This document shows, one piece after another, positions 1-64,000 of a DNA stretch of 64,000 bases. The notes beneath the pieces were generated by a model. It had not been told where the DNA came from, searched no databases, and was given only the letters and a program-made list of their open reading frames with translations. A program made the translations under genes and the position numbers. The DNA lies in assembly GCA_002287035.1 (NCBI GenBank), contig NSKG01000001.1:124001-188000 (forward strand), given 5' to 3'. This DNA comes from Pseudomonas sp. WN033. Lineage in GTDB: Bacteria > Pseudomonadota > Gammaproteobacteria > Pseudomonadales > Pseudomonadaceae. Position 1 is the stretch's first letter; the number at the start of each line of letters is the position of its first letter.

Positions 1-401
1 TCGGCTATGCCGGTATGCTGGTGTTGATGATTGGACTGTTTGTCGTCGCCCTGATCGAGCGGCCACTGATGTCACTGGATATCACCCGCGACCGCAACCT
101 GTTCCGCGAGAACAGTGCCGGACAACTGGAAAACGCCTATAGCCTGAAAGTCATCAACAAACGCCAGCAGGCCGGCCACTACCAACTGAGCCTGGACGCG
201 GCAGAGGATTTCCAACTGGCAGCACCTGACTCCGTATTGCTGAGCGCTGAAGACATCCGCGACATTCCGGTCAGTGTGGTCTGGACCGGCGAGCAGGCCC
301 CGGCTCCGCGCCAACACATCCGCTTCGTGTTGACCGCGCTGGATGACAGCAGTCCGCCAGTGGTAGCCAAATCCACCTTCGTGGCGCCGGTACGCCGCTA
401 G
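1..401 (+). CDS. ccoG: Cytochrome c oxidase accessory protein CcoG, C-terminal end (partial)
   Basis: Only the last ~133 residues are in the window; the reading frame is open from base 3. The visible part starts with a hydrophobic membrane segment (LVLMIGLFVVALIE), followed by the 'RPLMSLDITRDRNLFRENSAG' type junction and a periplasmic immunoglobulin-like domain, which is how CcoG/FixG/RdxA proteins end. CcoG is a membrane ferredoxin-like protein that reduces copper for assembly of cbb3 oxidase. The ferredoxin cysteines lie outside the window. The partner genes ccoNOPQ and ccoHIS are expected to the left or nearby but cannot be seen. Confidence 0.85.
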   Translation, partial: GYAGMLVLMIGLFVVALIERPLMSLDITRDRNLFRENSAGQLENAYSLKVINKRQQAGHYQLSLDAAEDFQLAAPDSVLLSAEDIRDIPVSVVWTGEQAPAPRQHIRFVLTALDDSSPPVVAKSTFVAPVRR

Positions 402-431
402 CTGCACAACGCTGTAAGTCTGGAGACGCTG

Positions 432-1841
432 ATGAAACGCTATGAACGCCTGGCCGATGATATCGCCGGCCTGATCCGCAACGGTATTCTGGCCCCCGGA
501 GAGAAAATCCCCTCGGTGCGCCATGCCAGCCAGACTTACGGGGTGAGCCCGTCCACCGTGTTTCAAGCCTATTATCTGCTTGAGGACCGTGGGCTGATTC
601 AGGCCAGAGCCCGCTCTGGTTATTTTGTCCGGGCCCTGGCCGGGCTGCCGCTGCCGGAGCCGCAACCCAACCCGGCCGCACATGAAACCACCGATGTCGA
701 CGTCAGCGAACTGGTCTTTTCGGTGCTCGGCTCGCTGAAGAACCCGCATACTGTGCCCTTCGGCTCAGCCTTTCCCAGCCCTGACCTGTACCCGCTGGCC
801 CGACTGGCGCGTTCCATGGCGCACAGCCTGCGCACGCTGGCACCGCATGACATCATTGCCGACATGACCGCCGGCAATCCGGATCTGATGCGCCAGATTG
901 CCCTGCGCTATATGGTCGGTGGCGTCATGCTGCCGATGGAGGAACTGGTCATCACCAACGGCGCACTCGAAGCCCTCAACCTGTCATTGCAGAGCGTGAC
1001 CCAGGCCGGTGATCTGGTGGCCATCGAATCCCCGGCCTTCTATGCCTGTTTGCAGGTACTGGAACGCTTGCAACTGAAAGCCGTGGAAATCCCCGTACAT
1101 CCGCGTGACGGGGTGGACCTGAACATTCTGCGTGATCGCCTGCGCAGCTTGCCGATCAAGGCCTGCTGGTTCATGAGCAGTTTTCAGAATCCGGTGGGCT
1201 CCAGCCTCAGTGAACTGCGCAAGCTGGAACTCTACGGCCTGCTGCGCGAGCATCAGGTACCGCTGATCGAAGACGATGTGTATGCCGAGCTGTACTTTGG
1301 CGAACGTCCGCCCAGGCCGATCAAGAGCCTCGACGACGACGGCCTGGTGATGCATTGCGGCTCATTCTCGAAAAGCCTGGCACCCGGCTACCGGGTTGGC
1401 TGGGTAGCCGGCGGGCGCTTTGCCGAACGGATTGCCCGGCTCAAGCTGATGACCACCATCTCGCCCTCGGTGCCGGCCCAGACCGCAATTGCCGACTACT
1501 TGCAGCATGGCAGTTATGACCGCCATCTGCGCAAACTGCGCTACACGCTGGAGCGCCAGCAGGATGCCATGCTGGCGTCGGCGGCGCGGCACTTTCCCCA
1601 GGGCACTCGCGTAACCCGCCCCAGCGGCGGCTATTTTCTCTGGTTCGAATTCCCCGAACAGGTCGACTCATTGCAACTGTTCAAGCTGGCCCTGGCCCAA
1701 GGGATCAGCCTGGCACCGGGGCCAATCTTTTCCGCCAGCCAGGGCTTTCGCCACTGCGCGCGTCTGAACCACGGCCACCCCTGGAGCACTGACAGCGAAA
1801 ACGCCATGGAACTGCTCGGGCGCATGCTGCGGTCGTTCTGA
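432..1841 (+). CDS. MocR-type GntR regulator with aminotransferase domain
   Basis: 469 aa. Residues 1-70 form a GntR winged helix (KRYERLADDIAGLIRNG, then SVRHASQTYGVSPSTVFQAY). Residues ~90-465 are a fold-type I PLP aminotransferase domain with the Schiff-base lysine at K314 in SFSKSLAPGYRVGW and the upstream SSFQNPVG segment. MocR proteins use PLP as a ligand-sensing cofactor and usually regulate a nearby gene for amino acid, vitamin or amine metabolism. The ATG at 432 has TGGAGA upstream. The target is not obvious: ccoG upstream is on the same strand and the BASS gene downstream is convergent, so no divergent partner is visible. It could also regulate itself. Confidence 0.9.
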   Translation: MKRYERLADDIAGLIRNGILAPGEKIPSVRHASQTYGVSPSTVFQAYYLLEDRGLIQARARSGYFVRALAGLPLPEPQPNPAAHETTDVDVSELVFSVLGSLKNPHTVPFGSAFPSPDLYPLARLARSMAHSLRTLAPHDIIADMTAGNPDLMRQIALRYMVGGVMLPMEELVITNGALEALNLSLQSVTQAGDLVAIESPAFYACLQVLERLQLKAVEIPVHPRDGVDLNILRDRLRSLPIKACWFMSSFQNPVGSSLSELRKLELYGLLREHQVPLIEDDVYAELYFGERPPRPIKSLDDDGLVMHCGSFSKSLAPGYRVGWVAGGRFAERIARLKLMTTISPSVPAQTAIADYLQHGSYDRHLRKLRYTLERQQDAMLASAARHFPQGTRVTRPSGGYFLWFEFPEQVDSLQLFKLALAQGISLAPGPIFSASQGFRHCARLNHGHPWSTDSENAMELLGRMLRSF

Positions 1842-1896
1842 CAGGCAATCTGCGGTGCCGCTCAGCCAAGGCACAGCCCGCACCGCCAAAACCTGA

Positions 1897-2796
1897 TCAG
1901 ATAACCGATGACGGCTCCGAACGGCCAGCCGCTGCCACAGCCTGCTGCCTGCGCCGCACCAGCACCACCAGCCCGGCGCTGACATACATCACCAGCGAAT
2001 ACAGTGCCGCCGGCACCGCCAGTTGCTCGTCCTGGAGAAAGCTGGTGGCGATCAGAATCGCCAGGGTGCTGTTCTGAATGCCGGTTTCCAGGGTGATCGA
2101 CGTGGTCTGCGCCGCATTCAGGCGCAGCGCCAGAGCCAGGAGCAGGCCCAGCGTCAGCATGCCCAGATTGAGCAGAACGATGGCCGCGCCGGTCTGGTGC
2201 AGCCCGGCCAGCACATCGTCGCCCTCACGTATCAGCACCCCCAGTACCAGCATCGCCAGAAACAGCGCACCGAACAGGCTGATCTTCGGTTCCAGCCAGC
2301 GCGCCACTCGCTCGCTGCGGGCCCGCACCCACATCCCGATTACTACCGGCAGCAGAGTCATCAGCAGCAAACTGAGCATCATCTGCAACGCTGGCACCTG
2401 CACGCTTTGATAGCCGCCACCAAAGACCATGAACGCCAGCCCGACCAGCAGCGGAATACTGATCACCGCCAGCAGGCTGCTGACCGCGGTCAGACTGACT
2501 GACAGCGCCAGATCACCGCGCGCCAGCCAGGTCACCAGATTGGAGGTTACCCCACCGGGACAGGCCGCCAGCAGTACCAGGCCGATGGCCAATGCCGGCG
2601 TCGGCATCAGCCAGGCCGCCAGGGCGAAGCCGACCAGCGGCAACAACAGCATCTGCCCGCCCAGCCCAGCCACAGCCGGGCGCGGAGCACGAAAGATGCG
2701 GGTAAAGTCGCCGGGAGTGAGCGTCAGGCCCATCCCCAGCATGATGATGAACAGGCACAGGGGTAGCACCACCTGTGCAATCAGATCGCCGGCCAT
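1897..2796 (-). CDS. Bile acid:sodium symporter (BASS) family transporter
   Basis: 299 aa, almost entirely hydrophobic, with about nine to ten predicted membrane segments. It shows BASS landmarks: the early GMGLTLTPGDF stretch, the LAACPGGVTSNLVTWLARGD motif, and ETGIQNSTLAILIA near the end. The family moves organic anions or keto acids with sodium; the substrate here is unknown. The gene starts 60 bp after the class II aldolase gene on the same strand, so the two probably share one transcript under the divergent LysR regulator. That pairing suggests uptake or export of the aldolase substrate or product (inference). The last residues (RRRQQAVAAAGRSEPSSVI) are a short cytoplasmic tail. Confidence 0.85.
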   Translation of the reverse strand: MAGDLIAQVVLPLCLFIIMLGMGLTLTPGDFTRIFRAPRPAVAGLGGQMLLLPLVGFALAAWLMPTPALAIGLVLLAACPGGVTSNLVTWLARGDLALSVSLTAVSSLLAVISIPLLVGLAFMVFGGGYQSVQVPALQMMLSLLLMTLLPVVIGMWVRARSERVARWLEPKISLFGALFLAMLVLGVLIREGDDVLAGLHQTGAAIVLLNLGMLTLGLLLALALRLNAAQTTSITLETGIQNSTLAILIATSFLQDEQLAVPAALYSLVMYVSAGLVVLVRRRQQAVAAAGRSEPSSVI

Positions 2797-2856
2797 AAAT
2801 CATCTCCGCCAGGTACGGCGCTTACGCCCCGCCCCGGCTTGTCGTTATGTCGAAGG

Positions 2857-3672
2857 TCAGTCGAGCAGATCGGGCTGCAGCCGCGCGATCATCTCGTACT
2901 GCGGCTGGAAGTTGCCCCACACCACCAGGTCCGAGCCGGTGAAGGCCCGGGTCTTGCGTGCGATCTCGGCCGGGATCGGCTGGGCATCGGCACCGGCTGC
3001 CTGAACCAGCAACTGGGTCTCGCAGGCCTTCTCCAACTGGATGAACAGCGACACTGCACTGTCTACATCCTTGCCCACTGTCAGCAGGCCATGGTTCTGC
3101 AGAATCAGCCCGACATGGCCCTCGGCCAACTGATCGGCAATCGCATCACCTTCACCCTGCTGGTGCACCACGCCGTTGAACTGCGAAAACACCGCATGCC
3201 GCTCGAAGAACACGCAGCCATCCTGAGTCAGCGGCTGCAACGGCTTGCCGAACGCCGACCAGGCCCGGCCCTTGGGCGAGTGGGCATGGGCCACAGCGTT
3301 GATCTGCGGGTAACGGGCATGGATGCGTGAATGGATCATGAACGCCGCGAGATTGACCAACGCCTCGCCTTCGACCAGTTTGCCGTTGTGATCCAGACGC
3401 ACCAGATCACTGGCGCGGATCAGCGCAAAGTGCACACCCACCGGATTGACCCAGAAGGTGTCCGGCTCAACCGGATCGCGCACGGTGATGTGCCCGGCCA
3501 GCCCCTCGTCGAACTGGTACAGGGCAAACAACCGGAATGCCGCCGCCAGCCGCTGCTTGATGTAGGCACGCTGTTGATACGGGTCGCTGAAGGTTGGCGG
3601 CAGCGGAATCTTCGCTGCGCGCTCACCGCCTACGGTGCTCATTTTTACCTGCTCGATCATGCTGCTGTTCAT
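2857..3672 (-). CDS. Class II aldolase/adducin family protein
   Basis: 271 aa. It has the aldolase/adducin fold signatures: GHITVRDP followed by FWVNPVGVHF, the metal-ligand region INAVAHAHSPKGRAW, and LILQNHGLLTVGKDVDSAV. Members are metal-dependent aldolases, epimerases or decarboxylases of sugar phosphates and hydroxy acids, but many proteins of this subtype have no known substrate. The ATG at 3672 has GAGGA 7 bp upstream. The gene is divergent from a LysR regulator (start 3758) across ~85 bp and precedes a BASS transporter, so the three probably form one uptake-and-degradation unit. The exact reaction cannot be told from sequence. Confidence 0.85.
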   Translation of the reverse strand: MNSSMIEQVKMSTVGGERAAKIPLPPTFSDPYQQRAYIKQRLAAAFRLFALYQFDEGLAGHITVRDPVEPDTFWVNPVGVHFALIRASDLVRLDHNGKLVEGEALVNLAAFMIHSRIHARYPQINAVAHAHSPKGRAWSAFGKPLQPLTQDGCVFFERHAVFSQFNGVVHQQGEGDAIADQLAEGHVGLILQNHGLLTVGKDVDSAVSLFIQLEKACETQLLVQAAGADAQPIPAEIARKTRAFTGSDLVVWGNFQPQYEMIARLQPDLLD

Positions 3673-3757
3673 TGTTATTCCTCAGTCAGGCTCGCAAGAA
3701 GCCCGACACTAGCGCGGCACAACCTATGTGTATAATGGCAATTTTTCAGGAATTCCT

Positions 3758-4693
3758 ATGCAGGAAATTCATTCAAAGGGCGATCTCAACCTGTTCCGCG
3801 TATTGCTGGCGGTGGCCGACAGCGGCAGCACCATCGAGGCCGCCAACCAACTGCACCTGTCGCAATCGGCGGTATCGCATGCCCTGCGCCGGCTGCGCGA
3901 GATGCTCGGCGACCCGCTGTTTGTCAAACACGGGCGGCAACTGGTGATGACTGCTCACACCCGCAGCATTCTGCCGAGCGTGCGCAGCGCGCTGGAAGTC
4001 CTGGCCGCCACCACCCTGCGCCACAGCACCTTCGACCCCACCCGCTCGGCCATGACCTTCCGTTGTGGCCTGCGTGATGCGCTGGAATTTCTGCTGATGC
4101 CGCCCCTGCTGCAACGTGCCCGTGAGCAGCACTGGCAAGTCCGCTTTCATAGTCAGCGGGTGCTGGGCGAAGACATTGAGGCACGGATTCTGGCCGGTGA
4201 GCTGGATGTGGCGGTCAATCTGGAGTACCCGGTCAGCGAACAGCTGGCCAGCCGCGAGCTGGTCCGCGAACGGCTCAGCGTTATGGTCGGCCCAGGGCAT
4301 CCAGCCTTCCACAATGGCCTGTTGAGCCTGGACGACTATGCCGGGGCCGAACATGTGCTGGTCACCCTGACCGAGCGCGAACGCGGCCTGATCGATCAGG
4401 ACCTGCTCGGCCTGCAGGGCCGGCAGCGGCGCATCGCCCTGCACTGCGAGCACTACCATGCCGCCGCCCAGGTGGTCGCTCAGACCGACCTGCTGCTGAC
4501 CATGCCGCGCAGCTACGCGCTGAACCTGGCCCAGCTCAACGGCAACCGGTTACTTGAGCTCCCCTTCCCCAGCCGACCGATTCCAGTACGTCTGTACTGG
4601 CGCAAATCACTCGGTCAGGAGCCCTACATGCGCTGGCTGCTGGCGGAACTGGAAGCCTTGCTGCACAACATGCAGTCAGCCGCCGCGTCATAA
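3758..4693 (+). CDS. LysR family transcriptional regulator
   Basis: 311 aa. Residues 1-65 form the LysR winged helix (LNLFRVLLAVADSGSTIEAANQLHLSQSAVSHALRRLREMLGDPLFVK). The rest is a periplasmic-binding-like effector domain. An ATG at 3728 is in frame, but a good -10 hexamer TATAAT lies at 3731-3736, so a transcript from it would start after that codon. The ATG at 3758 is therefore preferred, and it also has AGGA about 6 bp upstream. The divergent aldolase-BASS pair is the probable target, as is usual for LysR regulators. The effector is unknown. Confidence 0.88.
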   Translation: MQEIHSKGDLNLFRVLLAVADSGSTIEAANQLHLSQSAVSHALRRLREMLGDPLFVKHGRQLVMTAHTRSILPSVRSALEVLAATTLRHSTFDPTRSAMTFRCGLRDALEFLLMPPLLQRAREQHWQVRFHSQRVLGEDIEARILAGELDVAVNLEYPVSEQLASRELVRERLSVMVGPGHPAFHNGLLSLDDYAGAEHVLVTLTERERGLIDQDLLGLQGRQRRIALHCEHYHAAAQVVAQTDLLLTMPRSYALNLAQLNGNRLLELPFPSRPIPVRLYWRKSLGQEPYMRWLLAELEALLHNMQSAAAS

Positions 4694-4760
4694 TCCCCAA
4701 AAACGGGCAATTCGCGCCCCTTCCTCCGCACCCTCACAACCCGGCTCTGGCTTGATCATT

Positions 4761-4787
4761 TGCTCATATCCGCAGTGCTGTTGAGCA
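4761..4787. promoter_or_regulatory. Inverted repeat, possible enhancer site
   Basis: TGCTCA at 4761-4766 is matched by TGAGCA at 4782-4787, with 15 bp between. The centre lies about 75 bp upstream of a sigma-54-like promoter (4840-4856), a usual distance for an enhancer-binding protein site. The arms are only 6 bp, so this is a candidate and no particular regulator is implied. Confidence 0.35.
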
Positions 4788-4839
4788 TTTACTCACTATT
4801 TCACCCCCCTGAAAGCCAGCAAACCCGGCAATAAAGCGA

Positions 4840-4856
4840 CTGGCACGCTTGATGCT
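4840..4856 (+). promoter_or_regulatory. Candidate sigma-54 (-24/-12) promoter
   Basis: CTGGCACGCTTGATGCT matches the consensus YTGGCACG-N4-TTGCW except for one base in the -12 box. The GG and GC dinucleotides are exactly 10 bp apart, as required. It sits 54 bp before the start of the LRAT-family gene at 4910. An AT-rich leader and a candidate upstream inverted repeat fit this reading. Confidence 0.55.
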
Positions 4857-4909
4857 TGATCACTGACAAGCCCAACGAATCGACCAAGCCCCCCAGGCAG
4901 GAGATTCCC

Positions 4910-5515
4910 ATGTTCAATGCTCAGCCCATCGCCATGAACTTCATCGACGACCCGCACCTGGCTCTTTGGGATCTAGGACGTGAGCTGGAACCGGAGCCCG
5001 GCACCCACCTGATCAGCCCGCGCAACGGTTATTGGCATCATGGTATCTATGTTGGCCGCGGCCGGGTGGTTCACTACGCAGGGCTGTGTCGCGACATTCA
5101 TGGCGGGCCGGTCGAGGAAGCCAACATAGACCGGTTTGCCGCTGGCCAGCCGGTACTGATCCAGCAGCGTCCCGACACCACTTTCAGTGGCCAGGAGGTC
5201 GTACACCGCGCCCGCTCACGTATCGGTGAGCGCCGCTACCACATCCTCACCAACAACTGCGAACACTTCTGCAACTGGTGCCTGAGCGGCCAGCATCGCA
5301 GCTATCAGGTTCGCAGCTACCTGATCCACCCGGTTGCGGCCTACCATCTGGCCCGTCGGATGGCTCCACGCTGGCTCGGTCAGTTCGGCGGATTGCAGAG
5401 CTGGCTTGATGGGCTTGGCAGTCGCTGGAGTCTGCCGGGGGTACCAATCGGCTGGGCGTCATTGGGACGCTACTGGGGCAAGCTGGGAAAATTACGTACC
5501 CTGCTGGGGAACTGA
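4910..5515 (+). CDS. LRAT/NlpC-P60-like domain protein
   Basis: 201 aa. The lecithin:retinol acyltransferase core is clear: YWHHGIYVGRGRVVHYAG with the catalytic histidine at about H44 and a second histidine at H55, then LTNNCEHFCNWCLSG with the nucleophile at C117. Bacterial LRAT-like proteins are thiol hydrolases or acyltransferases acting on lipids or amide bonds; the substrate here is unknown. Residues ~140-201 are arginine- and tryptophan-rich with small hydrophobic stretches that could touch a membrane. The ATG at 4910 has a strong AGGCAGGAGA upstream; an in-frame ATG at 4856 overlaps the sigma-54-like promoter and is rejected. The gene appears monocistronic and ends in a shared terminator. 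Confidence 0.8.
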   Translation: MFNAQPIAMNFIDDPHLALWDLGRELEPEPGTHLISPRNGYWHHGIYVGRGRVVHYAGLCRDIHGGPVEEANIDRFAAGQPVLIQQRPDTTFSGQEVVHRARSRIGERRYHILTNNCEHFCNWCLSGQHRSYQVRSYLIHPVAAYHLARRMAPRWLGQFGGLQSWLDGLGSRWSLPGVPIGWASLGRYWGKLGKLRTLLGN

Positions 5516-5550
5516 AGCGCCATACCCGCGCATCATACTGAACTGTAATT

Positions 5551-5586
5551 GCCCCGACGCCGCCCGAAGCCAGGCAGCGTCGGGGC
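5551..5586. terminator. Hairpin between convergent genes
   Basis: GCCCCGACGC (5551-5560) pairs perfectly with GCGTCGGGGC (5577-5586) around a 16-nt loop. It lies between the ends of the LRAT gene (+) and a carboxylesterase gene (-), so it can serve both. U-tracts are weak on either side. Confidence 0.6.
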
Positions 5587-5592
5587 ATCATC

Positions 5593-7626
5593 TTACGGCA
5601 TCGCCGCCTCCAACCCGGTATTAACGCTACTCTGGGAGTCGGGGCCGATCTCGACAAAGGTGTCATTCTCCAGGGTGAACGCCGGCCAGTCGAAATCTTC
5701 GGTGCTGGGATTACCGGTTTTGGCGAAGTTGGTCCACATGGTCATGGTCAGATCAGCGATCTGATCATCGTCCGCGCCATACTCCATTGACAGAAAGATA
5801 TCCTGCACATCCCCCTGGCTACCGCTTACGCCATTACCATTGAGATCGCCAATTGCCGGGCGCTGCCCCTCGGGCGTCAGCACCAACCCCAACTGATAGT
5901 TCTGCACCATGCCCGCTGGATGATTGAACAGATAAGGCAGCTCGCAACCATGACAACTGCGCAGGCCCATATCCGCCCAGCCATCGGGAACACGACTGAA
6001 CTTGTAGACGAACTGCTCCGACTGGTAAGTATCGGAACGCTGGGCCAGCCAGATCGGCAGAAACGCCCTGAGCGTGTCGTAGTCACCGGAAGTGACGCCC
6101 GCCATCAGAGGTACATCGCTGGGCATCCCATCAAGCGCATTACGGTAATAGGTTTGAGGTTGGTAGTAATTGTCGGCATTAGGCCGGTAAGTCTGACGCG
6201 GAATATTGTTGATCAGATCAGCCTGCGCGAACGCAGTCCAGGGCAACGCCCGGGCTTGCTCCAGGGTTTCAACCCCGGTCCGCTCGAACAACGCCACGCC
6301 GATAGCCTCCGACTCGGCCAGCGATACCTCCGGACCACTGACAGTCTCGAGTGGGGCAAAACCGCTCATCACAATCGCCTTGTGGAAAAGCCCGGTGGCC
6401 TGCGGCGAATTCATCAACGAATAGGTTTTGCCACCACCCCCGGACTGGCCGAACAGCGTCACGTTATTCGGGTCACCACCAAAAGCTGCGATATTGTCCC
6501 GCACCCACTCCAGGGCCATGACCAGATCCATCTGGCCATAATTGCCTGAGCCGTTATAACCGCTCTCTTCAGTCAACAGCGGGTGGGCAATGTAGCCGAA
6601 TGGTCCCAGCCGATGATTCACGGTTACCAGCACTACACCCTTTTCAGTAAGCCCTTCAGGGTTGTTGTACTGACTGGAGTTGGCCGACAGGATGGCGAAG
6701 GAGCCGCCGTGAAACCAGACCATGACCGGCAGATTGTCGGCATCCTTGGGAGCCGTGATGTTCAGATACAGCGAATCCTCGCTCATGCCGCCCTTGTTGA
6801 CGGCCTGCAAGGTCGGATTCTGCGCCGACTGATCGGCCCAGGCCACCGCCTCACGCACCCCGGTCCACGGCTCCGGCGCTACCGGCGGACGCCAGCGCAG
6901 ATCACCCAGTGGCGGCTTGGCGTAGGGAATGCCGAGGAACTGCCAGGTATCTTCATTGGCCTCAAAACCACGCAGCTCACCTCCGGTGGTTGAAACCACG
7001 ATGCGCGGGCTGGTTGAGCGGGCGAAATGCTCCAGGGCATTGGCCACGGTAGTCACCGTGCGCGGCCGCGGGTCCGTATCGGTAAAGGCTCCGGCCTGCT
7101 GCAGCTCATCCACCAGGGTTGCCAGGCTGGCACGAAAATCTGCAGGCGACTGGTCAAAGTAGATGCCATCGGCATTTTGCGAGACGTGCTCACGAATCGC
7201 CTCGCTGATCTGAATGCCGTTGTTGAGATCGCCATCGGCATCCAGGCTCTGCAACAGGATCAGCATATTGACCACCCGCGGATCGTCCGCCGAGTCCGCC
7301 TCCGGGGTGATGCTCAGCGGCGTGAGGATATTGGCACCAACCGCCGATCCCAGTTCCAGATCACCAATGGCGAAGGTAATGGTCTCCCCTTCCCGGTAGC
7401 TGAACTGCCCCTGCGCATCGGTCTGGCCAGCGTCGGTCTCGCTGCCCTGATAATCCAGCCCGGCAACGGGGCTATCGACAAAGGTACCGGTTTGTACCTG
7501 GGGGCCGGATCGTGATGATGACGATGACCCGCCCAGACAGCCACTCAAGGCCAGAAACAGCGGAGCGAAAGTGATCCCAATCAGAACCGGGTAGAAACGC
7601 CGGCGTGTTTTGATACGGTAAGTCAT
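5593..7626 (-). CDS. Type B carboxylesterase lipoprotein, copy A
   Basis: 677 aa. A signal peptide ends in the lipobox LSGC with Cys30, then a serine-rich linker, so this is a predicted lipoprotein. Residues ~45-190 form an N-terminal domain of unknown function; the rest is a carboxylesterase type B domain with an oxyanion motif (MVWFHGGSF), nucleophile S395 in GQSGG, and a histidine region CHGCELPYLF. It probably hydrolyses carboxylic or polymeric esters outside the cytoplasm (inference). The start is taken at 7626 because GGAGG lies 5 bp before it; the in-frame ATG at 7638 overlaps that Shine-Dalgarno sequence. It lies 33 bp after copy B and is probably cotranscribed with it. Confidence 0.85.
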   Translation of the reverse strand: MTYRIKTRRRFYPVLIGITFAPLFLALSGCLGGSSSSSRSGPQVQTGTFVDSPVAGLDYQGSETDAGQTDAQGQFSYREGETITFAIGDLELGSAVGANILTPLSITPEADSADDPRVVNMLILLQSLDADGDLNNGIQISEAIREHVSQNADGIYFDQSPADFRASLATLVDELQQAGAFTDTDPRPRTVTTVANALEHFARSTSPRIVVSTTGGELRGFEANEDTWQFLGIPYAKPPLGDLRWRPPVAPEPWTGVREAVAWADQSAQNPTLQAVNKGGMSEDSLYLNITAPKDADNLPVMVWFHGGSFAILSANSSQYNNPEGLTEKGVVLVTVNHRLGPFGYIAHPLLTEESGYNGSGNYGQMDLVMALEWVRDNIAAFGGDPNNVTLFGQSGGGGKTYSLMNSPQATGLFHKAIVMSGFAPLETVSGPEVSLAESEAIGVALFERTGVETLEQARALPWTAFAQADLINNIPRQTYRPNADNYYQPQTYYRNALDGMPSDVPLMAGVTSGDYDTLRAFLPIWLAQRSDTYQSEQFVYKFSRVPDGWADMGLRSCHGCELPYLFNHPAGMVQNYQLGLVLTPEGQRPAIGDLNGNGVSGSQGDVQDIFLSMEYGADDDQIADLTMTMWTNFAKTGNPSTEDFDWPAFTLENDTFVEIGPDSQSSVNTGLEAAMP
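6816..7490 (-). repeat. Near-identical 675-bp segment shared with copy B
   Basis: This 5' part of esterase copy A aligns without gaps to 8853-9527 in copy B at a constant offset of 2037 bp. About seven amino acids differ over ~225 residues, whereas the catalytic parts that follow differ at roughly half of positions. The sharp change in similarity suggests gene conversion or a recent domain copy. Confidence 0.85.
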
Positions 7627-7659
7627 GATTGCCTCCATTCTTGTTGTTATAACGGCCTG

Positions 7660-9657
7660 TTAACGGAAAACGTCCGACAGGTTGTCTTTGACATCCACCC
7701 CATCGCTCAACTCGACATAGCTCTGGCTGTCTGCACCGTAAACCGGGAAGTCGATCTCGCCCGGAATGCTCGGGTCACCGGTCTTGGCGAAGTTGGTCCA
7801 GATGGTCATCATTCGATCAATCACCACCTCATCCACCTGATCAAAGCCGGCAGATGCAAAAATATCGTCCGGGTCACCCTGCGAGCCGCTGATACCGTTG
7901 CCGTTCAGATCACCGATCACCAACGACTGCCCGGTAGCCGGGTCGATCACCAGCCCCAGCTGGTAGTGGGTAATCACGCTTTCAGGCATGTTGAACAGAT
8001 AAGCCAGCTCAGCGGCGTGATAAGCCTCAACACCACGCGCTTTCCAGCCGGCAGGCTGGTGACTGAACAGCACGGCGTAATGGTCGGAATTACTCAGCGG
8101 CGCCATCCAGGGAAACACTTCCAGCACGGTGTAGATCGGATCAGGCGTGTCATTGGTGTTGATCAGGAACATGAACGGCACATCGTTCTGGTTACCGCTT
8201 TCAAAGCTGACGCGCTCGGCCGCAGGCAGATAGTGGTTATCGATATTGGTGTAAGGCACCAGCGGTGCCGCTGCCGCCACCACTTGCAACCAGCTCCGCT
8301 CACGCATTTCCTCCAGCGACGCCGCGCCGAGCCGGCTCTGCAGTTGGCTGCCAATTTCCTCGGCCGCGCTCAGGCTGCGAGTATCCGGGAACAGCGTGCC
8401 GCTCTGACTGACCGCCCGGTGAAACAGCCCCTTGGCCTTGGGCGAAGCCATCAGCGACAGCACCTTGCGCCCGCCTCCGGACTCGCCAAAGATGGTGACG
8501 TTATCAGGATTGCCGCCAAAGGCTGCAATGTTGTCCTGAACCCATTCCAGCGCCGCAATCAGGTCCATCTGGCCATAGTTGCCCGACCCGTTGTAACCGC
8601 TCTCGGCACTCAATTCCGGGTGAGCGATATAGCCAAAGGGCCCCAGCCGGTGGTTGACCGATACCTGTACAACGCCTTTGCTGACCAACGCCTGCGGATT
8701 ATTGAACGGCCGGGTATTGCTGGTCAGAGAGGTAAAGCCGCCACCATGGAACCAGACCATGACCGGCAACCCCTCGGCATCCTTGGGTGCGGTCACATTC
8801 AGGTACAGCGAGTCCTCACTCATGCCACCTTCACCGAACCGCTCCAGTCCAGGATTCTGGGCCGCCTGATCACTCCAGGCCACCGCTTCCCGCACCCCGC
8901 TCCACGGCTCCGGGGCTACCGGCGGGCGCCAGCGCAGATCACCCAGTGGCGGCTTGGCGTAGGGAATGCCGAGGAACTGCCAGGTATCTTCATTGGCCTC
9001 AAAACCGCGCAGCTCACCTCCGGTGGTTGAAACCACGAGGCGCGGGCTGGTTGAGCGGGCGAAATGCTCCAGGGCATTTGCCACGGTAGTCACCGTGCGC
9101 GGCCGTGGATCGGTATCGGTAAAGGCTCCGGCTTGTTGCAGCTCATCCACCAGGGTTGCCAGGCTGGCACGGAAATCCGCCGGCGACTGGTCAAAGTAAA
9201 TGCCCTCGGCATTTTGCGAGACGTGCTCACGAATCGCCTCGCTGATCTGAATGCCGTTGTTGAGATCACCATCGGCATCCAGGCTCTGCAACAGGATCAG
9301 CATATTGACCACCCGCTGATCGTCCGCCGAATCAGCCTCCGGGGTGATGCTCAGCGGCGTGAGGATATTGGCGCCAACCGCCGAGCCCAGCTCCAGATCA
9401 CCGATGGCGAAGGTAATGGTCTCCCCTTCCCGGTAGCTGAACTGCCCCTGCGCATCGGTCTGGCCAGCGTCGGTCTCGCTGCCCTGATAATCCAGCCCGG
9501 CAACGGGGCTGTCGACAAAGGTGCCGGTATGCATCTGTGGCGCTGACTTGGATGATGAAGAGCTGCTAAGACAGCCGGAAAGTGACAGCAGAGGTACCAG
9601 AGAAAAAACCAGAATGGCCGAACGTGCCCCTGATTTCGGGGGTATGGGATATGACAT
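7660..9657 (-). CDS. Type B carboxylesterase lipoprotein, copy B
   Basis: 665 aa, same architecture as copy A: signal peptide with lipobox LSGC and a serine/lysine linker, an N-terminal domain almost identical to that of copy A, then a type B esterase domain with MVWFHGGGF, nucleophile S393 in GESGG and the histidine region YHAAELAYLF. The C-terminal half has diverged strongly from copy A, which suggests that the two enzymes differ in ester preference. The start at 9657 has CGGAGA about 7 bp upstream. It is the promoter-proximal gene of the pair; the control region lies in 9658-9927. Confidence 0.85.
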   Translation of the reverse strand: MSYPIPPKSGARSAILVFSLVPLLSLSGCLSSSSSSKSAPQMHTGTFVDSPVAGLDYQGSETDAGQTDAQGQFSYREGETITFAIGDLELGSAVGANILTPLSITPEADSADDQRVVNMLILLQSLDADGDLNNGIQISEAIREHVSQNAEGIYFDQSPADFRASLATLVDELQQAGAFTDTDPRPRTVTTVANALEHFARSTSPRLVVSTTGGELRGFEANEDTWQFLGIPYAKPPLGDLRWRPPVAPEPWSGVREAVAWSDQAAQNPGLERFGEGGMSEDSLYLNVTAPKDAEGLPVMVWFHGGGFTSLTSNTRPFNNPQALVSKGVVQVSVNHRLGPFGYIAHPELSAESGYNGSGNYGQMDLIAALEWVQDNIAAFGGNPDNVTIFGESGGGRKVLSLMASPKAKGLFHRAVSQSGTLFPDTRSLSAAEEIGSQLQSRLGAASLEEMRERSWLQVVAAAAPLVPYTNIDNHYLPAAERVSFESGNQNDVPFMFLINTNDTPDPIYTVLEVFPWMAPLSNSDHYAVLFSHQPAGWKARGVEAYHAAELAYLFNMPESVITHYQLGLVIDPATGQSLVIGDLNGNGISGSQGDPDDIFASAGFDQVDEVVIDRMMTIWTNFAKTGDPSIPGEIDFPVYGADSQSYVELSDGVDVKDNLSDVFR

Positions 9658-9927
9658 GCGGGTCTCCGTTTATTCTTGTAGTGGAGTTCCTTTCAGGCTC
9701 CTGAATAGCTGCCAGCCCCAGGACAACCACCCCGGACCAGACACAGGCAACCTACTGACGTCAGGCCTGGCTGTCATACATATTTAATAAACAACCCAAA
9801 CCTGACTTTTGACCTTAGATGTCACTCGCGTGAGACACAAACCAAATCAGAAACCGTTATGAATGTTCATTCACATGAGAATGATTACAAATAGACACCA
9901 GGGCATCTTGTGAACAATCAGGAAAAA
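9658..9927 (-). promoter_or_regulatory. Control region of the esterase pair
   Basis: This 270-bp AT-richer gap holds no gene. At 9860-9873 there is TGAATG-TT-CATTCA, an inverted repeat of the kind bound by TetR-type regulators. A second palindrome, CTGACGTCAG, is at 9754-9763. Neither can be assigned to a regulator from sequence. Confidence 0.4.
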
Positions 9928-10022
9928 TGGCGGAAGGACATGGGAGTCGAACCCACCAGACGCGCGTTGCGCATCTCACCGGAGTTGAAGTCCGGGCGCC
10001 CCACCGGGGACGATGTCCTTCC
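9928..10022 (-). tRNA. selC: tRNA-Sec (anticodon TCA)
   Basis: 95 nt including an encoded CCA. The acceptor stem has 8 bp (GGAAGGAC with GTCCTTCC), discriminator G, a long variable arm, and an anticodon stem-loop CCGGA-CTTCAAC-TCCGG whose anticodon TCA is at 9986-9988. The 8-bp acceptor stem and long extra arm are hallmarks of bacterial selenocysteine tRNA. It decodes UGA with the help of SelB. It lies 14 bp downstream of selB on the same strand, inside the selenocysteine cassette. Confidence 0.97.
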
Positions 10023-10036
10023 TGTATGGCGGCTGG

Positions 10037-11914
10037 TCAGCCGGCCACGAGAAAGCGTTGTTCGCGCGCGAAGCGGGTGACCCCGGCGCGGTCGAGATAT
10101 TCCAGTACCTGAATAGTCAGGTTGCGGCCAATGCCGGAGGCATCGCGGTACTCGGCGGCGTTGAAGCTGCCGCTGGGTGAGTCCGCCACCAGTTGCCGAG
10201 CCACAGCCACCAGGCCATCGACCTGCTCTGGCAGGTAATAGCGGTTGGGCGCCACCGCAATCAGCTCACCGGCACGCTGCATACGCCGCAAAAAGGCCTT
10301 GAGGGTTTCCAGCTCGATGCCCAGCGCCTGACTCAGTTCACCGACAATTGGCGGGCGCAGGCCACTCGGCAACAATTGCGCACTGACCCGCTCCAGCAGT
10401 GCCCGATCCTCAGCCAGCAATTGCGGCTGGTGCTCGGGCAGATGCCAGGCCCAGGCCTGGCGTCGTAGCCGACCTTCACCGTGCCAACGTTGCAACAGCG
10501 CCCGTCCCAGGACCAAAGGCAGTTGCAGCGTACTGGCCAGCGCCAGCTCGCCCTCGCCAGGGCCGAGCCGTTCCGGGTGCGCAGCATGCCAGTCCTGCAA
10601 CCGCTGGTGCAAGCGCGCCCAGGCGCTGTCGATCTGCCCGGCCAGCATCAGCCAGTGCTGGCGAGCCGCGTCCAGCAATTCGATACTGGCCGCGCTGTGC
10701 CGCAGTTCATCCAGCAGTTGCCGCTGCTCGCCCTGCGTCAGATTGAAGCGCACGGCAAAGCCGTCCAGTGCCACCGGTGCCTGTTGCAGCGCTGCCAGAA
10801 GCGCTGCACGCGGGCCATCGGCCTTCTGCCAGTGGCGCAGCAGTGCAAGACGCTCGGGCTTGCTGCGCCCGCGCTGCAAGCCCTGCGGATCGAGTACCCG
10901 GCCACCGCCCAGGGTCTGGTTGGCAGCCGGGTCGCGGATGATAAAACGATCCCCCCAGAGTGCCTGCACCGGCTGTTCCAGCAGCAGTTGCGCCAGCGCT
11001 GGCTGCCCCTCCTGCAGGATCACCGCCCGCAGCGGATGCACGCCAGTGCCCAGATGCAGTTGCAACACACCGCGATGCCAGTGACTGTCTGGGAGTTGAG
11101 TCAGCGCCACATCCAATCGGCTGCTGCCGGCCACCGCCACCTCGGTCAGCCAGTCACCACGCTGCGGCTGGGCAGCATCGATATCGCCAGCCAGATTCAG
11201 CGCACAACGCTGGCCAGCTTCGATCTGAGTCGCGTTGTTGCCGGCCATCTGCAGGCCGCGCACGCGCAGGCTGTGTCCGTTGCCGAACAACGACTGCCCC
11301 GACTCGATCCGCCCACTGATCAGCGTCCCGGTCACCACACAACCGGCGCCGTCGATACTGAAACGCCGGTCGACCATCAGCCGGGCATGCCCGGCTACTA
11401 CACGGCGCTGGTGCTCGCGGGCGCCGTTCAGCAGATGCTCACGCAGAACATCCAGCCCCTGCCCGGTCAGGCTTGAAACCGCAAACTGCGGTGCATCCGG
11501 CCAGCCCTGTTCACTCAATAGCTCTGCCAGTTCAACACTGAGCGCCTGTTGGCGTTCGTTCTCAACCAGATCGCAGCGGCTGATCACCAGGACCAATTGC
11601 TCGACCCCGAGCAGGCGCAATATCGCCAGATGCTCCAGGGTCTGCGGCATCGGCCCGTCATCGGCGGCCACCACCAGCAGCGCCAGATCCACCGCCGCCA
11701 CGCCGGCCAGCATGGTGCTGATAAAACGCTCATGCCCCGGCACATCGACAAAGCCCAGCGGCGGGCCACCCTCAACCGCCAGCCAGGCAAAGCCCAGCTC
11801 AATGCTCAGACCGCGGCGCTTTTCCTCGGCCAGGCGGTCGGTATCAACCCCGGTCAGCGCCTTGATCAGGCTGGTCTTGCCGTGATCGACATGCCCGGCG
11901 GTGGCGATGATCAC
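10037..11914 (-). CDS. selB: Selenocysteine-specific elongation factor SelB
   Basis: 625 aa. The N-terminal GTPase has G1 GHVDHGKT (residues ~7-14), DVPGHERF and SRCDL; domains II and III follow; the C-terminal ~230 residues are the winged-helix repeats that bind the SECIS hairpin. SelB carries Sec-tRNA to UGA codons that have a SECIS. A GTG start at 11914 is chosen because it gives the usual N-terminus (IIATAGHVDHGKT) and overlaps the selA stop as GTGA; an in-frame ATG five codons upstream is less likely. Translational coupling to selA is expected. Confidence 0.96.
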   Translation of the reverse strand: MIIATAGHVDHGKTSLIKALTGVDTDRLAEEKRRGLSIELGFAWLAVEGGPPLGFVDVPGHERFISTMLAGVAAVDLALLVVAADDGPMPQTLEHLAILRLLGVEQLVLVISRCDLVENERQQALSVELAELLSEQGWPDAPQFAVSSLTGQGLDVLREHLLNGAREHQRRVVAGHARLMVDRRFSIDGAGCVVTGTLISGRIESGQSLFGNGHSLRVRGLQMAGNNATQIEAGQRCALNLAGDIDAAQPQRGDWLTEVAVAGSSRLDVALTQLPDSHWHRGVLQLHLGTGVHPLRAVILQEGQPALAQLLLEQPVQALWGDRFIIRDPAANQTLGGGRVLDPQGLQRGRSKPERLALLRHWQKADGPRAALLAALQQAPVALDGFAVRFNLTQGEQRQLLDELRHSAASIELLDAARQHWLMLAGQIDSAWARLHQRLQDWHAAHPERLGPGEGELALASTLQLPLVLGRALLQRWHGEGRLRRQAWAWHLPEHQPQLLAEDRALLERVSAQLLPSGLRPPIVGELSQALGIELETLKAFLRRMQRAGELIAVAPNRYYLPEQVDGLVAVARQLVADSPSGSFNAAEYRDASGIGRNLTIQVLEYLDRAGVTRFAREQRFLVAG

Positions 11915-13287
11915 GCCCCGGCCTCCCACTGCTGACGCAGCGGTTCCGGGTCTTCCACGCAGCGGCAGTCGAGCAGCAGGCTGTCGTCGGCGATCCGCCC
12001 GATTACAGGCGTCAGCAACTGACGCAGGCGTTCGGCCAGTTCCCGCAATTCACGGCTGCGCGTGCGCTTGTTGCTGCTGGTGCTGCTCAGGCGTAGCGCA
12101 GCGCTGGGCAGGGTTTCCAGCGGCAGCGAACCGGAACCGATCTGGCTGAATACGTCACACACATCCGCCTCGAATCCCGCCCCGGCCCAGCCGCGCAGTG
12201 ACGGCAACAAGGCCTCAGCGGTCTGCCGGATGGCCGCCGGTTCACGGGTCAGCAGGCGCAGGGTCGGCACCCGCTGCACCAGGGTGTCCGGGTCGGCATA
12301 CAGCCGTAGCACCACTTCCAGCGCTGCCAGGGTCAGCTTGTCGCAGCGCAGTGCCCGCTTGAGCGGACTTTTGCGGATTTTGCTGATCAGCTCGGCGCGC
12401 CCGGCGATGATCCCGGCCTGCGGACCACCGAGCAGCTTATCGCCGCTGAAGGTCACCACATCCACGCCCTGAGCCAGAATCCGCCCCACCACCGGCTCGG
12501 CCGGCAAGCCCAGCGCCTGCATGTCGATCAGCGAGCCGCTGCCCAGATCGACCACCAGTGGTACGCCCTGGGCGCGGGCAATCCCGGCAAGTTGCGCCTC
12601 ATCAAGCGTGGTAGTGAAGCCCTGCACCTGATAGTTGCTGGTGTGCGCCTTGAGCAGCAGTGCGGTGCGCGCAGTGACCGCTTCGGCATAGTCACGGGCG
12701 TGAGTGCGGTTGGTGGTGCCGACCTCGCGCAGCTTGCAGCCGGCGCGGGCCATGATGTCCGGCAGCCGGAACGAGCCGCCGATTTCGATCAGCTCACCGC
12801 GCGACACCACCACCTCACGGCGCGCAGCCAGGGCATTGAGCACCAGCAGCACAGCGGCAGCGTTGTTGTTGACCACGGTAGCGGCTTCGGCGCCGGTCAG
12901 GCGGCAAATCCAGTCTTCGACGTGGGCATCGCGGTCACCACGTTGGCCCGTCGCGAGGTCGTATTCAAGATTGCTTGCTCCAGCGGCCACAGCGGTCATG
13001 GCTTCAAGGGCTTCCGGCGGCAAGGGTGCACGGCCCAGATTGGTGTGCAGTACGGTGCCGGTCAGGTTGAGCACCGGACGCATCGACGGTGCCAGGGTGC
13101 GTTCGATATGTTGCTGGACAGTAGCTACCAGAGTTGGCTGATCGCTGATCTCGCCGCTGCGCCAGAGCTCCAGCGCGGCGCGCAGGGAGTCCAGTACCAG
13201 CGCCCGGCCGTGACTGGCGATCAGGGCTTGCATGCCGGGCCAGGCCAGGGCCTTGTCTACTGCCGGGGGGCGTTGCTGGATGTTCAT
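11911..13287 (-). CDS. selA: L-seryl-tRNA(Sec) selenium transferase SelA
   Basis: 458 aa, full length for the family. SelA is a decameric PLP enzyme that converts seryl-tRNA(Sec) to selenocysteyl-tRNA using selenophosphate. The PLP lysine is K284 in FSGDKLLGGPQAG. The N-terminal segment PSMRPVLNLTGTVLHTNLGRAPL and the VVNNNAAAVLLVLNALA motif are diagnostic. It overlaps selB by 4 bp and lies 168 bp after the UGSC selenoprotein gene. No selD (selenophosphate synthetase) is in the window, so it must lie elsewhere if the pathway works. Confidence 0.97.
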   Translation of the reverse strand: MNIQQRPPAVDKALAWPGMQALIASHGRALVLDSLRAALELWRSGEISDQPTLVATVQQHIERTLAPSMRPVLNLTGTVLHTNLGRAPLPPEALEAMTAVAAGASNLEYDLATGQRGDRDAHVEDWICRLTGAEAATVVNNNAAAVLLVLNALAARREVVVSRGELIEIGGSFRLPDIMARAGCKLREVGTTNRTHARDYAEAVTARTALLLKAHTSNYQVQGFTTTLDEAQLAGIARAQGVPLVVDLGSGSLIDMQALGLPAEPVVGRILAQGVDVVTFSGDKLLGGPQAGIIAGRAELISKIRKSPLKRALRCDKLTLAALEVVLRLYADPDTLVQRVPTLRLLTREPAAIRQTAEALLPSLRGWAGAGFEADVCDVFSQIGSGSLPLETLPSAALRLSSTSSNKRTRSRELRELAERLRQLLTPVIGRIADDSLLLDCRCVEDPEPLRQQWEAGA

Positions 13288-13322
13288 GGCCTGGTACCCC
13301 AGGGCCGCCGTTGGCGGCCTTG

Positions 13323-13434
13323 GTTCGAGCAGATGCTCGAACGCTCCCAGGATAGGCCGGCAGATTTCGCGCTGGCTACGCGCCCATCCCGCTCATCAGC
13401 ACGTCTCTCCCGGGAGAGGCGAGCATCTGCTCGC
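13323..13434. repeat. REP-like palindromes between selenoprotein gene and selA
   Basis: Three perfect inverted repeats lie in this 168-bp gap: GTTCGAGCA-GA-TGCTCGAAC (13323-13342), CTCTCCCGGGAGAG (13405-13418) and GCGAGCA-TC-TGCTCGC (13419-13434). The GAGCA-NN-TGCTC core recurs at 38998-39019, which marks it as a REP family. As hairpins in the transcript they could lower expression of selA-selB relative to the genes upstream, or stabilise the upstream message. Confidence 0.6.
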
Positions 13435-13455
13435 AGCGGGGATGCACCAGCGCGA

Positions 13456-13992
13456 TTACTCGCCCGCGTCCTCTTCGGCGCGCAACAGGCGCAGGATTTC
13501 AGGCAAGGCGCCATCGGCCAGGGCGCGCATTTCCTCATCGGTGCGGTCCTGGATCGGGTGTGGCACAAAGACCATGGCCGGATCGAAGCCAAGCGCCTTG
13601 GATTGCAAGGCGGCAGCATCAACAAATTCACTGGAGGCAACCCCTACTCCCGGGATCTGACGTGACTCCAGGTCAGCGATGTCATGCATACAGCACGACG
13701 TGCACGACCCTCAGTCAGCCAGACCTTCGACCAGGAGATTTACCTCGGCAGCCATCTGCTGCTTGAGCTCGGTTGGCGCAATGCGGGTAAAGGTCGGCTT
13801 GGCGTAGCGCTTGACCTCGACGCCCATGGCCGCCAGTTGTTCCTCGATACGGTCGAGAAACACGTTGCCGCGCGGCTTGGAAATATCCAGCAGACCAACC
13901 ACCTTGCCCTCCAGACTGGCCGGACGCGCCAGCCGTGCCCGCTGCGCGGGCGCGCGCTCGGCCGTGGGGTCGAGCAGTATGTTCTCGTTCAT
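13456..13992 (-). CDS. UGSC-family selenoprotein (in-frame TGA = Sec94)
   Basis: 178 aa when TGA at 13711-13713 is read as selenocysteine. The text around it is GLAD-U-GSC-TSC-CMHD: Sec94, Cys97, Cys100 and Cys101. U-G-S-C is the defining motif of the UGSC selenoprotein family, a probable redox family with a Rossmann-like half before the motif (KVVGLLDISKPRGNVFLDRIEEQL). The frame stays open for 77 more codons after the TGA with conserved-looking sequence (FVPHPIQDRTDEEM). A hairpin starts 11 nt after the TGA. The ATG at 13992 overlaps the stop of the preceding gene as ATGA, which indicates coupling. Read as a stop, the TGA would yield a 93-aa stub without its redox motif. Confidence 0.93.
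13681..13699 (-). promoter_or_regulatory. Bacterial SECIS hairpin
   Basis: On the minus strand GTCGTGC-TGTAT-GCATGAC forms a 7-bp stem (one G-U pair) with a 5-nt loop containing GU. It begins 11 nt after the TGA, the same spacing as the upper hairpin of the E. coli fdhF SECIS, and the loop GU lies about 19-20 nt after the TGA. This is the expected SelB recognition element for Sec94. Confidence 0.85.
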
Positions 13993-15425
13993 GCAGTTAC
14001 CTCGCGTGTTACCGGAGACGAACCGACCGGGCCAGAGGCGGCCCAGCCGGCAATAATGGCGGAAAACAGGCCGGCGGTACCGCCAGCCCGGACGATCAGC
14101 AGGCCGCCGGGGCGGAACTTGGGCACCTGCAGATCCTTGAAACGTTCGGGAATACCCTCGGCAATGCCGCCAGCACCCGCGACCAGCTCGGCACCGGGCG
14201 CCAGCAGCAGCCGTTCCAGCTCTTCGCGCAGTCGCTGCTTGGACCAACCCGCGTCGATAAACACCCGCGCATGTTCGGGCGACACCACCAGCACTGCATC
14301 ACCGGCCATCGCCAGCTTGGCGTGATCAACCGCGCGCAGCGACAGAGCAAAGGAGCGCGCCAGCGATTCGGGATCGCGCGACTTCTGATCGACAATGCCC
14401 TGCACCCCTTCACCGGGGAACAGCGTTACCGCCGACCGTCCGGCCTCGATGCCACGTTCCTGGGCCAGCGGCAGCCAATCGCTGTCTTCTGCCTCGGCAA
14501 AGCAGAAACTGTACTTGCCGGGATTGCCCAGGGTGGCGCGGTCGATCTCGCCAGGGCGGCCACCACCAACATTGCGGATGATCAGTTGCAGCGCCCGGCC
14601 GATAGTGGCGTTGGCGCGATTGCCCTGGCCCAGTGCATTGACCCCGGAATTCATGCCGATGGCCTTGGCGACAGGGCCGTTGACCACGATCATCGGGCTG
14701 CCGAACATGGTGGTGCAGATCAGCCCGTGCAGGCCGAATTCATCGGTCAGCGCAGCTTCCAGCGCCGCCAGCAGCACCGGCATGTACTCCGGTTTGCAAC
14801 CGGCCATGACCGCATTGATAGCGACCTTCTCCACCGTGCAGGGCACCAGATCAGGTGGCATCAGCCCGACCACTTCATCCGGCGCACGGGTGGTGCCCTT
14901 GAGCATCCGCAGCACCCGCACCGGGGTCGGCGGCACTACCGGCAGGCCATCGCTCCAGCCACGCTCGTAACAGGCCTCGATGGCATCGTCGGCAGAAGAA
15001 ATATCGATTTCACGCGATTGCAGACGAATATCGCCAAAGGCCAGTTCCAGCTCCTCGGCAATGCCCGGCTCCAGGGTCTTGGAACCGCAGCCGGGGCGCA
15101 TCACCGGCAACTCCTCGCCCAGGGTCGGCACCCCGCTCAATGCTCGCCAGTCTTCCTTGTGCCAGCCATAGGTGCGCTCAACCTCCTGACCGTTCTCGAC
15201 CCGGATCAGGGTCGGTACGAACTCGATGCCAAGGCGATAGGAATGTTCCAGGGTCTGGTCATACAGAGTACCGGGCAGTGCGGCGGCGTACTCGGCCGAG
15301 TCCTGCACATACACGGTCAGCGCTCCGGCACCAGCCAGCTCCGCCAGCAGCGGTTCAACCAGCCGGCAAGTCGGGCAATCGGCCTTGGCCACCACAATCA
15401 GGCCATCGGGAAGTGCTGTAGTCAT
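13989..15425 (-). CDS. Thioredoxin-domain protein partnered with the UGSC selenoprotein
   Basis: 478 aa. Residues ~8-105 are a thioredoxin-like domain with the redox pair C17-P-T-C20 and FVPTLIRVENGQEV. Residues ~120-460 are a conserved domain that I cannot name, with a segment CTVEKVAINAVMAGCKPEYM, then VNGPVAKAIGMNSGVNALGQ and NATIGRALQLIIRNVGGGRPG. Its four-base overlap with the selenoprotein gene and shared operon with selA-selB suggest that the two proteins act together, with the CPTC pair perhaps reducing the Sec protein (inference). It is the first gene of the cassette; no clear promoter motif was identified in the ~560 bp upstream. Confidence 0.75.
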   Translation of the reverse strand: MTTALPDGLIVVAKADCPTCRLVEPLLAELAGAGALTVYVQDSAEYAAALPGTLYDQTLEHSYRLGIEFVPTLIRVENGQEVERTYGWHKEDWRALSGVPTLGEELPVMRPGCGSKTLEPGIAEELELAFGDIRLQSREIDISSADDAIEACYERGWSDGLPVVPPTPVRVLRMLKGTTRAPDEVVGLMPPDLVPCTVEKVAINAVMAGCKPEYMPVLLAALEAALTDEFGLHGLICTTMFGSPMIVVNGPVAKAIGMNSGVNALGQGNRANATIGRALQLIIRNVGGGRPGEIDRATLGNPGKYSFCFAEAEDSDWLPLAQERGIEAGRSAVTLFPGEGVQGIVDQKSRDPESLARSFALSLRAVDHAKLAMAGDAVLVVSPEHARVFIDAGWSKQRLREELERLLLAPGAELVAGAGGIAEGIPERFKDLQVPKFRPGGLLIVRAGGTAGLFSAIIAGWAASGPVGSSPVTREVTA

Positions 15426-15587
15426 CAGAAGCCCTTCTGCGGGTCTTGTGTCTCGTAATGATTCAGCATAGGCAGGCAGAGCCCCGCTGCCAACCGCCGA
15501 ACGGGAATCATGGGTGGGATGATTGGTGGGGTATCAGCGCTGGCAAGACCAGCCCGTGAGGCAACGCCGGCTCACCTGTGACGCCAC

Positions 15588-15692
15588 ATGGATTGCCACG
15601 TCGCTACGCGACTCGCAATGACAGCTGTGCGCACACATACCGTCATCGAAACACCCACCGTCATCGCGAGGCCGCAGGCCGTGGCGATCCAT
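15588..15692. repeat. Facing pair of REP-like elements
   Basis: A 35-bp element at 15588-15622 (begins ATGGATTGCCACGTCG, ends CGCAATGAC) faces an inverted relative at 15660-15692 (begins GTCATCGCGAGG, ends GCGATCCAT). Arms of this kind are dispersed short palindromes in many proteobacterial genomes. The second arm recurs at ~16518-16550 with the glyoxalase copy. Confidence 0.6.
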
Positions 15693-15719
15693 CGAGCCTG
15701 CGGCGGTGCAATCGAGCTG

Positions 15720-15862
15720 TCAGCCCATTCGGTGCAGAGCGCAAATCTTGTCGCCTGCCGGATCGCGCAGGTAAGCCCGGTAGAGTTTGACGCCATTGCC
15801 TTCACGCACACCCGGCGGGTCTTCACAGGTGACCCTGCCGTTGCCGCAGGCGGCTGGCGAGG
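15720..15862 (-). pseudogene. Truncated copy of the VOC/glyoxalase gene
   Basis: The minus-strand translation ends CEDPPGVREGNGVKLYRAYLRDPAGDKICALHRMG, almost the same as the C-terminus of the intact VOC gene at 16578-16958. Segment 15653-15833 aligns to 16511-16691 at a constant offset of 858 bp, then similarity resumes at 15835 against 16765, so 72 bp (24 codons, in frame) are missing. The N-terminal part is absent. It is a decayed duplicate, with the DUF3597 gene now between the copies. Confidence 0.8.
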
Positions 15863-15987
15863 CCTGCGCCAGTACCGTTCGGCATACCAACGTTGTGGTC
15901 AGGTCAAGCGCTGCTACGCTTGATGAACACGCCTCGGTGTAACTACTCAGGCGCGAAGGCAGGGACCACATTACCAGGGAGACGCTC

Positions 15988-16383
15988 ATGTCCTTTTTCA
16001 ACAAAATCCTCAGCAAACTCGGCATCGGCAGCGCGGAAGCAGCACCCGCAGAGCCTGGCGCAGCAGCACAGACAGAAACCCCAGCCGCCACAGCGCCGCA
16101 GGCATCCCCCACTGCCATCCCTGTGGTGGATGTGGTTGCCCAACTCGAACAAAAAGCCGCAGCCAATCCGCAGCAACTGAACTGGAAGACCTCGATTGTC
16201 GACCTGCTCAAACTGCTTGATCTGGACAGCAGCCTCGGCGCACGCAAGGAGCTTGCCACCGAGCTGGGCTGCCCGGCTGAGCTGATGTCTGATTCGGCGC
16301 AGATGAACATGTGGCTGCACAAGCAGGTGCTTGCTCGCATCGCCGCGAACGGCGGCAATATCCCAGCCGAGCTGACCGGCTAA
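15988..16383 (+). CDS. DUF3597 domain protein
   Basis: 131 aa. It starts MSFFNKILSKLGIG, has an alanine/proline-rich linker (residues ~12-50), and a C-terminal DUF3597 domain (~50-128) with QQLNWKTSIVDLLKLLDLDSS and ARKELATELGCP. The domain is small and helical and resembles peptidoglycan-binding or LysM-associated modules in some proteins; its function is unknown. No signal peptide is seen. It sits alone between the two copies of the VOC gene, so it was either trapped by the duplication or carried with it. CAGGGAGACGCTC provides a good ribosome binding site. Confidence 0.8.
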   Translation: MSFFNKILSKLGIGSAEAAPAEPGAAAQTETPAATAPQASPTAIPVVDVVAQLEQKAAANPQQLNWKTSIVDLLKLLDLDSSLGARKELATELGCPAELMSDSAQMNMWLHKQVLARIAANGGNIPAELTG

Positions 16384-16510
16384 CTCAAACCGATACGCCA
16401 TGCGGCGTTCGACGGAGCAGAGTTCGACATCATGAATAACTGCGCCGCATACCCATCCTGGTCACGGATCAATTGGTCAAAAGCTGCGGAGTTGTAGGTG
16501 TTCAGTAACC

Positions 16511-16691
16511 ACCCACCGTCATCGCGAGGCCGCAGGCCGTGGCGATCCATCGGGCCTGCGGAGGTGCAATCGGGCTGTCAGCCCATCCGGTGCAGAGCGC
16601 AGATTTTGTTGCCTGCCGGATCGCGCAGGTAAGCCAGGTAGAGTTTGACACCATTGCCTTCACGCACACCCGGCGGGTCTTCACAGGTCAC
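16511..16691. repeat. Direct repeat of 15653-15833
   Basis: This includes one REP-like arm and the 3' part of the VOC gene. Alignment with 15653-15833 is gapless and about 90% identical by eye. It records the duplication that produced the pseudogene upstream. Confidence 0.8.
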
Positions 16692-16958
16692 CCCGCCATT
16701 GGCCAGACCGGCAGCGTGCCAGGCATCAGCCTGTTCCGGACTGTCCACGGCAAAGCCGATGGTGCTGCCGTTGCCGCAGGAGGCAGGCTCACCATTGATC
16801 GGTTTGCTCAGGGCAAAGGTGCCGGTTTTGGTGAAGTAGAAGCAGCGGCCCTTAGGGTCGATGACGCCCGGCTTGGCGCCGATAACGCCGAGCACCGCAT
16901 CGTAAAAGGCCTTGGACGCCTCGATATCATTGGCGCCGAGCATGACGTGACTGAACAT
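16578..16958 (-). CDS. VOC (glyoxalase/bleomycin-resistance) family protein
   Basis: 126 aa, one vicinal-oxygen-chelate domain. It begins MFSHVMLGANDIEASKAFYDAVLG and ends DPAGNKICALHRMG, with the paired beta-alpha-beta modules of the family. Such proteins bind a divalent metal and act on glutathione adducts, dioxygen substrates or drugs; the substrate here is unknown. The start at 16958 has AAGGAA upstream; a longer in-frame start at 17003 has no such support. A broken second copy lies at 15720-15862. It is probably transcribed alone. Confidence 0.85.
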   Translation of the reverse strand: MFSHVMLGANDIEASKAFYDAVLGVIGAKPGVIDPKGRCFYFTKTGTFALSKPINGEPASCGNGSTIGFAVDSPEQADAWHAAGLANGGVTCEDPPGVREGNGVKLYLAYLRDPAGNKICALHRMG

Positions 16959-17150
16959 GATGTGTTCCTTGCTGATGGGTTGTTGTTGGGTCCAGCTCAA
17001 CAAGACTTCAGGGAAACAGCCGCGGCGTCAAGTCGGTGCCGTTCAAAAAGTTCACCCATCAATGCAGCCCTGCAACATTGAACTGCTGCTGGCAATGCCC
17101 TGCCCAACTCATCGGCACCACAGACCAGGCTCTGAAAACCCGCACACCGA

Positions 17151-17990
17151 TTAGTCCTCTGGGCGGGCTTGTCCTGTTGCGCCAACGCCAACCCGGCGAA
17201 GCAGCAGACTCGCCAGTTGCGACGTAGGCCAGACGCCGAGGTACATCAAGGTGCCAAAGGCGGCCAGTGCGGTCATGGCATCGGCAGCAGAACTGCTGGT
17301 GACGATTACCACCGTAGCCAGCGTCAGGTTGCGAATCACTGCGGTTGTCGCAAGCCCGGTTCTGGCATCCAGCAGTGCGCCACCCATGCCCTGCACCATA
17401 ACCAGCACAAGACATGCCGCAAGCAGCCCAGGCTGCTCAGGCAGTCGCGGCAACTCCCGCCATGCCACCAGCACAATGAGCGCAACGACAGAGAGCGTCG
17501 CAGCCTTGCCGAGCATGCTCAAGCCACGCGGAGACAGCCACCCCTTCGCCGTAGCAAAGCGCCCAAGCTGCCACGGCAACCACATGACGCCGGCCATCAC
17601 CAATGCCGTGATACCCAGGCGTTGCAGTGCATCCTCCGGCGCGGCAAAGGCCAAGGCGACCAGCGGCAAGGTCACCAGCGCCACCATCGCCCCAACGGCG
17701 AGCCGCGCGCTGATAGCCGCAGCGCTTGCACCATCACGCAAGGCCCAGGGCACGGCCGAGGTGCCGGTACCGGCCAACACACATAACGCCAGCCCCAGAC
17801 TGTGTGACAGCTCAACCAAACCGAACCGATGCATGAGCAGAATAACCAGCAACGGCGCTACATAATGCACCCCATAGAATGCCGGCCCCTGGCGCGCTGC
17901 CGGGTGGCCAGCCTGCGCCTTGGCCTGCGCGCCCAGATACATCATCACCAGCCATGACGACAACGGCGCCAACACGGTCAGGGTATTCAT
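17151..17990 (-). CDS. Membrane protein, BASS/ACR3-like transporter (tentative)
   Basis: 279 aa with about nine hydrophobic segments. A stretch TTAVIRNLTLATVVIVTSS near the C-terminus and LSMLGKAATLSVVAL before it recall bile-acid-symporter and arsenite-carrier folds, but identity is weak by eye. It overlaps the flavin monooxygenase gene by 4 bp (GATGA junction), so the two are cotranslated, and both lie downstream of an ArsR-type regulator. That context suggests efflux of an arsenical, another metalloid or a toxic thiol-reactive compound. Function is inferred from neighbours only. Confidence 0.55.
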   Translation of the reverse strand: MNTLTVLAPLSSWLVMMYLGAQAKAQAGHPAARQGPAFYGVHYVAPLLVILLMHRFGLVELSHSLGLALCVLAGTGTSAVPWALRDGASAAAISARLAVGAMVALVTLPLVALAFAAPEDALQRLGITALVMAGVMWLPWQLGRFATAKGWLSPRGLSMLGKAATLSVVALIVLVAWRELPRLPEQPGLLAACLVLVMVQGMGGALLDARTGLATTAVIRNLTLATVVIVTSSSAADAMTALAAFGTLMYLGVWPTSQLASLLLRRVGVGATGQARPED

Positions 17991-19072
17991 GAGATCACCC
18001 CGCGCGTCTCGGCATCACTGCCGTAACCCGCCGCTGCGTGCAGATGTTGCAGCACATGCGGCAGGATGAATGCTGCGTCCTCTCCTACACCACGCAAAGT
18101 GGCCGAAGCGAAATTGCGCTGCCGCGGGAATCCCACGAAAAAGAGCCCCGGAATGTTCCGAGCAATACCATTGCGCTGGGCCAGATGCTGGTGCGCATCA
18201 AGCACGCCAAGCCCCTCCAGAAAGCCCACAAACGGACGAAAGCCGGTAGCGAAGATCACCGCATCACACTGATCTTCGCGGCCATCGGGCCATACCACCC
18301 CCGTTGTCGTAAAACGCGTGAACAACGACCGCTGCACTACCCGCCCGTTTGCCAGAGCGCGACGATAGTGGCCGCTGTCGAGCACAGGCGTTCCCTGGTC
18401 CTTGAGCCAGCGGGTTTTCTCAAGGCCGGTCCACTTCACCCAGAAATGAAAGTCCAGCCCCAGCAGGCGCTGAGGAAAAAACCGCACCGGAGTGCGGCTA
18501 GCCAGCGTTACCTCGGCCACCTCGGCCAGTTCCACAGCAATCTGCACGGCCGAATTGGCACTGCCAACCACCACGACCCGCTGACCAGCAAAACTCGCCG
18601 GGTTCTGATAAGCAGCGCTGTGCAGTAGCCGCCCGGCAAACGTGTGCTGGCCGTCAAACTCCGGCATGAACGGCTGAGCAAAGGTGCCGGTAGCCACCAC
18701 CATCGTGTGCGCGCGGTAGCGCTCGCCGCAGGCGGTCTCAGCAACAAAGCCATGCGCTTCACGGGTCAAGTGCAGCACCCTGGCTCCCGTCCGCACCGGC
18801 AGGCGAAAATGCCGAGCGTAATCGTCCAGATAGGCCACCACCTCATCGCGCCCTGGATAGTGCTCCGGCGCACCCGGAAATCGCCGACCAGGCAGTGCGG
18901 AATAACGCGCAGGCGAAAACAGCTCAAGGCTGTCGTAGTAGTGACGCCAAGCGCCACCGGGATGAGCACCGGCTTCCAGAATCAGAAAGTCGACCTGCCG
19001 GCGTGCCAGATGCCAGCCAGTGGCAAGCCCGGCCTGACCCGCTCCGATGACCAGAGTTTGCAGTGTCTTCAT
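17987..19072 (-). CDS. ArsO-like flavin-containing monooxygenase
   Basis: 361 aa. It has an FAD-binding GAGQAGLATG near the N-terminus, an NADPH-binding GSANSAVQIAVELA around residue ~165, and ATGFRPF near the C-terminus, the layout of single-component FAD/NADPH monooxygenases. ArsO proteins in arsenic clusters are of this type. The start at 19072 has GGAGG 4 bp before it and is preferred over the in-frame ATG at 19123, which lies within a regulator-like palindrome. It follows the arsR-type gene on the same strand and precedes the membrane protein. Arsenic chemistry is inferred from context; sulfur or amine oxidation is also possible. Confidence 0.72.
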   Translation of the reverse strand: MKTLQTLVIGAGQAGLATGWHLARRQVDFLILEAGAHPGGAWRHYYDSLELFSPARYSALPGRRFPGAPEHYPGRDEVVAYLDDYARHFRLPVRTGARVLHLTREAHGFVAETACGERYRAHTMVVATGTFAQPFMPEFDGQHTFAGRLLHSAAYQNPASFAGQRVVVVGSANSAVQIAVELAEVAEVTLASRTPVRFFPQRLLGLDFHFWVKWTGLEKTRWLKDQGTPVLDSGHYRRALANGRVVQRSLFTRFTTTGVVWPDGREDQCDAVIFATGFRPFVGFLEGLGVLDAHQHLAQRNGIARNIPGLFFVGFPRQRNFASATLRGVGEDAAFILPHVLQHLHAAAGYGSDAETRGVIS

Positions 19073-19087
19073 GGCGCCTCCATTGCG

Positions 19088-19116
19088 AACATGCATGCGC
19101 ATACGTGCACATATTA
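19088..19116. promoter_or_regulatory. Candidate second ArsR operator
   Basis: The segment ATGCGCATACGTGCACATAT (19095-19114) resembles the right half of the palindrome upstream of the arsR-type gene (GCGCACATAT). It lies between that gene and the monooxygenase, so the regulator may control the two downstream genes separately. Confidence 0.4.
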
Positions 19117-19130
19117 GAATCAAAAAAGGA

Positions 19131-19490
19131 TCAGGCCGTCCCGTCGCCAGGGCAACAGAAGGGAGCCAGCTTGCGCATCTCGTGCAGAATCACCTCGAAC
19201 TGGCGCATCAACGCCGGCCCGTCGACTTCATAGATACGGTGCCGCCCTGCCCTCTCCACGCGAACAATGCCAGCCTCATGCAATTGCTGCAGGTGACGCG
19301 AGATCACCGAGCGTTCCTGCGGCAACTGCTGCGCAATCTCACCCACATCCGCACGCCCCAACAGCAATAATTGACGCAATACCGCCACCCGCGCCGGCTC
19401 CTGCAACGCCTTGAACAACTGGCTGTCGAGCACACCAATGGCCGCATCAATGGCCTGACTGCGCTGAGGATTGCTGCAAGGGTCGGACAT
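19131..19490 (-). CDS. ArsR family winged-helix regulator
   Basis: 119 aa. The winged helix runs LFKALQEPARVAVLRQLLLLGRADVGEIAQQLPQERSVISRHLQQLHEAGIV. The classical E. coli-type arsenite site (CVCDL in the DNA-binding helix) is absent. Cysteines are found only at position 5 and as a C-terminal CC pair (APFCCPG), which could form an alternative three-cysteine sensor as in some ArsR proteins. It probably represses its own operon (itself, the ArsO-like gene, the membrane protein) from a palindrome just upstream. Confidence 0.85.
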   Translation of the reverse strand: MSDPCSNPQRSQAIDAAIGVLDSQLFKALQEPARVAVLRQLLLLGRADVGEIAQQLPQERSVISRHLQQLHEAGIVRVERAGRHRIYEVDGPALMRQFEVILHEMRKLAPFCCPGDGTA

Positions 19491-19524
19491 GACTAAAGCC
19501 TGTGTGTGCTGAACGTACCGGAAC

Positions 19525-19550
19525 TATATGTGTATTCATGCGCACATATA
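19525..19550. promoter_or_regulatory. Palindromic operator of the arsR-type gene
   Basis: TATATGTG and CACATATA are perfect inverted arms separated by 10 bp, placed 35 bp upstream of the arsR-type start. The size and AT-rich character fit an ArsR dimer site, and a related half sequence lies at ~19095-19114. Confidence 0.6.
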
Positions 19551-19569
19551 AGCATAAGCCGACGAATGG

Positions 19570-20784
19570 TCACTCGAGCAGCTTCAGTGCGTCACGTACA
19601 CGTTGAGCCAGATGCTTGGGGTAAGCCTCTGCCAAGCACACCCTGTCACACTCCTGAAACTGACAGAACTTTTTGAGGGCATCTAAAAATGCAGCCAGCA
19701 GCAGCTCTTCATCAAAGTTGCATTTCTCAAGATGAAGCGACTTGATCTCTAACAACCTGAGCTTTCGATGGGCTTTGCAGTCCATCCGCCCGACAAACTC
19801 GTCACGGTAAAGTAGCGGCAGGCAAAAGTAGCCGTATTGACGCTTGGCTGCGGGCACATAGCATTCGATTTGGTAATCGTACTGGAAAAGCGTTTTCAGG
19901 CGTTCGCGTTGAATAACGCTATTGTCGAATGGCGACAGAATGAGCATGCGATTGTTCAGTCGTGGCAGCGGGCCATCAAGCGCGCCTGCTTCCACTATAA
20001 ATATTTCGCCACTGCTGAGCTTTATCTGCTCCAAAGTACCCTGGGCCAGTCTGTCGTTAACCAGATTTTTAACCGCCTTGCGGAGTTCAGCATTGCGGCG
20101 TTGGTAGGTAATCCCCTTGAGCGCAACAACCCCATGGCAGCGTAATTGCTGATCTACGATGTGCGTGGAAAACTCTTCGATGCTGGGGCTTTTGGTATTG
20201 ACGTGGGATGGCAGTACCCGCTCGGTCAGGTCATAGGTTTTCTGGAAACCGGTGCGATCACTGACCATCAGGTCGCCTTGCATGTAAAGCTGCTCGAGCG
20301 CCTTTTTAGCTGGCTTCCAATCCCACCAGCCTGCCCGTTTCGTCGTGCTGGTTTCTATATCACGCGAACGCATCGAGCCATCTGAACGTATGCGCTCCAA
20401 CAGCTCAGCCATAAGCTTCTTATCGGGATTTCTATACCAATGCGTCTGACCACTTTTAATCGCATGCTTGTAGGGCAAGGAGAACCGGAAATCGGCAATG
20501 GGTAGAAACGCAGCCGCATGCGCCCAATACTCGAAAATGTCGCCATCAGCCAGCAGCTTGTTCGTCATGGCCGGGTTGAACTGGGGGACTCTAGACTGCA
20601 AGACATGGTGATGCGCCCGCTCCACAACCGATATGGTGTCGATCTGTACATAACCGATGTGATTAATCGCCTCCCGCGCCCCCGCCAAGCCACGCCCAAA
20701 GGGCTGAGCCTGTAGCAGGCCTTGAGCAGTCAAGGCCAGGCGACGTAGGCGGGTCAGGTCTTGTGGGCGTTCAATTTCGATCAT
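19570..20784 (-). CDS. YcaQ-family (HTH_42) winged-helix protein
   Basis: 404 aa from the chosen ATG. The pattern RLRRLALTAQGLL, then INHIGYVQIDTISVVERAHHHVL and YWAHAAAFLPI, is typical of the YcaQ family, DNA glycosylases that unhook interstrand crosslinks. The C-terminal half has LLSPFDN...RERL and YGYFCLPLLYRDEFVGRMD, also typical. The start is uncertain: codons at 20784 and 20820 are in frame and neither has a strong Shine-Dalgarno; 20784 gives the usual N-terminus. Base composition is more AT-rich than the genes to the left, so it may mark the edge of the acquired island. Confidence 0.82.
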   Translation of the reverse strand: MIEIERPQDLTRLRRLALTAQGLLQAQPFGRGLAGAREAINHIGYVQIDTISVVERAHHHVLQSRVPQFNPAMTNKLLADGDIFEYWAHAAAFLPIADFRFSLPYKHAIKSGQTHWYRNPDKKLMAELLERIRSDGSMRSRDIETSTTKRAGWWDWKPAKKALEQLYMQGDLMVSDRTGFQKTYDLTERVLPSHVNTKSPSIEEFSTHIVDQQLRCHGVVALKGITYQRRNAELRKAVKNLVNDRLAQGTLEQIKLSSGEIFIVEAGALDGPLPRLNNRMLILSPFDNSVIQRERLKTLFQYDYQIECYVPAAKRQYGYFCLPLLYRDEFVGRMDCKAHRKLRLLEIKSLHLEKCNFDEELLLAAFLDALKKFCQFQECDRVCLAEAYPKHLAQRVRDALKLLE

Positions 20785-21057
20785 GGGCTGGGAGTATTTA
20801 CTGCATCGGGGGAAGTTCATGTTCGACAGCAGCACCTTGTATGGATAATTTCTGCCGTGTCTGGGTAAATTGAGGCCCACCCCCGACGGCCATCGGGGGC
20901 CTTCATGCAGCAGCTCGGTGTAGCGACGGCTCCTCTTTCGAGAGACCGATAACAAGTGTGTAGCGCTGCATGACTCTCAAGCGAAACTCGAACAGTCATT
21001 GAGACTGCCCTGTTTAGGCCCTCGTAACTACACATACGATTAATTCTTCGCTTCCTC
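20785..21057. other. Intergenic stretch at island edge
   Basis: About 270 bp without a supportable gene. Composition changes from GC-rich to AT-rich near 21040. No tRNA, integrase remnant or clear direct repeat was seen here. Confidence 0.4.
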
Positions 21058-23073
21058 TTATTGCTGAACAGGATGGATCAAGCCACGCGTTCGCCACCGA
21101 TTACCATTGACCAAAGACTCAAACAACACATTATTGGTTAATACCAAATCATCCGCATGATCTGTCACGATAATTTGTGGACTAAAGCCATTATTCAATT
21201 CAAGTTCGTTACAGTAAATCGAAAGTCGACTGAATAGATTTTCAACGGCCTTCATGTCTTCATCAACGGGTCTTTCGTTACCTTTCCGCTGTTCTGCCTC
21301 CTGACTCTTTTGCTCATCAAAGCTTTCAGAAGTATCACGATTAAAGTTAGGAAAATACACCTGAGTCGGCTGATCTAAAAACAGTACCGAAGGAATGGCA
21401 CATTTCTCACCTAACTCAGCAAAATACTTATGCAACGCTAAAAACAACGTTATGTGGCAGTAAAGCCAGTTTGCACCACTGCCCATTGATCGTAGATAGA
21501 TTTTTCCGTCATCAGGAGTTAAATGATAAAGATCAAATGTCTCGAATGAGAAATGCAGATTAATTGGTTTATAGCTAGCTTCAAACTCAAAATGGCTGCC
21601 TATTTCAGCCATATATTCGTTCACCTTGTCTGACGCCTGTGCCAAACCTTTTTGCACATCGTACTCTTCGAGCGCACCTGCAATCTTATTTAGTTGCTTT
21701 CTTAACACTTTAATTTCTTTTTCAAGCTCGTCGTCATCAGCCATATTTAAGGTATCAAGAAGCGAAAACAGCTTTGCTTTTTGCATAATAATACTTTCAT
21801 ACAAGCTCTTCTTTTCTGTTAGCTGCTGATCTGCTTTCTCAACCTCAGTTATTTGTTGATTTAACTCAGTCAGAGCTCTGCTTACAACCTCTATAGAACG
21901 CTGCACTTCAACCAAAGAAGATTCAAACTTTGCTTTCATCGGGCGAGCTTGAGCAAGGTTACCCGATACTTTAGCAATAGCCTGCTGAAGTTTCTCAGCA
22001 CTTTTTCGCAAATTGTCTTTTTCGGTATGGCAAAACGGGCATACCGTAGCGGCAATATGCACATGCTTAGGCGAGCTAAACTGCTTTACATTATCAACAA
22101 ATCGTTCTTCCTCCTTGATATGCTTGTTAATTGATGCAGATTGACGCTGCAACCTTCGTAGCTCAGCGGTTTTTTGATTACGCACCAATTTCAACTGCTC
22201 GTAGCGTTGTGTCATAGCGTCAGAATTATGATTTATTTTCTCAGCCACTATGATGCTGTCAAGTTGGCCTTTGGCATCTTGAGGGTGCTGAAGCACCTTA
22301 GCCAACGACAAGGGCTGATCCTTAAAGCCCATCAAGGCGTAGAGTTGACTTAATACGGGTTCGACTTTTTGTTTATAGCTCTCTGACGTACGCTTGTTGG
22401 TTTCTTTTTGGCGCTCTAAACGTCTTGCATCTGCACTTAGCCGTTCTTTCTCTTGTGATAAATGGAAGAACTTTTGATCGACAAGCCCCAAGAATATCTT
22501 TGTATGCTCAATCGCTTGATCTCGCTTTTCTTTCTCGTCGAACCGATAAAATAGCGCATGCTTATTGGCAACCAGGTTTTGATGTTGAAGCATAAACGAT
22601 GAAAAGCTACGAATAGATGGCGTAGGTGCTTTTTGATTAAACCGCCTATTTGCTCTCGCCGCCAAAGATTCATCAACATCATCGATATCTAAGAAAAAGT
22701 CCCTTAAGTGCTTTTTAAACTCGCTTAGTGGGCGAAAATAGCTGGCATTGAAGTAATCTCGATCAATTTCTGCCGTATTGAATGTCTCAGCACGACGAAA
22801 AAACGCTTTTGAAGCAATATCAGGATCACGAGCAATTACCATATCTTGCTCATTAACAGCAAGCGCAACATAGTAAACAGCAGCACTGTTGGTAATCACA
22901 CCTTTAGGAATGGTGTTTTCATCACTACCAAAACAGTAATCAAAAATTTCAATTAAGGCACTTTTACCTGTTGATGATTTGCCGGTAACAACATTAAGCC
23001 CAGCTTTAAAATTAACTGAGTGCTTGATCCCTTGCTTATCAATTACGCCAATTTCATGAATAAGTGTTTTCAT
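21058..23073 (-). CDS. ABC-3C system ATPase (DUF3732, SMC-like)
   Basis: 671 aa. The N-terminus carries an ABC/SMC-type Walker A (GKSSTGKS, residues ~31-38) followed by LIEIFDYCFGSDENTIPKGVI; a long coiled coil (~180-470) is interrupted by a zinc-knuckle-like C345-x2-C348 (VCPFCHTEKDN); the C-terminus has a Walker-B-like VLFLDQPTQVYFPNF. This is the DUF3732 ATPase of the ABC-three-component (ABC-3C) systems, predicted anti-invader systems. Its start overlaps the stop of the middle component by 4 bp. Codon use is AT-rich, unlike the flanking genome, a sign of transfer. Confidence 0.85.
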   Translation of the reverse strand: MKTLIHEIGVIDKQGIKHSVNFKAGLNVVTGKSSTGKSALIEIFDYCFGSDENTIPKGVITNSAAVYYVALAVNEQDMVIARDPDIASKAFFRRAETFNTAEIDRDYFNASYFRPLSEFKKHLRDFFLDIDDVDESLAARANRRFNQKAPTPSIRSFSSFMLQHQNLVANKHALFYRFDEKEKRDQAIEHTKIFLGLVDQKFFHLSQEKERLSADARRLERQKETNKRTSESYKQKVEPVLSQLYALMGFKDQPLSLAKVLQHPQDAKGQLDSIIVAEKINHNSDAMTQRYEQLKLVRNQKTAELRRLQRQSASINKHIKEEERFVDNVKQFSSPKHVHIAATVCPFCHTEKDNLRKSAEKLQQAIAKVSGNLAQARPMKAKFESSLVEVQRSIEVVSRALTELNQQITEVEKADQQLTEKKSLYESIIMQKAKLFSLLDTLNMADDDELEKEIKVLRKQLNKIAGALEEYDVQKGLAQASDKVNEYMAEIGSHFEFEASYKPINLHFSFETFDLYHLTPDDGKIYLRSMGSGANWLYCHITLFLALHKYFAELGEKCAIPSVLFLDQPTQVYFPNFNRDTSESFDEQKSQEAEQRKGNERPVDEDMKAVENLFSRLSIYCNELELNNGFSPQIIVTDHADDLVLTNNVLFESLVNGNRWRTRGLIHPVQQ

Positions 23074-23522
23074 CGCGGCTTCACTCCTAAAAACGCATAA
23101 ATCTCGACCACTGAGCGACCGCTAAATAATCGCCCTAACTTTTCTGCACTTTTTTGAGAGATAAAGGCTGATTCAGCCTCATCACATTTCGCCAGGGATA
23201 GCCGCTGTTCATTAACCGATAGCCAATCATTGACTAAGCAATATTGAATACACTGCTCTGTTAGGGCTTGAAATCCGTCAATGCGTTCTTGAAGATCATA
23301 AAGCTTTACTCGATTGTCAAACACAGACCATATTGAACTTCGTTTATTCGAGCTCAACAGCTTATAGCTGTATATAGGATGACTACACAGCGGGATAACC
23401 AGCTGAGCGAGTAATAGATTGTTTTCCGCCTCATCCAAATGTGTATAAAAAGAGGCCAGATATGGCCCATACTCAAACGGGTTATACTTTAATTCGTATA
23501 GGGCATCGACAATACTACTCAC
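23070..23522 (-). CDS. ABC-3C system middle component
   Basis: 150 aa, all-helical looking, with no catalytic motif. It begins MSSIVDALYELKYNPFEYGPYLASFY and ends GRLFSGRSVVEIYAFLGVKPR, the usual frame of 'three-component ABC system middle component' proteins, which bridge the ATPase and the effector-like component. It overlaps its upstream neighbour by 4 bp (stop/start) and the ATPase gene by 4 bp, so the three are translated as a tightly coupled set. The identification rests mainly on gene order and size, with support from the N-terminal sequence. Confidence 0.75.
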   Translation of the reverse strand: MSSIVDALYELKYNPFEYGPYLASFYTHLDEAENNLLLAQLVIPLCSHPIYSYKLLSSNKRSSIWSVFDNRVKLYDLQERIDGFQALTEQCIQYCLVNDWLSVNEQRLSLAKCDEAESAFISQKSAEKLGRLFSGRSVVEIYAFLGVKPR

Positions 23523-24655
23523 TGCTCAACCCTCCATTTCAAATCTCGCTCATCATCATCCATAGCGTCATGGATAAGGCCATTTCTAAAAATAATATCT
23601 GGATTCGGGTAGCCCTCGATGCCAAATGGTACTTCGCTGGTGACTTTATCATATAAATCTTGCGATATTGCCACTGAGCCACTTTGTTTTCGGCAAGCAC
23701 TACGATATTTTGCGGAAAATGCTCTAATCCACCTTTCTCGATATTGACTAACCGTTTCTCTGAATTGAGGATAGCCATTCAACTCTTCGATCAACGCATT
23801 CCTTAACTCTAGCCAATTACCAATTGCCTCGGGCAGAACATCTTCATACTCAATTTCAAGAATTTTCTGAGCAAATAATTCTGTAACATATATATCTACT
23901 TCGTCTTCTGTTGCATCTCTGGCATCGAAATCAGGGATAGTAAATAGCGCAGGCCCCCATTTTGCTGTTAGAGCTTCTCGTTTTTGGTCAAATGCAGCTT
24001 TATAGATTACCCATTCCGTATCATTTGCCTGCTCGTAGATAAAACCAATTAAACCTTCAGCAAAGGCTTGTCTATTCGACGACGGAATGTAGCCACTAAG
24101 TTTATTGAAATAACTTTTTTTTAAGGTTTCTAAATCCGCTGATTCAACATGCAATACAATTTTTTCGAGTACGAATATCAGATCGTTGTGAGCAGCATCC
24201 ACTATCACGGCTTTTTGCAACTTGATGATATCAGATGGCTTTTCAGCATTTCTTTCATCTTCTGGCCGACTGTGAAAAATATCTTTCAATACTTGCATGC
24301 GTTGCTCGGCAGTTTGTGTGTTCCAGTCCTTTAGCTGGGTAGTTGCACCAAAAGCCTGAGTGGTATGCAGCACCAAAACACCATATTGAGCATGGTCAAA
24401 CTCGGGAGCCAACCAGTTCTTGAGTGTTTTCCAGAGGTTTTCGTGGTGGTCTGTAAGCGGCGCCGAATAATCTTTGACTTCAGTTTGAGTCGAAGTTAAG
24501 GCATCAGGCGACATTATGCTTACATCACCATCTTTTTCAAACCACACTGATTGGCCTTCTTCAAGTGCAAAGCACTTATCCAAGCCAAGCAGAACTTGGT
24601 AATGAAAGGCTAAGGCGGTTGTTAGTGCGGCATTTTTGGTTTGTCCTCCGCTCAT
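23519..24655 (-). CDS. ABC-3C system N-terminal/effector-like component
   Basis: 378 aa. It begins MSGGQTKNAALTTALAFHYQVLLGLDKCF and continues with VWFEKDGDVSI and QTEVKDYSAPLTDHHENLWKTLKNWL. The segment with glutamate, aspartate and Q-x-E-V-K resembles the restriction-endonuclease-like (D...ExK) cores found in ABC-3C first components, which would be the nucleic-acid-targeting part (inference). It is the first gene of the three-gene operon; AGGAG lies about 13 bp before the ATG, with AAAGG closer. An AT-rich leader at 24656-24750 probably holds the promoter. Confidence 0.72.
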   Translation of the reverse strand: MSGGQTKNAALTTALAFHYQVLLGLDKCFALEEGQSVWFEKDGDVSIMSPDALTSTQTEVKDYSAPLTDHHENLWKTLKNWLAPEFDHAQYGVLVLHTTQAFGATTQLKDWNTQTAEQRMQVLKDIFHSRPEDERNAEKPSDIIKLQKAVIVDAAHNDLIFVLEKIVLHVESADLETLKKSYFNKLSGYIPSSNRQAFAEGLIGFIYEQANDTEWVIYKAAFDQKREALTAKWGPALFTIPDFDARDATEDEVDIYVTELFAQKILEIEYEDVLPEAIGNWLELRNALIEELNGYPQFRETVSQYRERWIRAFSAKYRSACRKQSGSVAISQDLYDKVTSEVPFGIEGYPNPDIIFRNGLIHDAMDDDERDLKWRVEQ

Positions 24656-24750
24656 ACCTTTCAGCTCCTAATATCCTTTTATTAAAAATCGTTAATTATA
24701 TAAAGATTCGGTTTTGCTCAATACAAATATGCACAATAGCTTCATCGGCG

Positions 24751-24817
24751 TATAACGATTGGCTTTGCGGCGTGCCGGAGCGCAGCGTAGGTACGTCCGC
24801 CAACAACCATTTGTTAA
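24751..24817 (-). repeat. attC-like imperfect palindrome
   Basis: Outer arms TAACGATTGG and CCATTTGTTA enclose inner arms GCGGCGTGCC and GGTACGTCCGC around a short loop. The arms are unequal in length (24 and 27 nt), giving bulged bases as in integron attC sites. On the minus strand it starts 5 bp after the stop of the TIR gene and ends in GTTATAC, close to the attC core GTTRRRY. No integron integrase is in the window. It could also be an ordinary terminator-type hairpin. Confidence 0.45.
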
Positions 24818-24821
24818 TAGA

Positions 24822-25475
24822 TCACTTTACTTTGATCTTGGAGAGTAGCCTCCTGGCTTCTTTCTGCTGAATGAGACTTCCGTCACTCATCACTTCTGTC
24901 AGAATGTCCGACGCGCCTCCGCTATCCCCCATATCCATGTAGGCCCTAGCTAAATCCAACTTGGTATTGTTCTCTTCTTCGGAATCCCATTGGTGAGCCT
25001 CAAAGGGATTTGGACCTAGCTCTGGCTTATCCAGGTGAGCTACATCATGAATCTCTTTAATAAGGCGATCCATTTCCGAATTGAAACTCTCTACTCTGCT
25101 AAAGTCCAGATAAAGTCGGCTTTTCAAAAGCTCAGGCAACGCCGGGCTGTCGGAACCTTGCCGAACAAGTACGATAAATTTGGTTGTGCCCAAATCACTC
25201 ATTAGGGAGGAATTGATTACAAATGCCTCCAAGCCCACACCACCACTTCGCTGGTTGGCTTTTCTAGCATATTGTTCCGTACAGATGAGGAGGACCCTAT
25301 CAGACCCAAGAATTGATTCTTCGACAAACCGTGGGATTTCCTCTCCTGCTCTTAAATCCCATTGATCGAGAATCACCTGGACCCCGCTGTTCACCAGGTT
25401 CGTAGCCAGATGCCTCACCCATTTCTTATGCTCATCGCTGTCATGAGAATAGGATATGAAAACAGTCTTCGTCAT
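24822..25475 (-). CDS. TIR/SEFIR domain protein with FimV-like C-terminal domain
   Basis: 217 aa. Residues 1-150 form a TIR/SEFIR domain: VFISYSHDSDEHKKWVRHLATNL, ILDQWDLRAGEEIPRFVEESI, then VLLICTEQYARKA and EAFVINSSL. Such domains act as NADases or signalling adaptors in bacterial immunity. Residues ~170-215 (KLDLARAYMDMGDSGGASDILTEV) match the short C-terminal helical domain of FimV, a tetratricopeptide-like module that makes protein contacts. I do not know this fusion as a described architecture. AAGGA precedes the ATG. It is a single gene, AT-rich, followed at once by an attC-like palindrome and lying beside an ABC-3C system. Confidence 0.78.
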   Translation of the reverse strand: MTKTVFISYSHDSDEHKKWVRHLATNLVNSGVQVILDQWDLRAGEEIPRFVEESILGSDRVLLICTEQYARKANQRSGGVGLEAFVINSSLMSDLGTTKFIVLVRQGSDSPALPELLKSRLYLDFSRVESFNSEMDRLIKEIHDVAHLDKPELGPNPFEAHQWDSEEENNTKLDLARAYMDMGDSGGASDILTEVMSDGSLIQQKEARRLLSKIKVK

Positions 25476-25812
25476 GAGATTCCTTATTCTCGGGCTTCAG
25501 GACACGGGATCAATGATTATTAACAGCCTGACTCAGCAGCGCACTTCACTAATGCGCGACAAAACACCCACTCTTCAGCCAGATTCTTATTAAAAATCAA
25601 AAGATTGGAACCCATTCCGACCTTGGTTTCTGCACGTTAAACCGTGCGCGATATAGCCCCATTACAACTGCACGCCCACTGGTAAAGTCAGTGTGTGCTG
25701 AGTTTGGGATGCTGTGGTGCGGATTGGCATCCATGCCTCAGAGGTGGGCTGCATGATGGCAGTTAGCTAGATACTAGCTACGTTTTGCCGGGCTTGCCAA
25801 GTCGGATGCTGG
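25476..25812. other. Gene-free gap at right edge of AT-rich island
   Basis: About 335 bp without a coding frame I can support. Composition returns to GC-rich near 25800. No tRNA or integrase remnant was recognised, and no clear flanking direct repeat pairs with the left edge. Confidence 0.4.
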
Positions 25813-26145
25813 CTAGTTCAGAGTTTCCAATACCGCTTCCAGCCTACCCAGCTCCCACACGCTCAACAGCTCCAGCGGGTCAGTGCCGCGTTCGGCCCAG
25901 GAGTGCATGTCGACGCGGCGGCCATCGGTGGTTGTGCAGGCGGCGCAGTAGTCCAGGGCGCCGGCTTCCTTGTTCAGGGTGATGAGCCAGCCGTCGATTT
26001 CGATGGTGACCAGACCGCTATGCACATCGTTCCAGCCTTGCTGCCCATGCCGGCGGGCGGTGGCGGTGCCCAGGCAGACGTCCTTGAGCCGCTGATAGAC
26101 CTCGCGGGCTGGAAGATTGGTGGCGGTGGGGGCTGGCTGATTCAC
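25813..26145 (-). CDS. DUF7693-like hypothetical protein
   Basis: 110 aa. It begins with AREVYQRLKDVCLGTATARRHGQQGWNDVHSGLVTIEIDGWLITL and has DYCAACTTTDGRR before an acidic tail. This pattern (a short helix, then a beta-rich part with W-x-H...G and D-G-W) is seen in small Pseudomonas proteins now grouped as DUF7693. No signal peptide or membrane segment is present and no function is known. It diverges from the modE-like gene across 66 bp, but that spacing alone does not tie it to molybdate. Confidence 0.6.
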   Translation of the reverse strand: MNQPAPTATNLPAREVYQRLKDVCLGTATARRHGQQGWNDVHSGLVTIEIDGWLITLNKEAGALDYCAACTTTDGRRVDMHSWAERGTDPLELLSVWELGRLEAVLETLN

Positions 26146-26211
26146 GGGCTCATGTCCTGTTTGGGTTTGTGGGTATACTGAGCGGCAACTGTCACCCGAT
26201 GCAATATTTCC

Positions 26212-26580
26212 ATGCCTTCACGATTACGTCTGCGCCAGCGATTGATGTTCGGCAATGCCATTGCCCTTGGGCCGGGCAAGGCTGAGTTGTTGCAGCACAT
26301 CGCGGACTGCGGTTCGATCTCGGCGGCGGCCCGGCGCATGGGTATGAGTTATCGCCGTGCCTGGCTGCTGGTGGAAACTATGAATCAGTGCTTTCGGGCC
26401 CCGCTGATTGAAACCGCTGCCGGTGGTAAAGGTGGTGGTGGCGCGGCGCTGACTTCGCTCGGTCAGCAGGTGCTCATCCACTATCAGCGCATTCAGACGC
26501 TGGCTGAGGCGGCGACGGCTGGTGAACTGGATGAGCTGGAGGGGTTGCTTGCGAAGGCCCCGCCTGCCGATCCCCACTAG
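26212..26580 (+). CDS. ModE-like one-domain winged-helix regulator
   Basis: 122 aa. It contains the ModE N-terminal winged helix (LGPGKAELLQHIADCGSISAAARRMGMSYRRAWLLVETMNQCFRAPLIE), with the glycine-rich wing GGKGGGGAALTSLGQQVL. The molybdate-binding MOP domains of full-length ModE are absent; the protein ends soon after the dimer helix. It precedes modABC in the same direction and probably represses it through the palindrome at 26648-26671. How it would sense molybdate without MOP domains is not clear; some bacteria use a separate molbindin. Confidence 0.82.
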   Translation: MPSRLRLRQRLMFGNAIALGPGKAELLQHIADCGSISAAARRMGMSYRRAWLLVETMNQCFRAPLIETAAGGKGGGGAALTSLGQQVLIHYQRIQTLAEAATAGELDELEGLLAKAPPADPH

Positions 26581-26647
26581 GCCCTCCTGAAAACTACCTA
26601 TACCTCCAACGGCAGATTGACGCCTTAATTCTCACCCGGCTACCCTG

Positions 26648-26671
26648 CGTCATATTCAACTGTATATAGCG
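26648..26671. promoter_or_regulatory. Candidate ModE box upstream of modA
   Basis: CGTCATAT and ATATAGCG form inverted arms with 8 bp between. The right arm read in reverse is CGCTATAT, a perfect match to the CGnTATAT half-site of ModE boxes; the left arm differs at one base. It lies 42 bp before modA. Confidence 0.6.
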
Positions 26672-26712
26672 AAGCAGTTGCCTTTCCCTACTCGCTCACG
26701 CAAGGAGCCCGC

Positions 26713-27489
26713 ATGTCCTTTCTGAGGATGATCCGCTGGATCGCCGCTTGTGCAGCGCTGCTGCTGGCCAGCACGCTGCAGGCCAGTGAGCCGGTGCGGA
26801 TTGCTGCGGCTTCCGATCTGCGCTATGCCCTTGATGAGATTCTGGCGGTTTATCGCCAGGCTCGCCCGGATGCGGCCATCGATGTGATTTATGGTTCATC
26901 CGGCAAGATGACCACCCAGATCATCAACGGGGCGCCCTACGATATGTTCTTCTCTGCCGATATTGCTTTCCCCAGGCAGTTACAGGAGCGTGGCCTGACC
27001 GTGACTGAGCCGGCGGTGTATGCCCTGGGCCGGATCGTGCTGTGGAGCAATTCGCTGGATGCCAGCCAGCTCAGCCTTGCGGACCTGACCGACTCACGTA
27101 TCCGCCGCATCGCCATTGCCCAGCCAAGCCATGCACCCTATGGCCAGCGGGCCCAGGAGGCGCTACAGGCTGCAGGGGTATGGGAAGCGGTGCAATCCAA
27201 GCTGGTGTTCGGTGAGAACATCGCTCAGACGGCCCAGATGACTCAGTCAGGCGCGGCGCAGGTTGGCATCATCGCCCTGTCACTGGCACGCTTCCCGGAC
27301 CTGGCCAAACATGGCTACAAGCTGATTGACGATGCCCTCCACAACCCGCTGACCCAGGGCTATGTGGTCACCCGGCGGGGCGCCGACAAGCCTGTGGCTC
27401 TGGATTTTGCCGAGTTCATGGCTACCGGGCCCGCGCATGAAATCATGCTGCGCTATGGCTTTCTGATGCCCGCTGAGCAGGTACCATAA
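26713..27489 (+). CDS. modA: Molybdate ABC transporter substrate-binding protein ModA
   Basis: 258 aa. A Sec signal peptide occupies residues ~1-24 (ending LQASEP), then the ModA fold begins with VRIAAASDLRYALDEIL and YGSSGKMTTQIINGAPYDMFFSADIAFP. The GSSGK loop and FFSAD segment are ligand-binding parts of the periplasmic molybdate/tungstate receptor. ModA delivers oxyanion to ModBC. The AAGGAG upstream of 26713 is a strong ribosome binding site. It is the first gene of modABC. Molybdenum serves cofactor enzymes such as nitrate reductase or formate dehydrogenase; none lie in the window. Confidence 0.95.
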   Translation: MSFLRMIRWIAACAALLLASTLQASEPVRIAAASDLRYALDEILAVYRQARPDAAIDVIYGSSGKMTTQIINGAPYDMFFSADIAFPRQLQERGLTVTEPAVYALGRIVLWSNSLDASQLSLADLTDSRIRRIAIAQPSHAPYGQRAQEALQAAGVWEAVQSKLVFGENIAQTAQMTQSGAAQVGIIALSLARFPDLAKHGYKLIDDALHNPLTQGYVVTRRGADKPVALDFAEFMATGPAHEIMLRYGFLMPAEQVP

Positions 27490-27491
27490 AC

Positions 27492-28178
27492 ATGCTCGGA
27501 CTCAGCCCGGCAGACTGGCAGGCCATTGATGTCACCTTGCGGCTTTGCCTGTACACCACCCTGATTCTGCTGGTGATTGCCACGCCGCTGGCCTGGTGGC
27601 TGGCGCAGGGGCGTTCTCGCACACGGGTTGTGGTGCAGGCGATTGTCGCGCTGCCATTGGTTCTGCCGCCCACGGTGCTGGGGTTCTACCTGCTGGTCAC
27701 GCTGGGGCCGCATGGTTTTGTGGGCCGCACGCTGGAGAACATGGGGCTTGAGCATCTGGCCTTTTCGTTCGAGGGCATTCTGTTTGCCTCGGTGCTGTAT
27801 TCGATGCCCTTTGCCGTACAGCCGCTGTGCGAGGCGTTCAGCAATCTTGGCCGGCGTCCGGTGGAAGTGGCCAGCAGCCTGGGCGCTGGCGCGCTGGATC
27901 GCTTTCGCAGCGTCATCTTTCCCCTGACCCGTGGCGGCTTTGTGGTCGCAGCAACCCTGACCTTTGCCCATACGCTGGGCGAGTTCGGGGTGATTCTGAT
28001 GCTGGGCGGCAGTATTCCCGGGGAGACCAAGGTGCTGTCGATCCTCATCTATGACCATACCGAGGCCATGAACTACGCAGCGGCGCACCGCCTCTCGCTG
28101 ATGCTGCTGATCTTTGCCTTTATCACCCTGTTTATTGTCTACAGCATCAACCGGCGCTTTCAGGTGGCCAGAGCATGA
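27492..28178 (+). CDS. modB: Molybdate ABC transporter permease ModB
   Basis: 228 aa with five predicted membrane helices. It carries the ABC permease EAA loop (EVASSLGAGALDRFRSVIFPLTRGG) that docks with ModC, and PLVLPPTVLGFYLL, typical of ModB. It forms the homodimeric channel for molybdate uptake. The gene begins 2 bp after modA ends and overlaps modC by 4 bp (ATGA), so the operon is compact and coupled. Confidence 0.95.
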   Translation: MLGLSPADWQAIDVTLRLCLYTTLILLVIATPLAWWLAQGRSRTRVVVQAIVALPLVLPPTVLGFYLLVTLGPHGFVGRTLENMGLEHLAFSFEGILFASVLYSMPFAVQPLCEAFSNLGRRPVEVASSLGAGALDRFRSVIFPLTRGGFVVAATLTFAHTLGEFGVILMLGGSIPGETKVLSILIYDHTEAMNYAAAHRLSLMLLIFAFITLFIVYSINRRFQVARA

Positions 28179-29248
28179 CGCTGCATATTCAGGCCCAGCT
28201 GCGCCATGGCGATGACTTTCAGTTGCAGGTCGATACCGAGCTGCCGTTGCAGGGTGTCACTGCGTTATTCGGCCGCTCGGGTTGCGGCAAGACCACGCTG
28301 CTGCGGATCATTGCCGGGCTGGAGCGGGTGCCGGCTGCCACACTGCGGTTTGGCGAGCAGACCTGGCAGCAGGGACGCAGCTTTGTGCCACTGCACCGAC
28401 GCCGTATCGGTCTGGTCTTTCAGGAAGACAGCCTGCTGCCGCACCTGTCGGCACGTGACAACCTGCTGTATGGCTACCGGCGTACCCCCGCCGCCCTGCG
28501 CCGGCTGCATCCCCCCGAGGTGTGCGCCATGCTGGATATTGAAGACCTGCTCGAACGGCGGATCGACCAGCTCTCCGGCGGCCAGCGCCAACGCTTTGCT
28601 CTGGGGCGGGCACTGCTGATCAGCCCGCAGTTGCTGTTGCTCGATGAGCCGCTGTCGGCGCTGGACACCCAGACCAAGCGGGAAATCATGCCATTTCTCT
28701 CACGCATGGCGGCAGAATCCGGTGTACCGATCATCATGGTGACCCATGCCCCGGACGAGGTGGAACGGCTGGCCGACCGCATCGTGTTCATGCGCGACGG
28801 CCAGATCGAATGTATCGAGTCGCTGAGCGCTGCCCTGGCCCGGCACGACTCGCCGTTGTTTGCCGATGAAGGGGCTGCCAGCGTCCTGCATGGCATGCTG
28901 GGTGAAGCCGCGGCCGATGGTCTGCGGCCCTTCGGCCCGGCCGAGGCGCGCCTGTGGCTTTCAGCGGCGGCCTCGGATGCCGGCACACGCCCACAACGTC
29001 TGCAGATACGCGCTCAAGATGTCAGCCTGGCGCTGGATGACCCGCAACGCATCAGCATCCAGAACCACCTGAAAGTCACTATCGAGCGCATCGACCCGAT
29101 CAAGCTCCAGCATGTTCTGGTGGCCTGCCGGACCGGCGACGGCCAATTGCTGCTGGCCGAAATTACCCGGCGGGCCACGCAGCAGTTGCAACTGGCCCCC
29201 GGGCAAAGCGTGTTCGCCCTGATCAAGTCGGTGGCGCTGCTGGAGTAA
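28175..29248 (+). CDS. modC: Molybdate ABC transporter ATP-binding protein ModC
   Basis: 357 aa. Walker A is GRSGCGKTT (residues ~33-41), the signature LSGGQRQRFALGRAL (~133), Walker B LLLLDEPLSAL (~155) and the switch histidine in VTHAPDEV. The C-terminal ~70 residues are a MOP (molybdate-binding) domain (LQIRAQDVSLALDDPQ), which allows feedback inhibition by molybdate. It powers import through ModB. With a one-domain ModE-like regulator upstream, this MOP domain is the only molybdate-sensing module visible in the locus. Confidence 0.96.
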   Translation: MTLHIQAQLRHGDDFQLQVDTELPLQGVTALFGRSGCGKTTLLRIIAGLERVPAATLRFGEQTWQQGRSFVPLHRRRIGLVFQEDSLLPHLSARDNLLYGYRRTPAALRRLHPPEVCAMLDIEDLLERRIDQLSGGQRQRFALGRALLISPQLLLLDEPLSALDTQTKREIMPFLSRMAAESGVPIIMVTHAPDEVERLADRIVFMRDGQIECIESLSAALARHDSPLFADEGAASVLHGMLGEAAADGLRPFGPAEARLWLSAAASDAGTRPQRLQIRAQDVSLALDDPQRISIQNHLKVTIERIDPIKLQHVLVACRTGDGQLLLAEITRRATQQLQLAPGQSVFALIKSVALLE

Positions 29249-29255
29249 GGCCAAA

Positions 29256-29738
29256 TTACTGCATCAGCTCATTCAAGGCCCAGGTATCCAGAAATGCCGT
29301 AACGCGGGTGATCCTGTCCCCCTCCAGCACCATATGCCAGGCATAGCTGTTGAGGTATTCCGATCCATCGCTGGCCGTGGCGCGGCCATCCCACAGCACC
29401 ACAACATTATTACCCTGGGCTATGACCTGTTTGACCTCTGGTGTTATCGGCGTCGCCAGACGGGCATTGATCGGGCCGACCGCCTCATCGACCAGTGCCT
29501 GCTTGCTGCGATAGACCGCCGATACCGGGCTGAACCCGGCTACGGTCCATTCAGCATCGTCCGCCAGCAGGTCAAACACGCTGCCGCGCCCCTGCCGCCA
29601 GTCTTCAAATGCCTGCCGCACAACTGATTCAGCACTGTTCGGCGGTTTATCCGGGCTTTTGGCATTCGCCACAACAGTCAGGCCAATACACAGAAAAAGC
29701 GTGCAGCAGGCTTTGGTGAGGTTAGTTCTGCTAGTCAT
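29256..29738 (-). CDS. Exported SnoaL/NTF2-like protein
   Basis: 160 aa. Residues 1-25 are a signal peptide (KACCTLFLCIGLTVVANAKS). The mature part is a SnoaL-like NTF2 fold: VVRQAFEDWRQGRGSVFDLLADDAEWTVAGFSPVSAVYRSKQAL, ending GDRITRVTAFLDTWALNEL. Such proteins are isomerases, hydrolases or binding proteins; the substrate is unknown. AGGAGA stands just before the ATG at 29738; a longer in-frame start at 29879 lacks support. It lies 31 bp after the SDR gene on the same strand, so the two probably form an operon under the divergent AraC regulator. Confidence 0.82.
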   Translation of the reverse strand: MTSRTNLTKACCTLFLCIGLTVVANAKSPDKPPNSAESVVRQAFEDWRQGRGSVFDLLADDAEWTVAGFSPVSAVYRSKQALVDEAVGPINARLATPITPEVKQVIAQGNNVVVLWDGRATASDGSEYLNSYAWHMVLEGDRITRVTAFLDTWALNELMQ

Positions 29739-29769
29739 GGGAGTCTCCTTGTTGGGGCTACCACTGGTC

Positions 29770-30513
29770 TTAATGCGCGCTGGCAGTGGGCCGCACGATA
29801 ATCTCGCTGGTATCCACATCCTCGGGCTGCTCAATGGCAAACCGAATGGCGCGTGCAATCGCAAACGGGCTGATGGCAACTTGTCTGAACGCTTTCATTG
29901 CGTCACGTGCCTGGGGGTCGGAGATACTGTCAGCCAGCTCGGACTCGGTTACCCCTGGGCTTACCGTGGTAACGCGGATGTTCGGATGTTCCTGACGCAA
30001 GCCATCGGAAATCGCCCAAACCGCGTACTTGGTCGCACAGTACACGGCTGCCGTGGGTGATACGGCATGTGCGCCAATGGATGCCACATTGATAATCTGG
30101 CCGCTGCCCTGCGCCTGCATCATTGGCAATACAGCGGCAATGCCGTGCAGTACGCCACGGATGTTAACGTCGATCATGCGATCCCACTCGTCCACCTTGA
30201 GGGCCGCCAGAGGGGAAAGCGGCATGACCCCGGCGTTATTGATGATCACATCCACTCTGCCGCACTCGACCCTGGCGAAGTCGACAAAGGCCTGAACCTG
30301 ATCGCGCTGGGTAACATCGAGACGCCGGGTCCAGGCCTGACCGCCGTGGGCGCGGATCTCGGCCACCAGTTGCTCCAGACGGTCGATACGCCGGGCACCG
30401 AGTACAACGTGCGCGCCCTGCTCTGCCAGCACTCTGGCGGTCGCCTCACCGATGCCGCTACTGGCACCGGTAATCAGTACAACCTTGCCCTGGATATTTT
30501 CTCTTGCTGTCAT
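29770..30513 (-). CDS. Short-chain dehydrogenase/reductase
   Basis: 247 aa, classical SDR. It has the cofactor motif TGASSGIGEATA (residues ~15-26), the structural NNAGVMP, and the catalytic Ser...Tyr-x3-Lys (VASIGAHAVSPTAAVYCATKYAV). Position ~40 (GARRIDRLE) has arginines, which suggests NADP(H). It is close to the clavulanate-dehydrogenase-like SDRs common in Pseudomonas; the substrate is unknown. CGGAGG precedes the ATG. It is divergent from an AraC regulator and precedes the SnoaL-like gene. Confidence 0.9.
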   Translation of the reverse strand: MTARENIQGKVVLITGASSGIGEATARVLAEQGAHVVLGARRIDRLEQLVAEIRAHGGQAWTRRLDVTQRDQVQAFVDFARVECGRVDVIINNAGVMPLSPLAALKVDEWDRMIDVNIRGVLHGIAAVLPMMQAQGSGQIINVASIGAHAVSPTAAVYCATKYAVWAISDGLRQEHPNIRVTTVSPGVTESELADSISDPQARDAMKAFRQVAISPFAIARAIRFAIEQPEDVDTSEIIVRPTASAH

Positions 30514-30627
30514 AAGACCTCCGATCCGAATACATGTGATGACTGCCCGAATAATCCTAGAGAGCCAGATGCAGGCGGCGAAGGTCAGTTCATATGCCAG
30601 TCTTGCCTATTCGTATTGACTGGGACG

Positions 30628-30646
30628 CACAGGGTGTAAACCTGTG
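30628..30646. promoter_or_regulatory. Inverted repeat between SDR and AraC genes
   Basis: CACAGG-GTGTAAA-CCTGTG is a perfect 6+6 inverted repeat 38 bp upstream of the AraC start, with TTGACT at 30616-30621. It is a candidate site for control of the divergent genes. Confidence 0.35.
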
Positions 30647-30683
30647 TTTTCATAGACTCTGGTGGTTATTGAGAGAACAACCG

Positions 30684-31613
30684 ATGAGCAGCAACAGCGC
30701 CCAGCAGTTACGCATGGTCGAGTTGATCAAAACCCTGGCGCCTGCCGAAGGCTACACAGAGTCGATGCTCGACGGCGTTACCTTCATGCGCGCGGATCAG
30801 GCTGTACCCAACACGCCAGCACTCTATGAGCCCAGCATCGTTATCGTGGTGCAAGGGCGCAAACGCGGATTTCATGGTGGCCGGATGTATGTCTATGACG
30901 CCCGCCACTATCTGGTGCTGGCCGTCCCCCTGCCCTTCAGCATTGAGACTGAGGCCAGTGCCGCAGAGCCCTTGCTGGGTCTGATCCTGCGCATTGATCC
31001 GGCTATGGTCGCCGAGCTGGCCATGGAGATCGACCAGACCTTGCTCCAACGCCCGCTCAACCCCGTCAGCCTCAACGCGACACCGATTGACGACAAACTA
31101 GAGAGCGCCACCCTCAGGCTACTGGAGGCGCTAAGCTCGCCGCTTGAGTGCAAGCTGCTGGCACCAGCGATTGTGCGTGAGATTACTTACCGGGTATTGA
31201 CTGGCGAACAGGGTGACGGATTGCGCGCAGCCCTGGTGCAGGGCAGCAACTTTGGGCGCATCGCCAGGGTACTGCGGCGCATACACGACCAGTTCGATCA
31301 CAACCTGGATGTTGGCACGCTGGCCCAGGAGGCCAGCATGAGCGTGCCGACCTTCCATACACACTTCAAGGCCGTGACCCACACGTCGCCACTCCAGTAC
31401 ATCAAGACGATACGCCTGCACCAGGCGCGGCTGATGATGATCCGCAATGGCATCAGCGCAGTTGCCGCCTCGCAGCAGGTCGGCTATGAAAGCACGTCGC
31501 AATTCAGCCGGGAGTTCAAGCGCCTGTTTGGCCGCAGCCCGAAGGATGAGGCCAGACACCTGAAAACCTTGCTGTCGCTAGCAGAGCCGGTAACTGCCGC
31601 CATAATGAAGTGA
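30684..31613 (+). CDS. AraC family regulator (AraC_N type)
   Basis: 309 aa. Residues ~20-175 form the AraC_N cupin-like domain (ALYEPSIVIVVQGRKRGF, HYLVLAVPLPFSIETEAS). Residues ~200-300 hold the two HTH motifs (ASMSVPTFHTHFKAVTHTSPLQYIKTIRLHQAR, then VGYESTSQFSREFKRLFGRSPKDEA). It resembles YqhC-type activators that respond to aldehydes and control reductases. The divergent SDR and SnoaL-like genes are the probable targets. The ATG at 30684 (GAGAG upstream) is preferred over 30594. Confidence 0.88.
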   Translation: MSSNSAQQLRMVELIKTLAPAEGYTESMLDGVTFMRADQAVPNTPALYEPSIVIVVQGRKRGFHGGRMYVYDARHYLVLAVPLPFSIETEASAAEPLLGLILRIDPAMVAELAMEIDQTLLQRPLNPVSLNATPIDDKLESATLRLLEALSSPLECKLLAPAIVREITYRVLTGEQGDGLRAALVQGSNFGRIARVLRRIHDQFDHNLDVGTLAQEASMSVPTFHTHFKAVTHTSPLQYIKTIRLHQARLMMIRNGISAVAASQQVGYESTSQFSREFKRLFGRSPKDEARHLKTLLSLAEPVTAAIMK

Positions 31614-31625
31614 AGCCAAAAGCGC

Positions 31626-33023
31626 TTACTGCGCCACCACCACCCGGTTACGCCCGCTGTGCTTGGCCTGATACAGTGCCTCATCGGCGCGGCGCATCAG
31701 TTGCTGATAGTCCGGGTGCCCGTCGAAACCGGCCACACCAATGCTGACGGTAACGTTCAGGCTCTGTTCCTGGGGCAGGCGAAAGGTTTCCTGGGCTACA
31801 TTCTGGCGCAGCTTTTCTGCTGCTCGCCGGGCACCATCAGCCCCGGTATCGACCAGCAGCATCAGAAACTCTTCACCGCCCAGGCGGAACAGGTAATCCC
31901 CGGCCCGGCTGCTGTTGATCAACAGCGAGGCGAACTGCTGCAACACCCGGTCACCGGCCTCATGACCGTAACTGTCGTTGATGGTTTTGAAGTGATCGAT
32001 GTCGAGTGCCAGCACCGCAAACGGGGTGCCGTTATCACGGGCATAGCTGACCTGCTTGGTCAGAACCACGGAGAGAAATTTGCGATTGAGCAGCCGGGTC
32101 AGGACATCACGCCCGGCTTCCAGGGCGTTGTTCTGCTCGAACAGGTGGTCCAGGCTGAAACGGATAATCTTGACCCGGTCACGCAGCTCGCGCAGGCGCT
32201 GAACCTTCTGTTCGGGCTGCTCATCGAACAATGGCAGCAGCGTGTCGTCGACCTGCTCCATGATTTCCATGATGGTGGTGGCTTCGGCCGTGCCTTCGAA
32301 GGCGTGAATGCCCTTGTGCCGGAACCACAACCCAAACTCCGAGGCGTGGATGCGCGGCAGTTGCGCTGCCTGCAACCCCACCGCCTGATCGAACATCAAC
32401 TGGTTTTCCCAGTCCAGCAGGGCCGCGCGCTGGCGTTCCTTTTCGTTGGCAATGTTCTGGGTCATGGCAAACAGCCGATAGGCTTCTTCGGTGCGGGAGT
32501 TGCGGTCATGGGATACCGAATAGGCATGGCTCATGATTTCCATGGCCAGGTCGATGGTATCCGACAGCAACCGGGCTGCCGCCAGGCGTTGGCCCTCGGC
32601 CTGACTATCTGCATGATCCAGCAGTTCGACAAACCGGTCTTTCAGGCAACGTGCCCCGCGCAGTACCAGATGCACCGGCACATCAATACGGGCGTGCACC
32701 TCGCCAATTTTCTTCTGCTCGGCGATCAGGCGTTGCAAGGCTTCGTCGTCGGATGCGGCGAACAGTCCGGCGATCCAGCGCTGCATCGAGCCCTGCAACC
32801 GGCTGTGTACCTGATCATGGGACAGAAACAGCGATGCCGCCGGGTCCTGCAGCATTTCGCTATAGAAATGCTGCGCAAGGTCCAGGCTGTGTTCGCAGCA
32901 GAAGTCGCGCACAAACTGGCGAACCTGTTCAGGAAACTTCTGGTTCAGCGCCGCCCATTCGGCTGACAGCTGCTCCATAGACAATCGGGGCATGACAATA
33001 TCCATCGCATAAGTTGCCGCCAT
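31626..33023 (-). CDS. Globin-coupled diguanylate cyclase (DosC-like)
   Basis: 465 aa. Residues ~15-165 are a sensor globin with the proximal haem histidine at about H110 in GEVHARIDVPVHL. A middle helical domain (~175-285) leads to a GGDEF domain with the active site GGEEF at 382-386 and an inhibitory-site RAGD at 373-376, so product feedback is likely. Oxygen binding would tune c-di-GMP synthesis, and with it biofilm or motility. Several ATGs lie close together at the start (33023, 33005, 32993, 32978), so the exact start is uncertain. It appears monocistronic. Confidence 0.9.
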   Translation of the reverse strand: MAATYAMDIVMPRLSMEQLSAEWAALNQKFPEQVRQFVRDFCCEHSLDLAQHFYSEMLQDPAASLFLSHDQVHSRLQGSMQRWIAGLFAASDDEALQRLIAEQKKIGEVHARIDVPVHLVLRGARCLKDRFVELLDHADSQAEGQRLAAARLLSDTIDLAMEIMSHAYSVSHDRNSRTEEAYRLFAMTQNIANEKERQRAALLDWENQLMFDQAVGLQAAQLPRIHASEFGLWFRHKGIHAFEGTAEATTIMEIMEQVDDTLLPLFDEQPEQKVQRLRELRDRVKIIRFSLDHLFEQNNALEAGRDVLTRLLNRKFLSVVLTKQVSYARDNGTPFAVLALDIDHFKTINDSYGHEAGDRVLQQFASLLINSSRAGDYLFRLGGEEFLMLLVDTGADGARRAAEKLRQNVAQETFRLPQEQSLNVTVSIGVAGFDGHPDYQQLMRRADEALYQAKHSGRNRVVVAQ

Positions 33024-33049
33024 TGTTCCATGCTGTCAGACCAGTGTCA

Positions 33050-33682
33050 TCAAGCCTCGCCCTGCCCGCCCAACATCACTGCCAGCAAGGCTGAACTATC
33101 TGGCTCAGCACTCAGCCCGTCGATCACGCCCTGACGGTTGGCCGGGCTCTGGTTCTGGCTCATCTTCCATTTGCCTTCGATCGCTGCAATCGGAATTTCG
33201 ACCCCGACAATGCCTCTGAGCTGGGCGGCAATGTAGTCTTGCGGGGCATCGGAAACCTGCCAGGGTTGCGGGCGCTGGCTTTCGTGATTGGCAGTCAGTT
33301 GCTCAAGCTGCTCGCGCAGCCAGTCGGCCTGTTCGATGACCTGCGGCTGCCCGCGCACCTGCACCATGCAGTAGTTCCAGGTTGGCACTGCCTTGCCGTG
33401 CTCGACCTTGCTCGGATACCACGACGGGGTGACATAGCCCTGCGGGCCCTGGAACACTACCAGCACTTCAGCTCCCTCACGCAGGGCGTCGAACTGCTGA
33501 TTATTGCGGGCCAGGTGGGCACGCAGCAGGCCATGTTCGCCACCACCGTGCAGCGAGAACGGCACCAGATTGGCTATCAGGCCACCACTGCCGGCAGTGA
33601 TCAGGGTGCCCAGCGGATGCCTGGCCATCAGCTCGTGCAACACGGGTAGCCGGGTTTCTCGGAAAGCGGACGGGCAATGCAT
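33050..33682 (-). CDS. PaiB-like FMN-binding protein
   Basis: 210 aa. It begins MHCPSAFRETRLPVLHELMARHPLGTLI and contains the FMN-binding split-barrel signatures VVFQGPQGYVTPSWYPSK and VPTWNYCMVQVRGQP, followed by IVGVEIPIAAIEGKWKMSQNQ. PaiB-type proteins are annotated as negative transcriptional regulators but bind flavin and may be oxidoreductases; the role is unclear. The ATG at 33682 has GAGG upstream; the longer frame to 33763 is less likely. Single gene. Confidence 0.85.
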   Translation of the reverse strand: MHCPSAFRETRLPVLHELMARHPLGTLITAGSGGLIANLVPFSLHGGGEHGLLRAHLARNNQQFDALREGAEVLVVFQGPQGYVTPSWYPSKVEHGKAVPTWNYCMVQVRGQPQVIEQADWLREQLEQLTANHESQRPQPWQVSDAPQDYIAAQLRGIVGVEIPIAAIEGKWKMSQNQSPANRQGVIDGLSAEPDSSALLAVMLGGQGEA

Positions 33683-33799
33683 GACGGGCCTCACGGTATT
33701 CAGGTGTTTGGCCGCTATTGTGCCGCCTGTACTGCTGGCCGGTAAGGGACAGTTGCCGGTCAAATCAGCCGTGCAATTCAGGATGGTGCCGGATGCCCC

Positions 33800-35686
33800 C
33801 TACAACCACGCCCGATAAAACCCCAGTTCCTGCTCCAGCACCCGGGCCAGGTTATCGGGGCGGCGAAAGCCGTGGCGTTCTTCGGCGAAGGTGACGCACT
33901 GCACGGGTACGCCATTGTCTTCCAGGGCCTCGACCATTTGCCGGGTCTGTTCGGGCAGAACCACGGCGTCCTGCAAGCCCTGGAAGAAGATTACCGGAGT
34001 GCGGATGCGTTCGGCCTGGGCCAGCGGTGAGCGCTGCTGGTAGCGCACGGCATCGGTTTGCGGGTGGCCGATCAGCCAGTCGATATAGTCGGCCTCAAAC
34101 TTGTGGGTAATGGCACGCAGGCGCAACGGATCACTGACTCCGTAGAGACTGGCAGCGGCGCGAAACCGCTCGCTGGCTGCCACCAGGCTGCACAGGGTGG
34201 TATAGCCACCGGCGCTCTGGCCACGAATGAAGACCCGCTCGGGGTCGATGCTGCCCTGATGTGCCAGATGATCGATGACCGCCAGTACATCTTCAACATC
34301 CACCTGCCCCCAGCCATGGCGCAACTTGTCACGATAGGCCCGGCCAAAGTTGCTGCTGCCACGGTAGTTGAGGTCGGCGACGGCAAAGCCGCGCTGGGTC
34401 CAGAACTGGATACGGTTGTCGAGAGTGGCGTAGCAGGCTGAGGTTGGCCCGCCGTGGGTGAAGATCACCAGTGGCGGACGCTGGTCAGCAGGCCCGCGCA
34501 CCTGGCTGTTGCAGGGCGGGTAGAAGAAACCATGGGCGGTGTCACCCTGCCCGCTCAGGTACAGCAGGCGTCGTGGTTGAGCGATATCGGCTTCGGCCAG
34601 CGCACTGGATGCCTGGCTGAGTACGCTCAACTCGCCGTTATGTGGATTGATCCGCACAATCGCGGCGCTGCAGGTTGGCGATCCGGCAATACAGAACAGC
34701 CAGTGGCTGTTGTGGGTCAGCGCCCGAAAGCGGGTGTAGCCATGCGCCAGGCGGCGCTCTTCGGCGGTGTTGCGGCGGCGCAGGGCCAGATGCCCGAGCC
34801 CCCCTTCGAACCAGCTCAGCGCCAGCCACTGGCTGGGCAAGTCGGCATAGTGCTGCGGGTTGAGTTGCCAGGGCGCCGGGGCGTGATCTGCGGTCTGAGC
34901 CGGCAATGCCTGCCAGCCGCCGTCAGCGTCGATGCACCAGGGCATCCAGTAGCCTCGCCGGTCAGACAGGCAGATCAGATCGCCTTCGGGGCTCCAGGAT
35001 GGCTGCTGAATCGACTCATTCCCGGTGTTGTCGGCGTACTGAAACATCACCACCCGGCCCGCCTGGTCGAGTTGGCCAATACCCAGCCGGGTACGGGTCC
35101 AAGGCAGGTCCGGACGCGACCATTCGATCCAGGCCAGCTGATCGCCATCCGGACTCAGGCAGGGGCTGTTGTAGAAGTCGGCGCCTTCGATCAAGACCTG
35201 GCGCAGACCATCAAGACCAATACTGACCAGCCGGTGGGTTACCCGCTGGCCAGCGTGGCATTCCTCGACCGCCAGTACGCATTGGCGTCGGGCATCGAAA
35301 CGCAGGCCGCCATAACGACACTGCTCGCGGCCGAACAGCTGCTGGCAGTCGTCGCTGCCCAGCGCCTGGCGATACAGCGTCTGGTCGGCATCATTGACGA
35401 ACACCAGCTCATCACCAGCCAGGCACAGGGCACCACCGCCGTATTCATAGACCCGGCTGTGAACGCTGTAGCCCTCGGGAGTGAGCCGGCGCAATCCGGC
35501 TTCTGTCCACTCCACAACCACATTGCGACCGTCGCCGGGCTGGAATTCGACCCACAACAGCCGCTGTTCGTCGCAGCACAGGTCGGCATAGTCGGTGCCG
35601 GCAACAACTGCCTGCCGGGCGCTGAAATCGGTGTTCCAGTGGCCGTAGGGTTCAACCTTTACAGATGATCCTTGAGGTGCGCTCAT
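33800..35686 (-). CDS. S9 family prolyl oligopeptidase-like protein of the PQQ cluster
   Basis: 628 aa. The N-terminal ~370 residues form a beta-propeller; the C-terminal ~250 residues are an alpha/beta hydrolase with the nucleophile in GQSAGGY and a histidine in EERHGF near the end. In pseudomonads a gene of this type follows pqqE and has been called pqqH. Its role in PQQ maturation is not settled; peptide trimming is plausible. It overlaps pqqE by 35 bp, so it is part of the operon. No signal peptide is seen, so it should be cytoplasmic. Confidence 0.85.
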
Positions 35687-36806
35687 TGCGGAATGTCAAA
35701 GCCTCTATCGGCGGCTGGGGCTGCTCGGCCTCGGCGCGGGCGGCGAGGATCTTGTGGTGGTGCGGCGACTTGCTGCACACCGGGTCGGCCTGGCTGGCGT
35801 CGCCAGTCAGCATGTAGGCCTGACAGCGACAACCACCGAAGTCACGTTCCTTCTCGTCGCAGGAGCGGCACGGTTCGGGCATCCAGTCGTAGCCGCGAAA
35901 CCGGTTGAAGCCGAACGAGTCGTACCAGATGTGCGACAGGCTATGTTCCTTGACACTGGGAAAGCTCACCGGCAGTTGCCGGGCGCTGTGACAGGGCAAG
36001 GCCGTGCCGTCGGGCGTGATACTGAGGAAGATGTTGCCCCAGCCGTTCATGCAACCCTTGGGCCTCTCTTCATAATAGTCCGGTGTGACGAAGATGAGTT
36101 TGCACGGATGGCCTTCGGCTTCCAATTGGGCCCGATAACGGTTGGTCACCGCTTCGGCATGGTCGAGCTGGGCCTTGGTCGGCAACAGTCCCGCGCGGTT
36201 CAGATGGGCCCAGCCGTAATACTGGCAGGTGGCAAGTTCGACGAAGTCGGCTTCCAGCGCCAGACACAGCTCGATAATGCGCTCGATCTGATCGATGTTG
36301 TGCCGATGGGTGACAAAGTTGAGCACCATCGGATAACCAGCCGCCTTGACCGCGCGGGCCATTGCCAGTTTCTGCTCGAAGGCCTTGCGTGAGCCGGCCA
36401 GCAGATTGTTGACCTGCTCGTCAGAGGCCTGGAAGCTGATCTGGATATGATCCAGTCCGGCATCCCGGAAGGCCTCCAGCTTGGCCTGGGTCAGGCCCAT
36501 GCCGGAGCTGATCAGGTTGGTGTAGTAACCCAGGTCACGGGCGGCTGCGATCAGCTCGACCAGGTCCTCACGGACCAATGGCTCCCCCCCGGAAAAACCG
36601 AGCTGGGCGGCCCCCAATGCCCGTGCCTGGGTAAACACGTCGATCCACTCGCTGGTGCTGAGCTCGGTCTTGTGCTGAGCAAAATCCAGCGGGTTGGAGC
36701 AATACGGGCACTGCAACGGGCAGCGATAGGTCAGCTCAGCCAGCAGCCATAGCGGCGGCCCCTGGCTGGCCGAGGTCTCAGTGCAACTGGAGCCAGTGTT
36801 GGGCAT
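35652..36806 (-). CDS. pqqE: PQQ synthase PqqE (radical SAM)
   Basis: 384 aa. The radical-SAM cluster motif is C29-x3-C33-x2-C36 ([16 protein letters not shown]), and GFSGGEP follows. The C-terminal SPASM region holds the auxiliary-cluster cysteines ([41 protein letters not shown]). PqqE forms the carbon-carbon bond between the Glu and Tyr side chains of PqqA, with PqqD as peptide chaperone. The start is placed at the ATG at 36806, inside the pqqD end, because it gives the expected length; no closer ATG is in frame. Confidence 0.95.
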
Positions 36807-37056
36807 GGGCCACCTCGATAAAAGCCAGCACGTCCTCGTCGAGGCCGGGCACATTGGGGAAACGCTCATCGAGCTGGGCAATGATGGTCTCGACTGCGCG
36901 GGTGCCATCGATCAATTGAAGAATCTCGGCGGCGCTGTCGTTGAGCTTGATCATGCCTTCTGGATAGAGCAGCACATGGCAGTTCTGAACCGGCTCCCAC
37001 TGCAAGCGGAAGCCGCGGCGCAGGCTCGGCACCTGATCACGGGTAACCGGTGTCAC
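36778..37056 (-). CDS. pqqD: PQQ peptide chaperone PqqD
   Basis: 92 aa. It has the RiPP-recognition element [40 protein letters not shown], which binds PqqA and presents it to PqqE. A GTG start at 37056 is chosen: it overlaps the pqqC stop as GTGA and gives the family's usual length. The 3' end overlaps pqqE by 29 bp. The gene is part of pqqABCDE. Confidence 0.93.
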
Positions 37057-37802
37057 AGGGCTATCCCCCGATGCCAGACGGCATCTGTGGTGACCGTGTG
37101 ATACGGCGGGCGCTCCAGTTCGTAGGCCATGCTCATGGCGTCGAGCATGCTCCACAGCACATCCAGCTTGAACTGGAGGATTTCCAGCATGCGCTGCTGG
37201 GCTTCCCAGGTGGTGTAATGGTCAAGGGTGATGCGCAGACCATGCTCGACATCGCGGCGCGCTTCTTTCAGGCGCTTGCGGAAATAGTCATAGCCGGCCG
37301 GATCGATCCACGGGTAGTGCTGCGGCCAGGTGTCCAGACGCGACTGGTGGATTGTCGGGGCAAACAGTTCGGTCAGCGACGAGCTGGCCGCCTCCTGCCA
37401 ACTGGCACGGCGGGCAAAGTTGACATAGGCATCGACGGCAAAGCGCACGCCCGGCAAGACCATCTCGCCGGACAGCACCTTGTCACGCGGCAGGCCGACC
37501 GCTTCGCCCAGTCGCAGCCAGGCTTCGATGCCGCCTTCACTGCCGGGCTCGCCGTCGTGGTCGATGATCCGCTGAATCCACTCGCGGCGGGTGTCACGGT
37601 CCGGACAGTTGGCCATGATCGCCGCGTCCTTGACCGGAATGCTGATCTGGTAATAGAAGCGGTTGGCGACCCAGCCCTGGATCTGCTCGCGTGTGGCCCG
37701 GCCCTCGTACATGGCGACGTGGAACGGGTGATGAATATGGTAGTACTGGCCCTTGGCGCGCAGCGCCTGCTCAAAGGCCTCGGGGCTCATGGGTGCGGTC
37801 AT
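37053..37802 (-). CDS. pqqC: Pyrroloquinoline-quinone synthase PqqC
   Basis: 249 aa. PqqC is a cofactorless oxidase that carries out the final ring closure and eight-electron oxidation to PQQ. It has the family signatures [33 protein letters not shown], and [17 protein letters not shown]. The ATG at 37802 has AAGGAG upstream and is preferred over an in-frame ATG at 37856 that overlaps pqqB. It follows pqqB by 10 bp. Confidence 0.96.
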
Positions 37803-37812
37803 GGCCAACTCC

Positions 37813-38724
37813 TTACAGCGTGATGTGCATGCCGTCGTGGGCGACTTCGATGCCATGGCGGGTCAGCTCCGCGCGCTCGGCCGAGTCTTCATCCAGGATC
37901 GGGTTGGTGTTGTTGACGTGAATCAGAATTTTGCGTGCGGCCGGCTGGCCGTCGAGCACTTCGATCATGCCGCCGGGGCCATACTGGTACAGGTGGCCCA
38001 TCTCGCTGCCGAGCTTGTCGCCAACCCCGGCGCGGGCCATTTCGTCGTCGTGCCAGAGCGTGCCATCGACCAGCAGGCAGTCGGCATCACGCATCAGGGC
38101 CGTCAGGCCGTCATCGACCTGGCCCAGACCGGGGGCGTAGAACAGCACCCCACCGGTGTTCAGGTCACGCACCAGCAGGCCGATGTTGTCACCGGGATGC
38201 GGATCGTTACGATGCGGCGAGTACGGCGGTGCGGCGCTGCGCAGCGGTATCGGGGTAAACCGCAGTTGCGGGCAGGCCGGAATCACGAACTCGCCCTGCA
38301 GGGCGATACGGTTCCACACCAGCCCGCCGTTCCAGTGCTCCAGCATGTTGAACAGCGGGAAGCCAGTGGTCAGATCCTGATGGACCATCTCGGTACACCA
38401 GACCTGATGCGGGCAGCCTTCACGCAAGGTCAGCAGACCGGTGGTGTGGTCAATCTGGCTGTCCATCAGAATGATCGCCCCAATCGCGGTATCACGTACC
38501 GCCCGGGCCGGTTGCAGTTCGGGGGTATGTTCCAGTTGAGTGCGAATATCCGGTGAGGCGTTGCACAGAATCCAGTTGACTCCATCATCAGACAGGGCGA
38601 TGGATGACTGGGTACGGGCGCGGGCGTTCAGTGTTCCGTTGCGCAGACCAGCGCAGTTGCGGCAGTTGCAGTTCCACTGCGGAAAACCGCCGCCAGCGGC
38701 GGAACCGAGAATCTTGATATGCAT
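37813..38724 (-). CDS. pqqB: PQQ biosynthesis protein PqqB
   Basis: 303 aa, metallo-beta-lactamase-like fold. It starts [21 protein letters not shown], a signature of PqqB. PqqB is thought to hydroxylate the crosslinked Glu-Tyr intermediate or to assist PQQ release. The cysteines in CNCRNC may bind a structural metal. It is the second gene of the operon, 67 bp after pqqA, a gap that holds a GC-rich hairpin. Confidence 0.96.
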
Positions 38725-38764
38725 GGGGCTGCTCCTGTGACACTGCCGCGTTGGCGGGTGGACA

Positions 38765-38780
38765 CCCCGGCAAGCCGGGG
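38765..38780. terminator. Hairpin between pqqA and pqqB
   Basis: CCCCGG-CAAG-CCGGGG is a perfect 6-bp stem with a 4-nt loop. No U-tract follows on the minus strand, so it is more likely an attenuating or message-stabilising hairpin than a full terminator. It would let pqqA transcript exceed that of pqqB-E. Confidence 0.5.
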
Positions 38781-38791
38781 CGCCAGACTAC

Positions 38792-38863
38792 TCAACGGTT
38801 AGCGAAGTACATGGTGACTTCGAAGCCGATGCGCAGGTCGGTGTAGCTCGGTTTAGTCCACAT
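38792..38863 (-). CDS. pqqA: PQQ precursor peptide PqqA
   Basis: 23 aa: it begins MWTKPSYTDLRIGFEVTMYF and ends ANR. The conserved Glu15 and Tyr19 (E-x3-Y) are the residues that PqqE joins to make PQQ. AGGA lies 7 bp before the ATG. No pqqF gene lies just upstream, where a BCCT transporter gene is found instead, so a PqqF-type protease must be elsewhere or be replaced, perhaps by the S9 protein. Confidence 0.97.
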   Translation of the reverse strand: MWTKPSYTDLRIGFEVTMYFANR

Positions 38864-38997
38864 AGGTTGATCCTCTTGTTATTGCTGAAGTGGTTGCCGG
38901 CAAGTGCCGACAGAGCCAGTTAAACACCGGGATCAGGGGCTACGAATGGTACTTTGGGAGTAGATATGGTCGTGATTTGGTGGGGGTTGCTCCGGGA

Positions 38998-39019
38998 GGC
39001 GGGAGCATCTGCTCCCGCC
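38998..39019. repeat. REP-like palindrome
   Basis: GGCGGGAGCA-TC-TGCTCCCGCC is a perfect 10-bp stem with the same GAGCA-NN-TGCTC core as the elements at 13323-13434. It lies between the BCCT gene and pqqA on the minus strand, and could end or stabilise the BCCT transcript. Confidence 0.6.
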
Positions 39020-39036
39020 AGAGATTCCCAGAAGAC

Positions 39037-40629
39037 TCAAGAAGAGGAATTGGCGCAGCGGCGGCGCTCAGCATTGACCGGAGCGTATGACAGCCCCCGT
39101 TCTTCCTGATGGAAGGCTTTGAACAGGCAGTAGCAGATCACCAGCAGAACCAGCGAGAACGGCAGCGCGGCGGCAATGGTCGCGGCTTGCAAGCCTTGCA
39201 GCCCACCCGCCAGCAGCAGTACCCCGGCCAGCGCACCCAGTCCCAGCCCCCAGATCACCCGGTAGCGCTGCGGCGGGTTCTGATCACCACTGGACAGAAT
39301 GGTGCAGATCACCAGCGTCGCCGAGTCGGCCGAAGTAACAAACCAGCTGACAATCATCAGGGTAGCCAAGCCCGCCATCGGCAGGGTCGCCCAGTGTACG
39401 TTCAGGCCTTCGATGGTCTTGTACAGCACCATGGTCAGGTCGTTGTTGGCGACGCTGCTCAGATCAGTGCCATTGAGCTGCAGATACACACCAGTACCGC
39501 CCATGATCACGATCCACAGGAAGGCGCCCAGGGTCGAGGCCAGCATGCCACCGATTACCACCTGACGCACGGTACGACCACGGGAGATGCGAGCAATGAA
39601 CATGCCGACGAACGGCCCCCAGGACAACCACCAGCCCCAGTAGAAAATGGTCCACCAGCCCTGCCACTGACGCTCCGGGTCAGAGTCGGTCCACAGCCCC
39701 ATAGGGATGAAGTGGGCCAGATAGTCGCCAATGCTGGTGGCGTACAGCCCCAGCAGAAATACCGTCGGGCCAGCCAGCAGCAGGAACAGAAACAGGATCG
39801 CGCTCAGGCGGATGTTCCACTGGCTGAGCCAGAGAATCCCGCGCCGCACTCCGGACACCGCTGAAAAAGTCGCAACAATCGAGGTCGCGGCAATCAGTAG
39901 CAACTGATTGGTGGTGGATATTTCCCAGCCAAAGATGTAACTCAGGCCGGCATTCATCTGCGATACCCCAAGCCCCAGTGTGGTTGCGGTGCCGAACAGG
40001 GTGCTGAAAATGGCCAGCAGATCCACGGCGTGACCGATGGGGCCGTAGATGCGTTCACCCAGGATCGGGTACAGCGCCGAACGAATAGTCAGCGGCAAGC
40101 CATGACGGTAGGTGAAATAGGCCAGGACCAGGCCCATCAGAATATAGACGCACCAACCGTGCAGCCCCCAGTGGAACATGGTGATGCGCAGGGCGATCTG
40201 TGCCGATTCGGCACTGCCGAGCTCTGCTCCGGCCATGTCCATGAAGGGGTTGCCCTGCATGTGCATCAACGGCTCGGCAATACTCCAGAACAGCAGGCCG
40301 GTACCGACCGCAGCGCTGAACAGCATGGCGAACCAGGAGAAGTTGCTGAACTCGGGCCGTTCGTCATCCTTGCCCAGGCGCAGATTGCCGTAGCGACTGA
40401 GCCCGACCCAGAAAGTGAAGAACATAACGGCACCTACCACCGTCACGTAGTACCAACCCAGCGAGCCTTCGATCCAGGCCTTGATGCCGGTGTAGATACT
40501 GTTGGCCAATTCCGCATTGGTCACCGTGAACAGCACGAAGGCCATCACCATGGCTATGGAGGCTATCGCCATGGTTGGGTTAACACCTGCAAACACATGC
40601 TCCAGGCGTTTCATCGGACGATCGCTCAC
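39037..40629 (-). CDS. BCCT family betaine/carnitine/choline-type transporter
   Basis: 530 aa with twelve predicted membrane helices. The BCCT signature is present (FYWGWWLSWGPFVGMFIARISRGRT), along with GTGLLFWSIAEPL in the second membrane segment. The family moves quaternary ammonium solutes with sodium or protons. The GTG at 40629 has AAAGGAG at the right distance and is preferred over an ATG at 40653. An operator of the catabolic regulon lies ~165 bp upstream, so uptake of a betaine-like growth substrate is more likely than osmoprotection (inference). Confidence 0.92.
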   Translation of the reverse strand: MSDRPMKRLEHVFAGVNPTMAIASIAMVMAFVLFTVTNAELANSIYTGIKAWIEGSLGWYYVTVVGAVMFFTFWVGLSRYGNLRLGKDDERPEFSNFSWFAMLFSAAVGTGLLFWSIAEPLMHMQGNPFMDMAGAELGSAESAQIALRITMFHWGLHGWCVYILMGLVLAYFTYRHGLPLTIRSALYPILGERIYGPIGHAVDLLAIFSTLFGTATTLGLGVSQMNAGLSYIFGWEISTTNQLLLIAATSIVATFSAVSGVRRGILWLSQWNIRLSAILFLFLLLAGPTVFLLGLYATSIGDYLAHFIPMGLWTDSDPERQWQGWWTIFYWGWWLSWGPFVGMFIARISRGRTVRQVVIGGMLASTLGAFLWIVIMGGTGVYLQLNGTDLSSVANNDLTMVLYKTIEGLNVHWATLPMAGLATLMIVSWFVTSADSATLVICTILSSGDQNPPQRYRVIWGLGLGALAGVLLLAGGLQGLQAATIAAALPFSLVLLVICYCLFKAFHQEERGLSYAPVNAERRRCANSSS

Positions 40630-40792
40630 TGTCGTCTCCTTTGTTTTTGTCATTGAACCGACGGCTCAGCCGGCCCCGATCCGAACATGCCAGATCTTCA
40701 TTAGCCGCCGGGCGGCCCCGGCAAGACACATGAAATCTGAACCCCTTTGTGGCCTCTGAACCCTGATCGGGGACGAAAAGCCATATCAAGCG

Positions 40793-40807
40793 TATTATGG
40801 TATACCA
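40793..40807. promoter_or_regulatory. Operator 1 of the TATTATGGTATACCA regulon
   Basis: TATTATGGTATACCA, inside which ATGGTATACCAT (40797-40808) is a perfect palindrome. It is one of four identical 15-mers in the 40-52 kb region, here in the promoter region of the BCCT gene. GntR-FCD regulators bind palindromes with a GTnTAC-type core. Confidence 0.75.
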
Positions 40808-40926
40808 TCATCCAAAACACCTTTTCAACGCTTTATTTTCGTCATCCTGATCAATGGCATTTACTTGGGTATATCTCGGAAATAAAGGGCACACAAATCA
40901 ATCCGACGCTTGACTTGCCAATATTG

Positions 40927-40941
40927 TATTATGGTATACCA
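40927..40941. promoter_or_regulatory. Operator 2 of the TATTATGGTATACCA regulon
   Basis: The same 15-mer, with palindrome ATGGTATACCAT at 40931-40942, lies 55 bp before the start of the AA_synth gene. TTGACT at 40910-40915 is a possible -35 box, so the operator would cover the -10 region. Confidence 0.78.
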
Positions 40942-40996
40942 TGAACAAATACCGGACTGACCGGTCAACAACACCCTCACCCAGCAGGAGTACCCA

Positions 40997-41587
40997 ATGA
41001 GTTTCGAGATTCGCAAGATCGTCAGCTACAGTGAAGAAACCTTGATCGAAGGCGGCAAGGCGACCGACAAGCCGGTGACCATGATTGGTCTGGCCGTAGT
41101 CATCAAGAACCCCTGGCTCGGGCGCGGCTTCGTTGAAGACCTGAAGCCGGAAATCAAGGCCAACTGCTCGGAACTGGGTGCCATGATGGTAGAGCGCCTG
41201 ACGGCGGCAATCGGCGGGGCCAGCAAGATCGAAGCCTATGGCAAGGCCGCAGTGGTCGGTGCTGACGGTGAAATCGAACACGCTTCAGCAGTAATCCATA
41301 CCCTGCGCTTCGGTAATCACTACCGCCAGGCGGTCGACGCCAAGTCTTACCTGTCGTTCACCAACAAGCGCGGCGGCCCGGGCACTTCGATCCAGATCCC
41401 GATGATGCACAAGGATGACGAAGGTCTGCGCTCACACTACATCACCCTGGAAATGCAGATTGAAGACGCCCCGCGCGCCGATGAAATCGTCGTGGTTCTG
41501 GGTGCCTCCGATGGTGGCCGCCTGCACCCGCGGATCGGCAACCGCTACATCGACCTGGAAGAGCTCGCCGCTGAACAGGCGCAGTGA
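40997..41587 (+). CDS. Amino acid synthesis (AA_synth, DUF1185) family protein
   Basis: 196 aa. It has the AA_synth pattern: EIRKIVSYSEETLIEGGK near the start, then GLAVVIKNPWLGRGFVEDLKP and EAYGKAAVVGADGEIEHASAVIHT. The family has a known fold but no proven reaction; despite the name, these genes often sit in catabolic clusters. AGGAG stands 6 bp before the ATG. It opens the hydrolase/dehydrogenase operon directly behind operator 2, so its product is probably needed in the pathway, perhaps as an isomerase or amide-handling enzyme (speculative). Confidence 0.85.
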   Translation: MSFEIRKIVSYSEETLIEGGKATDKPVTMIGLAVVIKNPWLGRGFVEDLKPEIKANCSELGAMMVERLTAAIGGASKIEAYGKAAVVGADGEIEHASAVIHTLRFGNHYRQAVDAKSYLSFTNKRGGPGTSIQIPMMHKDDEGLRSHYITLEMQIEDAPRADEIVVVLGASDGGRLHPRIGNRYIDLEELAAEQAQ

Positions 41588-41612
41588 TCCGCCGGCTAGT
41601 CAGGAACAATAA

Positions 41613-42446
41613 ATGATTCGGCTTACCACTCAATACACCCCGGCCGGTACCAGTTATCTGGTAACCGGCCAAGGCAGGCCCGTGGTGTTGATCCACGGCG
41701 TGGGCCTGAACAAGCACATGTGGGGCGGCCAGATCGTAGGACTGGCGCCACACTTTCAGGTAATTGCCTATGACATGCTGGGCCATGGCGACAGCCCCAG
41801 GCCTGACGCCAACGGCGGACTAAAGGCCTACGCCGAGCAACTGCGCGAGCTGCTGGCGCATCTGAACATCGCCAGCGCCACCGTGGTCGGCTTTTCCATG
41901 GGTGGTCTGGTGGCACGTGCCTTCGCCCTGGAATACCCTGAACACCTGGATGCCCTGGTGGTACTCAACAGCGTGTTCAATCGCAGTCCGGAACAACGTG
42001 CCCGGGTTATCGACCGGACTCGCCAGGCTGCCGAACACGGCCCGGACGCCAACGCCGAAGAAGCTTTGTCGCGCTGGTTCAGCCGCGAATACCAGGCTGC
42101 CAACCCGGCGCAGGTCGCCGCCATTCGCCAGACTCTGGCCAGCAACGACCCGCAAGGCTACCTGACCACCTATGAGCTGTTCGCCACCCAGGACATGTAT
42201 CGGGCAGACGATCTGCACAGTATCCAGGTACCGGCCCTGATCGCTACTGGCGAACTGGACCCCGGCTCAACACCGCAGATGGCACAGCAACTAGCCGAGC
42301 GGATGCCGCGCGCCCGCCATGCGGTATTGCCGGAGCAGCGGCACATGATGCCGGTAGAGTCGCCACGGCTGGTCAACCAGTTGCTGCTCGACTTTTTTCA
42401 GCAGGCCGACAGCCTGTGCAACCCAGCAAAGGGGGTATTGGCATGA
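41613..42446 (+). CDS. Alpha/beta hydrolase of the catabolic operon
   Basis: 277 aa. It shows the oxyanion motif VVLIHGVGLNKHMWGG, the nucleophile S95 in GFSMGG, an acid in ATGELDPGST and a histidine in EQRHMMPVE near the C-terminus. Members hydrolyse esters, enol-lactones, amides or C-C bonds; RutD and TgnD are comparable hydrolases in N-heterocycle pathways. It lies 25 bp after the AA_synth gene and overlaps the next gene by 4 bp (ATGA). By analogy with trigonelline breakdown it could hydrolyse an N-formyl or enamide intermediate (inference). Confidence 0.88.
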   Translation: MIRLTTQYTPAGTSYLVTGQGRPVVLIHGVGLNKHMWGGQIVGLAPHFQVIAYDMLGHGDSPRPDANGGLKAYAEQLRELLAHLNIASATVVGFSMGGLVARAFALEYPEHLDALVVLNSVFNRSPEQRARVIDRTRQAAEHGPDANAEEALSRWFSREYQAANPAQVAAIRQTLASNDPQGYLTTYELFATQDMYRADDLHSIQVPALIATGELDPGSTPQMAQQLAERMPRARHAVLPEQRHMMPVESPRLVNQLLLDFFQQADSLCNPAKGVLA

Positions 42447-43924
42447 AGCTGGAACGTTTTCAGATGTGCATCGACGGCCAATGGGTCGATGCGCTGTCCG
42501 GCAACACCTTTGAGAGTCTGAATCCGGCTGTGGCCGAGCCTTGGGCGATCCTGCCCGATGCCGATGAAGCCGATGTCGAGCGCGCCGTCCAGGCCGCTCA
42601 GCGGGCTTTCGAGAACCCGGCCTGGCGCGGGCTGAACGCTACCGCCCGGGGCAAGTTGCTACGCCGTCTGGGTGACCTGATCGCCGAGAATAAGGAACAC
42701 CTGGCGCAACTGGAAAGCCGCGACAACGGCAAGCTGATCCGCGAAACCCGCGGTCAGGTTGGTTATCTGCCAGAGTTTTTCCATTACACCGCCGGCCTGG
42801 CCGACAAGCTTGAAGGTGGCACCCTGCCGCTGGACAAGCCCGACCTGTTTGCCTACACCGTGCACGAACCGCTGGGCGTAGTGGCCGGGATCATTCCCTG
42901 GAACAGCCCGCTGTATCTGACCGCGATCAAGCTGGCCCCGGCCCTGGCCGCCGGCAACACCATTGTGCTCAAGCCCTCCGAGCACGCCTCGGCCACCATT
43001 CTCGAACTGGCGCGTCTGGCGCTTGAGGCCGGGATTCCGGCCGGAGTGGTGAACGTGGTTACCGGCTTTGGCCCAAGCACCGGTGCCGCCCTGACCCGCC
43101 ACCCGCTGGTGCGCAAGGTCGCCTTCACCGGCGGCACCGCGACCGCCCGTCATGTGGTGCGCAGCAGCGCCGAGAACTTCGCCAAGCTGTCGCTGGAGCT
43201 GGGCGGTAAGTCGCCCAACATCATCTTTGCCGATGCCGATCTGGACAGCGCCATCAATGGCGTGGTGGCCGGTATCTATGCCGCCTCCGGACAAAGCTGC
43301 GTGGCCGGCTCCAGATTGCTGGTACAGGACGAAATCTATGACCAGTTCGTCGAACGCCTGATTGAGCGGGCCAAGCGTATCCGCATTGGCAACCCGCAGG
43401 ACGAAACCAGCGAGATGGGACCGCTGGCTACCGCCCAACAGTTGGCGGTGGTCGAAGGTCTGGTTGCCGACGCTCAGGCCGAGGGCGCTCGACTGCGCCT
43501 GGGGGGCAAGCGCGCAAACATCGACAGCCAGGGCTGGTATTACGAGCCAACCCTGTTCGAATGCGACAGCAACTCGATGAAGATCATGCAGGAAGAAGTC
43601 TTTGGCCCGGTTGCCTCGGTAATCCGCTTCAAGACTGAAGCCCAAGCCCTGGCTATTGCCAACGACTCGCAGTTCGGCCTGGCCGCTGGCATCTGGACCC
43701 GCGACCTGGGTCGCGCCCACCGCCTGGCTCGGGACGTGCGCTCAGGAATCATCTGGGTCAACACCTACCGGGCGGTCTCGGCCATGGCGCCGATTGGCGG
43801 CTTTGGCAACAGCGGCTATGGCCGCGAGAGCGGGATCGATTCGGTCCTGGCCTACACCGAACTCAAGACGGTCTGGATCAATCTGTCGCAACAGCCGATG
43901 CCCGACCCCTTTGTCATGCGTTAA
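42443..43924 (+). CDS. NAD(P)-dependent aldehyde dehydrogenase 1
   Basis: 493 aa. Catalytic Glu252 (LELGGKSPN) and Cys286 (SGQSCVAG) are intact, as are PWNSPLYL and GFGNSGYGRESG. It oxidises an aldehyde or lactol to an acid with NAD(P). The ATG at 42443 overlaps the hydrolase stop and gives a normal N-terminus. In the trigonelline pathway of Acinetobacter a dehydrogenase (TgnC) acts on the first ring-opened intermediate; this enzyme sits in the matching context. The substrate is not proven. Confidence 0.9.
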   Translation: MKLERFQMCIDGQWVDALSGNTFESLNPAVAEPWAILPDADEADVERAVQAAQRAFENPAWRGLNATARGKLLRRLGDLIAENKEHLAQLESRDNGKLIRETRGQVGYLPEFFHYTAGLADKLEGGTLPLDKPDLFAYTVHEPLGVVAGIIPWNSPLYLTAIKLAPALAAGNTIVLKPSEHASATILELARLALEAGIPAGVVNVVTGFGPSTGAALTRHPLVRKVAFTGGTATARHVVRSSAENFAKLSLELGGKSPNIIFADADLDSAINGVVAGIYAASGQSCVAGSRLLVQDEIYDQFVERLIERAKRIRIGNPQDETSEMGPLATAQQLAVVEGLVADAQAEGARLRLGGKRANIDSQGWYYEPTLFECDSNSMKIMQEEVFGPVASVIRFKTEAQALAIANDSQFGLAAGIWTRDLGRAHRLARDVRSGIIWVNTYRAVSAMAPIGGFGNSGYGRESGIDSVLAYTELKTVWINLSQQPMPDPFVMR

Positions 43925-43937
43925 GCGGAGAACCGAG

Positions 43938-44423
43938 ATGATCGATCCCAATGTCTACAAAACCGTAATGGGCTCCTTTCCCTCCGGCGTGACCGTGGTC
44001 ACCACCCTGGACACGGAAGGCGATATCGTCGGCATCACCGCCAGCGCCTTCAGCGCCCTGTCGCTCGATCCGGCGCTGGTACTGTTCTGCCCCAATTACT
44101 CATCGGACACCTATCCGATTCTGCGCGACAGCAAGCGCTTCGCCATTCACCTGCTCAGCGCCGAGCAGCAGACCGAGGCCTACGCCTTTGCCAAGAAAGG
44201 CAAGGACAAGACCGCCGGCATCGAGTGGCGCATGAGTGAGCTGGGCAACCCGCTGCTGGATGGCGCCACCGCCATCATCGAGTGCGAACTGTGGCGCGAG
44301 TATGACGGTGGCGATCACGCCATTATCGTCGGCGCGATCCAGAACCTGATCGTCCCCGAAGACGAGGTGGTGCCGATGATCTACCACCGCGGCAAGCTCG
44401 GCGCTCTGCCCGCGTTCGCCTGA
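43938..44423 (+). CDS. Flavin reductase (FMN-binding split barrel)
   Basis: 161 aa. It has FPSGVTVVTTLDTEGDIVGITASAFSALSLDPALVLFCPN, the flavin-reductase-like signature, and DHAIIVGAIQNL. It supplies reduced FMN to a two-component monooxygenase; the LLM protein encoded at 51446 is the expected partner and shares the regulon. CGGAGAACCGAG precedes the ATG at 43938. A rho-independent terminator follows 13 bp after its stop. Confidence 0.92.
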   Translation: MIDPNVYKTVMGSFPSGVTVVTTLDTEGDIVGITASAFSALSLDPALVLFCPNYSSDTYPILRDSKRFAIHLLSAEQQTEAYAFAKKGKDKTAGIEWRMSELGNPLLDGATAIIECELWREYDGGDHAIIVGAIQNLIVPEDEVVPMIYHRGKLGALPAFA

Positions 44424-44436
44424 GTTTCCATTTGGT

Positions 44437-44471
44437 CGCGCCCGGCCCCTCATCGGGCGCGGCCTGTTTTA
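44437..44471 (+). terminator. Internal terminator of the catabolic operon
   Basis: CGCGCCCG (44437-44444) pairs with CGGGCGCG (44454-44461), followed by GCCTGTTTTATT. It lies between the flavin reductase and the second dehydrogenase gene, so transcription of the downstream genes may be reduced or may rely on a separate start. Confidence 0.65.
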
Positions 44472-44526
44472 TTCATGCCCCTGGCCGGCCCATGGCCGGC
44501 AGTGGGCAGCGTTTGACGGAGCCAAC

Positions 44527-45966
44527 ATGAACCCACTGTTTCGCCAACAGGCCTTTATCGATGGCCAGTGGCTGGATGCCCAGAACGGCGCCACCACCAC
44601 GATCACCAATCCGGCCAACGGTCAGGCCATCGGTCAGGTACCCAACATGGGAGCCACGGAAACCCGTCAGGCGATTGCCGCTGCTAACCGGGCCTGGCCG
44701 GCCTGGCGGGCGTTGACCGCCAAGGAGCGCAGCACCCTGCTGCGCCGCTGGCATTCGCTGATGCTCGAACAAGCCGATGCCCTGGCCGAGCTGCTGACCC
44801 TGGAACAGGGCAAGCCGCTGGCCGAGGCCAAGGGTGAAATTATCTATGCCGCCAGCTTTATCGAGTGGTTTGCCGAAGAGGCCAAGCGCATCTATGGCGA
44901 TACTATCCCCAGCCACAAGGCCGATGCCCGGATCATCGTCAGCAAGCAGCCCATCGGCGTGGTGGCGGCAATCACCCCCTGGAACTTCCCCGCGGCAATG
45001 ATCACCCGCAAGGTTGGTCCGGCGCTGGCCGCTGGCTGTCCATGCATCATCAAACCGGCGCCGGAAACCCCGTTCACCGCTCTGGCCCTGGCAGCGCTGG
45101 CCGAGCAGGCCGGGATTCCGGCCGGCATTATCAACGTGATCACCGGCGATGCGGTCGCCATTGGTGGCGAGCTGACCGCCAGCGCCGATGTCCGCAAGCT
45201 GTCGTTCACCGGCTCGACGCCGATCGGCAAGCTGCTGATGGCGCAAAGTGCCGACACCCTGAAAAAAGTTTCGCTGGAGCTCGGAGGCAACGCGCCGTTC
45301 ATCGTCTTCGATGACGCCGATATCGACCGCGCGGTCGAGGGCGCGCTGATCGCCAAGTTCCGTAACGCCGGGCAGACCTGCGTCTGCGTCAATCGCTTTC
45401 TGGTGCAGAGCGGCGTCTATGACACCTTTGCCCAGCGACTGGCCGAGCGTGTGGCGGCCTTCACTATCGGCGACGGCTTCGGCGATGGCGTCAGCATTGG
45501 CCCGCTGATCAACGAGCGTGCGGTCAGCAAGGTCGAGGATCATGTTCAGGATGCGCTGAGCAAGGGTGCCAGGCGGCTGTGCGGCGGCGAGCGCCATCCG
45601 CTCGGGCATGGTTTCTTCCAGCCTACCGTGCTGGCCGATGTCAGCGCTGACATGAAGGTGGCCAGCGAGGAAACCTTCGGTCCGCTGGCCGCGCTGTTCC
45701 GCTTCGACACCGAGGAACAGGCCATTGCCATGGCCAACGCCACCGAATACGGACTGGCAGCCTACTGCTATACCCGCGACCTGGGTCGCGCCTGGCGCCT
45801 GTCCGAGACGCTGGAATACGGCATGGTCGGCATCAACGAAGGGCTGATTTCCACCGAAGTAGCGCCCTTTGGCGGCATCAAGTCCTCGGGACTGGGCCGC
45901 GAAGGGTCGAAATACGGTATCGAAGACTACCTGGAAATCAAATACACCCTGATGGGCGGGCTTTAA
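44527..45966 (+). CDS. Succinate-semialdehyde dehydrogenase-like (GabD type)
   Basis: 479 aa. It resembles GabD throughout: EQGKPLAEAKGEI, SKQPIGVVAAITPWNFP, Glu251 (LELGGNAPF), Cys285 in GQTCVCVNR with the neighbouring redox cysteine at 287, and GREGSKYGIEDYLEIKY at the end. GabD oxidises succinate semialdehyde to succinate, which joins the citric acid cycle. In trigonelline and pyridine pathways this is the last dedicated step. It is separated from the flavin reductase by a terminator-like hairpin, and probably cotranscribed with the next two genes. Confidence 0.9.
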   Translation: MNPLFRQQAFIDGQWLDAQNGATTTITNPANGQAIGQVPNMGATETRQAIAAANRAWPAWRALTAKERSTLLRRWHSLMLEQADALAELLTLEQGKPLAEAKGEIIYAASFIEWFAEEAKRIYGDTIPSHKADARIIVSKQPIGVVAAITPWNFPAAMITRKVGPALAAGCPCIIKPAPETPFTALALAALAEQAGIPAGIINVITGDAVAIGGELTASADVRKLSFTGSTPIGKLLMAQSADTLKKVSLELGGNAPFIVFDDADIDRAVEGALIAKFRNAGQTCVCVNRFLVQSGVYDTFAQRLAERVAAFTIGDGFGDGVSIGPLINERAVSKVEDHVQDALSKGARRLCGGERHPLGHGFFQPTVLADVSADMKVASEETFGPLAALFRFDTEEQAIAMANATEYGLAAYCYTRDLGRAWRLSETLEYGMVGINEGLISTEVAPFGGIKSSGLGREGSKYGIEDYLEIKYTLMGGL

Positions 45967-45984
45967 GCCGCCGGAGGATTGGTC

Positions 45985-46374
45985 ATGAGCAACGAAAAAT
46001 ACACCCGCGGTCTGGAGATTCGTACCCAGGTTCTGGGCCAGGAATACGTCAACAAGTCACTGCAGAACGCCGATGAGTTCAGCCGCCCACTGCAGGAACT
46101 GGTCACCGAGTACTGCTGGGGCCATGTCTGGGGCCGCGAAGGCTTATCCCTGAAAGAACGCAGCATGATAAACTTGGCCATGATTTCGGCGCTGAACCGG
46201 CCCCATGAGCTGAAACTGCACATTCGCGGTGCCCTGCGTAACGGCCTGAGCCCTGAGCAAATCCGTGAAATTCTGTTGCAGGTCGGCATCTACTGTGGCG
46301 TACCGGCTGCGGTCGACAGCTTCCGCATCGCCCGTGAGGCGCTTGCCGAGGCCGACAACGAGGCCCAGGGCTGA
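45985..46374 (+). CDS. Carboxymuconolactone decarboxylase (CMD) family protein
   Basis: 129 aa. It is a one-domain CMD fold: GLEIRTQVLGQEYVNKSL, EYCWGHVWGREGLSLKERSMINLAMISAL and GLSPEQIREILLQVGIYCGVPAAVDSF, close to PcaC-like decarboxylases. The AhpD-type CxxC pair is absent, so it is not a peroxidase partner. GGAGG lies 7 bp before the ATG at 45985. In this cluster it may handle a lactone or decarboxylation step (inference). Confidence 0.88.
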   Translation: MSNEKYTRGLEIRTQVLGQEYVNKSLQNADEFSRPLQELVTEYCWGHVWGREGLSLKERSMINLAMISALNRPHELKLHIRGALRNGLSPEQIREILLQVGIYCGVPAAVDSFRIAREALAEADNEAQG

Positions 46375-46450
46375 AGCGCGAAACCCAAACCGGCGGCGTC
46401 CCAGGATGCCGCCATCAGCCCTACGGATAGCCATAACCAGAGCGGACCCT

Positions 46451-47771
<1,321 letters not shown>

Positions 47772-47778
47772 CAGCGTT

Positions 47779-48066
47779 TCACAGACCTTCGACGATAATC
47801 ACCTCGGCCTCGGCCACCCCTTCACGCTGCCCCTTGGCCTGCTGGTATTCGGCCGAATGGTAACAGGCGATAGCCTGCTCATAGGAATCGAACTCGATCA
47901 CCACGCTGCGCTGCGGCGTGGCTCGCCCCTCCAGCGCCTCAGCCCGGCCACCCCGAGCCAGCATACGTGCGCCATACTTGGCGAAAGCCGCTGGCGCCAG
48001 GCGGATGTATTCGCTGTACTGATCAGGGTTGCTGACGTTGACGTGGGCAATCCAATAAGCCTTCAT
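47779..48066 (-). CDS. DUF1330 family protein
   Basis: 95 aa, ferredoxin-like fold of the DUF1330/EthD-related group: KAYWIAHVNVSNPDQYSEYIRLAPAAFAKYGARMLARGG, then RSVVIEFDSYEQAIACYHS. Function is unknown; such small proteins often accompany degradation enzymes. The ATG at 48066 has AGAAGGTC upstream; an in-frame start at 48111 falls inside operator 3 and is rejected. It diverges from the RibB paralogue and shares operator 3. Confidence 0.85.
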   Translation of the reverse strand: MKAYWIAHVNVSNPDQYSEYIRLAPAAFAKYGARMLARGGRAEALEGRATPQRSVVIEFDSYEQAIACYHSAEYQQAKGQREGVAEAEVIIVEGL

Positions 48067-48095
48067 ACTGACCTTCTGAATTCGTGGTAATTTGG

Positions 48096-48110
48096 TATTA
48101 TGGTATACCA
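48096..48110. promoter_or_regulatory. Operator 3 of the TATTATGGTATACCA regulon
   Basis: The same 15-mer; palindrome ATGGTATACCAT is at 48100-48111. It lies about midway between the divergent starts of the DUF1330 gene (48066) and the RibB paralogue (48148), so it can control both. Confidence 0.78.
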
Positions 48111-48147
48111 TTAATTCGATAAAACAGCCAGACCAGGAGCACCCGTC

Positions 48148-49257
48148 ATGCCATTCGACCGCATCGAAGACATCATTGAAGACTTCCGCCAGGGCAAGAT
48201 GGTGCTGCTGGTAGACGACGAAGATCGCGAGAACGAAGGTGACCTGTTGCTGGCCGCGGAAAAATGCACCACCTCAGCGATCAACTTCATGGCCCGTGAG
48301 GCCCGTGGCCTGATCTGCCTGACCCTGACCGAGGAGCACTGCCAGCGCCTGGAACTCAATCCCATGGTGCCGCACAACGGCAGCCCGTTCGCCACCGCGT
48401 TCACCGTCTCGATCGAAGCAGCCCAGGGCGTTACTACCGGCATTTCCGCCGCTGACCGGGCCCACACCATTCTCACTGCGGTAGCACCGGATGCCCGCGC
48501 CGAAGATCTGGTACAGCCCGGGCATATCTTCCCCCTGCGTGCCCGTGAAGGTGGAGTGCTGACCCGCGCCGGGCACACGGAAGCTGGCTGCGACCTGGCC
48601 CGGCTGGCGGGTCTTACCCCTGCGGCGGTAATTGTCGAGGTAATGAATGAAGACGGCACCATGGCCCGACGACCCGAGCTGGAAATCTTCGCCAAGCAGC
48701 ACGGCATTCGTATCGGCACCATCGCCGATCTGATCCATTACCGGCTGAGCACCGAGCACACCGTTACCCGCATTGGCGAGCGCGAACTGCCAACGGTGCA
48801 TGGCAACTTCCGCCTGGTGACCTACGAGGACCGCATCGAAGGCGGCGTTCACATGGCGATGGTCATGGGCGATATCCGGCGTGAACAGCCAACTCTGGTG
48901 CGGGTCCATGTCATCGATCCGCTGCGCGATCTGGTTGGCGCCGAATACACAGGCCCGAAGAACTGGACCCTGTGGGCAGCGCTGGAAAAAGTCGCCGAGG
49001 TTGGTCATGGCGTTGTAGTAGTGCTGGCCAACAACGAATCGTCCCAGGCCCTGCTGGAACGGGTGCCGCAACTCACCCAGCCACGCCGGCCCTACAACCG
49101 CTCCCAGTCACGAATCTATTCCGAAGTCGGCACCGGGGCACAGATTCTTCAGGACCTGGGCGTTGGCAAACTGCGCCACCTGGGCCCGCCACTGAAATAC
49201 GCCGGCCTGACAGGCTACGATCTGGAAGTAGTGGAAAGCATCCCGTTCGAAGGTTGA
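48148..49257 (+). CDS. ribB: 3,4-dihydroxy-2-butanone 4-phosphate synthase paralogue (RibB with degenerate RibA half)
   Basis: 369 aa. Residues 1-205 are RibB with intact active-site segments ([39 protein letters not shown]). Residues ~210-365 follow the GTP cyclohydrolase II fold, but the zinc cysteines (CxDxLGSxRCDCG) are missing, so only the RibB reaction, which starts riboflavin synthesis from ribulose 5-phosphate, is expected. No FMN riboswitch fits in the 36-bp leader; operator 3 stands there instead. It is thus probably an inducible copy that raises flavin supply for the flavin-dependent oxygenase (inference). Confidence 0.88.
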
Positions 49258-49265
49258 ACAGGATC

Positions 49266-49286
49266 AGGGCCGTCACTGACGGCCCT
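49266..49286. terminator. Hairpin between convergent genes
   Basis: AGGGCCGTCA-C-TGACGGCCCT is a 10-bp perfect inverted repeat between the RibB paralogue (+) and the chemoreceptor gene (-). It could end transcripts from both sides, though no U-tract follows. Confidence 0.6.
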
Positions 49287-49298
49287 GGAAACCTGGAC

Positions 49299-51245
49299 TC
49301 AGGTCTTGAAGCGTCGAACCAGACTATTGAGAGTATCCGACAAACCAGTCAGGGTCTGGGCATCGGCCCGGGTGGCATTAGCCAGTTCAGCCACCTGCTG
49401 TGAGTCACCGTGGATCTGACTGATGTGGCGATTGATGTCTTCAGCAACCTGATGCTGCTCTTCAGCCGCCGTGGCGATCTGGGTATTCATATCGCGGATC
49501 CGGTCCACCGCCTCGCGAATCAGCTCGAAGCTCGAGCGCGCCTCGCTGATTGAGCTGACCGTCTGCTGGGACACCTCCAGGCTACTGTGCATCTGCCGGG
49601 CGGTAGCCTGGGTGCGCTGAGCCAGGCGACCAAGCAAACCATCAATCTCTTCGGTGGAGTCGGCCGTGCGCTTGGCCAGCGCCCGCACCTCATCGGCCAC
49701 CACGGCAAATCCACGCCCTTGCTCACCTGCCCGGGCAGCCTCAATCGCGGCATTGAGCGCCAACAGGTTGGTCTGCTCGGCAATCGCATTGATGGTGCCA
49801 AGAATCGACTGGATCGCATTGCTGTCCTGCTCCAGTTGCTGCATTGCCTGAGCCGCCTGTTCAATCTCGCCACTCAACCGGCCAACGCTGTCAACCGACG
49901 CATCGATCTGCTGCTGGCCGGCATGCACCTGACTCTGTCCTTGATCGGCCGAGTTGGCGGCCTGACTGCAGGAGCGAGCCACCTCATTGGCGGTCATCAC
50001 CATTTCATGGAAAGCGGTAGATACCATGTCCACGGCCTCGCGCTGGCGGGCTGCAACCTCGGCCAACTCTTCCGAAACCTGGGTGGCGCTGCTGGAACTG
50101 CTGTGGATTTGTCCGGCAGCCTGGGCTATGCGCTGAACCAGATCACGAATGGCACCGAGGAACTGATTGAACCAGCCGGCCAGTTGCGCGGTTTCATCCC
50201 GGCCACGCACCACCAGATTGGTGGTCAGATCTCCCTCCCCCTGAGCTATCCCCTCAAGCCCATTGCTAACCGCCTGGATCGGCCGGGTAATCAAGCCCGC
50301 ACTCAGAGCCCCCAGAGCGGCAAAAGCGAATGCGGCCAGGGCGGCAATCAGGGCAATGATCCAGGTCAGCCGACTAGCCCCGGCCATGACCTCCTGCTCG
50401 CGGATCAGGCCGATGAACTGCCAGCCCAGCGTCTCGGAGGTGTAAACATTGGCCATATAACGCTCGCCACCCAGCATCACCTCCACCGAGCCCCCATTAG
50501 CAGCGGCCAGTTGGGCGTAGCTGGGACCAAGATCGGCCAGTTGCCGGAAGTTGTTCTCCGGCCGGCGCGGGTCGACCAGCACGGTGCCATTACTCTCGAT
50601 CAGCATTAGGTAACCGCTCTGCCCCAGCTTGATGTCGCGCACAATGTCGGTGAGTTGCTGTAGCGATACGTCGATATTGACCACCCCGCCCTGGTTACCC
50701 AGCCGATTGGCAAAGCTGCGCACCGTGCTGACCAGTACCACATCATCATCAGCCCAGTAGTAGGCTTCGGTGCGCTGGACCTTGCCCGGCTCAGCCATAG
50801 CCCGCTGATACCAGGGCCGAGTGCGTGGATCGTAGTCGCTCAAATTGGGGTCGCCGGGCCAGAACAGGTAGCCACCTTCACGCGTTCCCAATGACACATA
50901 GGCATAGGCCGGATGGCTGGCGGCCAGCCCGGCAAACAGCTCAAACACCGCCCGGTCCTGCTCACCTTCGGGCTGACGGGCGCTGCGCGCATCGACATAA
51001 CGCTTGAACTCTCCGTCAATGTTCTTCAGCAGTGGATGCGCCGCCAGGAATTCAACATTCTGACTAATGCCCTCGAAAAACAGTTGCATGGCGGTTTCGA
51101 CCTGCCGGATTTCGCGCCCACTGCTATCAATAAAATCATCTCTGGCGGCTTCACGCAGGTTCAGTACAACCAGCAACGCCACCAGCATGACCGGCAAACT
51201 GGCAATGATCGCAAACGTCATGATGAGCTTGTGTCGGATGCTCAT
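49299..51245 (-). CDS. Methyl-accepting chemotaxis protein with dCache sensor
   Basis: 648 aa. A first membrane helix (~8-28), a periplasmic dCache domain (~35-280) with [13 protein letters not shown] and [15 protein letters not shown], a second membrane helix (~283-305), HAMP, and a signalling domain with the hairpin [24 protein letters not shown]. dCache receptors with this R-x-W-Y pattern bind amino acids, amines or related small ligands. Operator 4 lies 54 bp before its start, so the cell would make it together with the catabolic enzymes and probably swim toward the growth substrate (inference). Confidence 0.92.
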
Positions 51246-51294
51246 GGCCCCTCCCTAGATAAACGGTACGGTGAAATGGTTTTAAGATATTCCA

Positions 51295-51309
51295 TATTAT
51301 GGTATACCA
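51295..51309. promoter_or_regulatory. Operator 4 of the TATTATGGTATACCA regulon
   Basis: The same 15-mer; here the last palindrome base differs (ATGGTATACCAA). It lies between the divergent chemoreceptor gene (start 51245) and the LLM monooxygenase gene (start 51446). Confidence 0.75.
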
Positions 51310-51445
51310 ATATCCAGTGATCTGCTGCACTTTGCTAGTACGCCAAGATCAGGCGTGATCGACACCCGATAGCCGCGCAGGGACACTTAAACCAAGCCGG
51401 CCAAACGATGGTCAAACCAACAAGTACAGGTTCGAGGACAGTCAT

Positions 51446-52489
51446 ATGAAGTTTTCATTGTTCGTGCATATGGAGCGCTACGACGATCAGGTCAGCCACC
51501 GGGAGCTTTTTGAAAACCTCACCGAACTGACCCTGATGGCCGAAGCCGGTGGGTTCTCCACCGTCTGGATCGGCGAACACCATTCGATGGACTACACCAT
51601 CGCCCCCAGCCCTATGCCGCTGCTGGCCAACCTCGCCGCTCGTACCACTACCATTCGTCTGGGTGCCGGCACTCTGATCGCCCCGTTCTGGCACCCCATT
51701 CGGGCTGCCGGCGAGTGCGCTCTGCTGGATGTGATCAGCAACGGCCGGATGGAAGTGGGTCTGGCCCGTGGCGCCTACCAGTTCGAGTTCGACCGTTTGG
51801 CTGGCGGTATGCCTGCTACCGACGGCGGTCAGCATCTGCGCGAGATGGTGCCGGCGATCAAGGCACTTTGGCAGGGTGACTACGCCCACGATGGCGCGCT
51901 CTGGAAATTCCCGACCTCGACCTCCTCACCGCGCCCGATTCAGCAGCCGCATCCGCCGGTCTGGATTGCTGCACGCGATCCAGACTCGCACAACTTCGCG
52001 GTCAAGAATGGCTGCAACGTGATGGTCACCCCGCTGATGAAGGGCGATGAAGAAGTGGTCGACCTGAAGAACAAGTTCGACACCGCACTGGCCAACAACC
52101 CGGACGTACCCCGCCCGCAGATCATGGTGCTGCGGCATACCTTTGTGCACAGTCCTGATCAGCCGGATGGCTGGAAAGTCGGGGCTGAAGGCATCTCGCG
52201 CTTCTACCGCACCTTCGACGCCTGGTTCGGCAACAAGCAGATTCCGGTCAACGGCCTGCTGCCGCCCAGCCCGGAAGAGAAGTTCAAGGAGCGCCCGGAG
52301 TTCGAACTGGAGAACATCCGCAAGAACACCATGGTCGGCACGCCGGACGAGATCATCGCCCGCCTGCGTCACTATCAGGAACTGGGAGTGGACGAATTCA
52401 GCTTCTGGACCGACAACACCCTGTCGCACGAAGAGAAGAAGAAGTCACTCGAACTGTTCATCAACCACGTAGTGCCAGCGTTTCGCTGA
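51446..52489 (+). CDS. LLM-class flavin-dependent monooxygenase
   Basis: 347 aa, bacterial luciferase-like fold. It begins MKFSLFVHMERYDDQVSHRELF and has FSTVWIGEHHSMDYTIAPSP, TTIRLGAGTLIAPFWHPIRAAGECALLDVISNGRMEVGLARG. These are two-component oxygenases that use FMNH2 from a partner reductase; relatives cleave the rings of uracil (RutA), pyridine and trigonelline (TgnA). The reductase partner is probably the gene at 43938. It stands alone behind operator 4 and probably catalyses the first, ring-opening step. The substrate is inferred, not shown. Confidence 0.9.
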   Translation: MKFSLFVHMERYDDQVSHRELFENLTELTLMAEAGGFSTVWIGEHHSMDYTIAPSPMPLLANLAARTTTIRLGAGTLIAPFWHPIRAAGECALLDVISNGRMEVGLARGAYQFEFDRLAGGMPATDGGQHLREMVPAIKALWQGDYAHDGALWKFPTSTSSPRPIQQPHPPVWIAARDPDSHNFAVKNGCNVMVTPLMKGDEEVVDLKNKFDTALANNPDVPRPQIMVLRHTFVHSPDQPDGWKVGAEGISRFYRTFDAWFGNKQIPVNGLLPPSPEEKFKERPEFELENIRKNTMVGTPDEIIARLRHYQELGVDEFSFWTDNTLSHEEKKKSLELFINHVVPAFR

Positions 52490-52522
52490 GAACTGGCCGC
52501 GCTCTGAACAGGAAGTGCGGAC

Positions 52523-52548
52523 AAAAAAATGCGCGGCCGAAGCCGCGC
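52523..52548 (-). terminator. Rho-independent terminator of the exaC-type gene
   Basis: On the minus strand GCGCGGC-TTCG-GCCGCGC (UUCG tetraloop, 7-bp stem) is followed by A and seven T residues. It lies ~100 bp past the stop of the aldehyde dehydrogenase on that strand. The stem may also help end the LLM transcript on the other strand. Confidence 0.85.
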
Positions 52549-52601
52549 CAATCTCACGAACATTAGGACAACGACCGGGCTCTGCCGAGCCCGGGTACCG
52601 C

Positions 52602-52635
52602 AATCATGGCCGGAGGAGCAGGACCGGCCATGATT
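52602..52635. repeat. Perfect 12-bp inverted repeat
   Basis: AATCATGGCCGG (52602-52613) and CCGGCCATGATT (52624-52635) around a 10-nt loop, just past the exaC-type stop and before the terminator. A second short hairpin with CGGGCTC arms precedes it at ~52576. They may protect the transcript end. Confidence 0.6.
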
Positions 52636-52644
52636 AACCCAGGC

Positions 52645-54165
52645 TTAGAAGAAGCCCAGCGGGTTCACGTCGTAGCTGACCAGAAGGTTCTTGGTCTGCT
52701 GGTAGTGGTCGAGAATCATCTTGTGGGTCTCGCGGCCAACACCGGACTTCTTGTAACCACCGAACGCGGCATGTGCCGGGTACATGTGGTAGCAGTTGGT
52801 CCATACCCGACCAGCCTGGATGCCGCGACCCATGCGGTAGGCGCGGTTGATGTCGCGGGTCCAGACCCCGGCACCCAGACCGAACTCGGTGTCGTTGGCG
52901 ATCGCCAGGGCTTCTTCCTCGGTCTTGAAGGTGGTGACGCTGACCACCGGGCCAAAGATTTCTTCCTGGAAGATACGCATCTTGTTGTGACCCTTGAGCA
53001 GGGTCGGCTGGATGTAGTAGCCATTGCCCAGCTCATTGTTCAGATGCTCGGCACCACCACCGATCAGGAACTCGGCACCCTCTTCACGGGCCACTTCCAT
53101 GTACGACAGGATCTTGTCGAACTGCTGCTCGGAAGCCTGGGCGCCAACCATGGTTTCGGTATCCAGCGGGTTGCCGCGCTTGATCTGACGGGTACGCTCG
53201 ACTACCCGGGCGATAAAGTCGTCGTACATGCTTTCCTGAATCAGCGCACGCGACGGGCAGGTGCAGACTTCGCCCTGGTTGAAGAACGCCAGCACCATAC
53301 CTTCAACAGCTTTGCTGATGAACGATTCTTCAGCCTGCATGATGTCGGCGAAGTAGATGTTCGGCGACTTGCCGCCCAGCTCCACGGTAGAAGGAATAAT
53401 GTTCTCGGCGGCGCACTTGAGAATATGCCGACCAACCGGGGTCGAGCCAGTGAATGCCAGTTTGGCGATACGCTTGCTGGTGGCCAGCGCTTCGCCAGCT
53501 TCACGGCCGTAGCCATTGACGATATTGAGCACGCCGGGCGGCAGCAGATCAGCGATCAGCTCGGCAAATACCAGGATGCTCAGCGGGGTCTGCTCGGCCG
53601 GCTTGAGCACTATGCAGTTGCCAGCGGCCAGGGCCGGAGCCAGCTTCCAGGCAGCCATCAGCAGCGGGAAGTTCCATGGAATGATCTGCCCGACCACACC
53701 CAGCGGCTCGTGGAAGTGGTAGGCAGCGGTGTTTTCGTCGATCTCGGCGGCAGTACCTTCCTGAGCACGAATACAACCGGCAAAATAGCGGAAGTGGTCG
53801 GCTGCCAGCGGGATATCGGCATTGAGGGTTTCACGCACGGCCTTGCCGTTGTCCCAGGTTTCGGTGACAGCCAGCTTTTCCAGGTTCTGCTCGATGCGGT
53901 CGGCAATTTTCAGCAGGATATTGGAGCGGGCCTGTACCGAGGTCTTGCCCCAGGCATCCTTGGCGGCATGGGCGGCATCCAGGGCCTTTTCGATATCTTC
54001 GGCGGTGGAACGCGGGATTTCACAGACTGCGCCGCCAGTCACCGGAGTGGTGTTGGTGAAATACTGACCTTTGACCGGAGCAACGAATTCACCGTTGATG
54101 AAGTTGCCGTATCGGTCCTTGAAAGTAACGACGGAGCCGGGTGCTCCAGGATTGGCGTAGATCAT
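52645..54165 (-). CDS. exaC: ExaC-type NAD-dependent aldehyde dehydrogenase
   Basis: 506 aa. It starts [28 protein letters not shown], and has the ExaC/AldA pattern [17 protein letters not shown] with catalytic Cys301 (Cys303 beside it) and [12 protein letters not shown]. ExaC oxidises acetaldehyde made by the PQQ ethanol dehydrogenase in Pseudomonas. PQQ genes are in the window, but no ethanol dehydrogenase is. GAGGACATAACA precedes the ATG at 54165; the longer frame to 54210 is not favoured. A role for the aldehydes of the neighbouring catabolic region is an alternative. Confidence 0.85.
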
Positions 54166-54318
54166 TGTTATGTCCTCTGAGCTTGCCTGACCCATCACGG
54201 GCCAAGTCATGAGTCGATACTAGGACTGCCCGGCGGGTGCGTGTATGCGTCCTTGGCAGGGACGACTTCGTTATTTAGTAGTAGGCAGGCGCCAGAACAG
54301 CGGTCTATTAAGGCTAGC

Positions 54319-55053
54319 TCAGAAATCCGCGTACCGTGCTTCGATGCTCTGATAACGGCCACTCTCGCGCAGCCGTTGCAGCCCCAGATTGAAGCGATCA
54401 CGCTTGTCTGGATCGATGAAGCCGACGCTGTATGGCGATGGCGGAAATAACCGGTGTACCCGGATCGGCTGCCGGGTATCGACCTGATCACCAATCTCAT
54501 GATTGAAGGCATGGAAAATCCGCAGATCGGCAATTACCACATCGACCCGACCTGCATAGAGCAACAGGTTGCGAATAACCTGGCGGGCCTCCTCGCGATA
54601 CCGTGGATTGCTCACAGTCATGGCCTGGAACTCCTCGCCGAGCAGAAAGCGGGCCCGCTGGAAGGCACTGACCGAGTAATTGTCCAGCTCACCAATACTG
54701 TCCAACTCGATCTCGCGCCGGGCAAGGGTAATCGCCACATTCTGGTACTCGACATAGGGCGCAGAGTAGAACGCCGGAATACCACTGACCGGGCTGGTGG
54801 TAGCAATCGCATCCAGCTCACCGCGTGCCAGCAGCACATGCAGACGCTCCATTGGCCCGTAGTAAAGCTCCATCTGGAAGCCGGCCAGCTCAAAGGCAGC
54901 CTTGATCAGATCGTGCTCCAGCCCACGAAGCTGCCCCTCATAGATATAAGGTGGTTTATGGGTGCCCATCCCCACACGCAAGACCTCAGCCCAGCTCACC
55001 CCGGACTGCATCCCAGCCAGCAACAGGACACACGCAACGATAAGTCCTCTCAT
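54319..55053 (-). CDS. Periplasmic binding protein, family 3-like
   Basis: 244 aa. A Sec signal peptide (~1-22, ending SWA) precedes a bacterial solute-binding family 3 fold: LRVGMGTHKPPYIYEGQLRGLEHDLIKAAFELAGFQMELYYGPMERLHVLLARGELDAIATTSP. No ABC permease or ATPase gene is next to it. Orphan proteins of this kind in Pseudomonas serve as sensors or are remnants of amino acid uptake systems. The ligand is not known. Confidence 0.82.
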   Translation of the reverse strand: MRGLIVACVLLLAGMQSGVSWAEVLRVGMGTHKPPYIYEGQLRGLEHDLIKAAFELAGFQMELYYGPMERLHVLLARGELDAIATTSPVSGIPAFYSAPYVEYQNVAITLARREIELDSIGELDNYSVSAFQRARFLLGEEFQAMTVSNPRYREEARQVIRNLLLYAGRVDVVIADLRIFHAFNHEIGDQVDTRQPIRVHRLFPPSPYSVGFIDPDKRDRFNLGLQRLRESGRYQSIEARYADF

Positions 55054-55186
55054 GCACTTATCCTAGCTCGGACCAGCCGTCTTTTCCGGGCGCGTTACAT
55101 GGACCCGGTGCCAAACCATGGTTGGAGGAACGCAGCCAAGCGGCTACCATAACCCTTTATCGCCTACGGGCATTACGAGGTAAGAC

Positions 55187-55480
55187 ATGAAAATTCGCTC
55201 TACCCTGGCCATCGGTTGCGTGCTGGCCCTGCTCAGCCAGCCCAGCCTGGCCTGCTCGCCGGAAGACGCCATCGAGATGGCGGAGAAAGTCGCCCAGACC
55301 ATCAACCGCATCGCTGCAGGCGATCCGGACAAGGCCAACCAATTGCACACCCAGCTGCTGGAGCTGCAACAACGCGATCCAACCCGCAGCGAACATGGCC
55401 CCTGCCGCGCCTATGAGCGGATCATTGAGGAACTGGAAGCCCGGGAGCGCGGCGAAGACCCTAGCGAAACATCGAATTAA
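55187..55480 (+). CDS. Small secreted hypothetical protein
   Basis: 97 aa. A signal peptide (KIRSTLAIGCVLALLSQPSLA, residues ~1-23) precedes a charged, helical mature part with two cysteines (C24 and one in HGPCRAYERI) that could form a disulfide. I do not recognise a family. TACGAGGTAAGAC provides a ribosome binding site before 55187. Its stop codon lies inside a terminator hairpin. Confidence 0.65.
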   Translation: MKIRSTLAIGCVLALLSQPSLACSPEDAIEMAEKVAQTINRIAAGDPDKANQLHTQLLELQQRDPTRSEHGPCRAYERIIEELEARERGEDPSETSN

Positions 55481-55491
55481 TCGATGTTTTT
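55469..55491 (+). terminator. Rho-independent terminator overlapping a stop codon
   Basis: ACATCGA-ATTAA-TCGATGT followed by TTTT. The loop contains the TAA stop of the small secreted protein gene. Confidence 0.75.
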
Positions 55492-55492
55492 G

Positions 55493-55527
55493 GTGGATTT
55501 TTTGCGCTATTAAACCAAAAAATCCAC
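55493..55527. repeat. 12-bp inverted repeat
   Basis: GTGGATTTTTTG (55493-55504) and CAAAAAATCCAC (55516-55527), perfect arms with an 11-nt loop, directly after the terminator. It could be a second terminator or part of the mobile-like element that follows. Confidence 0.6.
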
Positions 55528-55550
55528 TTATAGAATGGCCACATATCTAA

Positions 55551-55688
55551 AGGGTGTTTACAAATGTCACGAGCGACGGCCAGGCAAGGCGAAATCAGCC
55601 GAACAAGCGCAGTTTACGTGGTGTAAATGAGCATTGTGAGGCTGATTTCAACGCCGCATGGCCGAGCGCAGTAATGTGTAAACACCCT
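55551..55688. mobile_element. 138-bp MITE-like palindromic element
   Basis: Perfect 12-bp terminal inverted repeats AGGGTGTTTACA (55551-55562) and TGTAAACACCCT (55677-55688) enclose partly matching inner arms (GAAATCAGCC and GGCTGATTTC). It has no coding capacity. The size and structure fit a non-autonomous insertion element. It ends 18 bp before the pirin start and so sits in that gene's leader. Confidence 0.65.
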
Positions 55689-55705
55689 CTTAATGGAGGT
55701 GAGCC

Positions 55706-56566
55706 ATGCACAAACGCAATGTGATTGAACTGCTTCAGGGTCGTCCGGCCTCCGATGGCGACGGCGTCAAACTGGTACGCGTATTCGGCGGCCAGGGCCC
55801 GGAACGTTTCGACCCTTTTCTGATGCTCGACGAGTTCGGCTCCGATGAGGCTGCCGACTACATTGGCGGCTTTCCGCCGCACCCGCATCGCGGCTTCGAA
55901 ACCGTGACCTACATGCTCGAAGGCAAGATGCTGCATGAGGACCACATGGGCAACCAGGGTTTGCTGGAGTCCGGTGGCGTGCAGTGGATGACCGCCGGGC
56001 GCGGCATCATTCACTCGGAAATGCCGCAGCAAAGCTCCGGCCGCATGCGCGGGTTCCAGCTGTGGGTCAACCTGCCGGCCAAGGACAAGATGCAGCCTGC
56101 CAGCTATCAGGATCTGCCGCCCTCGGCCCTGGCCGAAGGGCAATTGCCCGGCGGTGGGAAAGTGCTGGTGATTGCCGGCGAGTTGACCATCAACGGGCAA
56201 ACGCTGTCAGGGCCGATTCAGGGCAAGGCCACCGAGCCTCTGTACCTGGACCTGCATCTGGGTGCCGACGAAGCACTGGAGTTGCCGCTGGAAAGCCAGC
56301 TCAACGTGCTGCTGTATGCCTATGAGGGTCAGGTCAGTGTGCACGGCGAGCAGCGCGCTGCCGAGCTGGCACCCAAGCAATTGGCACGGCTGGGCCAAGG
56401 TGACGGGGTTAGCCTGCGTGCCGGTAGCGCAGGAGCACGGTTGCTGCTGATTGCCGGCAAACCGATCGGCGAGCCGGTGGTTCAGTATGGTCCGTTCGTG
56501 ATGAACAGTCGTGAGGAGATCGAACAGGCCCTGCGTGACTACCGCGACGGTCGACTGGCCGGCTGA
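55706..56566 (+). CDS. Pirin family protein
   Basis: 286 aa, bicupin. The metal site is in the N-terminal cupin: GGFPPHPHRGFETVTYMLEG with H59 and H61, then MLHEDHMGN with a further histidine, and a later glutamate. The motif WMTAGRGIIHSEMP is diagnostic. Bacterial pirins bind iron; some oxidise quercetin, others touch central metabolism enzymes. The role here is unknown. AATGGAGGTGAGCC is a strong ribosome binding site. A MITE-like palindrome fills its leader, and the REP array follows 18 bp after the stop. Confidence 0.92.
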   Translation: MHKRNVIELLQGRPASDGDGVKLVRVFGGQGPERFDPFLMLDEFGSDEAADYIGGFPPHPHRGFETVTYMLEGKMLHEDHMGNQGLLESGGVQWMTAGRGIIHSEMPQQSSGRMRGFQLWVNLPAKDKMQPASYQDLPPSALAEGQLPGGGKVLVIAGELTINGQTLSGPIQGKATEPLYLDLHLGADEALELPLESQLNVLLYAYEGQVSVHGEQRAAELAPKQLARLGQGDGVSLRAGSAGARLLLIAGKPIGEPVVQYGPFVMNSREEIEQALRDYRDGRLAG

Positions 56567-56583
56567 CCTGTTGCACCGCCCCA

Positions 56584-57143
56584 GTAGGAGCGCCTTGTAG
56601 GCGCGAAACATAGGGTGCTGACGGCAAGCACGCTTTCGCGGCCTCAGGCCGTCCTACCAACCCCATCCCGGTAGGAGCGCCTTGCAGGCGCGAAACATTA
56701 AGGTGCTGACAACAAGCACGCTTTCGCGGCCGCAGGCCGTCCTACCAACCCCATCCCCGGTAGGAGCGCCTTGCAGGCGCGAAACATAGGGTGCTGACGG
56801 CAAGCACGCTTTCGCGGCCGCAGGCCGCTCCTACCAACCCCATCCCCGGTAGGAGCGCCTTGCAGGCGCGAAACATTAAGGTGCTGACGGCAAGCACGCC
56901 TTCGCGGCCGCAGGCCGCTCCTACCAACCCCATCCCCGGTAGGAGCGCCTTGCAGGCGCGATACATTAAGGTGCTGACGGCAAGCACGCTTTCGCGGCCG
57001 CAGGCCGCTCCTACCAACCCCATCCCCGGTAGGAGCGCCTTGCAGGCGCGAAACATAGGGTGCTGACGGCAAGCACGCCTTCGCGGCCGCAGGCCGCTCC
57101 TACCAACCCCATCCCCGGCAGGAGCGCCTTGCAGGCGCGAAAC
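56584..57143. repeat. Tandem REP/BIME array (six full units and one partial)
   Basis: Units start at 56584, 56671, 56760, 56849, 56939 and 57029, with a partial seventh at 57119; the period is 87-90 bp. Each unit holds GTAGGAGCGCCTTGCAGGCG, a spacer GGTGCTGACGGCAAGCACG, and an inverted GCGGCCGCAGGCCGCTCCTA, then CCAACCCCATCCCCG. This is a Pseudomonas-type REP doublet repeated head to tail. It lies between the convergent pirin and recR genes. Confidence 0.9.
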
Positions 57144-57169
57144 GAGGGCGTGAGTGGCGCAGTGGCAAA

Positions 57170-57769
57170 TCAACCGATGGGGGTACGTCCGGCCAAGGCA
57201 TGGGCCAGCGTACCGCCGTCAATATATTCCAGCTCACCACCCAGCGGCACGCCGTGGGCAATGCGTGAAACCTTGATACCACGCGGTTTGAGCAGATTGG
57301 CAATATAGTGCGCGGTGGCCTCGCCCTCCACGGTCGGATTGGTGGCCAGAATCACTTCGGCCACATCGCGATCCTCCAGGCACGCCAGCAACGCCGGAAT
57401 ACCAATCTCCTCAGGCCCCAGCCCGTCAATCGGCGACAGGTTGCCCTTGAGCACGAAGTAGCGGCCATGAAAGCCGCCAGCCTGCTCCACCGCCCAGACA
57501 TCAGCCGGACTTTGCAAAATACAGAGCAAACTGTCATCCCGGCGCGGATCAGCACACAGATTGCAGATCTCGGTTTCGCTCAGGGTGCGGCAGCGCGAGC
57601 AATAGCCGACGCCATCCATCGCCGCCTCCAGTGCCCGGGCCAGATGCCGGGCCACTTCACGATCGCGCTCAAGCAAATGCAGGGCCATGCGCTGAGCGGT
57701 TTTCGGCCCGACGCCAGGCAGCCCCCGCAGCGCATCGATCAACTGTCGGATCAGCGGACTGAAACTCAT
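57170..57769 (-). CDS. recR: Recombination mediator RecR
   Basis: 199 aa, full length. It has the helix-hairpin-helix [18 protein letters not shown], the zinc finger [16 protein letters not shown], and the Toprim domain ([20 protein letters not shown]). RecR with RecO and RecF loads RecA at gaps coated by SSB. It is the last gene of the dnaX-ybaB-recR set on the minus strand, 10 bp after ybaB. Confidence 0.97.
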
Positions 57770-57779
57770 GCAGGCAGGC

Positions 57780-58106
57780 TCAGAACGGCATCTTGAAGCC
57801 GTCGGGCAGATTCATCCCGGCGGTCAGACCAGCCATCTTTTCCTGGTTGTTCTTTTCCAGTTTGCGCACTGCGTCGTTGAACGCTGCGGCAATCAGATCC
57901 TCGAGCACTTCCTTGTCTTCGCTCATCAGGCTGTCGTCAATGCTGACCCGGCGCACATCATGACGCCCGGTCATAACCACTGACACCAAACCGGCACCGG
58001 ATTGACCGGTTACTTCGGCGTTGGCCAGTTCTTCCTGCATTTTCTGCATTTTTTCCTGCATTTGCTGGGCCTGCTTCATCAGACCCGCCATGCCACCTTT
58101 CATCAT
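57780..58106 (-). CDS. ybaB: YbaB/EbfC nucleoid-associated protein
   Basis: 108 aa. A methionine- and glutamine-rich N-terminal helix ([27 protein letters not shown]) leads into the small beta/alpha core and a final helix [15 protein letters not shown]. It forms a tweezer-like dimer that binds DNA. It lies between dnaX and recR, as in most gammaproteobacteria. Confidence 0.95.
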
Positions 58107-58123
58107 CTGCTTGTCCTCTTCAA

Positions 58124-60109
58124 TTATTTCGCTGTATCAATGGGCCGGATACTGTCATCGCAGATCCGGGCCGAGAAATCCCTGATCAATGCCTGGACCA
58201 GCGGGTCAGCCTGAATGCTGGCCTCGGCCTCTTTCTGCCGGGCGACCTTGCGCCGCGCCGCAGCCACGGCCGGCGTTTCCTGATCCGGGGCCTGAACCTG
58301 CACGTCCAGCGTCACCGTCTCGCCGACATGCTCACTGAGCGCCTGCTGCAGGCGCTGACGATGATTTTCGTTGTACAGCGCGCTGTGCCCAGGGTCCAGA
58401 TGCAGCCGCCAGACGGTCGCTTCACGGCTGATCAACTGGCAATGGGCGGCAATACTCTGGGTCAGACCACTCAAGCCCAGACGCGGAAACAGCTCCAGCC
58501 ATTCGGCAGCGATGCCGCTGGCAACCGGCAGATCACTGACCTCATCGGCTTCGGACTCTTGCGGGGGCTGCGCCACAGACTCGGCCTCGGGCTGCCAGTC
58601 ACCCAGATACTGGCTGACATCGACATCATCCTCATCCTGCTCAGGGCCCTCGGGACCATCCTCCAGCAGCGGCGCGTCCAGCCACTCTGGCGGGCTGTCT
58701 TCGACCGGCGGCTTGACCGGCGTGCTCGGGTTCAGCGGCCTGGTCACATTAACAGGTAACGGCGGTTCAGCCTGGGGTTGCGGCTCAGGCTCTGAAGGCT
58801 GATTGGCCGGCACCGGCTCAGACACCTGCGGCTCCGGGCTCGCCGGCATCGAGGGGGGTGGCGCAGGGGCCGGTGCAACTGGCTCAGCTGGCGGCAAACT
58901 GGAACTAACGACCGGTGCCGCTACAGCGGCTGGCCCTGTCGTCTGGGGATCAGCCTTGGGCTGGCTTGATCCCGGAGACTTTCCCGTCTGTGGCGTTGGC
59001 GGTGCGGCCGGACCATCTGCCTGGGTGCCTGGCCGGAACGCCAGCATACGCAGCAAAGCCATCTCGAAGCCGCCACGCGGGTCTGGCGCCAACGGCAGGT
59101 CACGACGCCCGTGCAAGGCCAACTGGTAAAACAGTTGCACATCTTCAGCGCTGATCCGCCCGGCCAGGTCCAGCACCCGCTCACGGTCACCCTGGCTGTT
59201 GTCGGCAGCCTCCGGCAACACCTGGGCAATCGCCAGACGTTGCAGGGTAGAAATCAGCTCGGCCAGCACCCCGGCGAAGTCGGCGCCCTGCTCTGCCAGT
59301 TCAGCCACCGCCGCCAGCAACGCCCGGGCATCGTGGGCGGCCAGTGCTTCGAGCAGGCCAAACACCTGGCCGTGGTCGATGGTGCCGAGCATGTTGCGCA
59401 CCTCGGCAACCCGCAAGGCGCCATTACCAAAAGCGATAGCCTGGTCGGTCAGACTCAGGGCATCGCGCATCGAACCATCGGCGGCGCGGCCCAGCAGCCA
59501 CAGCGACTCATCATCATGGGGAACGCTCTCTTCACCCAACACATGGCGAAGGTGCTCAACTACCCGCTCCGGCGGCATGTTCTTCAGCGAAAACTGCAGG
59601 CAGCGCGACAGAATGGTGACCGGCAGCTTTTGCGGATCGGTGGTAGCCAGCAGGAATTTGACGTGCTCGGGCGGCTCTTCCAGAGTTTTCAACAAGGCGT
59701 TGAAGCTGTGGCTGGAAAGCATGTGCACTTCGTCGATCAGGTAGACCTTGAAGCGCCCGCGAGTAGGCGCGTACTGCACGTTGTCGAGCAATTCACGGGT
59801 ATCTTCGACCTTGGTCCGGCTGGCGGCGTCGACTTCGATCAGGTCGACGAAACGTCCTTCGTCGATCTCCCGACAAGCCGCGCACTGGCCGCAGGGTTCG
59901 GAACTGACGCCGACCTCGCAGTTCAGGCACTTGGCCAGAATCCGCGCAATGGTGGTTTTGCCAACCCCACGGGTACCGGTAAACAGGTAGGCATGGTGCA
60001 GACGATTGTGATCCAGCGCGTTGATCAGGGCCTGAAGCACATGGGTCTGGCCGACCATTTCACGGAACAGGCGCGGACGCCATTTGCGGGCTAGTACCTG
60101 GTAACTCAT
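58124..60109 (-). CDS. dnaX: DNA polymerase III subunits tau/gamma DnaX
   Basis: 661 aa. The clamp-loader ATPase has Walker [10 protein letters not shown] (~45-53), a zinc module with [26 protein letters not shown] and the sensor motif [10 protein letters not shown] proline-rich linker (~370-490) separates it from a C-terminal tau domain (~530-661) that contacts the polymerase. Full-length tau is clear; I did not look for a frameshift site that would give gamma. It starts the dnaX-ybaB-recR operon and lies downstream of the 4.5S RNA gene on the same strand. Confidence 0.97.
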
Positions 60110-60207
60110 CGGGGTCTTTGCGGGTCCGTTCGGTCATGAATGCAAGCGGGTAATGTACCGAATGCGGGCGGACAATGCGAGAGAGATCAGTGGGGGGAGG
60201 AAACTGG

Positions 60208-60318
60208 GGGTGGCCCTACCAGCCACACCCCGGCACACGATGTCACCGCTGTGGCTGCTCCCTTCCGGGCCTGACCAGGTTCACGGCTAATCATTGCGAG
60301 GGGACCGGCAGGGCCACC
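60208..60318 (-). ncRNA. ffs: Signal recognition particle 4.5S RNA
   Basis: About 111 nt. Ends GGTGGCCCTGCC and GGTAGGGCCACC pair. The conserved apical part CAGGCCCGGAAGGGAGCAGCC, with its tetraloop and asymmetric loop, is the Ffh-binding site. Opposite it, GTGTGCCGGGGTG completes the hairpin. The RNA binds Ffh to form the bacterial SRP, which targets nascent membrane proteins. Confidence 0.96.
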
Positions 60319-60348
60319 ATAACAAACCCGCCTTGGGCGGGCCGCGCT

Positions 60349-60376
60349 ATTGTAACGACTTGGCGCCAGGATACAA
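60349..60376 (-). promoter_or_regulatory. Candidate sigma-70 promoter of the 4.5S RNA gene
   Basis: On the minus strand TTGTAT (60371-60376) and TACAAT (60349-60354) are 16 bp apart. Transcription would begin ~24 nt before the mature RNA, leaving a leader that needs processing. Confidence 0.55.
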
Positions 60377-60463
60377 CCGCAATCTTGACCGGCTGCTGCT
60401 GGGCTTTACTTACATATGGAAATCCGTATATTCACATACAACCATTTGAACGGAGCATTCAGC

Positions 60464-61519
60464 ATGTCATCAACCGCTGCCAGCAGCCCCCTGGGCCTGT
60501 TCGAGCGCTACCTGTCGCTCTGGGTCGCTGGCTCAATCCTCAGCGGCGTACTGCTGGGCCAATACCTGCCCGGCCTGTTCACTCAGATTGCGGCCCTGGA
60601 GCTGGCCAATGTCAACCTGGCAGTAGCCGTGCTGATCTGGGTAATGATCTTCCCGATGATGGTGCAGATCGACTTTGCCGCAATCAAGGATGTCGGGCGC
60701 AAACCCAAGGGCCTGATTCTGACGCTGGTAATCAACTGGCTGATCAAGCCGTTCAGCATGGCAGCTCTGGGCATCCTGTTCTTCGAGTACCTGTTCGCAG
60801 GCTGGGTCGACCCGCAGAGTGCCCAGGAATACATCGCCGGCATGATTCTGCTGGGGGTGGCACCCTGTACCGCGATGGTGTTTGTCTGGAGCCAACTGAC
60901 CAAGGGCGACCCCAACTACACGCTGGTGCAGGTCTCGATCAATGACCTGATCATGATTTTTGCCTTTGCGCCGATTGCTGCCCTGCTACTGGGGGTGACG
61001 GATATCAGTGTGCCTTGGGAAACCCTGCTGCTTTCGGTGCTGCTGTATGTGCTGCTGCCGCTGATTGCCGGAGTCTGGACCCGCCATCGGCTGAACCAGC
61101 GTGGCTCGCATGGCGTCGAGCAGTTCAGCACCCGAATCAAGCCGTTCTCGATCATGGGTCTGTTGCTGACCGTAGTACTGCTGTTCGCCTTTCAGGCGCA
61201 AACCCTGATCGACCGGCCGCTGATCATTCTGCTGATCGCCATCCCGCTGATGCTGCAAACCTACGGTATCTTCGCCATTGCCTATCTGTGGGCCAGGCTG
61301 TGGAAGCTACCACACAACATCGCCGCTCCGGCCTGCATGATCGGCACCTCGAACTTTTTCGAACTGGCCGTCGCGGTCGCCATTTCCCTGTTCGGCCTGC
61401 ACTCGGGCGCTGCTCTGGCTACCGTGGTCGGGGTGCTGGTTGAAGTGCCGGTGATGCTGTCGCTGGTCTGGTTTGCCAACCGCACCCGGCACTGGTTTCC
61501 CGCTACTTCTTCAAGCTGA
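60464..61519 (+). CDS. arsB: ACR3 family arsenite efflux transporter
   Basis: 351 aa with ten predicted membrane helices. It carries the ACR3 motif [24 protein letters not shown] with the essential cysteine in the fourth membrane segment, and [17 protein letters not shown] with the conserved glutamate near the end. ACR3 exports arsenite using the proton gradient. CGGAGCATTCAGC precedes the ATG at 60464. The leader has an AT-rich imperfect palindrome (ATATGGAAATCCGTAT, 60413-60428) that could bind an ArsR-type regulator. No arsC or arsH is next to it; the ArsR/ArsO-like cluster is ~41 kb away. Confidence 0.92.
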
Positions 61520-62201
61520 TCCAGGTGGCCTCGGCGCAGGCCACCAGCTCGCCATCGGCGCGGTACAGCGCAGTACCAGCATGGTGTTTGCGCCCTTCAT
61601 GCCCCAGAGCCCAGCCCAGCACCACCAGATTTTCTTCTGCTTGCACCGGAGTGATCAGCCGGGCGGCGAAACGTCCGAGCAGAGCGGCATCGGAGCGTGA
61701 CTTGATGGCAAAGAAACCGGGACAGTCGAGCGCAGCCCAGAGATATTCGTCGGCAACCCGGCCACTGCTGTCGGCCAGGTCAGCAGCCGGGCGCCAGAGC
61801 GCGGCGACCTGGCCATCAGCCACGGGGCCGGCAAAGATCCTCAGCCCATCACCGGGCTCACGCTGGGTTCCACATACGAAACAGCCCGGCAAACCGTGAA
61901 ACACCAGCCCCTCGAAACGCTGCTGAGCTGCTTCAGCCACCGCTACCGCAGGGGCCGGTGGTACCTTGAGCTCGAACTGATAAGGGATTGCCGAGCCCAG
62001 CAACCGATCGCCCTGACGCAATTCAGCCCCGGTTTCAGTGCGCAGCAATTGCAGCTCGGTATCCAGCGGCGGCGGTGCATGCAGGGTAACCTGACACCCG
62101 GTGTCCATGGCACTGGCCAGCAAGCCGGAGACATAGCCGCCATTGCCGCTGTGCGGCGGGCCACAGAAACGCTGACGAATGATCACTGAACGAACCGACA
62201 T
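61503..62201 (-). CDS. Hotdog-fold thioesterase-like protein
   Basis: 232 aa. It starts [32 protein letters not shown], like an acyl-CoA thioesterase double-hotdog N-terminus. In the middle it has [25 protein letters not shown], with a C-x2-C that may bind zinc. The C-terminal half ([34 protein letters not shown]) is hotdog-like too. Acyl-CoA or fluoroacetyl-CoA-type thioester hydrolysis is plausible but not shown. TGGAGCG precedes 62201. It converges with arsB and overlaps its end by 17 bp. Confidence 0.7.
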
Positions 62202-62298
62202 GCTGACGCTCCAGTTAGGGCCAAAACCCCATGTTACTCTGCCTGGAAACACTGTGGAGCAGGCTTATGCCCGCCCATAAGTCAGACGCAGGTGATGA

Positions 62299-64000
62299 TC
62301 AAAGTGGCAGACTGAAGAAGAACCGCGCGCCCTGCCCCGGCTGCGAATGCACGCCGATACGACCACCATGCAGCAAGACGATTTCCTTGCACAGCGCCAG
62401 CCCCAGACCAGCCCCACCCTTGCGCTTGCCGACCTGAACAAAGGGTTCAAATACTCGCGCCTGCTGGCCGTAAGCGATTCCGTCACCCGTGTCCTCAACC
62501 GCCAGCACTACCCGCTCGCCCTGGCGACCGGCCTGGAGACGGATACGCCCGCCGGCATGACTGTGGCGCAAGGCGTTGCCAAGCAGATTGTCCAGCACCC
62601 GTTCGATCTGTAGCCGATCCAGCCGTACCCGAGGCAGCGGCGTGTCGACCTCGCAGCTAAGCTCAACGCGCTGCTGCGCCGCCACAGCCTCAAAGCGCTG
62701 GCAGACCTGGTCGAACAGCTCGGCAATATCACAAGGCTCCAGCTCCAGTTGCTGCAGGCCACTCTGATAACGGGAGAAGTTGAGCAGATCGTTGATCAGC
62801 AACAGCAGGCGCTGCATTTCCTCGTCGACAGTCCGCAACAAGTCGGCCTCACGCGAATCCTCGGTAAAATGCAGTCGCTCACAAAGCAAGGCAAATCCCA
62901 TGTGCATGCCGGTGACAGGCGTGCGCAGCTCATGCGAGGCGCGCAGCACAAACTCGCTGCGCACCCGCTCAAAATCCCGCTGTTCGGTGACATCGCGCAG
63001 CACCATGACCGCACCACGAATCGGCTCATCCGCCTGACTAACCGGTGTCAGGCTGTAGGCCAGCAAGCGCTGTTCGCCTGCAACATCGACCTCGATATCC
63101 TCGGTAGCACTGGCCAGCCCCTGCCCCTGCAACACCTGACGCAACTGTTCATCGATCTGCGGTGTGCCGAGCAAGCCGCCGGGCATTTGCCCCAGCTCAG
63201 CCTGGGTCCAGCCCAGTTGCCGTTTGGCTACCGGATTGAAATGTTCTAACCGCCCGCCACGGTCAAAGATCAGCAAACCGTCATCAATACTATCGAGCAC
63301 GGCCTGCAAGCGGCGCTGCTCGGCCTGCAAGGCCTCGATATCACTGTTCTTGAACTCGCGCAGAGCTTCGGCCATAAAGCCAAAACGGCGGATCAAGGCT
63401 GCCAGCTCGGCAACCTTGGAGATCGGCAATGTGACCTGAAAGTCGCCGCGTCCGATCTGGTCAGCCGCCAGCGCCAGCGCCTCGATAGGCTCGGCGAAGT
63501 GACGGGCCACGCTGTGTGCGGTAACTAGCCCAATGAGCAGAACTGCCACGCCAATCCCGCCAAGCAGCCAGACGATTACCCAGGCATTCTCACGGGTCGC
63601 CTGTTCGCTGCTTTGCACCGCGTTGGCATACCGGGTCTGCATGCCATTGAGGCGATCACGCACAGCGGCAATCGAGCGCGCATATTCGTCATGACTGAAC
63701 AGCTCACTGCGTACCGACAGCGGCCGCTCAAGCAGATCGTCGTAGGTGGCATAGGCGCGGCGAATCTCACTGACGGCCTGACGGTCGGCATCTTCGATGG
63801 CCATGTCCGCGGCCCGGTTCAACCATTCGCGAAAACGCTGATCCGAGTCCTCCAGGGCTTGCATATCGAGCATTTCGGCAAGCAGCAAGGTGGTCTGTTT
63901 GCTCAGTTCATGCCCCATCATCTGGCTGGCCTGGAGAATACCCAGGTTGCGGGTCATCGCCTGCCCCTGGGATTTGGTCAGGCTGAGGACACTGAAAATC
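62299..64000 (-). CDS. kinB: KinB-type sensor histidine kinase (N-terminus beyond window)
   Basis: At least 566 aa; the frame stays open to the right edge, so the first membrane segment is outside. Visible: a periplasmic helical sensor, a membrane helix (VIVWLLGGIGVAVLLIGLVTAHSVA), HAMP, a PAS domain (LQAVLDSIDDGLLIFDRGGRLEHFNPVA), the H box FVLRASHELRTPVTG, and the ATPase N, G1 and G2 boxes (DNLLGNALRHS, VEDTGDGIAYG, GGAGLGLALCKEI). The pattern matches Pseudomonas KinB, which partners the response regulator AlgB in control of alginate and virulence. algB would be expected next to it, outside the window. Confidence 0.88.
   Translation of the reverse strand, partial: IFSVLSLTKSQGQAMTRNLGILQASQMMGHELSKQTTLLLAEMLDMQALEDSDQRFREWLNRAADMAIEDADRQAVSEIRRAYATYDDLLERPLSVRSELFSHDEYARSIAAVRDRLNGMQTRYANAVQSSEQATRENAWVIVWLLGGIGVAVLLIGLVTAHSVARHFAEPIEALALAADQIGRGDFQVTLPISKVAELAALIRRFGFMAEALREFKNSDIEALQAEQRRLQAVLDSIDDGLLIFDRGGRLEHFNPVAKRQLGWTQAELGQMPGGLLGTPQIDEQLRQVLQGQGLASATEDIEVDVAGEQRLLAYSLTPVSQADEPIRGAVMVLRDVTEQRDFERVRSEFVLRASHELRTPVTGMHMGFALLCERLHFTEDSREADLLRTVDEEMQRLLLLINDLLNFSRYQSGLQQLELEPCDIAELFDQVCQRFEAVAAQQRVELSCEVDTPLPRVRLDRLQIERVLDNLLGNALRHSHAGGRIRLQAGRQGERVVLAVEDTGDGIAYGQQARVFEPFVQVGKRKGGAGLGLALCKEIVLLHGGRIGVHSQPGQGARFFFSLPL

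Follow-up and report, generated by a model that had tools for sequence, protein, structure and literature searches.

Organization of the locus

The window, i.e., the whole stretch of 64,000 nucleotides analysed here, carries on its minus strand a compact group of genes comprising a UGSC-family gene interrupted by one in-frame TGA, a gene immediately upstream of it (hereafter the partner gene), and the genes for selenocysteine (Sec) synthesis and insertion downstream. The relevant features are as follows:

15465-15546, minus strand: a pair of promoter-like sites, recognized by consensus match only, immediately before the partner gene
13989-15425, minus strand: partner gene, 478 aa, its stop codon overlapping the UGSC start codon (ATGA, 13992-13989)
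15129-15425, minus strand: N-terminal thioredoxin domain of the partner, residues 1-99, with C17-P-T-C20
13992-15029, minus strand: C-terminal domain of the partner, approximately residues 133-478, with conserved C210 and C308; no family found
13456-13992, minus strand: UGSC selenoprotein gene, 178 aa, from ATG at 13992 to a TAA ending at 13456
13711-13713, minus strand: in-frame TGA, read as Sec94, the first residue of UxxCxxC (U94, C97 and C100)
13670-13710, minus strand: predicted outer stem enclosing the hairpin, with weaker conservation (78.4% of cells pair)
13681-13699, minus strand: putative apical hairpin of a bacterial Sec insertion sequence (SECIS), 7 bp, loop UGUAU, starting 11 nt after the TGA
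11911-13287, minus strand: selA (TIGR00474, 577.1 bits; cut-off 267.9)
10037-11929, minus strand: selB (TIGR00475, 353.6 bits; cut-off 242.25)
9928-10022, minus strand: tRNA-Sec with anticodon UCA (ARAGORN; RF01852, 80.1 bits; gathering score 47)

The partner and UGSC frames overlap by four bases. Only two promoter-like sites were called in 9800-15900, both at 15465-15546, and shuffled sequences gave a mean of 0.7 (sd 0.9). Palindromes were recognized by eye in the 168-nt gap between UGSC and selA (13288-13455), where the minus strand yielded no terminator-like site. Elsewhere in the window, a three-gene defence system of the Lamassu/ABC-3C type occupies 21058-24655 (minus strand) and encodes an LmuB-like ATPase with DUF3732, an LmuC-like MC3 protein, and an LmuA-like protein. 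A direct repeat of 195 nt (copies at 15649-15843 and 16507-16701; 93% identical, 858 nt apart) was also observed. Since its second copy coincides in part with a glyoxalase-like gene, at the 3' end (16578-17003, minus strand), the first looks like a partial duplicate. A bacterial small SRP RNA lies at 60214-60310 (minus strand, 75.8 bits).

The Sec codon and family assignment

The first-pass annotation of this DNA had described a UGSC selenoprotein read without frameshift through an in-frame TGA, with Sec94 in the UGSC motif. All the sequence elements it named are present, the minus strand of the gene being the one point it had left unmentioned. Translation of 13992-13456 on that strand with TGA as Sec (U) confirms the reading and yields a frame of 178 codons, followed by TAA, in which the only TGA is codon 94, within GLADUGSCTSCCMHD. 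The family identity likewise stands, as both curated models are passed: Pfam PF24696 'UGSC' gives 140.4 bits against a cut-off of 25 (E 8.4e-41) in a match that spans the TGA (residues 6-171), and NCBIfam NF041046 'UGSC family (seleno)protein' gives 147.2 bits against 125. The family's hallmark, Sec or Cys in an xGSC motif, appears here as U94-GSC and in homologues also as Cys.

The gene is thus a further member of a long-known, functionally uncharacterized family, and what is new lies in the enzyme hypothesis developed below. It was described no later than 2008, and the UGSC passages of PMC2398784 rank it fifth by number among the selenoprotein families in a table of ocean metagenome sequences (255 Sec and 21 Cys forms). 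The relevant part of a 2026 review (PMC13188914) counts its function among those largely uncharacterized. The word 'UGSC' was not found in the available portion of PMC1088965, and literature searches for DUF6282, for 'UGSC family', and for Halopseudomonas with selenocysteine found nothing.

A search of the genome collection with the UGSC protein returned 237 relatives confirmed by tblastn, of which the best 80 (L002-L081) were examined together with the window's own copy (L001). Because they were taken as the best 80 of 237, these 81 loci are near relatives by selection. Codon 94 is TGA in every one, the protein continues past it, and both C97 and C100 are present throughout, at protein identities of 57-93% (own copy aside). 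Coding conservation therefore flanks the TGA on both sides, and a true stop at this position, which the first-pass annotation had named as contrary evidence, was not encountered: further copies carry either TGA or Cys. In a sample of the phylum, the family occurs in 5 of 398 genomes, own genome included; among the matches listed, relatives fall in Pseudomonadota and, going by record titles, in Latescibacterota, Chloroflexi, Gemmatimonadota, and Actinomycetes/Acidimicrobiia. For later comparisons, the UGSC reference list comprised 79 of the 80 relatives (the match of L058, which was omitted, runs over the final stop), and profile models were built from 54 UGSC and 51 partner sequences, in each case the window's own plus a choice of the rest.

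Cys-containing copies were found in L085 and L084 (same phylum), three haloarchaea, Variovorax, and Embleya. As had been anticipated for Cys homologues, those of L084/L087, L085, L095, L097, L098, L099, and L100 align at U94. C100 is replaced by Trp in L086, L095-L097, L099, and L100, so the second thiol is not essential across the family. The Cys-form gene of L084 (G277, C6) has an in-frame TGA of its own about 30 residues past its CGSC motif, which may reflect a pseudogene, an assembly error, or something else. The Sec-type copy L096 resides on the conjugative IncP plasmid p2-T1 of Acidovorax, near IS elements, and its sole annotation is a 'hypothetical protein' of 291 nt (6001-6291) that ends exactly at the TGA (6289-6291), one instance of the truncation by gene callers that had been predicted.

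The predicted SECIS element

The 7-bp hairpin with GU in its loop, reported earlier to begin 11 nt after the TGA, is present as described (GUCGUGC-UGUAU-GCAUGAC). The first-pass annotation likened this placement to that in fdhF. Taken alone, the sequence has an ordinary folding energy (z -0.99, equalled or bettered by 34 of 200 shuffles), and the support for the hairpin is comparative. The 81 loci provide 52 distinct 44-mers, 47 of which form all seven pairs, two form six, and three form five; the hairpin thus persists in Sec-containing relatives, its loss there having been set out beforehand as a sign against the reading.

Synonymous codon choice is strongly restricted inside the hairpin, with entropies of 0.53 of 2.00 bits at T98, 0.14 of 2.58 at S99, and 0 of 1 at both C100 and D104, and much less so just outside it (1.87 of 2 at G95, 2.18 of 2.58 at S96, 1.17 of 1.58 at I105, and 0.98 of 1 at D107). 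At H103 only CAT and CAC occur, either of which preserves pairing (G-U or G-C). Relative entropy falls below 0.3 at just four of the conserved codons listed for a 70-codon stretch (98, 99, 100, and 104), the next-lowest value being 0.47 at codon 89. This low synonymous variation is the clearest sign of a SECIS element.

A wider alignment of 58 Sec sequences combined the 52 distinct 44-mers with six further Sec copies, L090 and L091 being omitted as repeats of L089. In this set, 97.0% of cells pair, compared with 96.1% in partner shuffles (none of 500 as high), and slid versions of the pairing reach 1-54%. Compensatory change is sparse: a single pair switches from C-G to G-C, in L086 and L096, to an extent reached by 127 of 500 shuffles. 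Loop positions 2-3 are G-T (G23, T24) in all 58 sequences and in none of the six Cys copies compared, a set that leaves out the Cys copy L084. The stem still folds in some Cys copies (L095, L097, and L099); accordingly, specificity lies in the loop and the synonymous pattern, and the stem alone is not diagnostic.

Sec machinery and its distribution

The genes for selA, selB, and tRNA-Sec had been said to follow on the same strand as UGSC, and profile scores, ARAGORN, and Rfam all agree. With selD found elsewhere in the genome, without a stop inside its match, the genome contains selA, selB, selD, and tRNA-Sec. In 54 of the 81 loci, selA, selB, or both come directly after UGSC on the same strand, with a median of 73 nt between matches; in 2 loci they occupy another place, 21 loci lack them, and four are too short to tell.

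On this basis, a full-length UGSC-family selenoprotein is almost certainly produced by SelB/SECIS-directed decoding of TGA 94. The reading of the TGA as a true stop followed by a decaying remnant, with which the unexceptional single-sequence fold would agree, is rejected as having a negligible chance of being correct, given the conservation of the TGA and of the protein beyond it in 81 of 81 loci, the low synonymous variation inside the hairpin, the adjoining selA, selB, and tRNA-Sec with selD in the genome, and Cys homologues that continue through position 94.

In the host genus, UGSC was found in 27 of 37 genomes and a tRNA-Sec over the gathering score in 28. When the two sets were compared by hand, they agreed in 34 genomes (26 with both and 8 with neither; Fisher p 1e-5, kinship ignored). 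The discordant genomes are G423 (81% complete), G427 (79%), and G424 (93%, in 210 contigs), and the tRNA-Sec of G424 sits 295 bases from a contig end. UGSC and tRNA-Sec are far apart in some genomes of the genus, e.g., G431. The window's own genome has four molybdopterin-enzyme genes, none with a stop in the matched region, and no GRDB match; hence no second selenoprotein was met among the families searched. UGSC is not the sole selenoprotein genus-wide, since G414, G418, and G426 each have a molybdopterin gene with one TGA, about 0.5 kb or less from tRNA-Sec. G419 also carries a molybdopterin-enzyme gene with one in-frame TGA but lacks a tRNA-Sec over the gathering score.

The partner gene

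The partner lies upstream of UGSC on the same strand and within about 3 kb in 80 of the 81 loci (tblastn), adjoining it in nearly all of them; the distance is about 1.1 kb in L065 and 3 kb in L078. The only locus without it, L016, begins inside UGSC at a contig end. Five of the 80 relatives were omitted from the partner list, namely L016 (no partner) and L034, L056, L059, and L063 (partial or split); in L059 and L063, the thioredoxin domain is outside the tblastn match. The C-terminal part of the partner also stands beside all five further UGSC copies (from four genomes) and in all six plasmid records, so that the association spans Sec and Cys copies, bacterial as well as haloarchaeal. In a neighbour survey of 50 chosen loci, the partner cluster was found in all 50, selB in 23, and selA in 17. 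The other neighbours vary; by labels assigned by eye, the remaining clusters were an antisense-like frame (11), a short-chain dehydrogenase (10), an ABC transporter (7), a tricarboxylate-transporter binding protein (6), a Latescibacterota-only group (6), and an acyl-CoA dehydrogenase (5).

Residues 1-99 of the partner show a thioredoxin fold with a CxxC motif: fold comparison gives Z 9.5 and an rmsd of 2.1 over 83 aligned residues, the best sequence match to a thioredoxin has E 6.5e-4, and C17, T19, and C20 are invariant in 51 sequences. The region scores below the Pfam thioredoxin cut-offs. This domain is not present in every copy; for 9 of the 11 divergent copies, the match to the partner begins no earlier than residue 133, i.e., without it, and in haloarchaea the C-terminal part stands alone as a protein of 333-353 aa.

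For the C-terminal domain, family-model searches returned no family over its cut-off. C308 is kept in 62 of 62 sequences and C210 in 61. Foldseek listed class I fumarases (7xky_A, E 6e-4; 5l2r_A, E 1.6e-3) at TM scores of at most 0.32, and hhalign against 10 fumarases gave a probability of 0.1; in the VIA-align comparison the thioredoxin part filled the rows, and no other fold is named for this domain. A PrdA-like (pyruvoyl subunit) identity was tried and rejected, as hhalign probabilities against a profile of three PrdA were 0.1 and 0.2. The first-pass annotation mentioned neither the long record of the family in print nor the partner gene, which is the better lead to function.

Predicted fold of the UGSC protein and possible kinship with GrdB/PrdB

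The AF2 model of the UGSC protein (pLDDT 90.9, pTM 0.84) is built of five beta-alpha units and places U94 at the third of the strand-helix junctions; it thus predicts a five-unit alpha/beta domain, unlike the thioredoxin-like fold suggested in the literature. The best Foldseek rows are an FMN reductase and a flavodoxin (TM about 0.4). VIA-align gave rows at Z 9-11 from various three-layer alpha/beta folds, and the structural comparison therefore points to no particular relative. Searches by sequence for solved relatives returned only chance-level rows for UGSC (E 0.23 and above), none for one GRDB-like protein, and weak rows for one PrdB, headed by asparaginase (E 0.01).

The UxxC(xxC) motif suggested a comparison with GrdB and PrdB; the UxxCxxC form is given for GrdB in the corresponding section of PMC13188914. 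A reductase profile was assembled from 4 PrdB proteins, 3 GRDB proteins, and 29 GRDB-like loci, and a UGSC profile from 64 sequences; seven PrdB/GRDB regions had been obtained, of which L137 and L138 are not in the profile, and L137 is not readable in one frame. In local mode, hhalign aligned the two profiles over 96 columns with a probability of 90.9, a score of 50.2, and an E-value of 1.1e-6 that applies to one single comparison, placing the UGSC motif on the UGTC motif of PrdB. At the column of U94, Sec is present in 3 of the 4 PrdB of the profile, and 23 of the 29 GRDB-like loci have it as well.

The local score exceeds that of 150 column shuffles (at most 24.6), of the reversed profile (16.9), and of the fold-matched control families, which are two in number, response regulators and PurE, and reach at most 23.2 against either profile. 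It was retained by the 54 near UGSC sequences alone (44.3), by the 10 divergent ones alone (49.0), and against the 29 GRDB-like loci alone (47.9), and was lower against the 4 PrdB alone (36.6, probability 59) and the 3 long GRDB alone (35.7, probability 49). In global mode, the same two profiles gave a probability of 40.8 and a score of 26.7. Profile-level homology with Sec at the same column is thus found in local mode and is weak in global mode. At the level of family models, PF07355 gave no row for the UGSC protein at E up to 10 and TIGR04483 none at E up to 0.001, and the divergent copy L098 reached 12.5 bits against TIGR04483 (cut-off 300). Lying below both the GRDB and PrdB cut-offs, UGSC is a superfamily relative at most and not a member. 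No link between UGSC and GrdB/PrdB was found in the UGSC passages of the literature naming both.

The GRDB-like loci themselves (L104-L132) come from one class of the phylum, and with 23 of 29 reading TGA at the PrdB Sec column, Sec-containing GRDB-like proteins seem common in that class.

A candidate two-subunit reductase and alternative explanations

The overall explanation favoured here, with a probability of roughly 0.55, is that the Sec-decoded UGSC protein and its partner constitute a two-subunit, GrdB/PrdB-like reductive enzyme. Its components differ in strength. There is a strong case that UGSC and the gene product encoded upstream form a single two-subunit enzyme; a distant relationship of the UGSC subunit to the GrdB/PrdB Sec domain, together with a similar mode of action, is evenly poised. 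In the proposed mechanism, the selenolate of U94 would attack a substrate carbon, or a heteroatom on it, and a carbon-heteroatom bond would be broken reductively. C97, perhaps with C100, would then resolve the oxidized selenium as a Se-S bridge, which the CPTC thioredoxin domain of the partner would reduce, this domain in turn being recharged by thioredoxin reductase and NADPH; the C-terminal domain of the partner would bind the substrate. Because the partner shows no similarity to PrdA, a pyruvoyl-requiring mechanism does not carry over. In favour of the explanation stand the near-constant presence of the partner, its thioredoxin domain, the local profile match with its controls, the agreement of UGSC and tRNA-Sec within the genus, and a trxB gene near one Cys-UGSC. 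Against it count the weak global-mode match, the lower scores with PrdB or long GRDB alone, the family scores below cut-off, the divergent copies whose partner match lacks the thioredoxin domain, the Trp in place of C100 in some copies, and the variability of the other neighbours.

The divergent plasmid copies neighbour genes for CoA transferase, CoA ester lyase, hydroxymethylglutaryl-CoA lyase, PEP-mutase-like proteins, and tripartite tricarboxylate transporters (not all in each record), with which a carboxylic acid as the substrate of those copies fits. On the Variovorax plasmid, trxB lies four genes upstream of the Cys-UGSC gene on the same strand.

The same plasmid surroundings, with their CoA/organic-acid and tricarboxylate transporter genes, could also be read in favour of a catabolic enzyme acting on organic acids in a non-reductive step (lyase, transferase, or hydrolase), with Sec or Cys as nucleophile or metal ligand. 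Such an enzyme appears unlikely, as Sec and the fused thioredoxin domain argue for redox turnover and the kinship with GrdB/PrdB points the same way. It is also rather improbable that UGSC is itself a thioredoxin-like oxidoreductase handling thiol-disulfides or peroxides, to which the partner merely delivers electrons. The published fold suggestion and the partner's thioredoxin domain speak for this, but the model, a confident one, consists of five beta-alpha units and its best rows include an FMN reductase and flavodoxins, the VIA-align rows are other three-layer alpha/beta folds, the UGSC profile shows no similarity to the thioredoxin-containing partner (hhalign probability 0.3), and this reading gives no account of the partner's second domain, which is conserved and measures about 340 aa. 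Finally, UGSC might handle a metal, a metalloid, or a selenium/sulfur compound, with Sec as ligand. The pertinent part of PMC13188914 allows that Sec in some other families may bind metals, and an ArsO-like monooxygenase (17987-19123) and an ArsR-type regulator (19131-19490) are encoded about 4-5 kb upstream of UGSC. Yet the ArsO-like protein falls under its model's cut-off (292.4 vs 425 bits), and none of the recurrent neighbour clusters in the 50 loci was recognized by eye as a metal gene, which makes this role very unlikely.

Returning to the two-subunit reductase, we tentatively propose a broader view, held with less than even confidence, in which UGSC and its partner represent an unrecognized branch of the glycine/proline reductase superfamily that is thioredoxin-linked, cleaves carbon-heteroatom bonds, works without a PrdA-like pyruvoyl subunit, and is the main reason why the Sec machinery is kept and co-inherited in genera like that of the host. 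If true, such a reductase branch would operate in common Pseudomonadota, and haloarchaea would have it in Cys form. The partner, the kinship with GrdB/PrdB, and the co-presence of tRNA-Sec turn an orphan selenoprotein into a two-subunit candidate with testable chemistry.

Comparison with known systems

Sec encoded by UAG is reportedly known from the work of Mukai et al. Selenoproteins with a UGSC motif occur in Geodermatophilaceae together with a tRNA-Sec of anticodon CUA, as described in the relevant part of PMC5330540; they share the family name with the present protein, whereas the Sec codon is UAG there and UGA here. The UGSC passages of PMC2398784 report a UGSC/Unknown_1 fusion, which likewise links a UGSC protein to an associated conserved domain, and Unknown_1 is perhaps the partner domain described here.

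With the NF041046/PF24696 family, the present protein has in common the UGSC motif, Sec at that motif, the SECIS hairpin, and scores above the curated cut-offs; Sec and Cys members exist in the family, and the protein shows no difference from it. The family definition includes neither the partner gene nor the sel gene cluster, both of which are found here. With PrdB (TIGR04483) and GrdB or GRDB-like proteins (PF07355), it shares a local profile match of about 96 columns with Sec at the same column, the motif being UGTC in PrdB and of the UPxC type in GRDB-like loci. It differs from both in scoring below their cut-offs and in its weak global match, and, unlike in the PrdB system, the partner of UGSC is fused to thioredoxin rather than PrdA-like.
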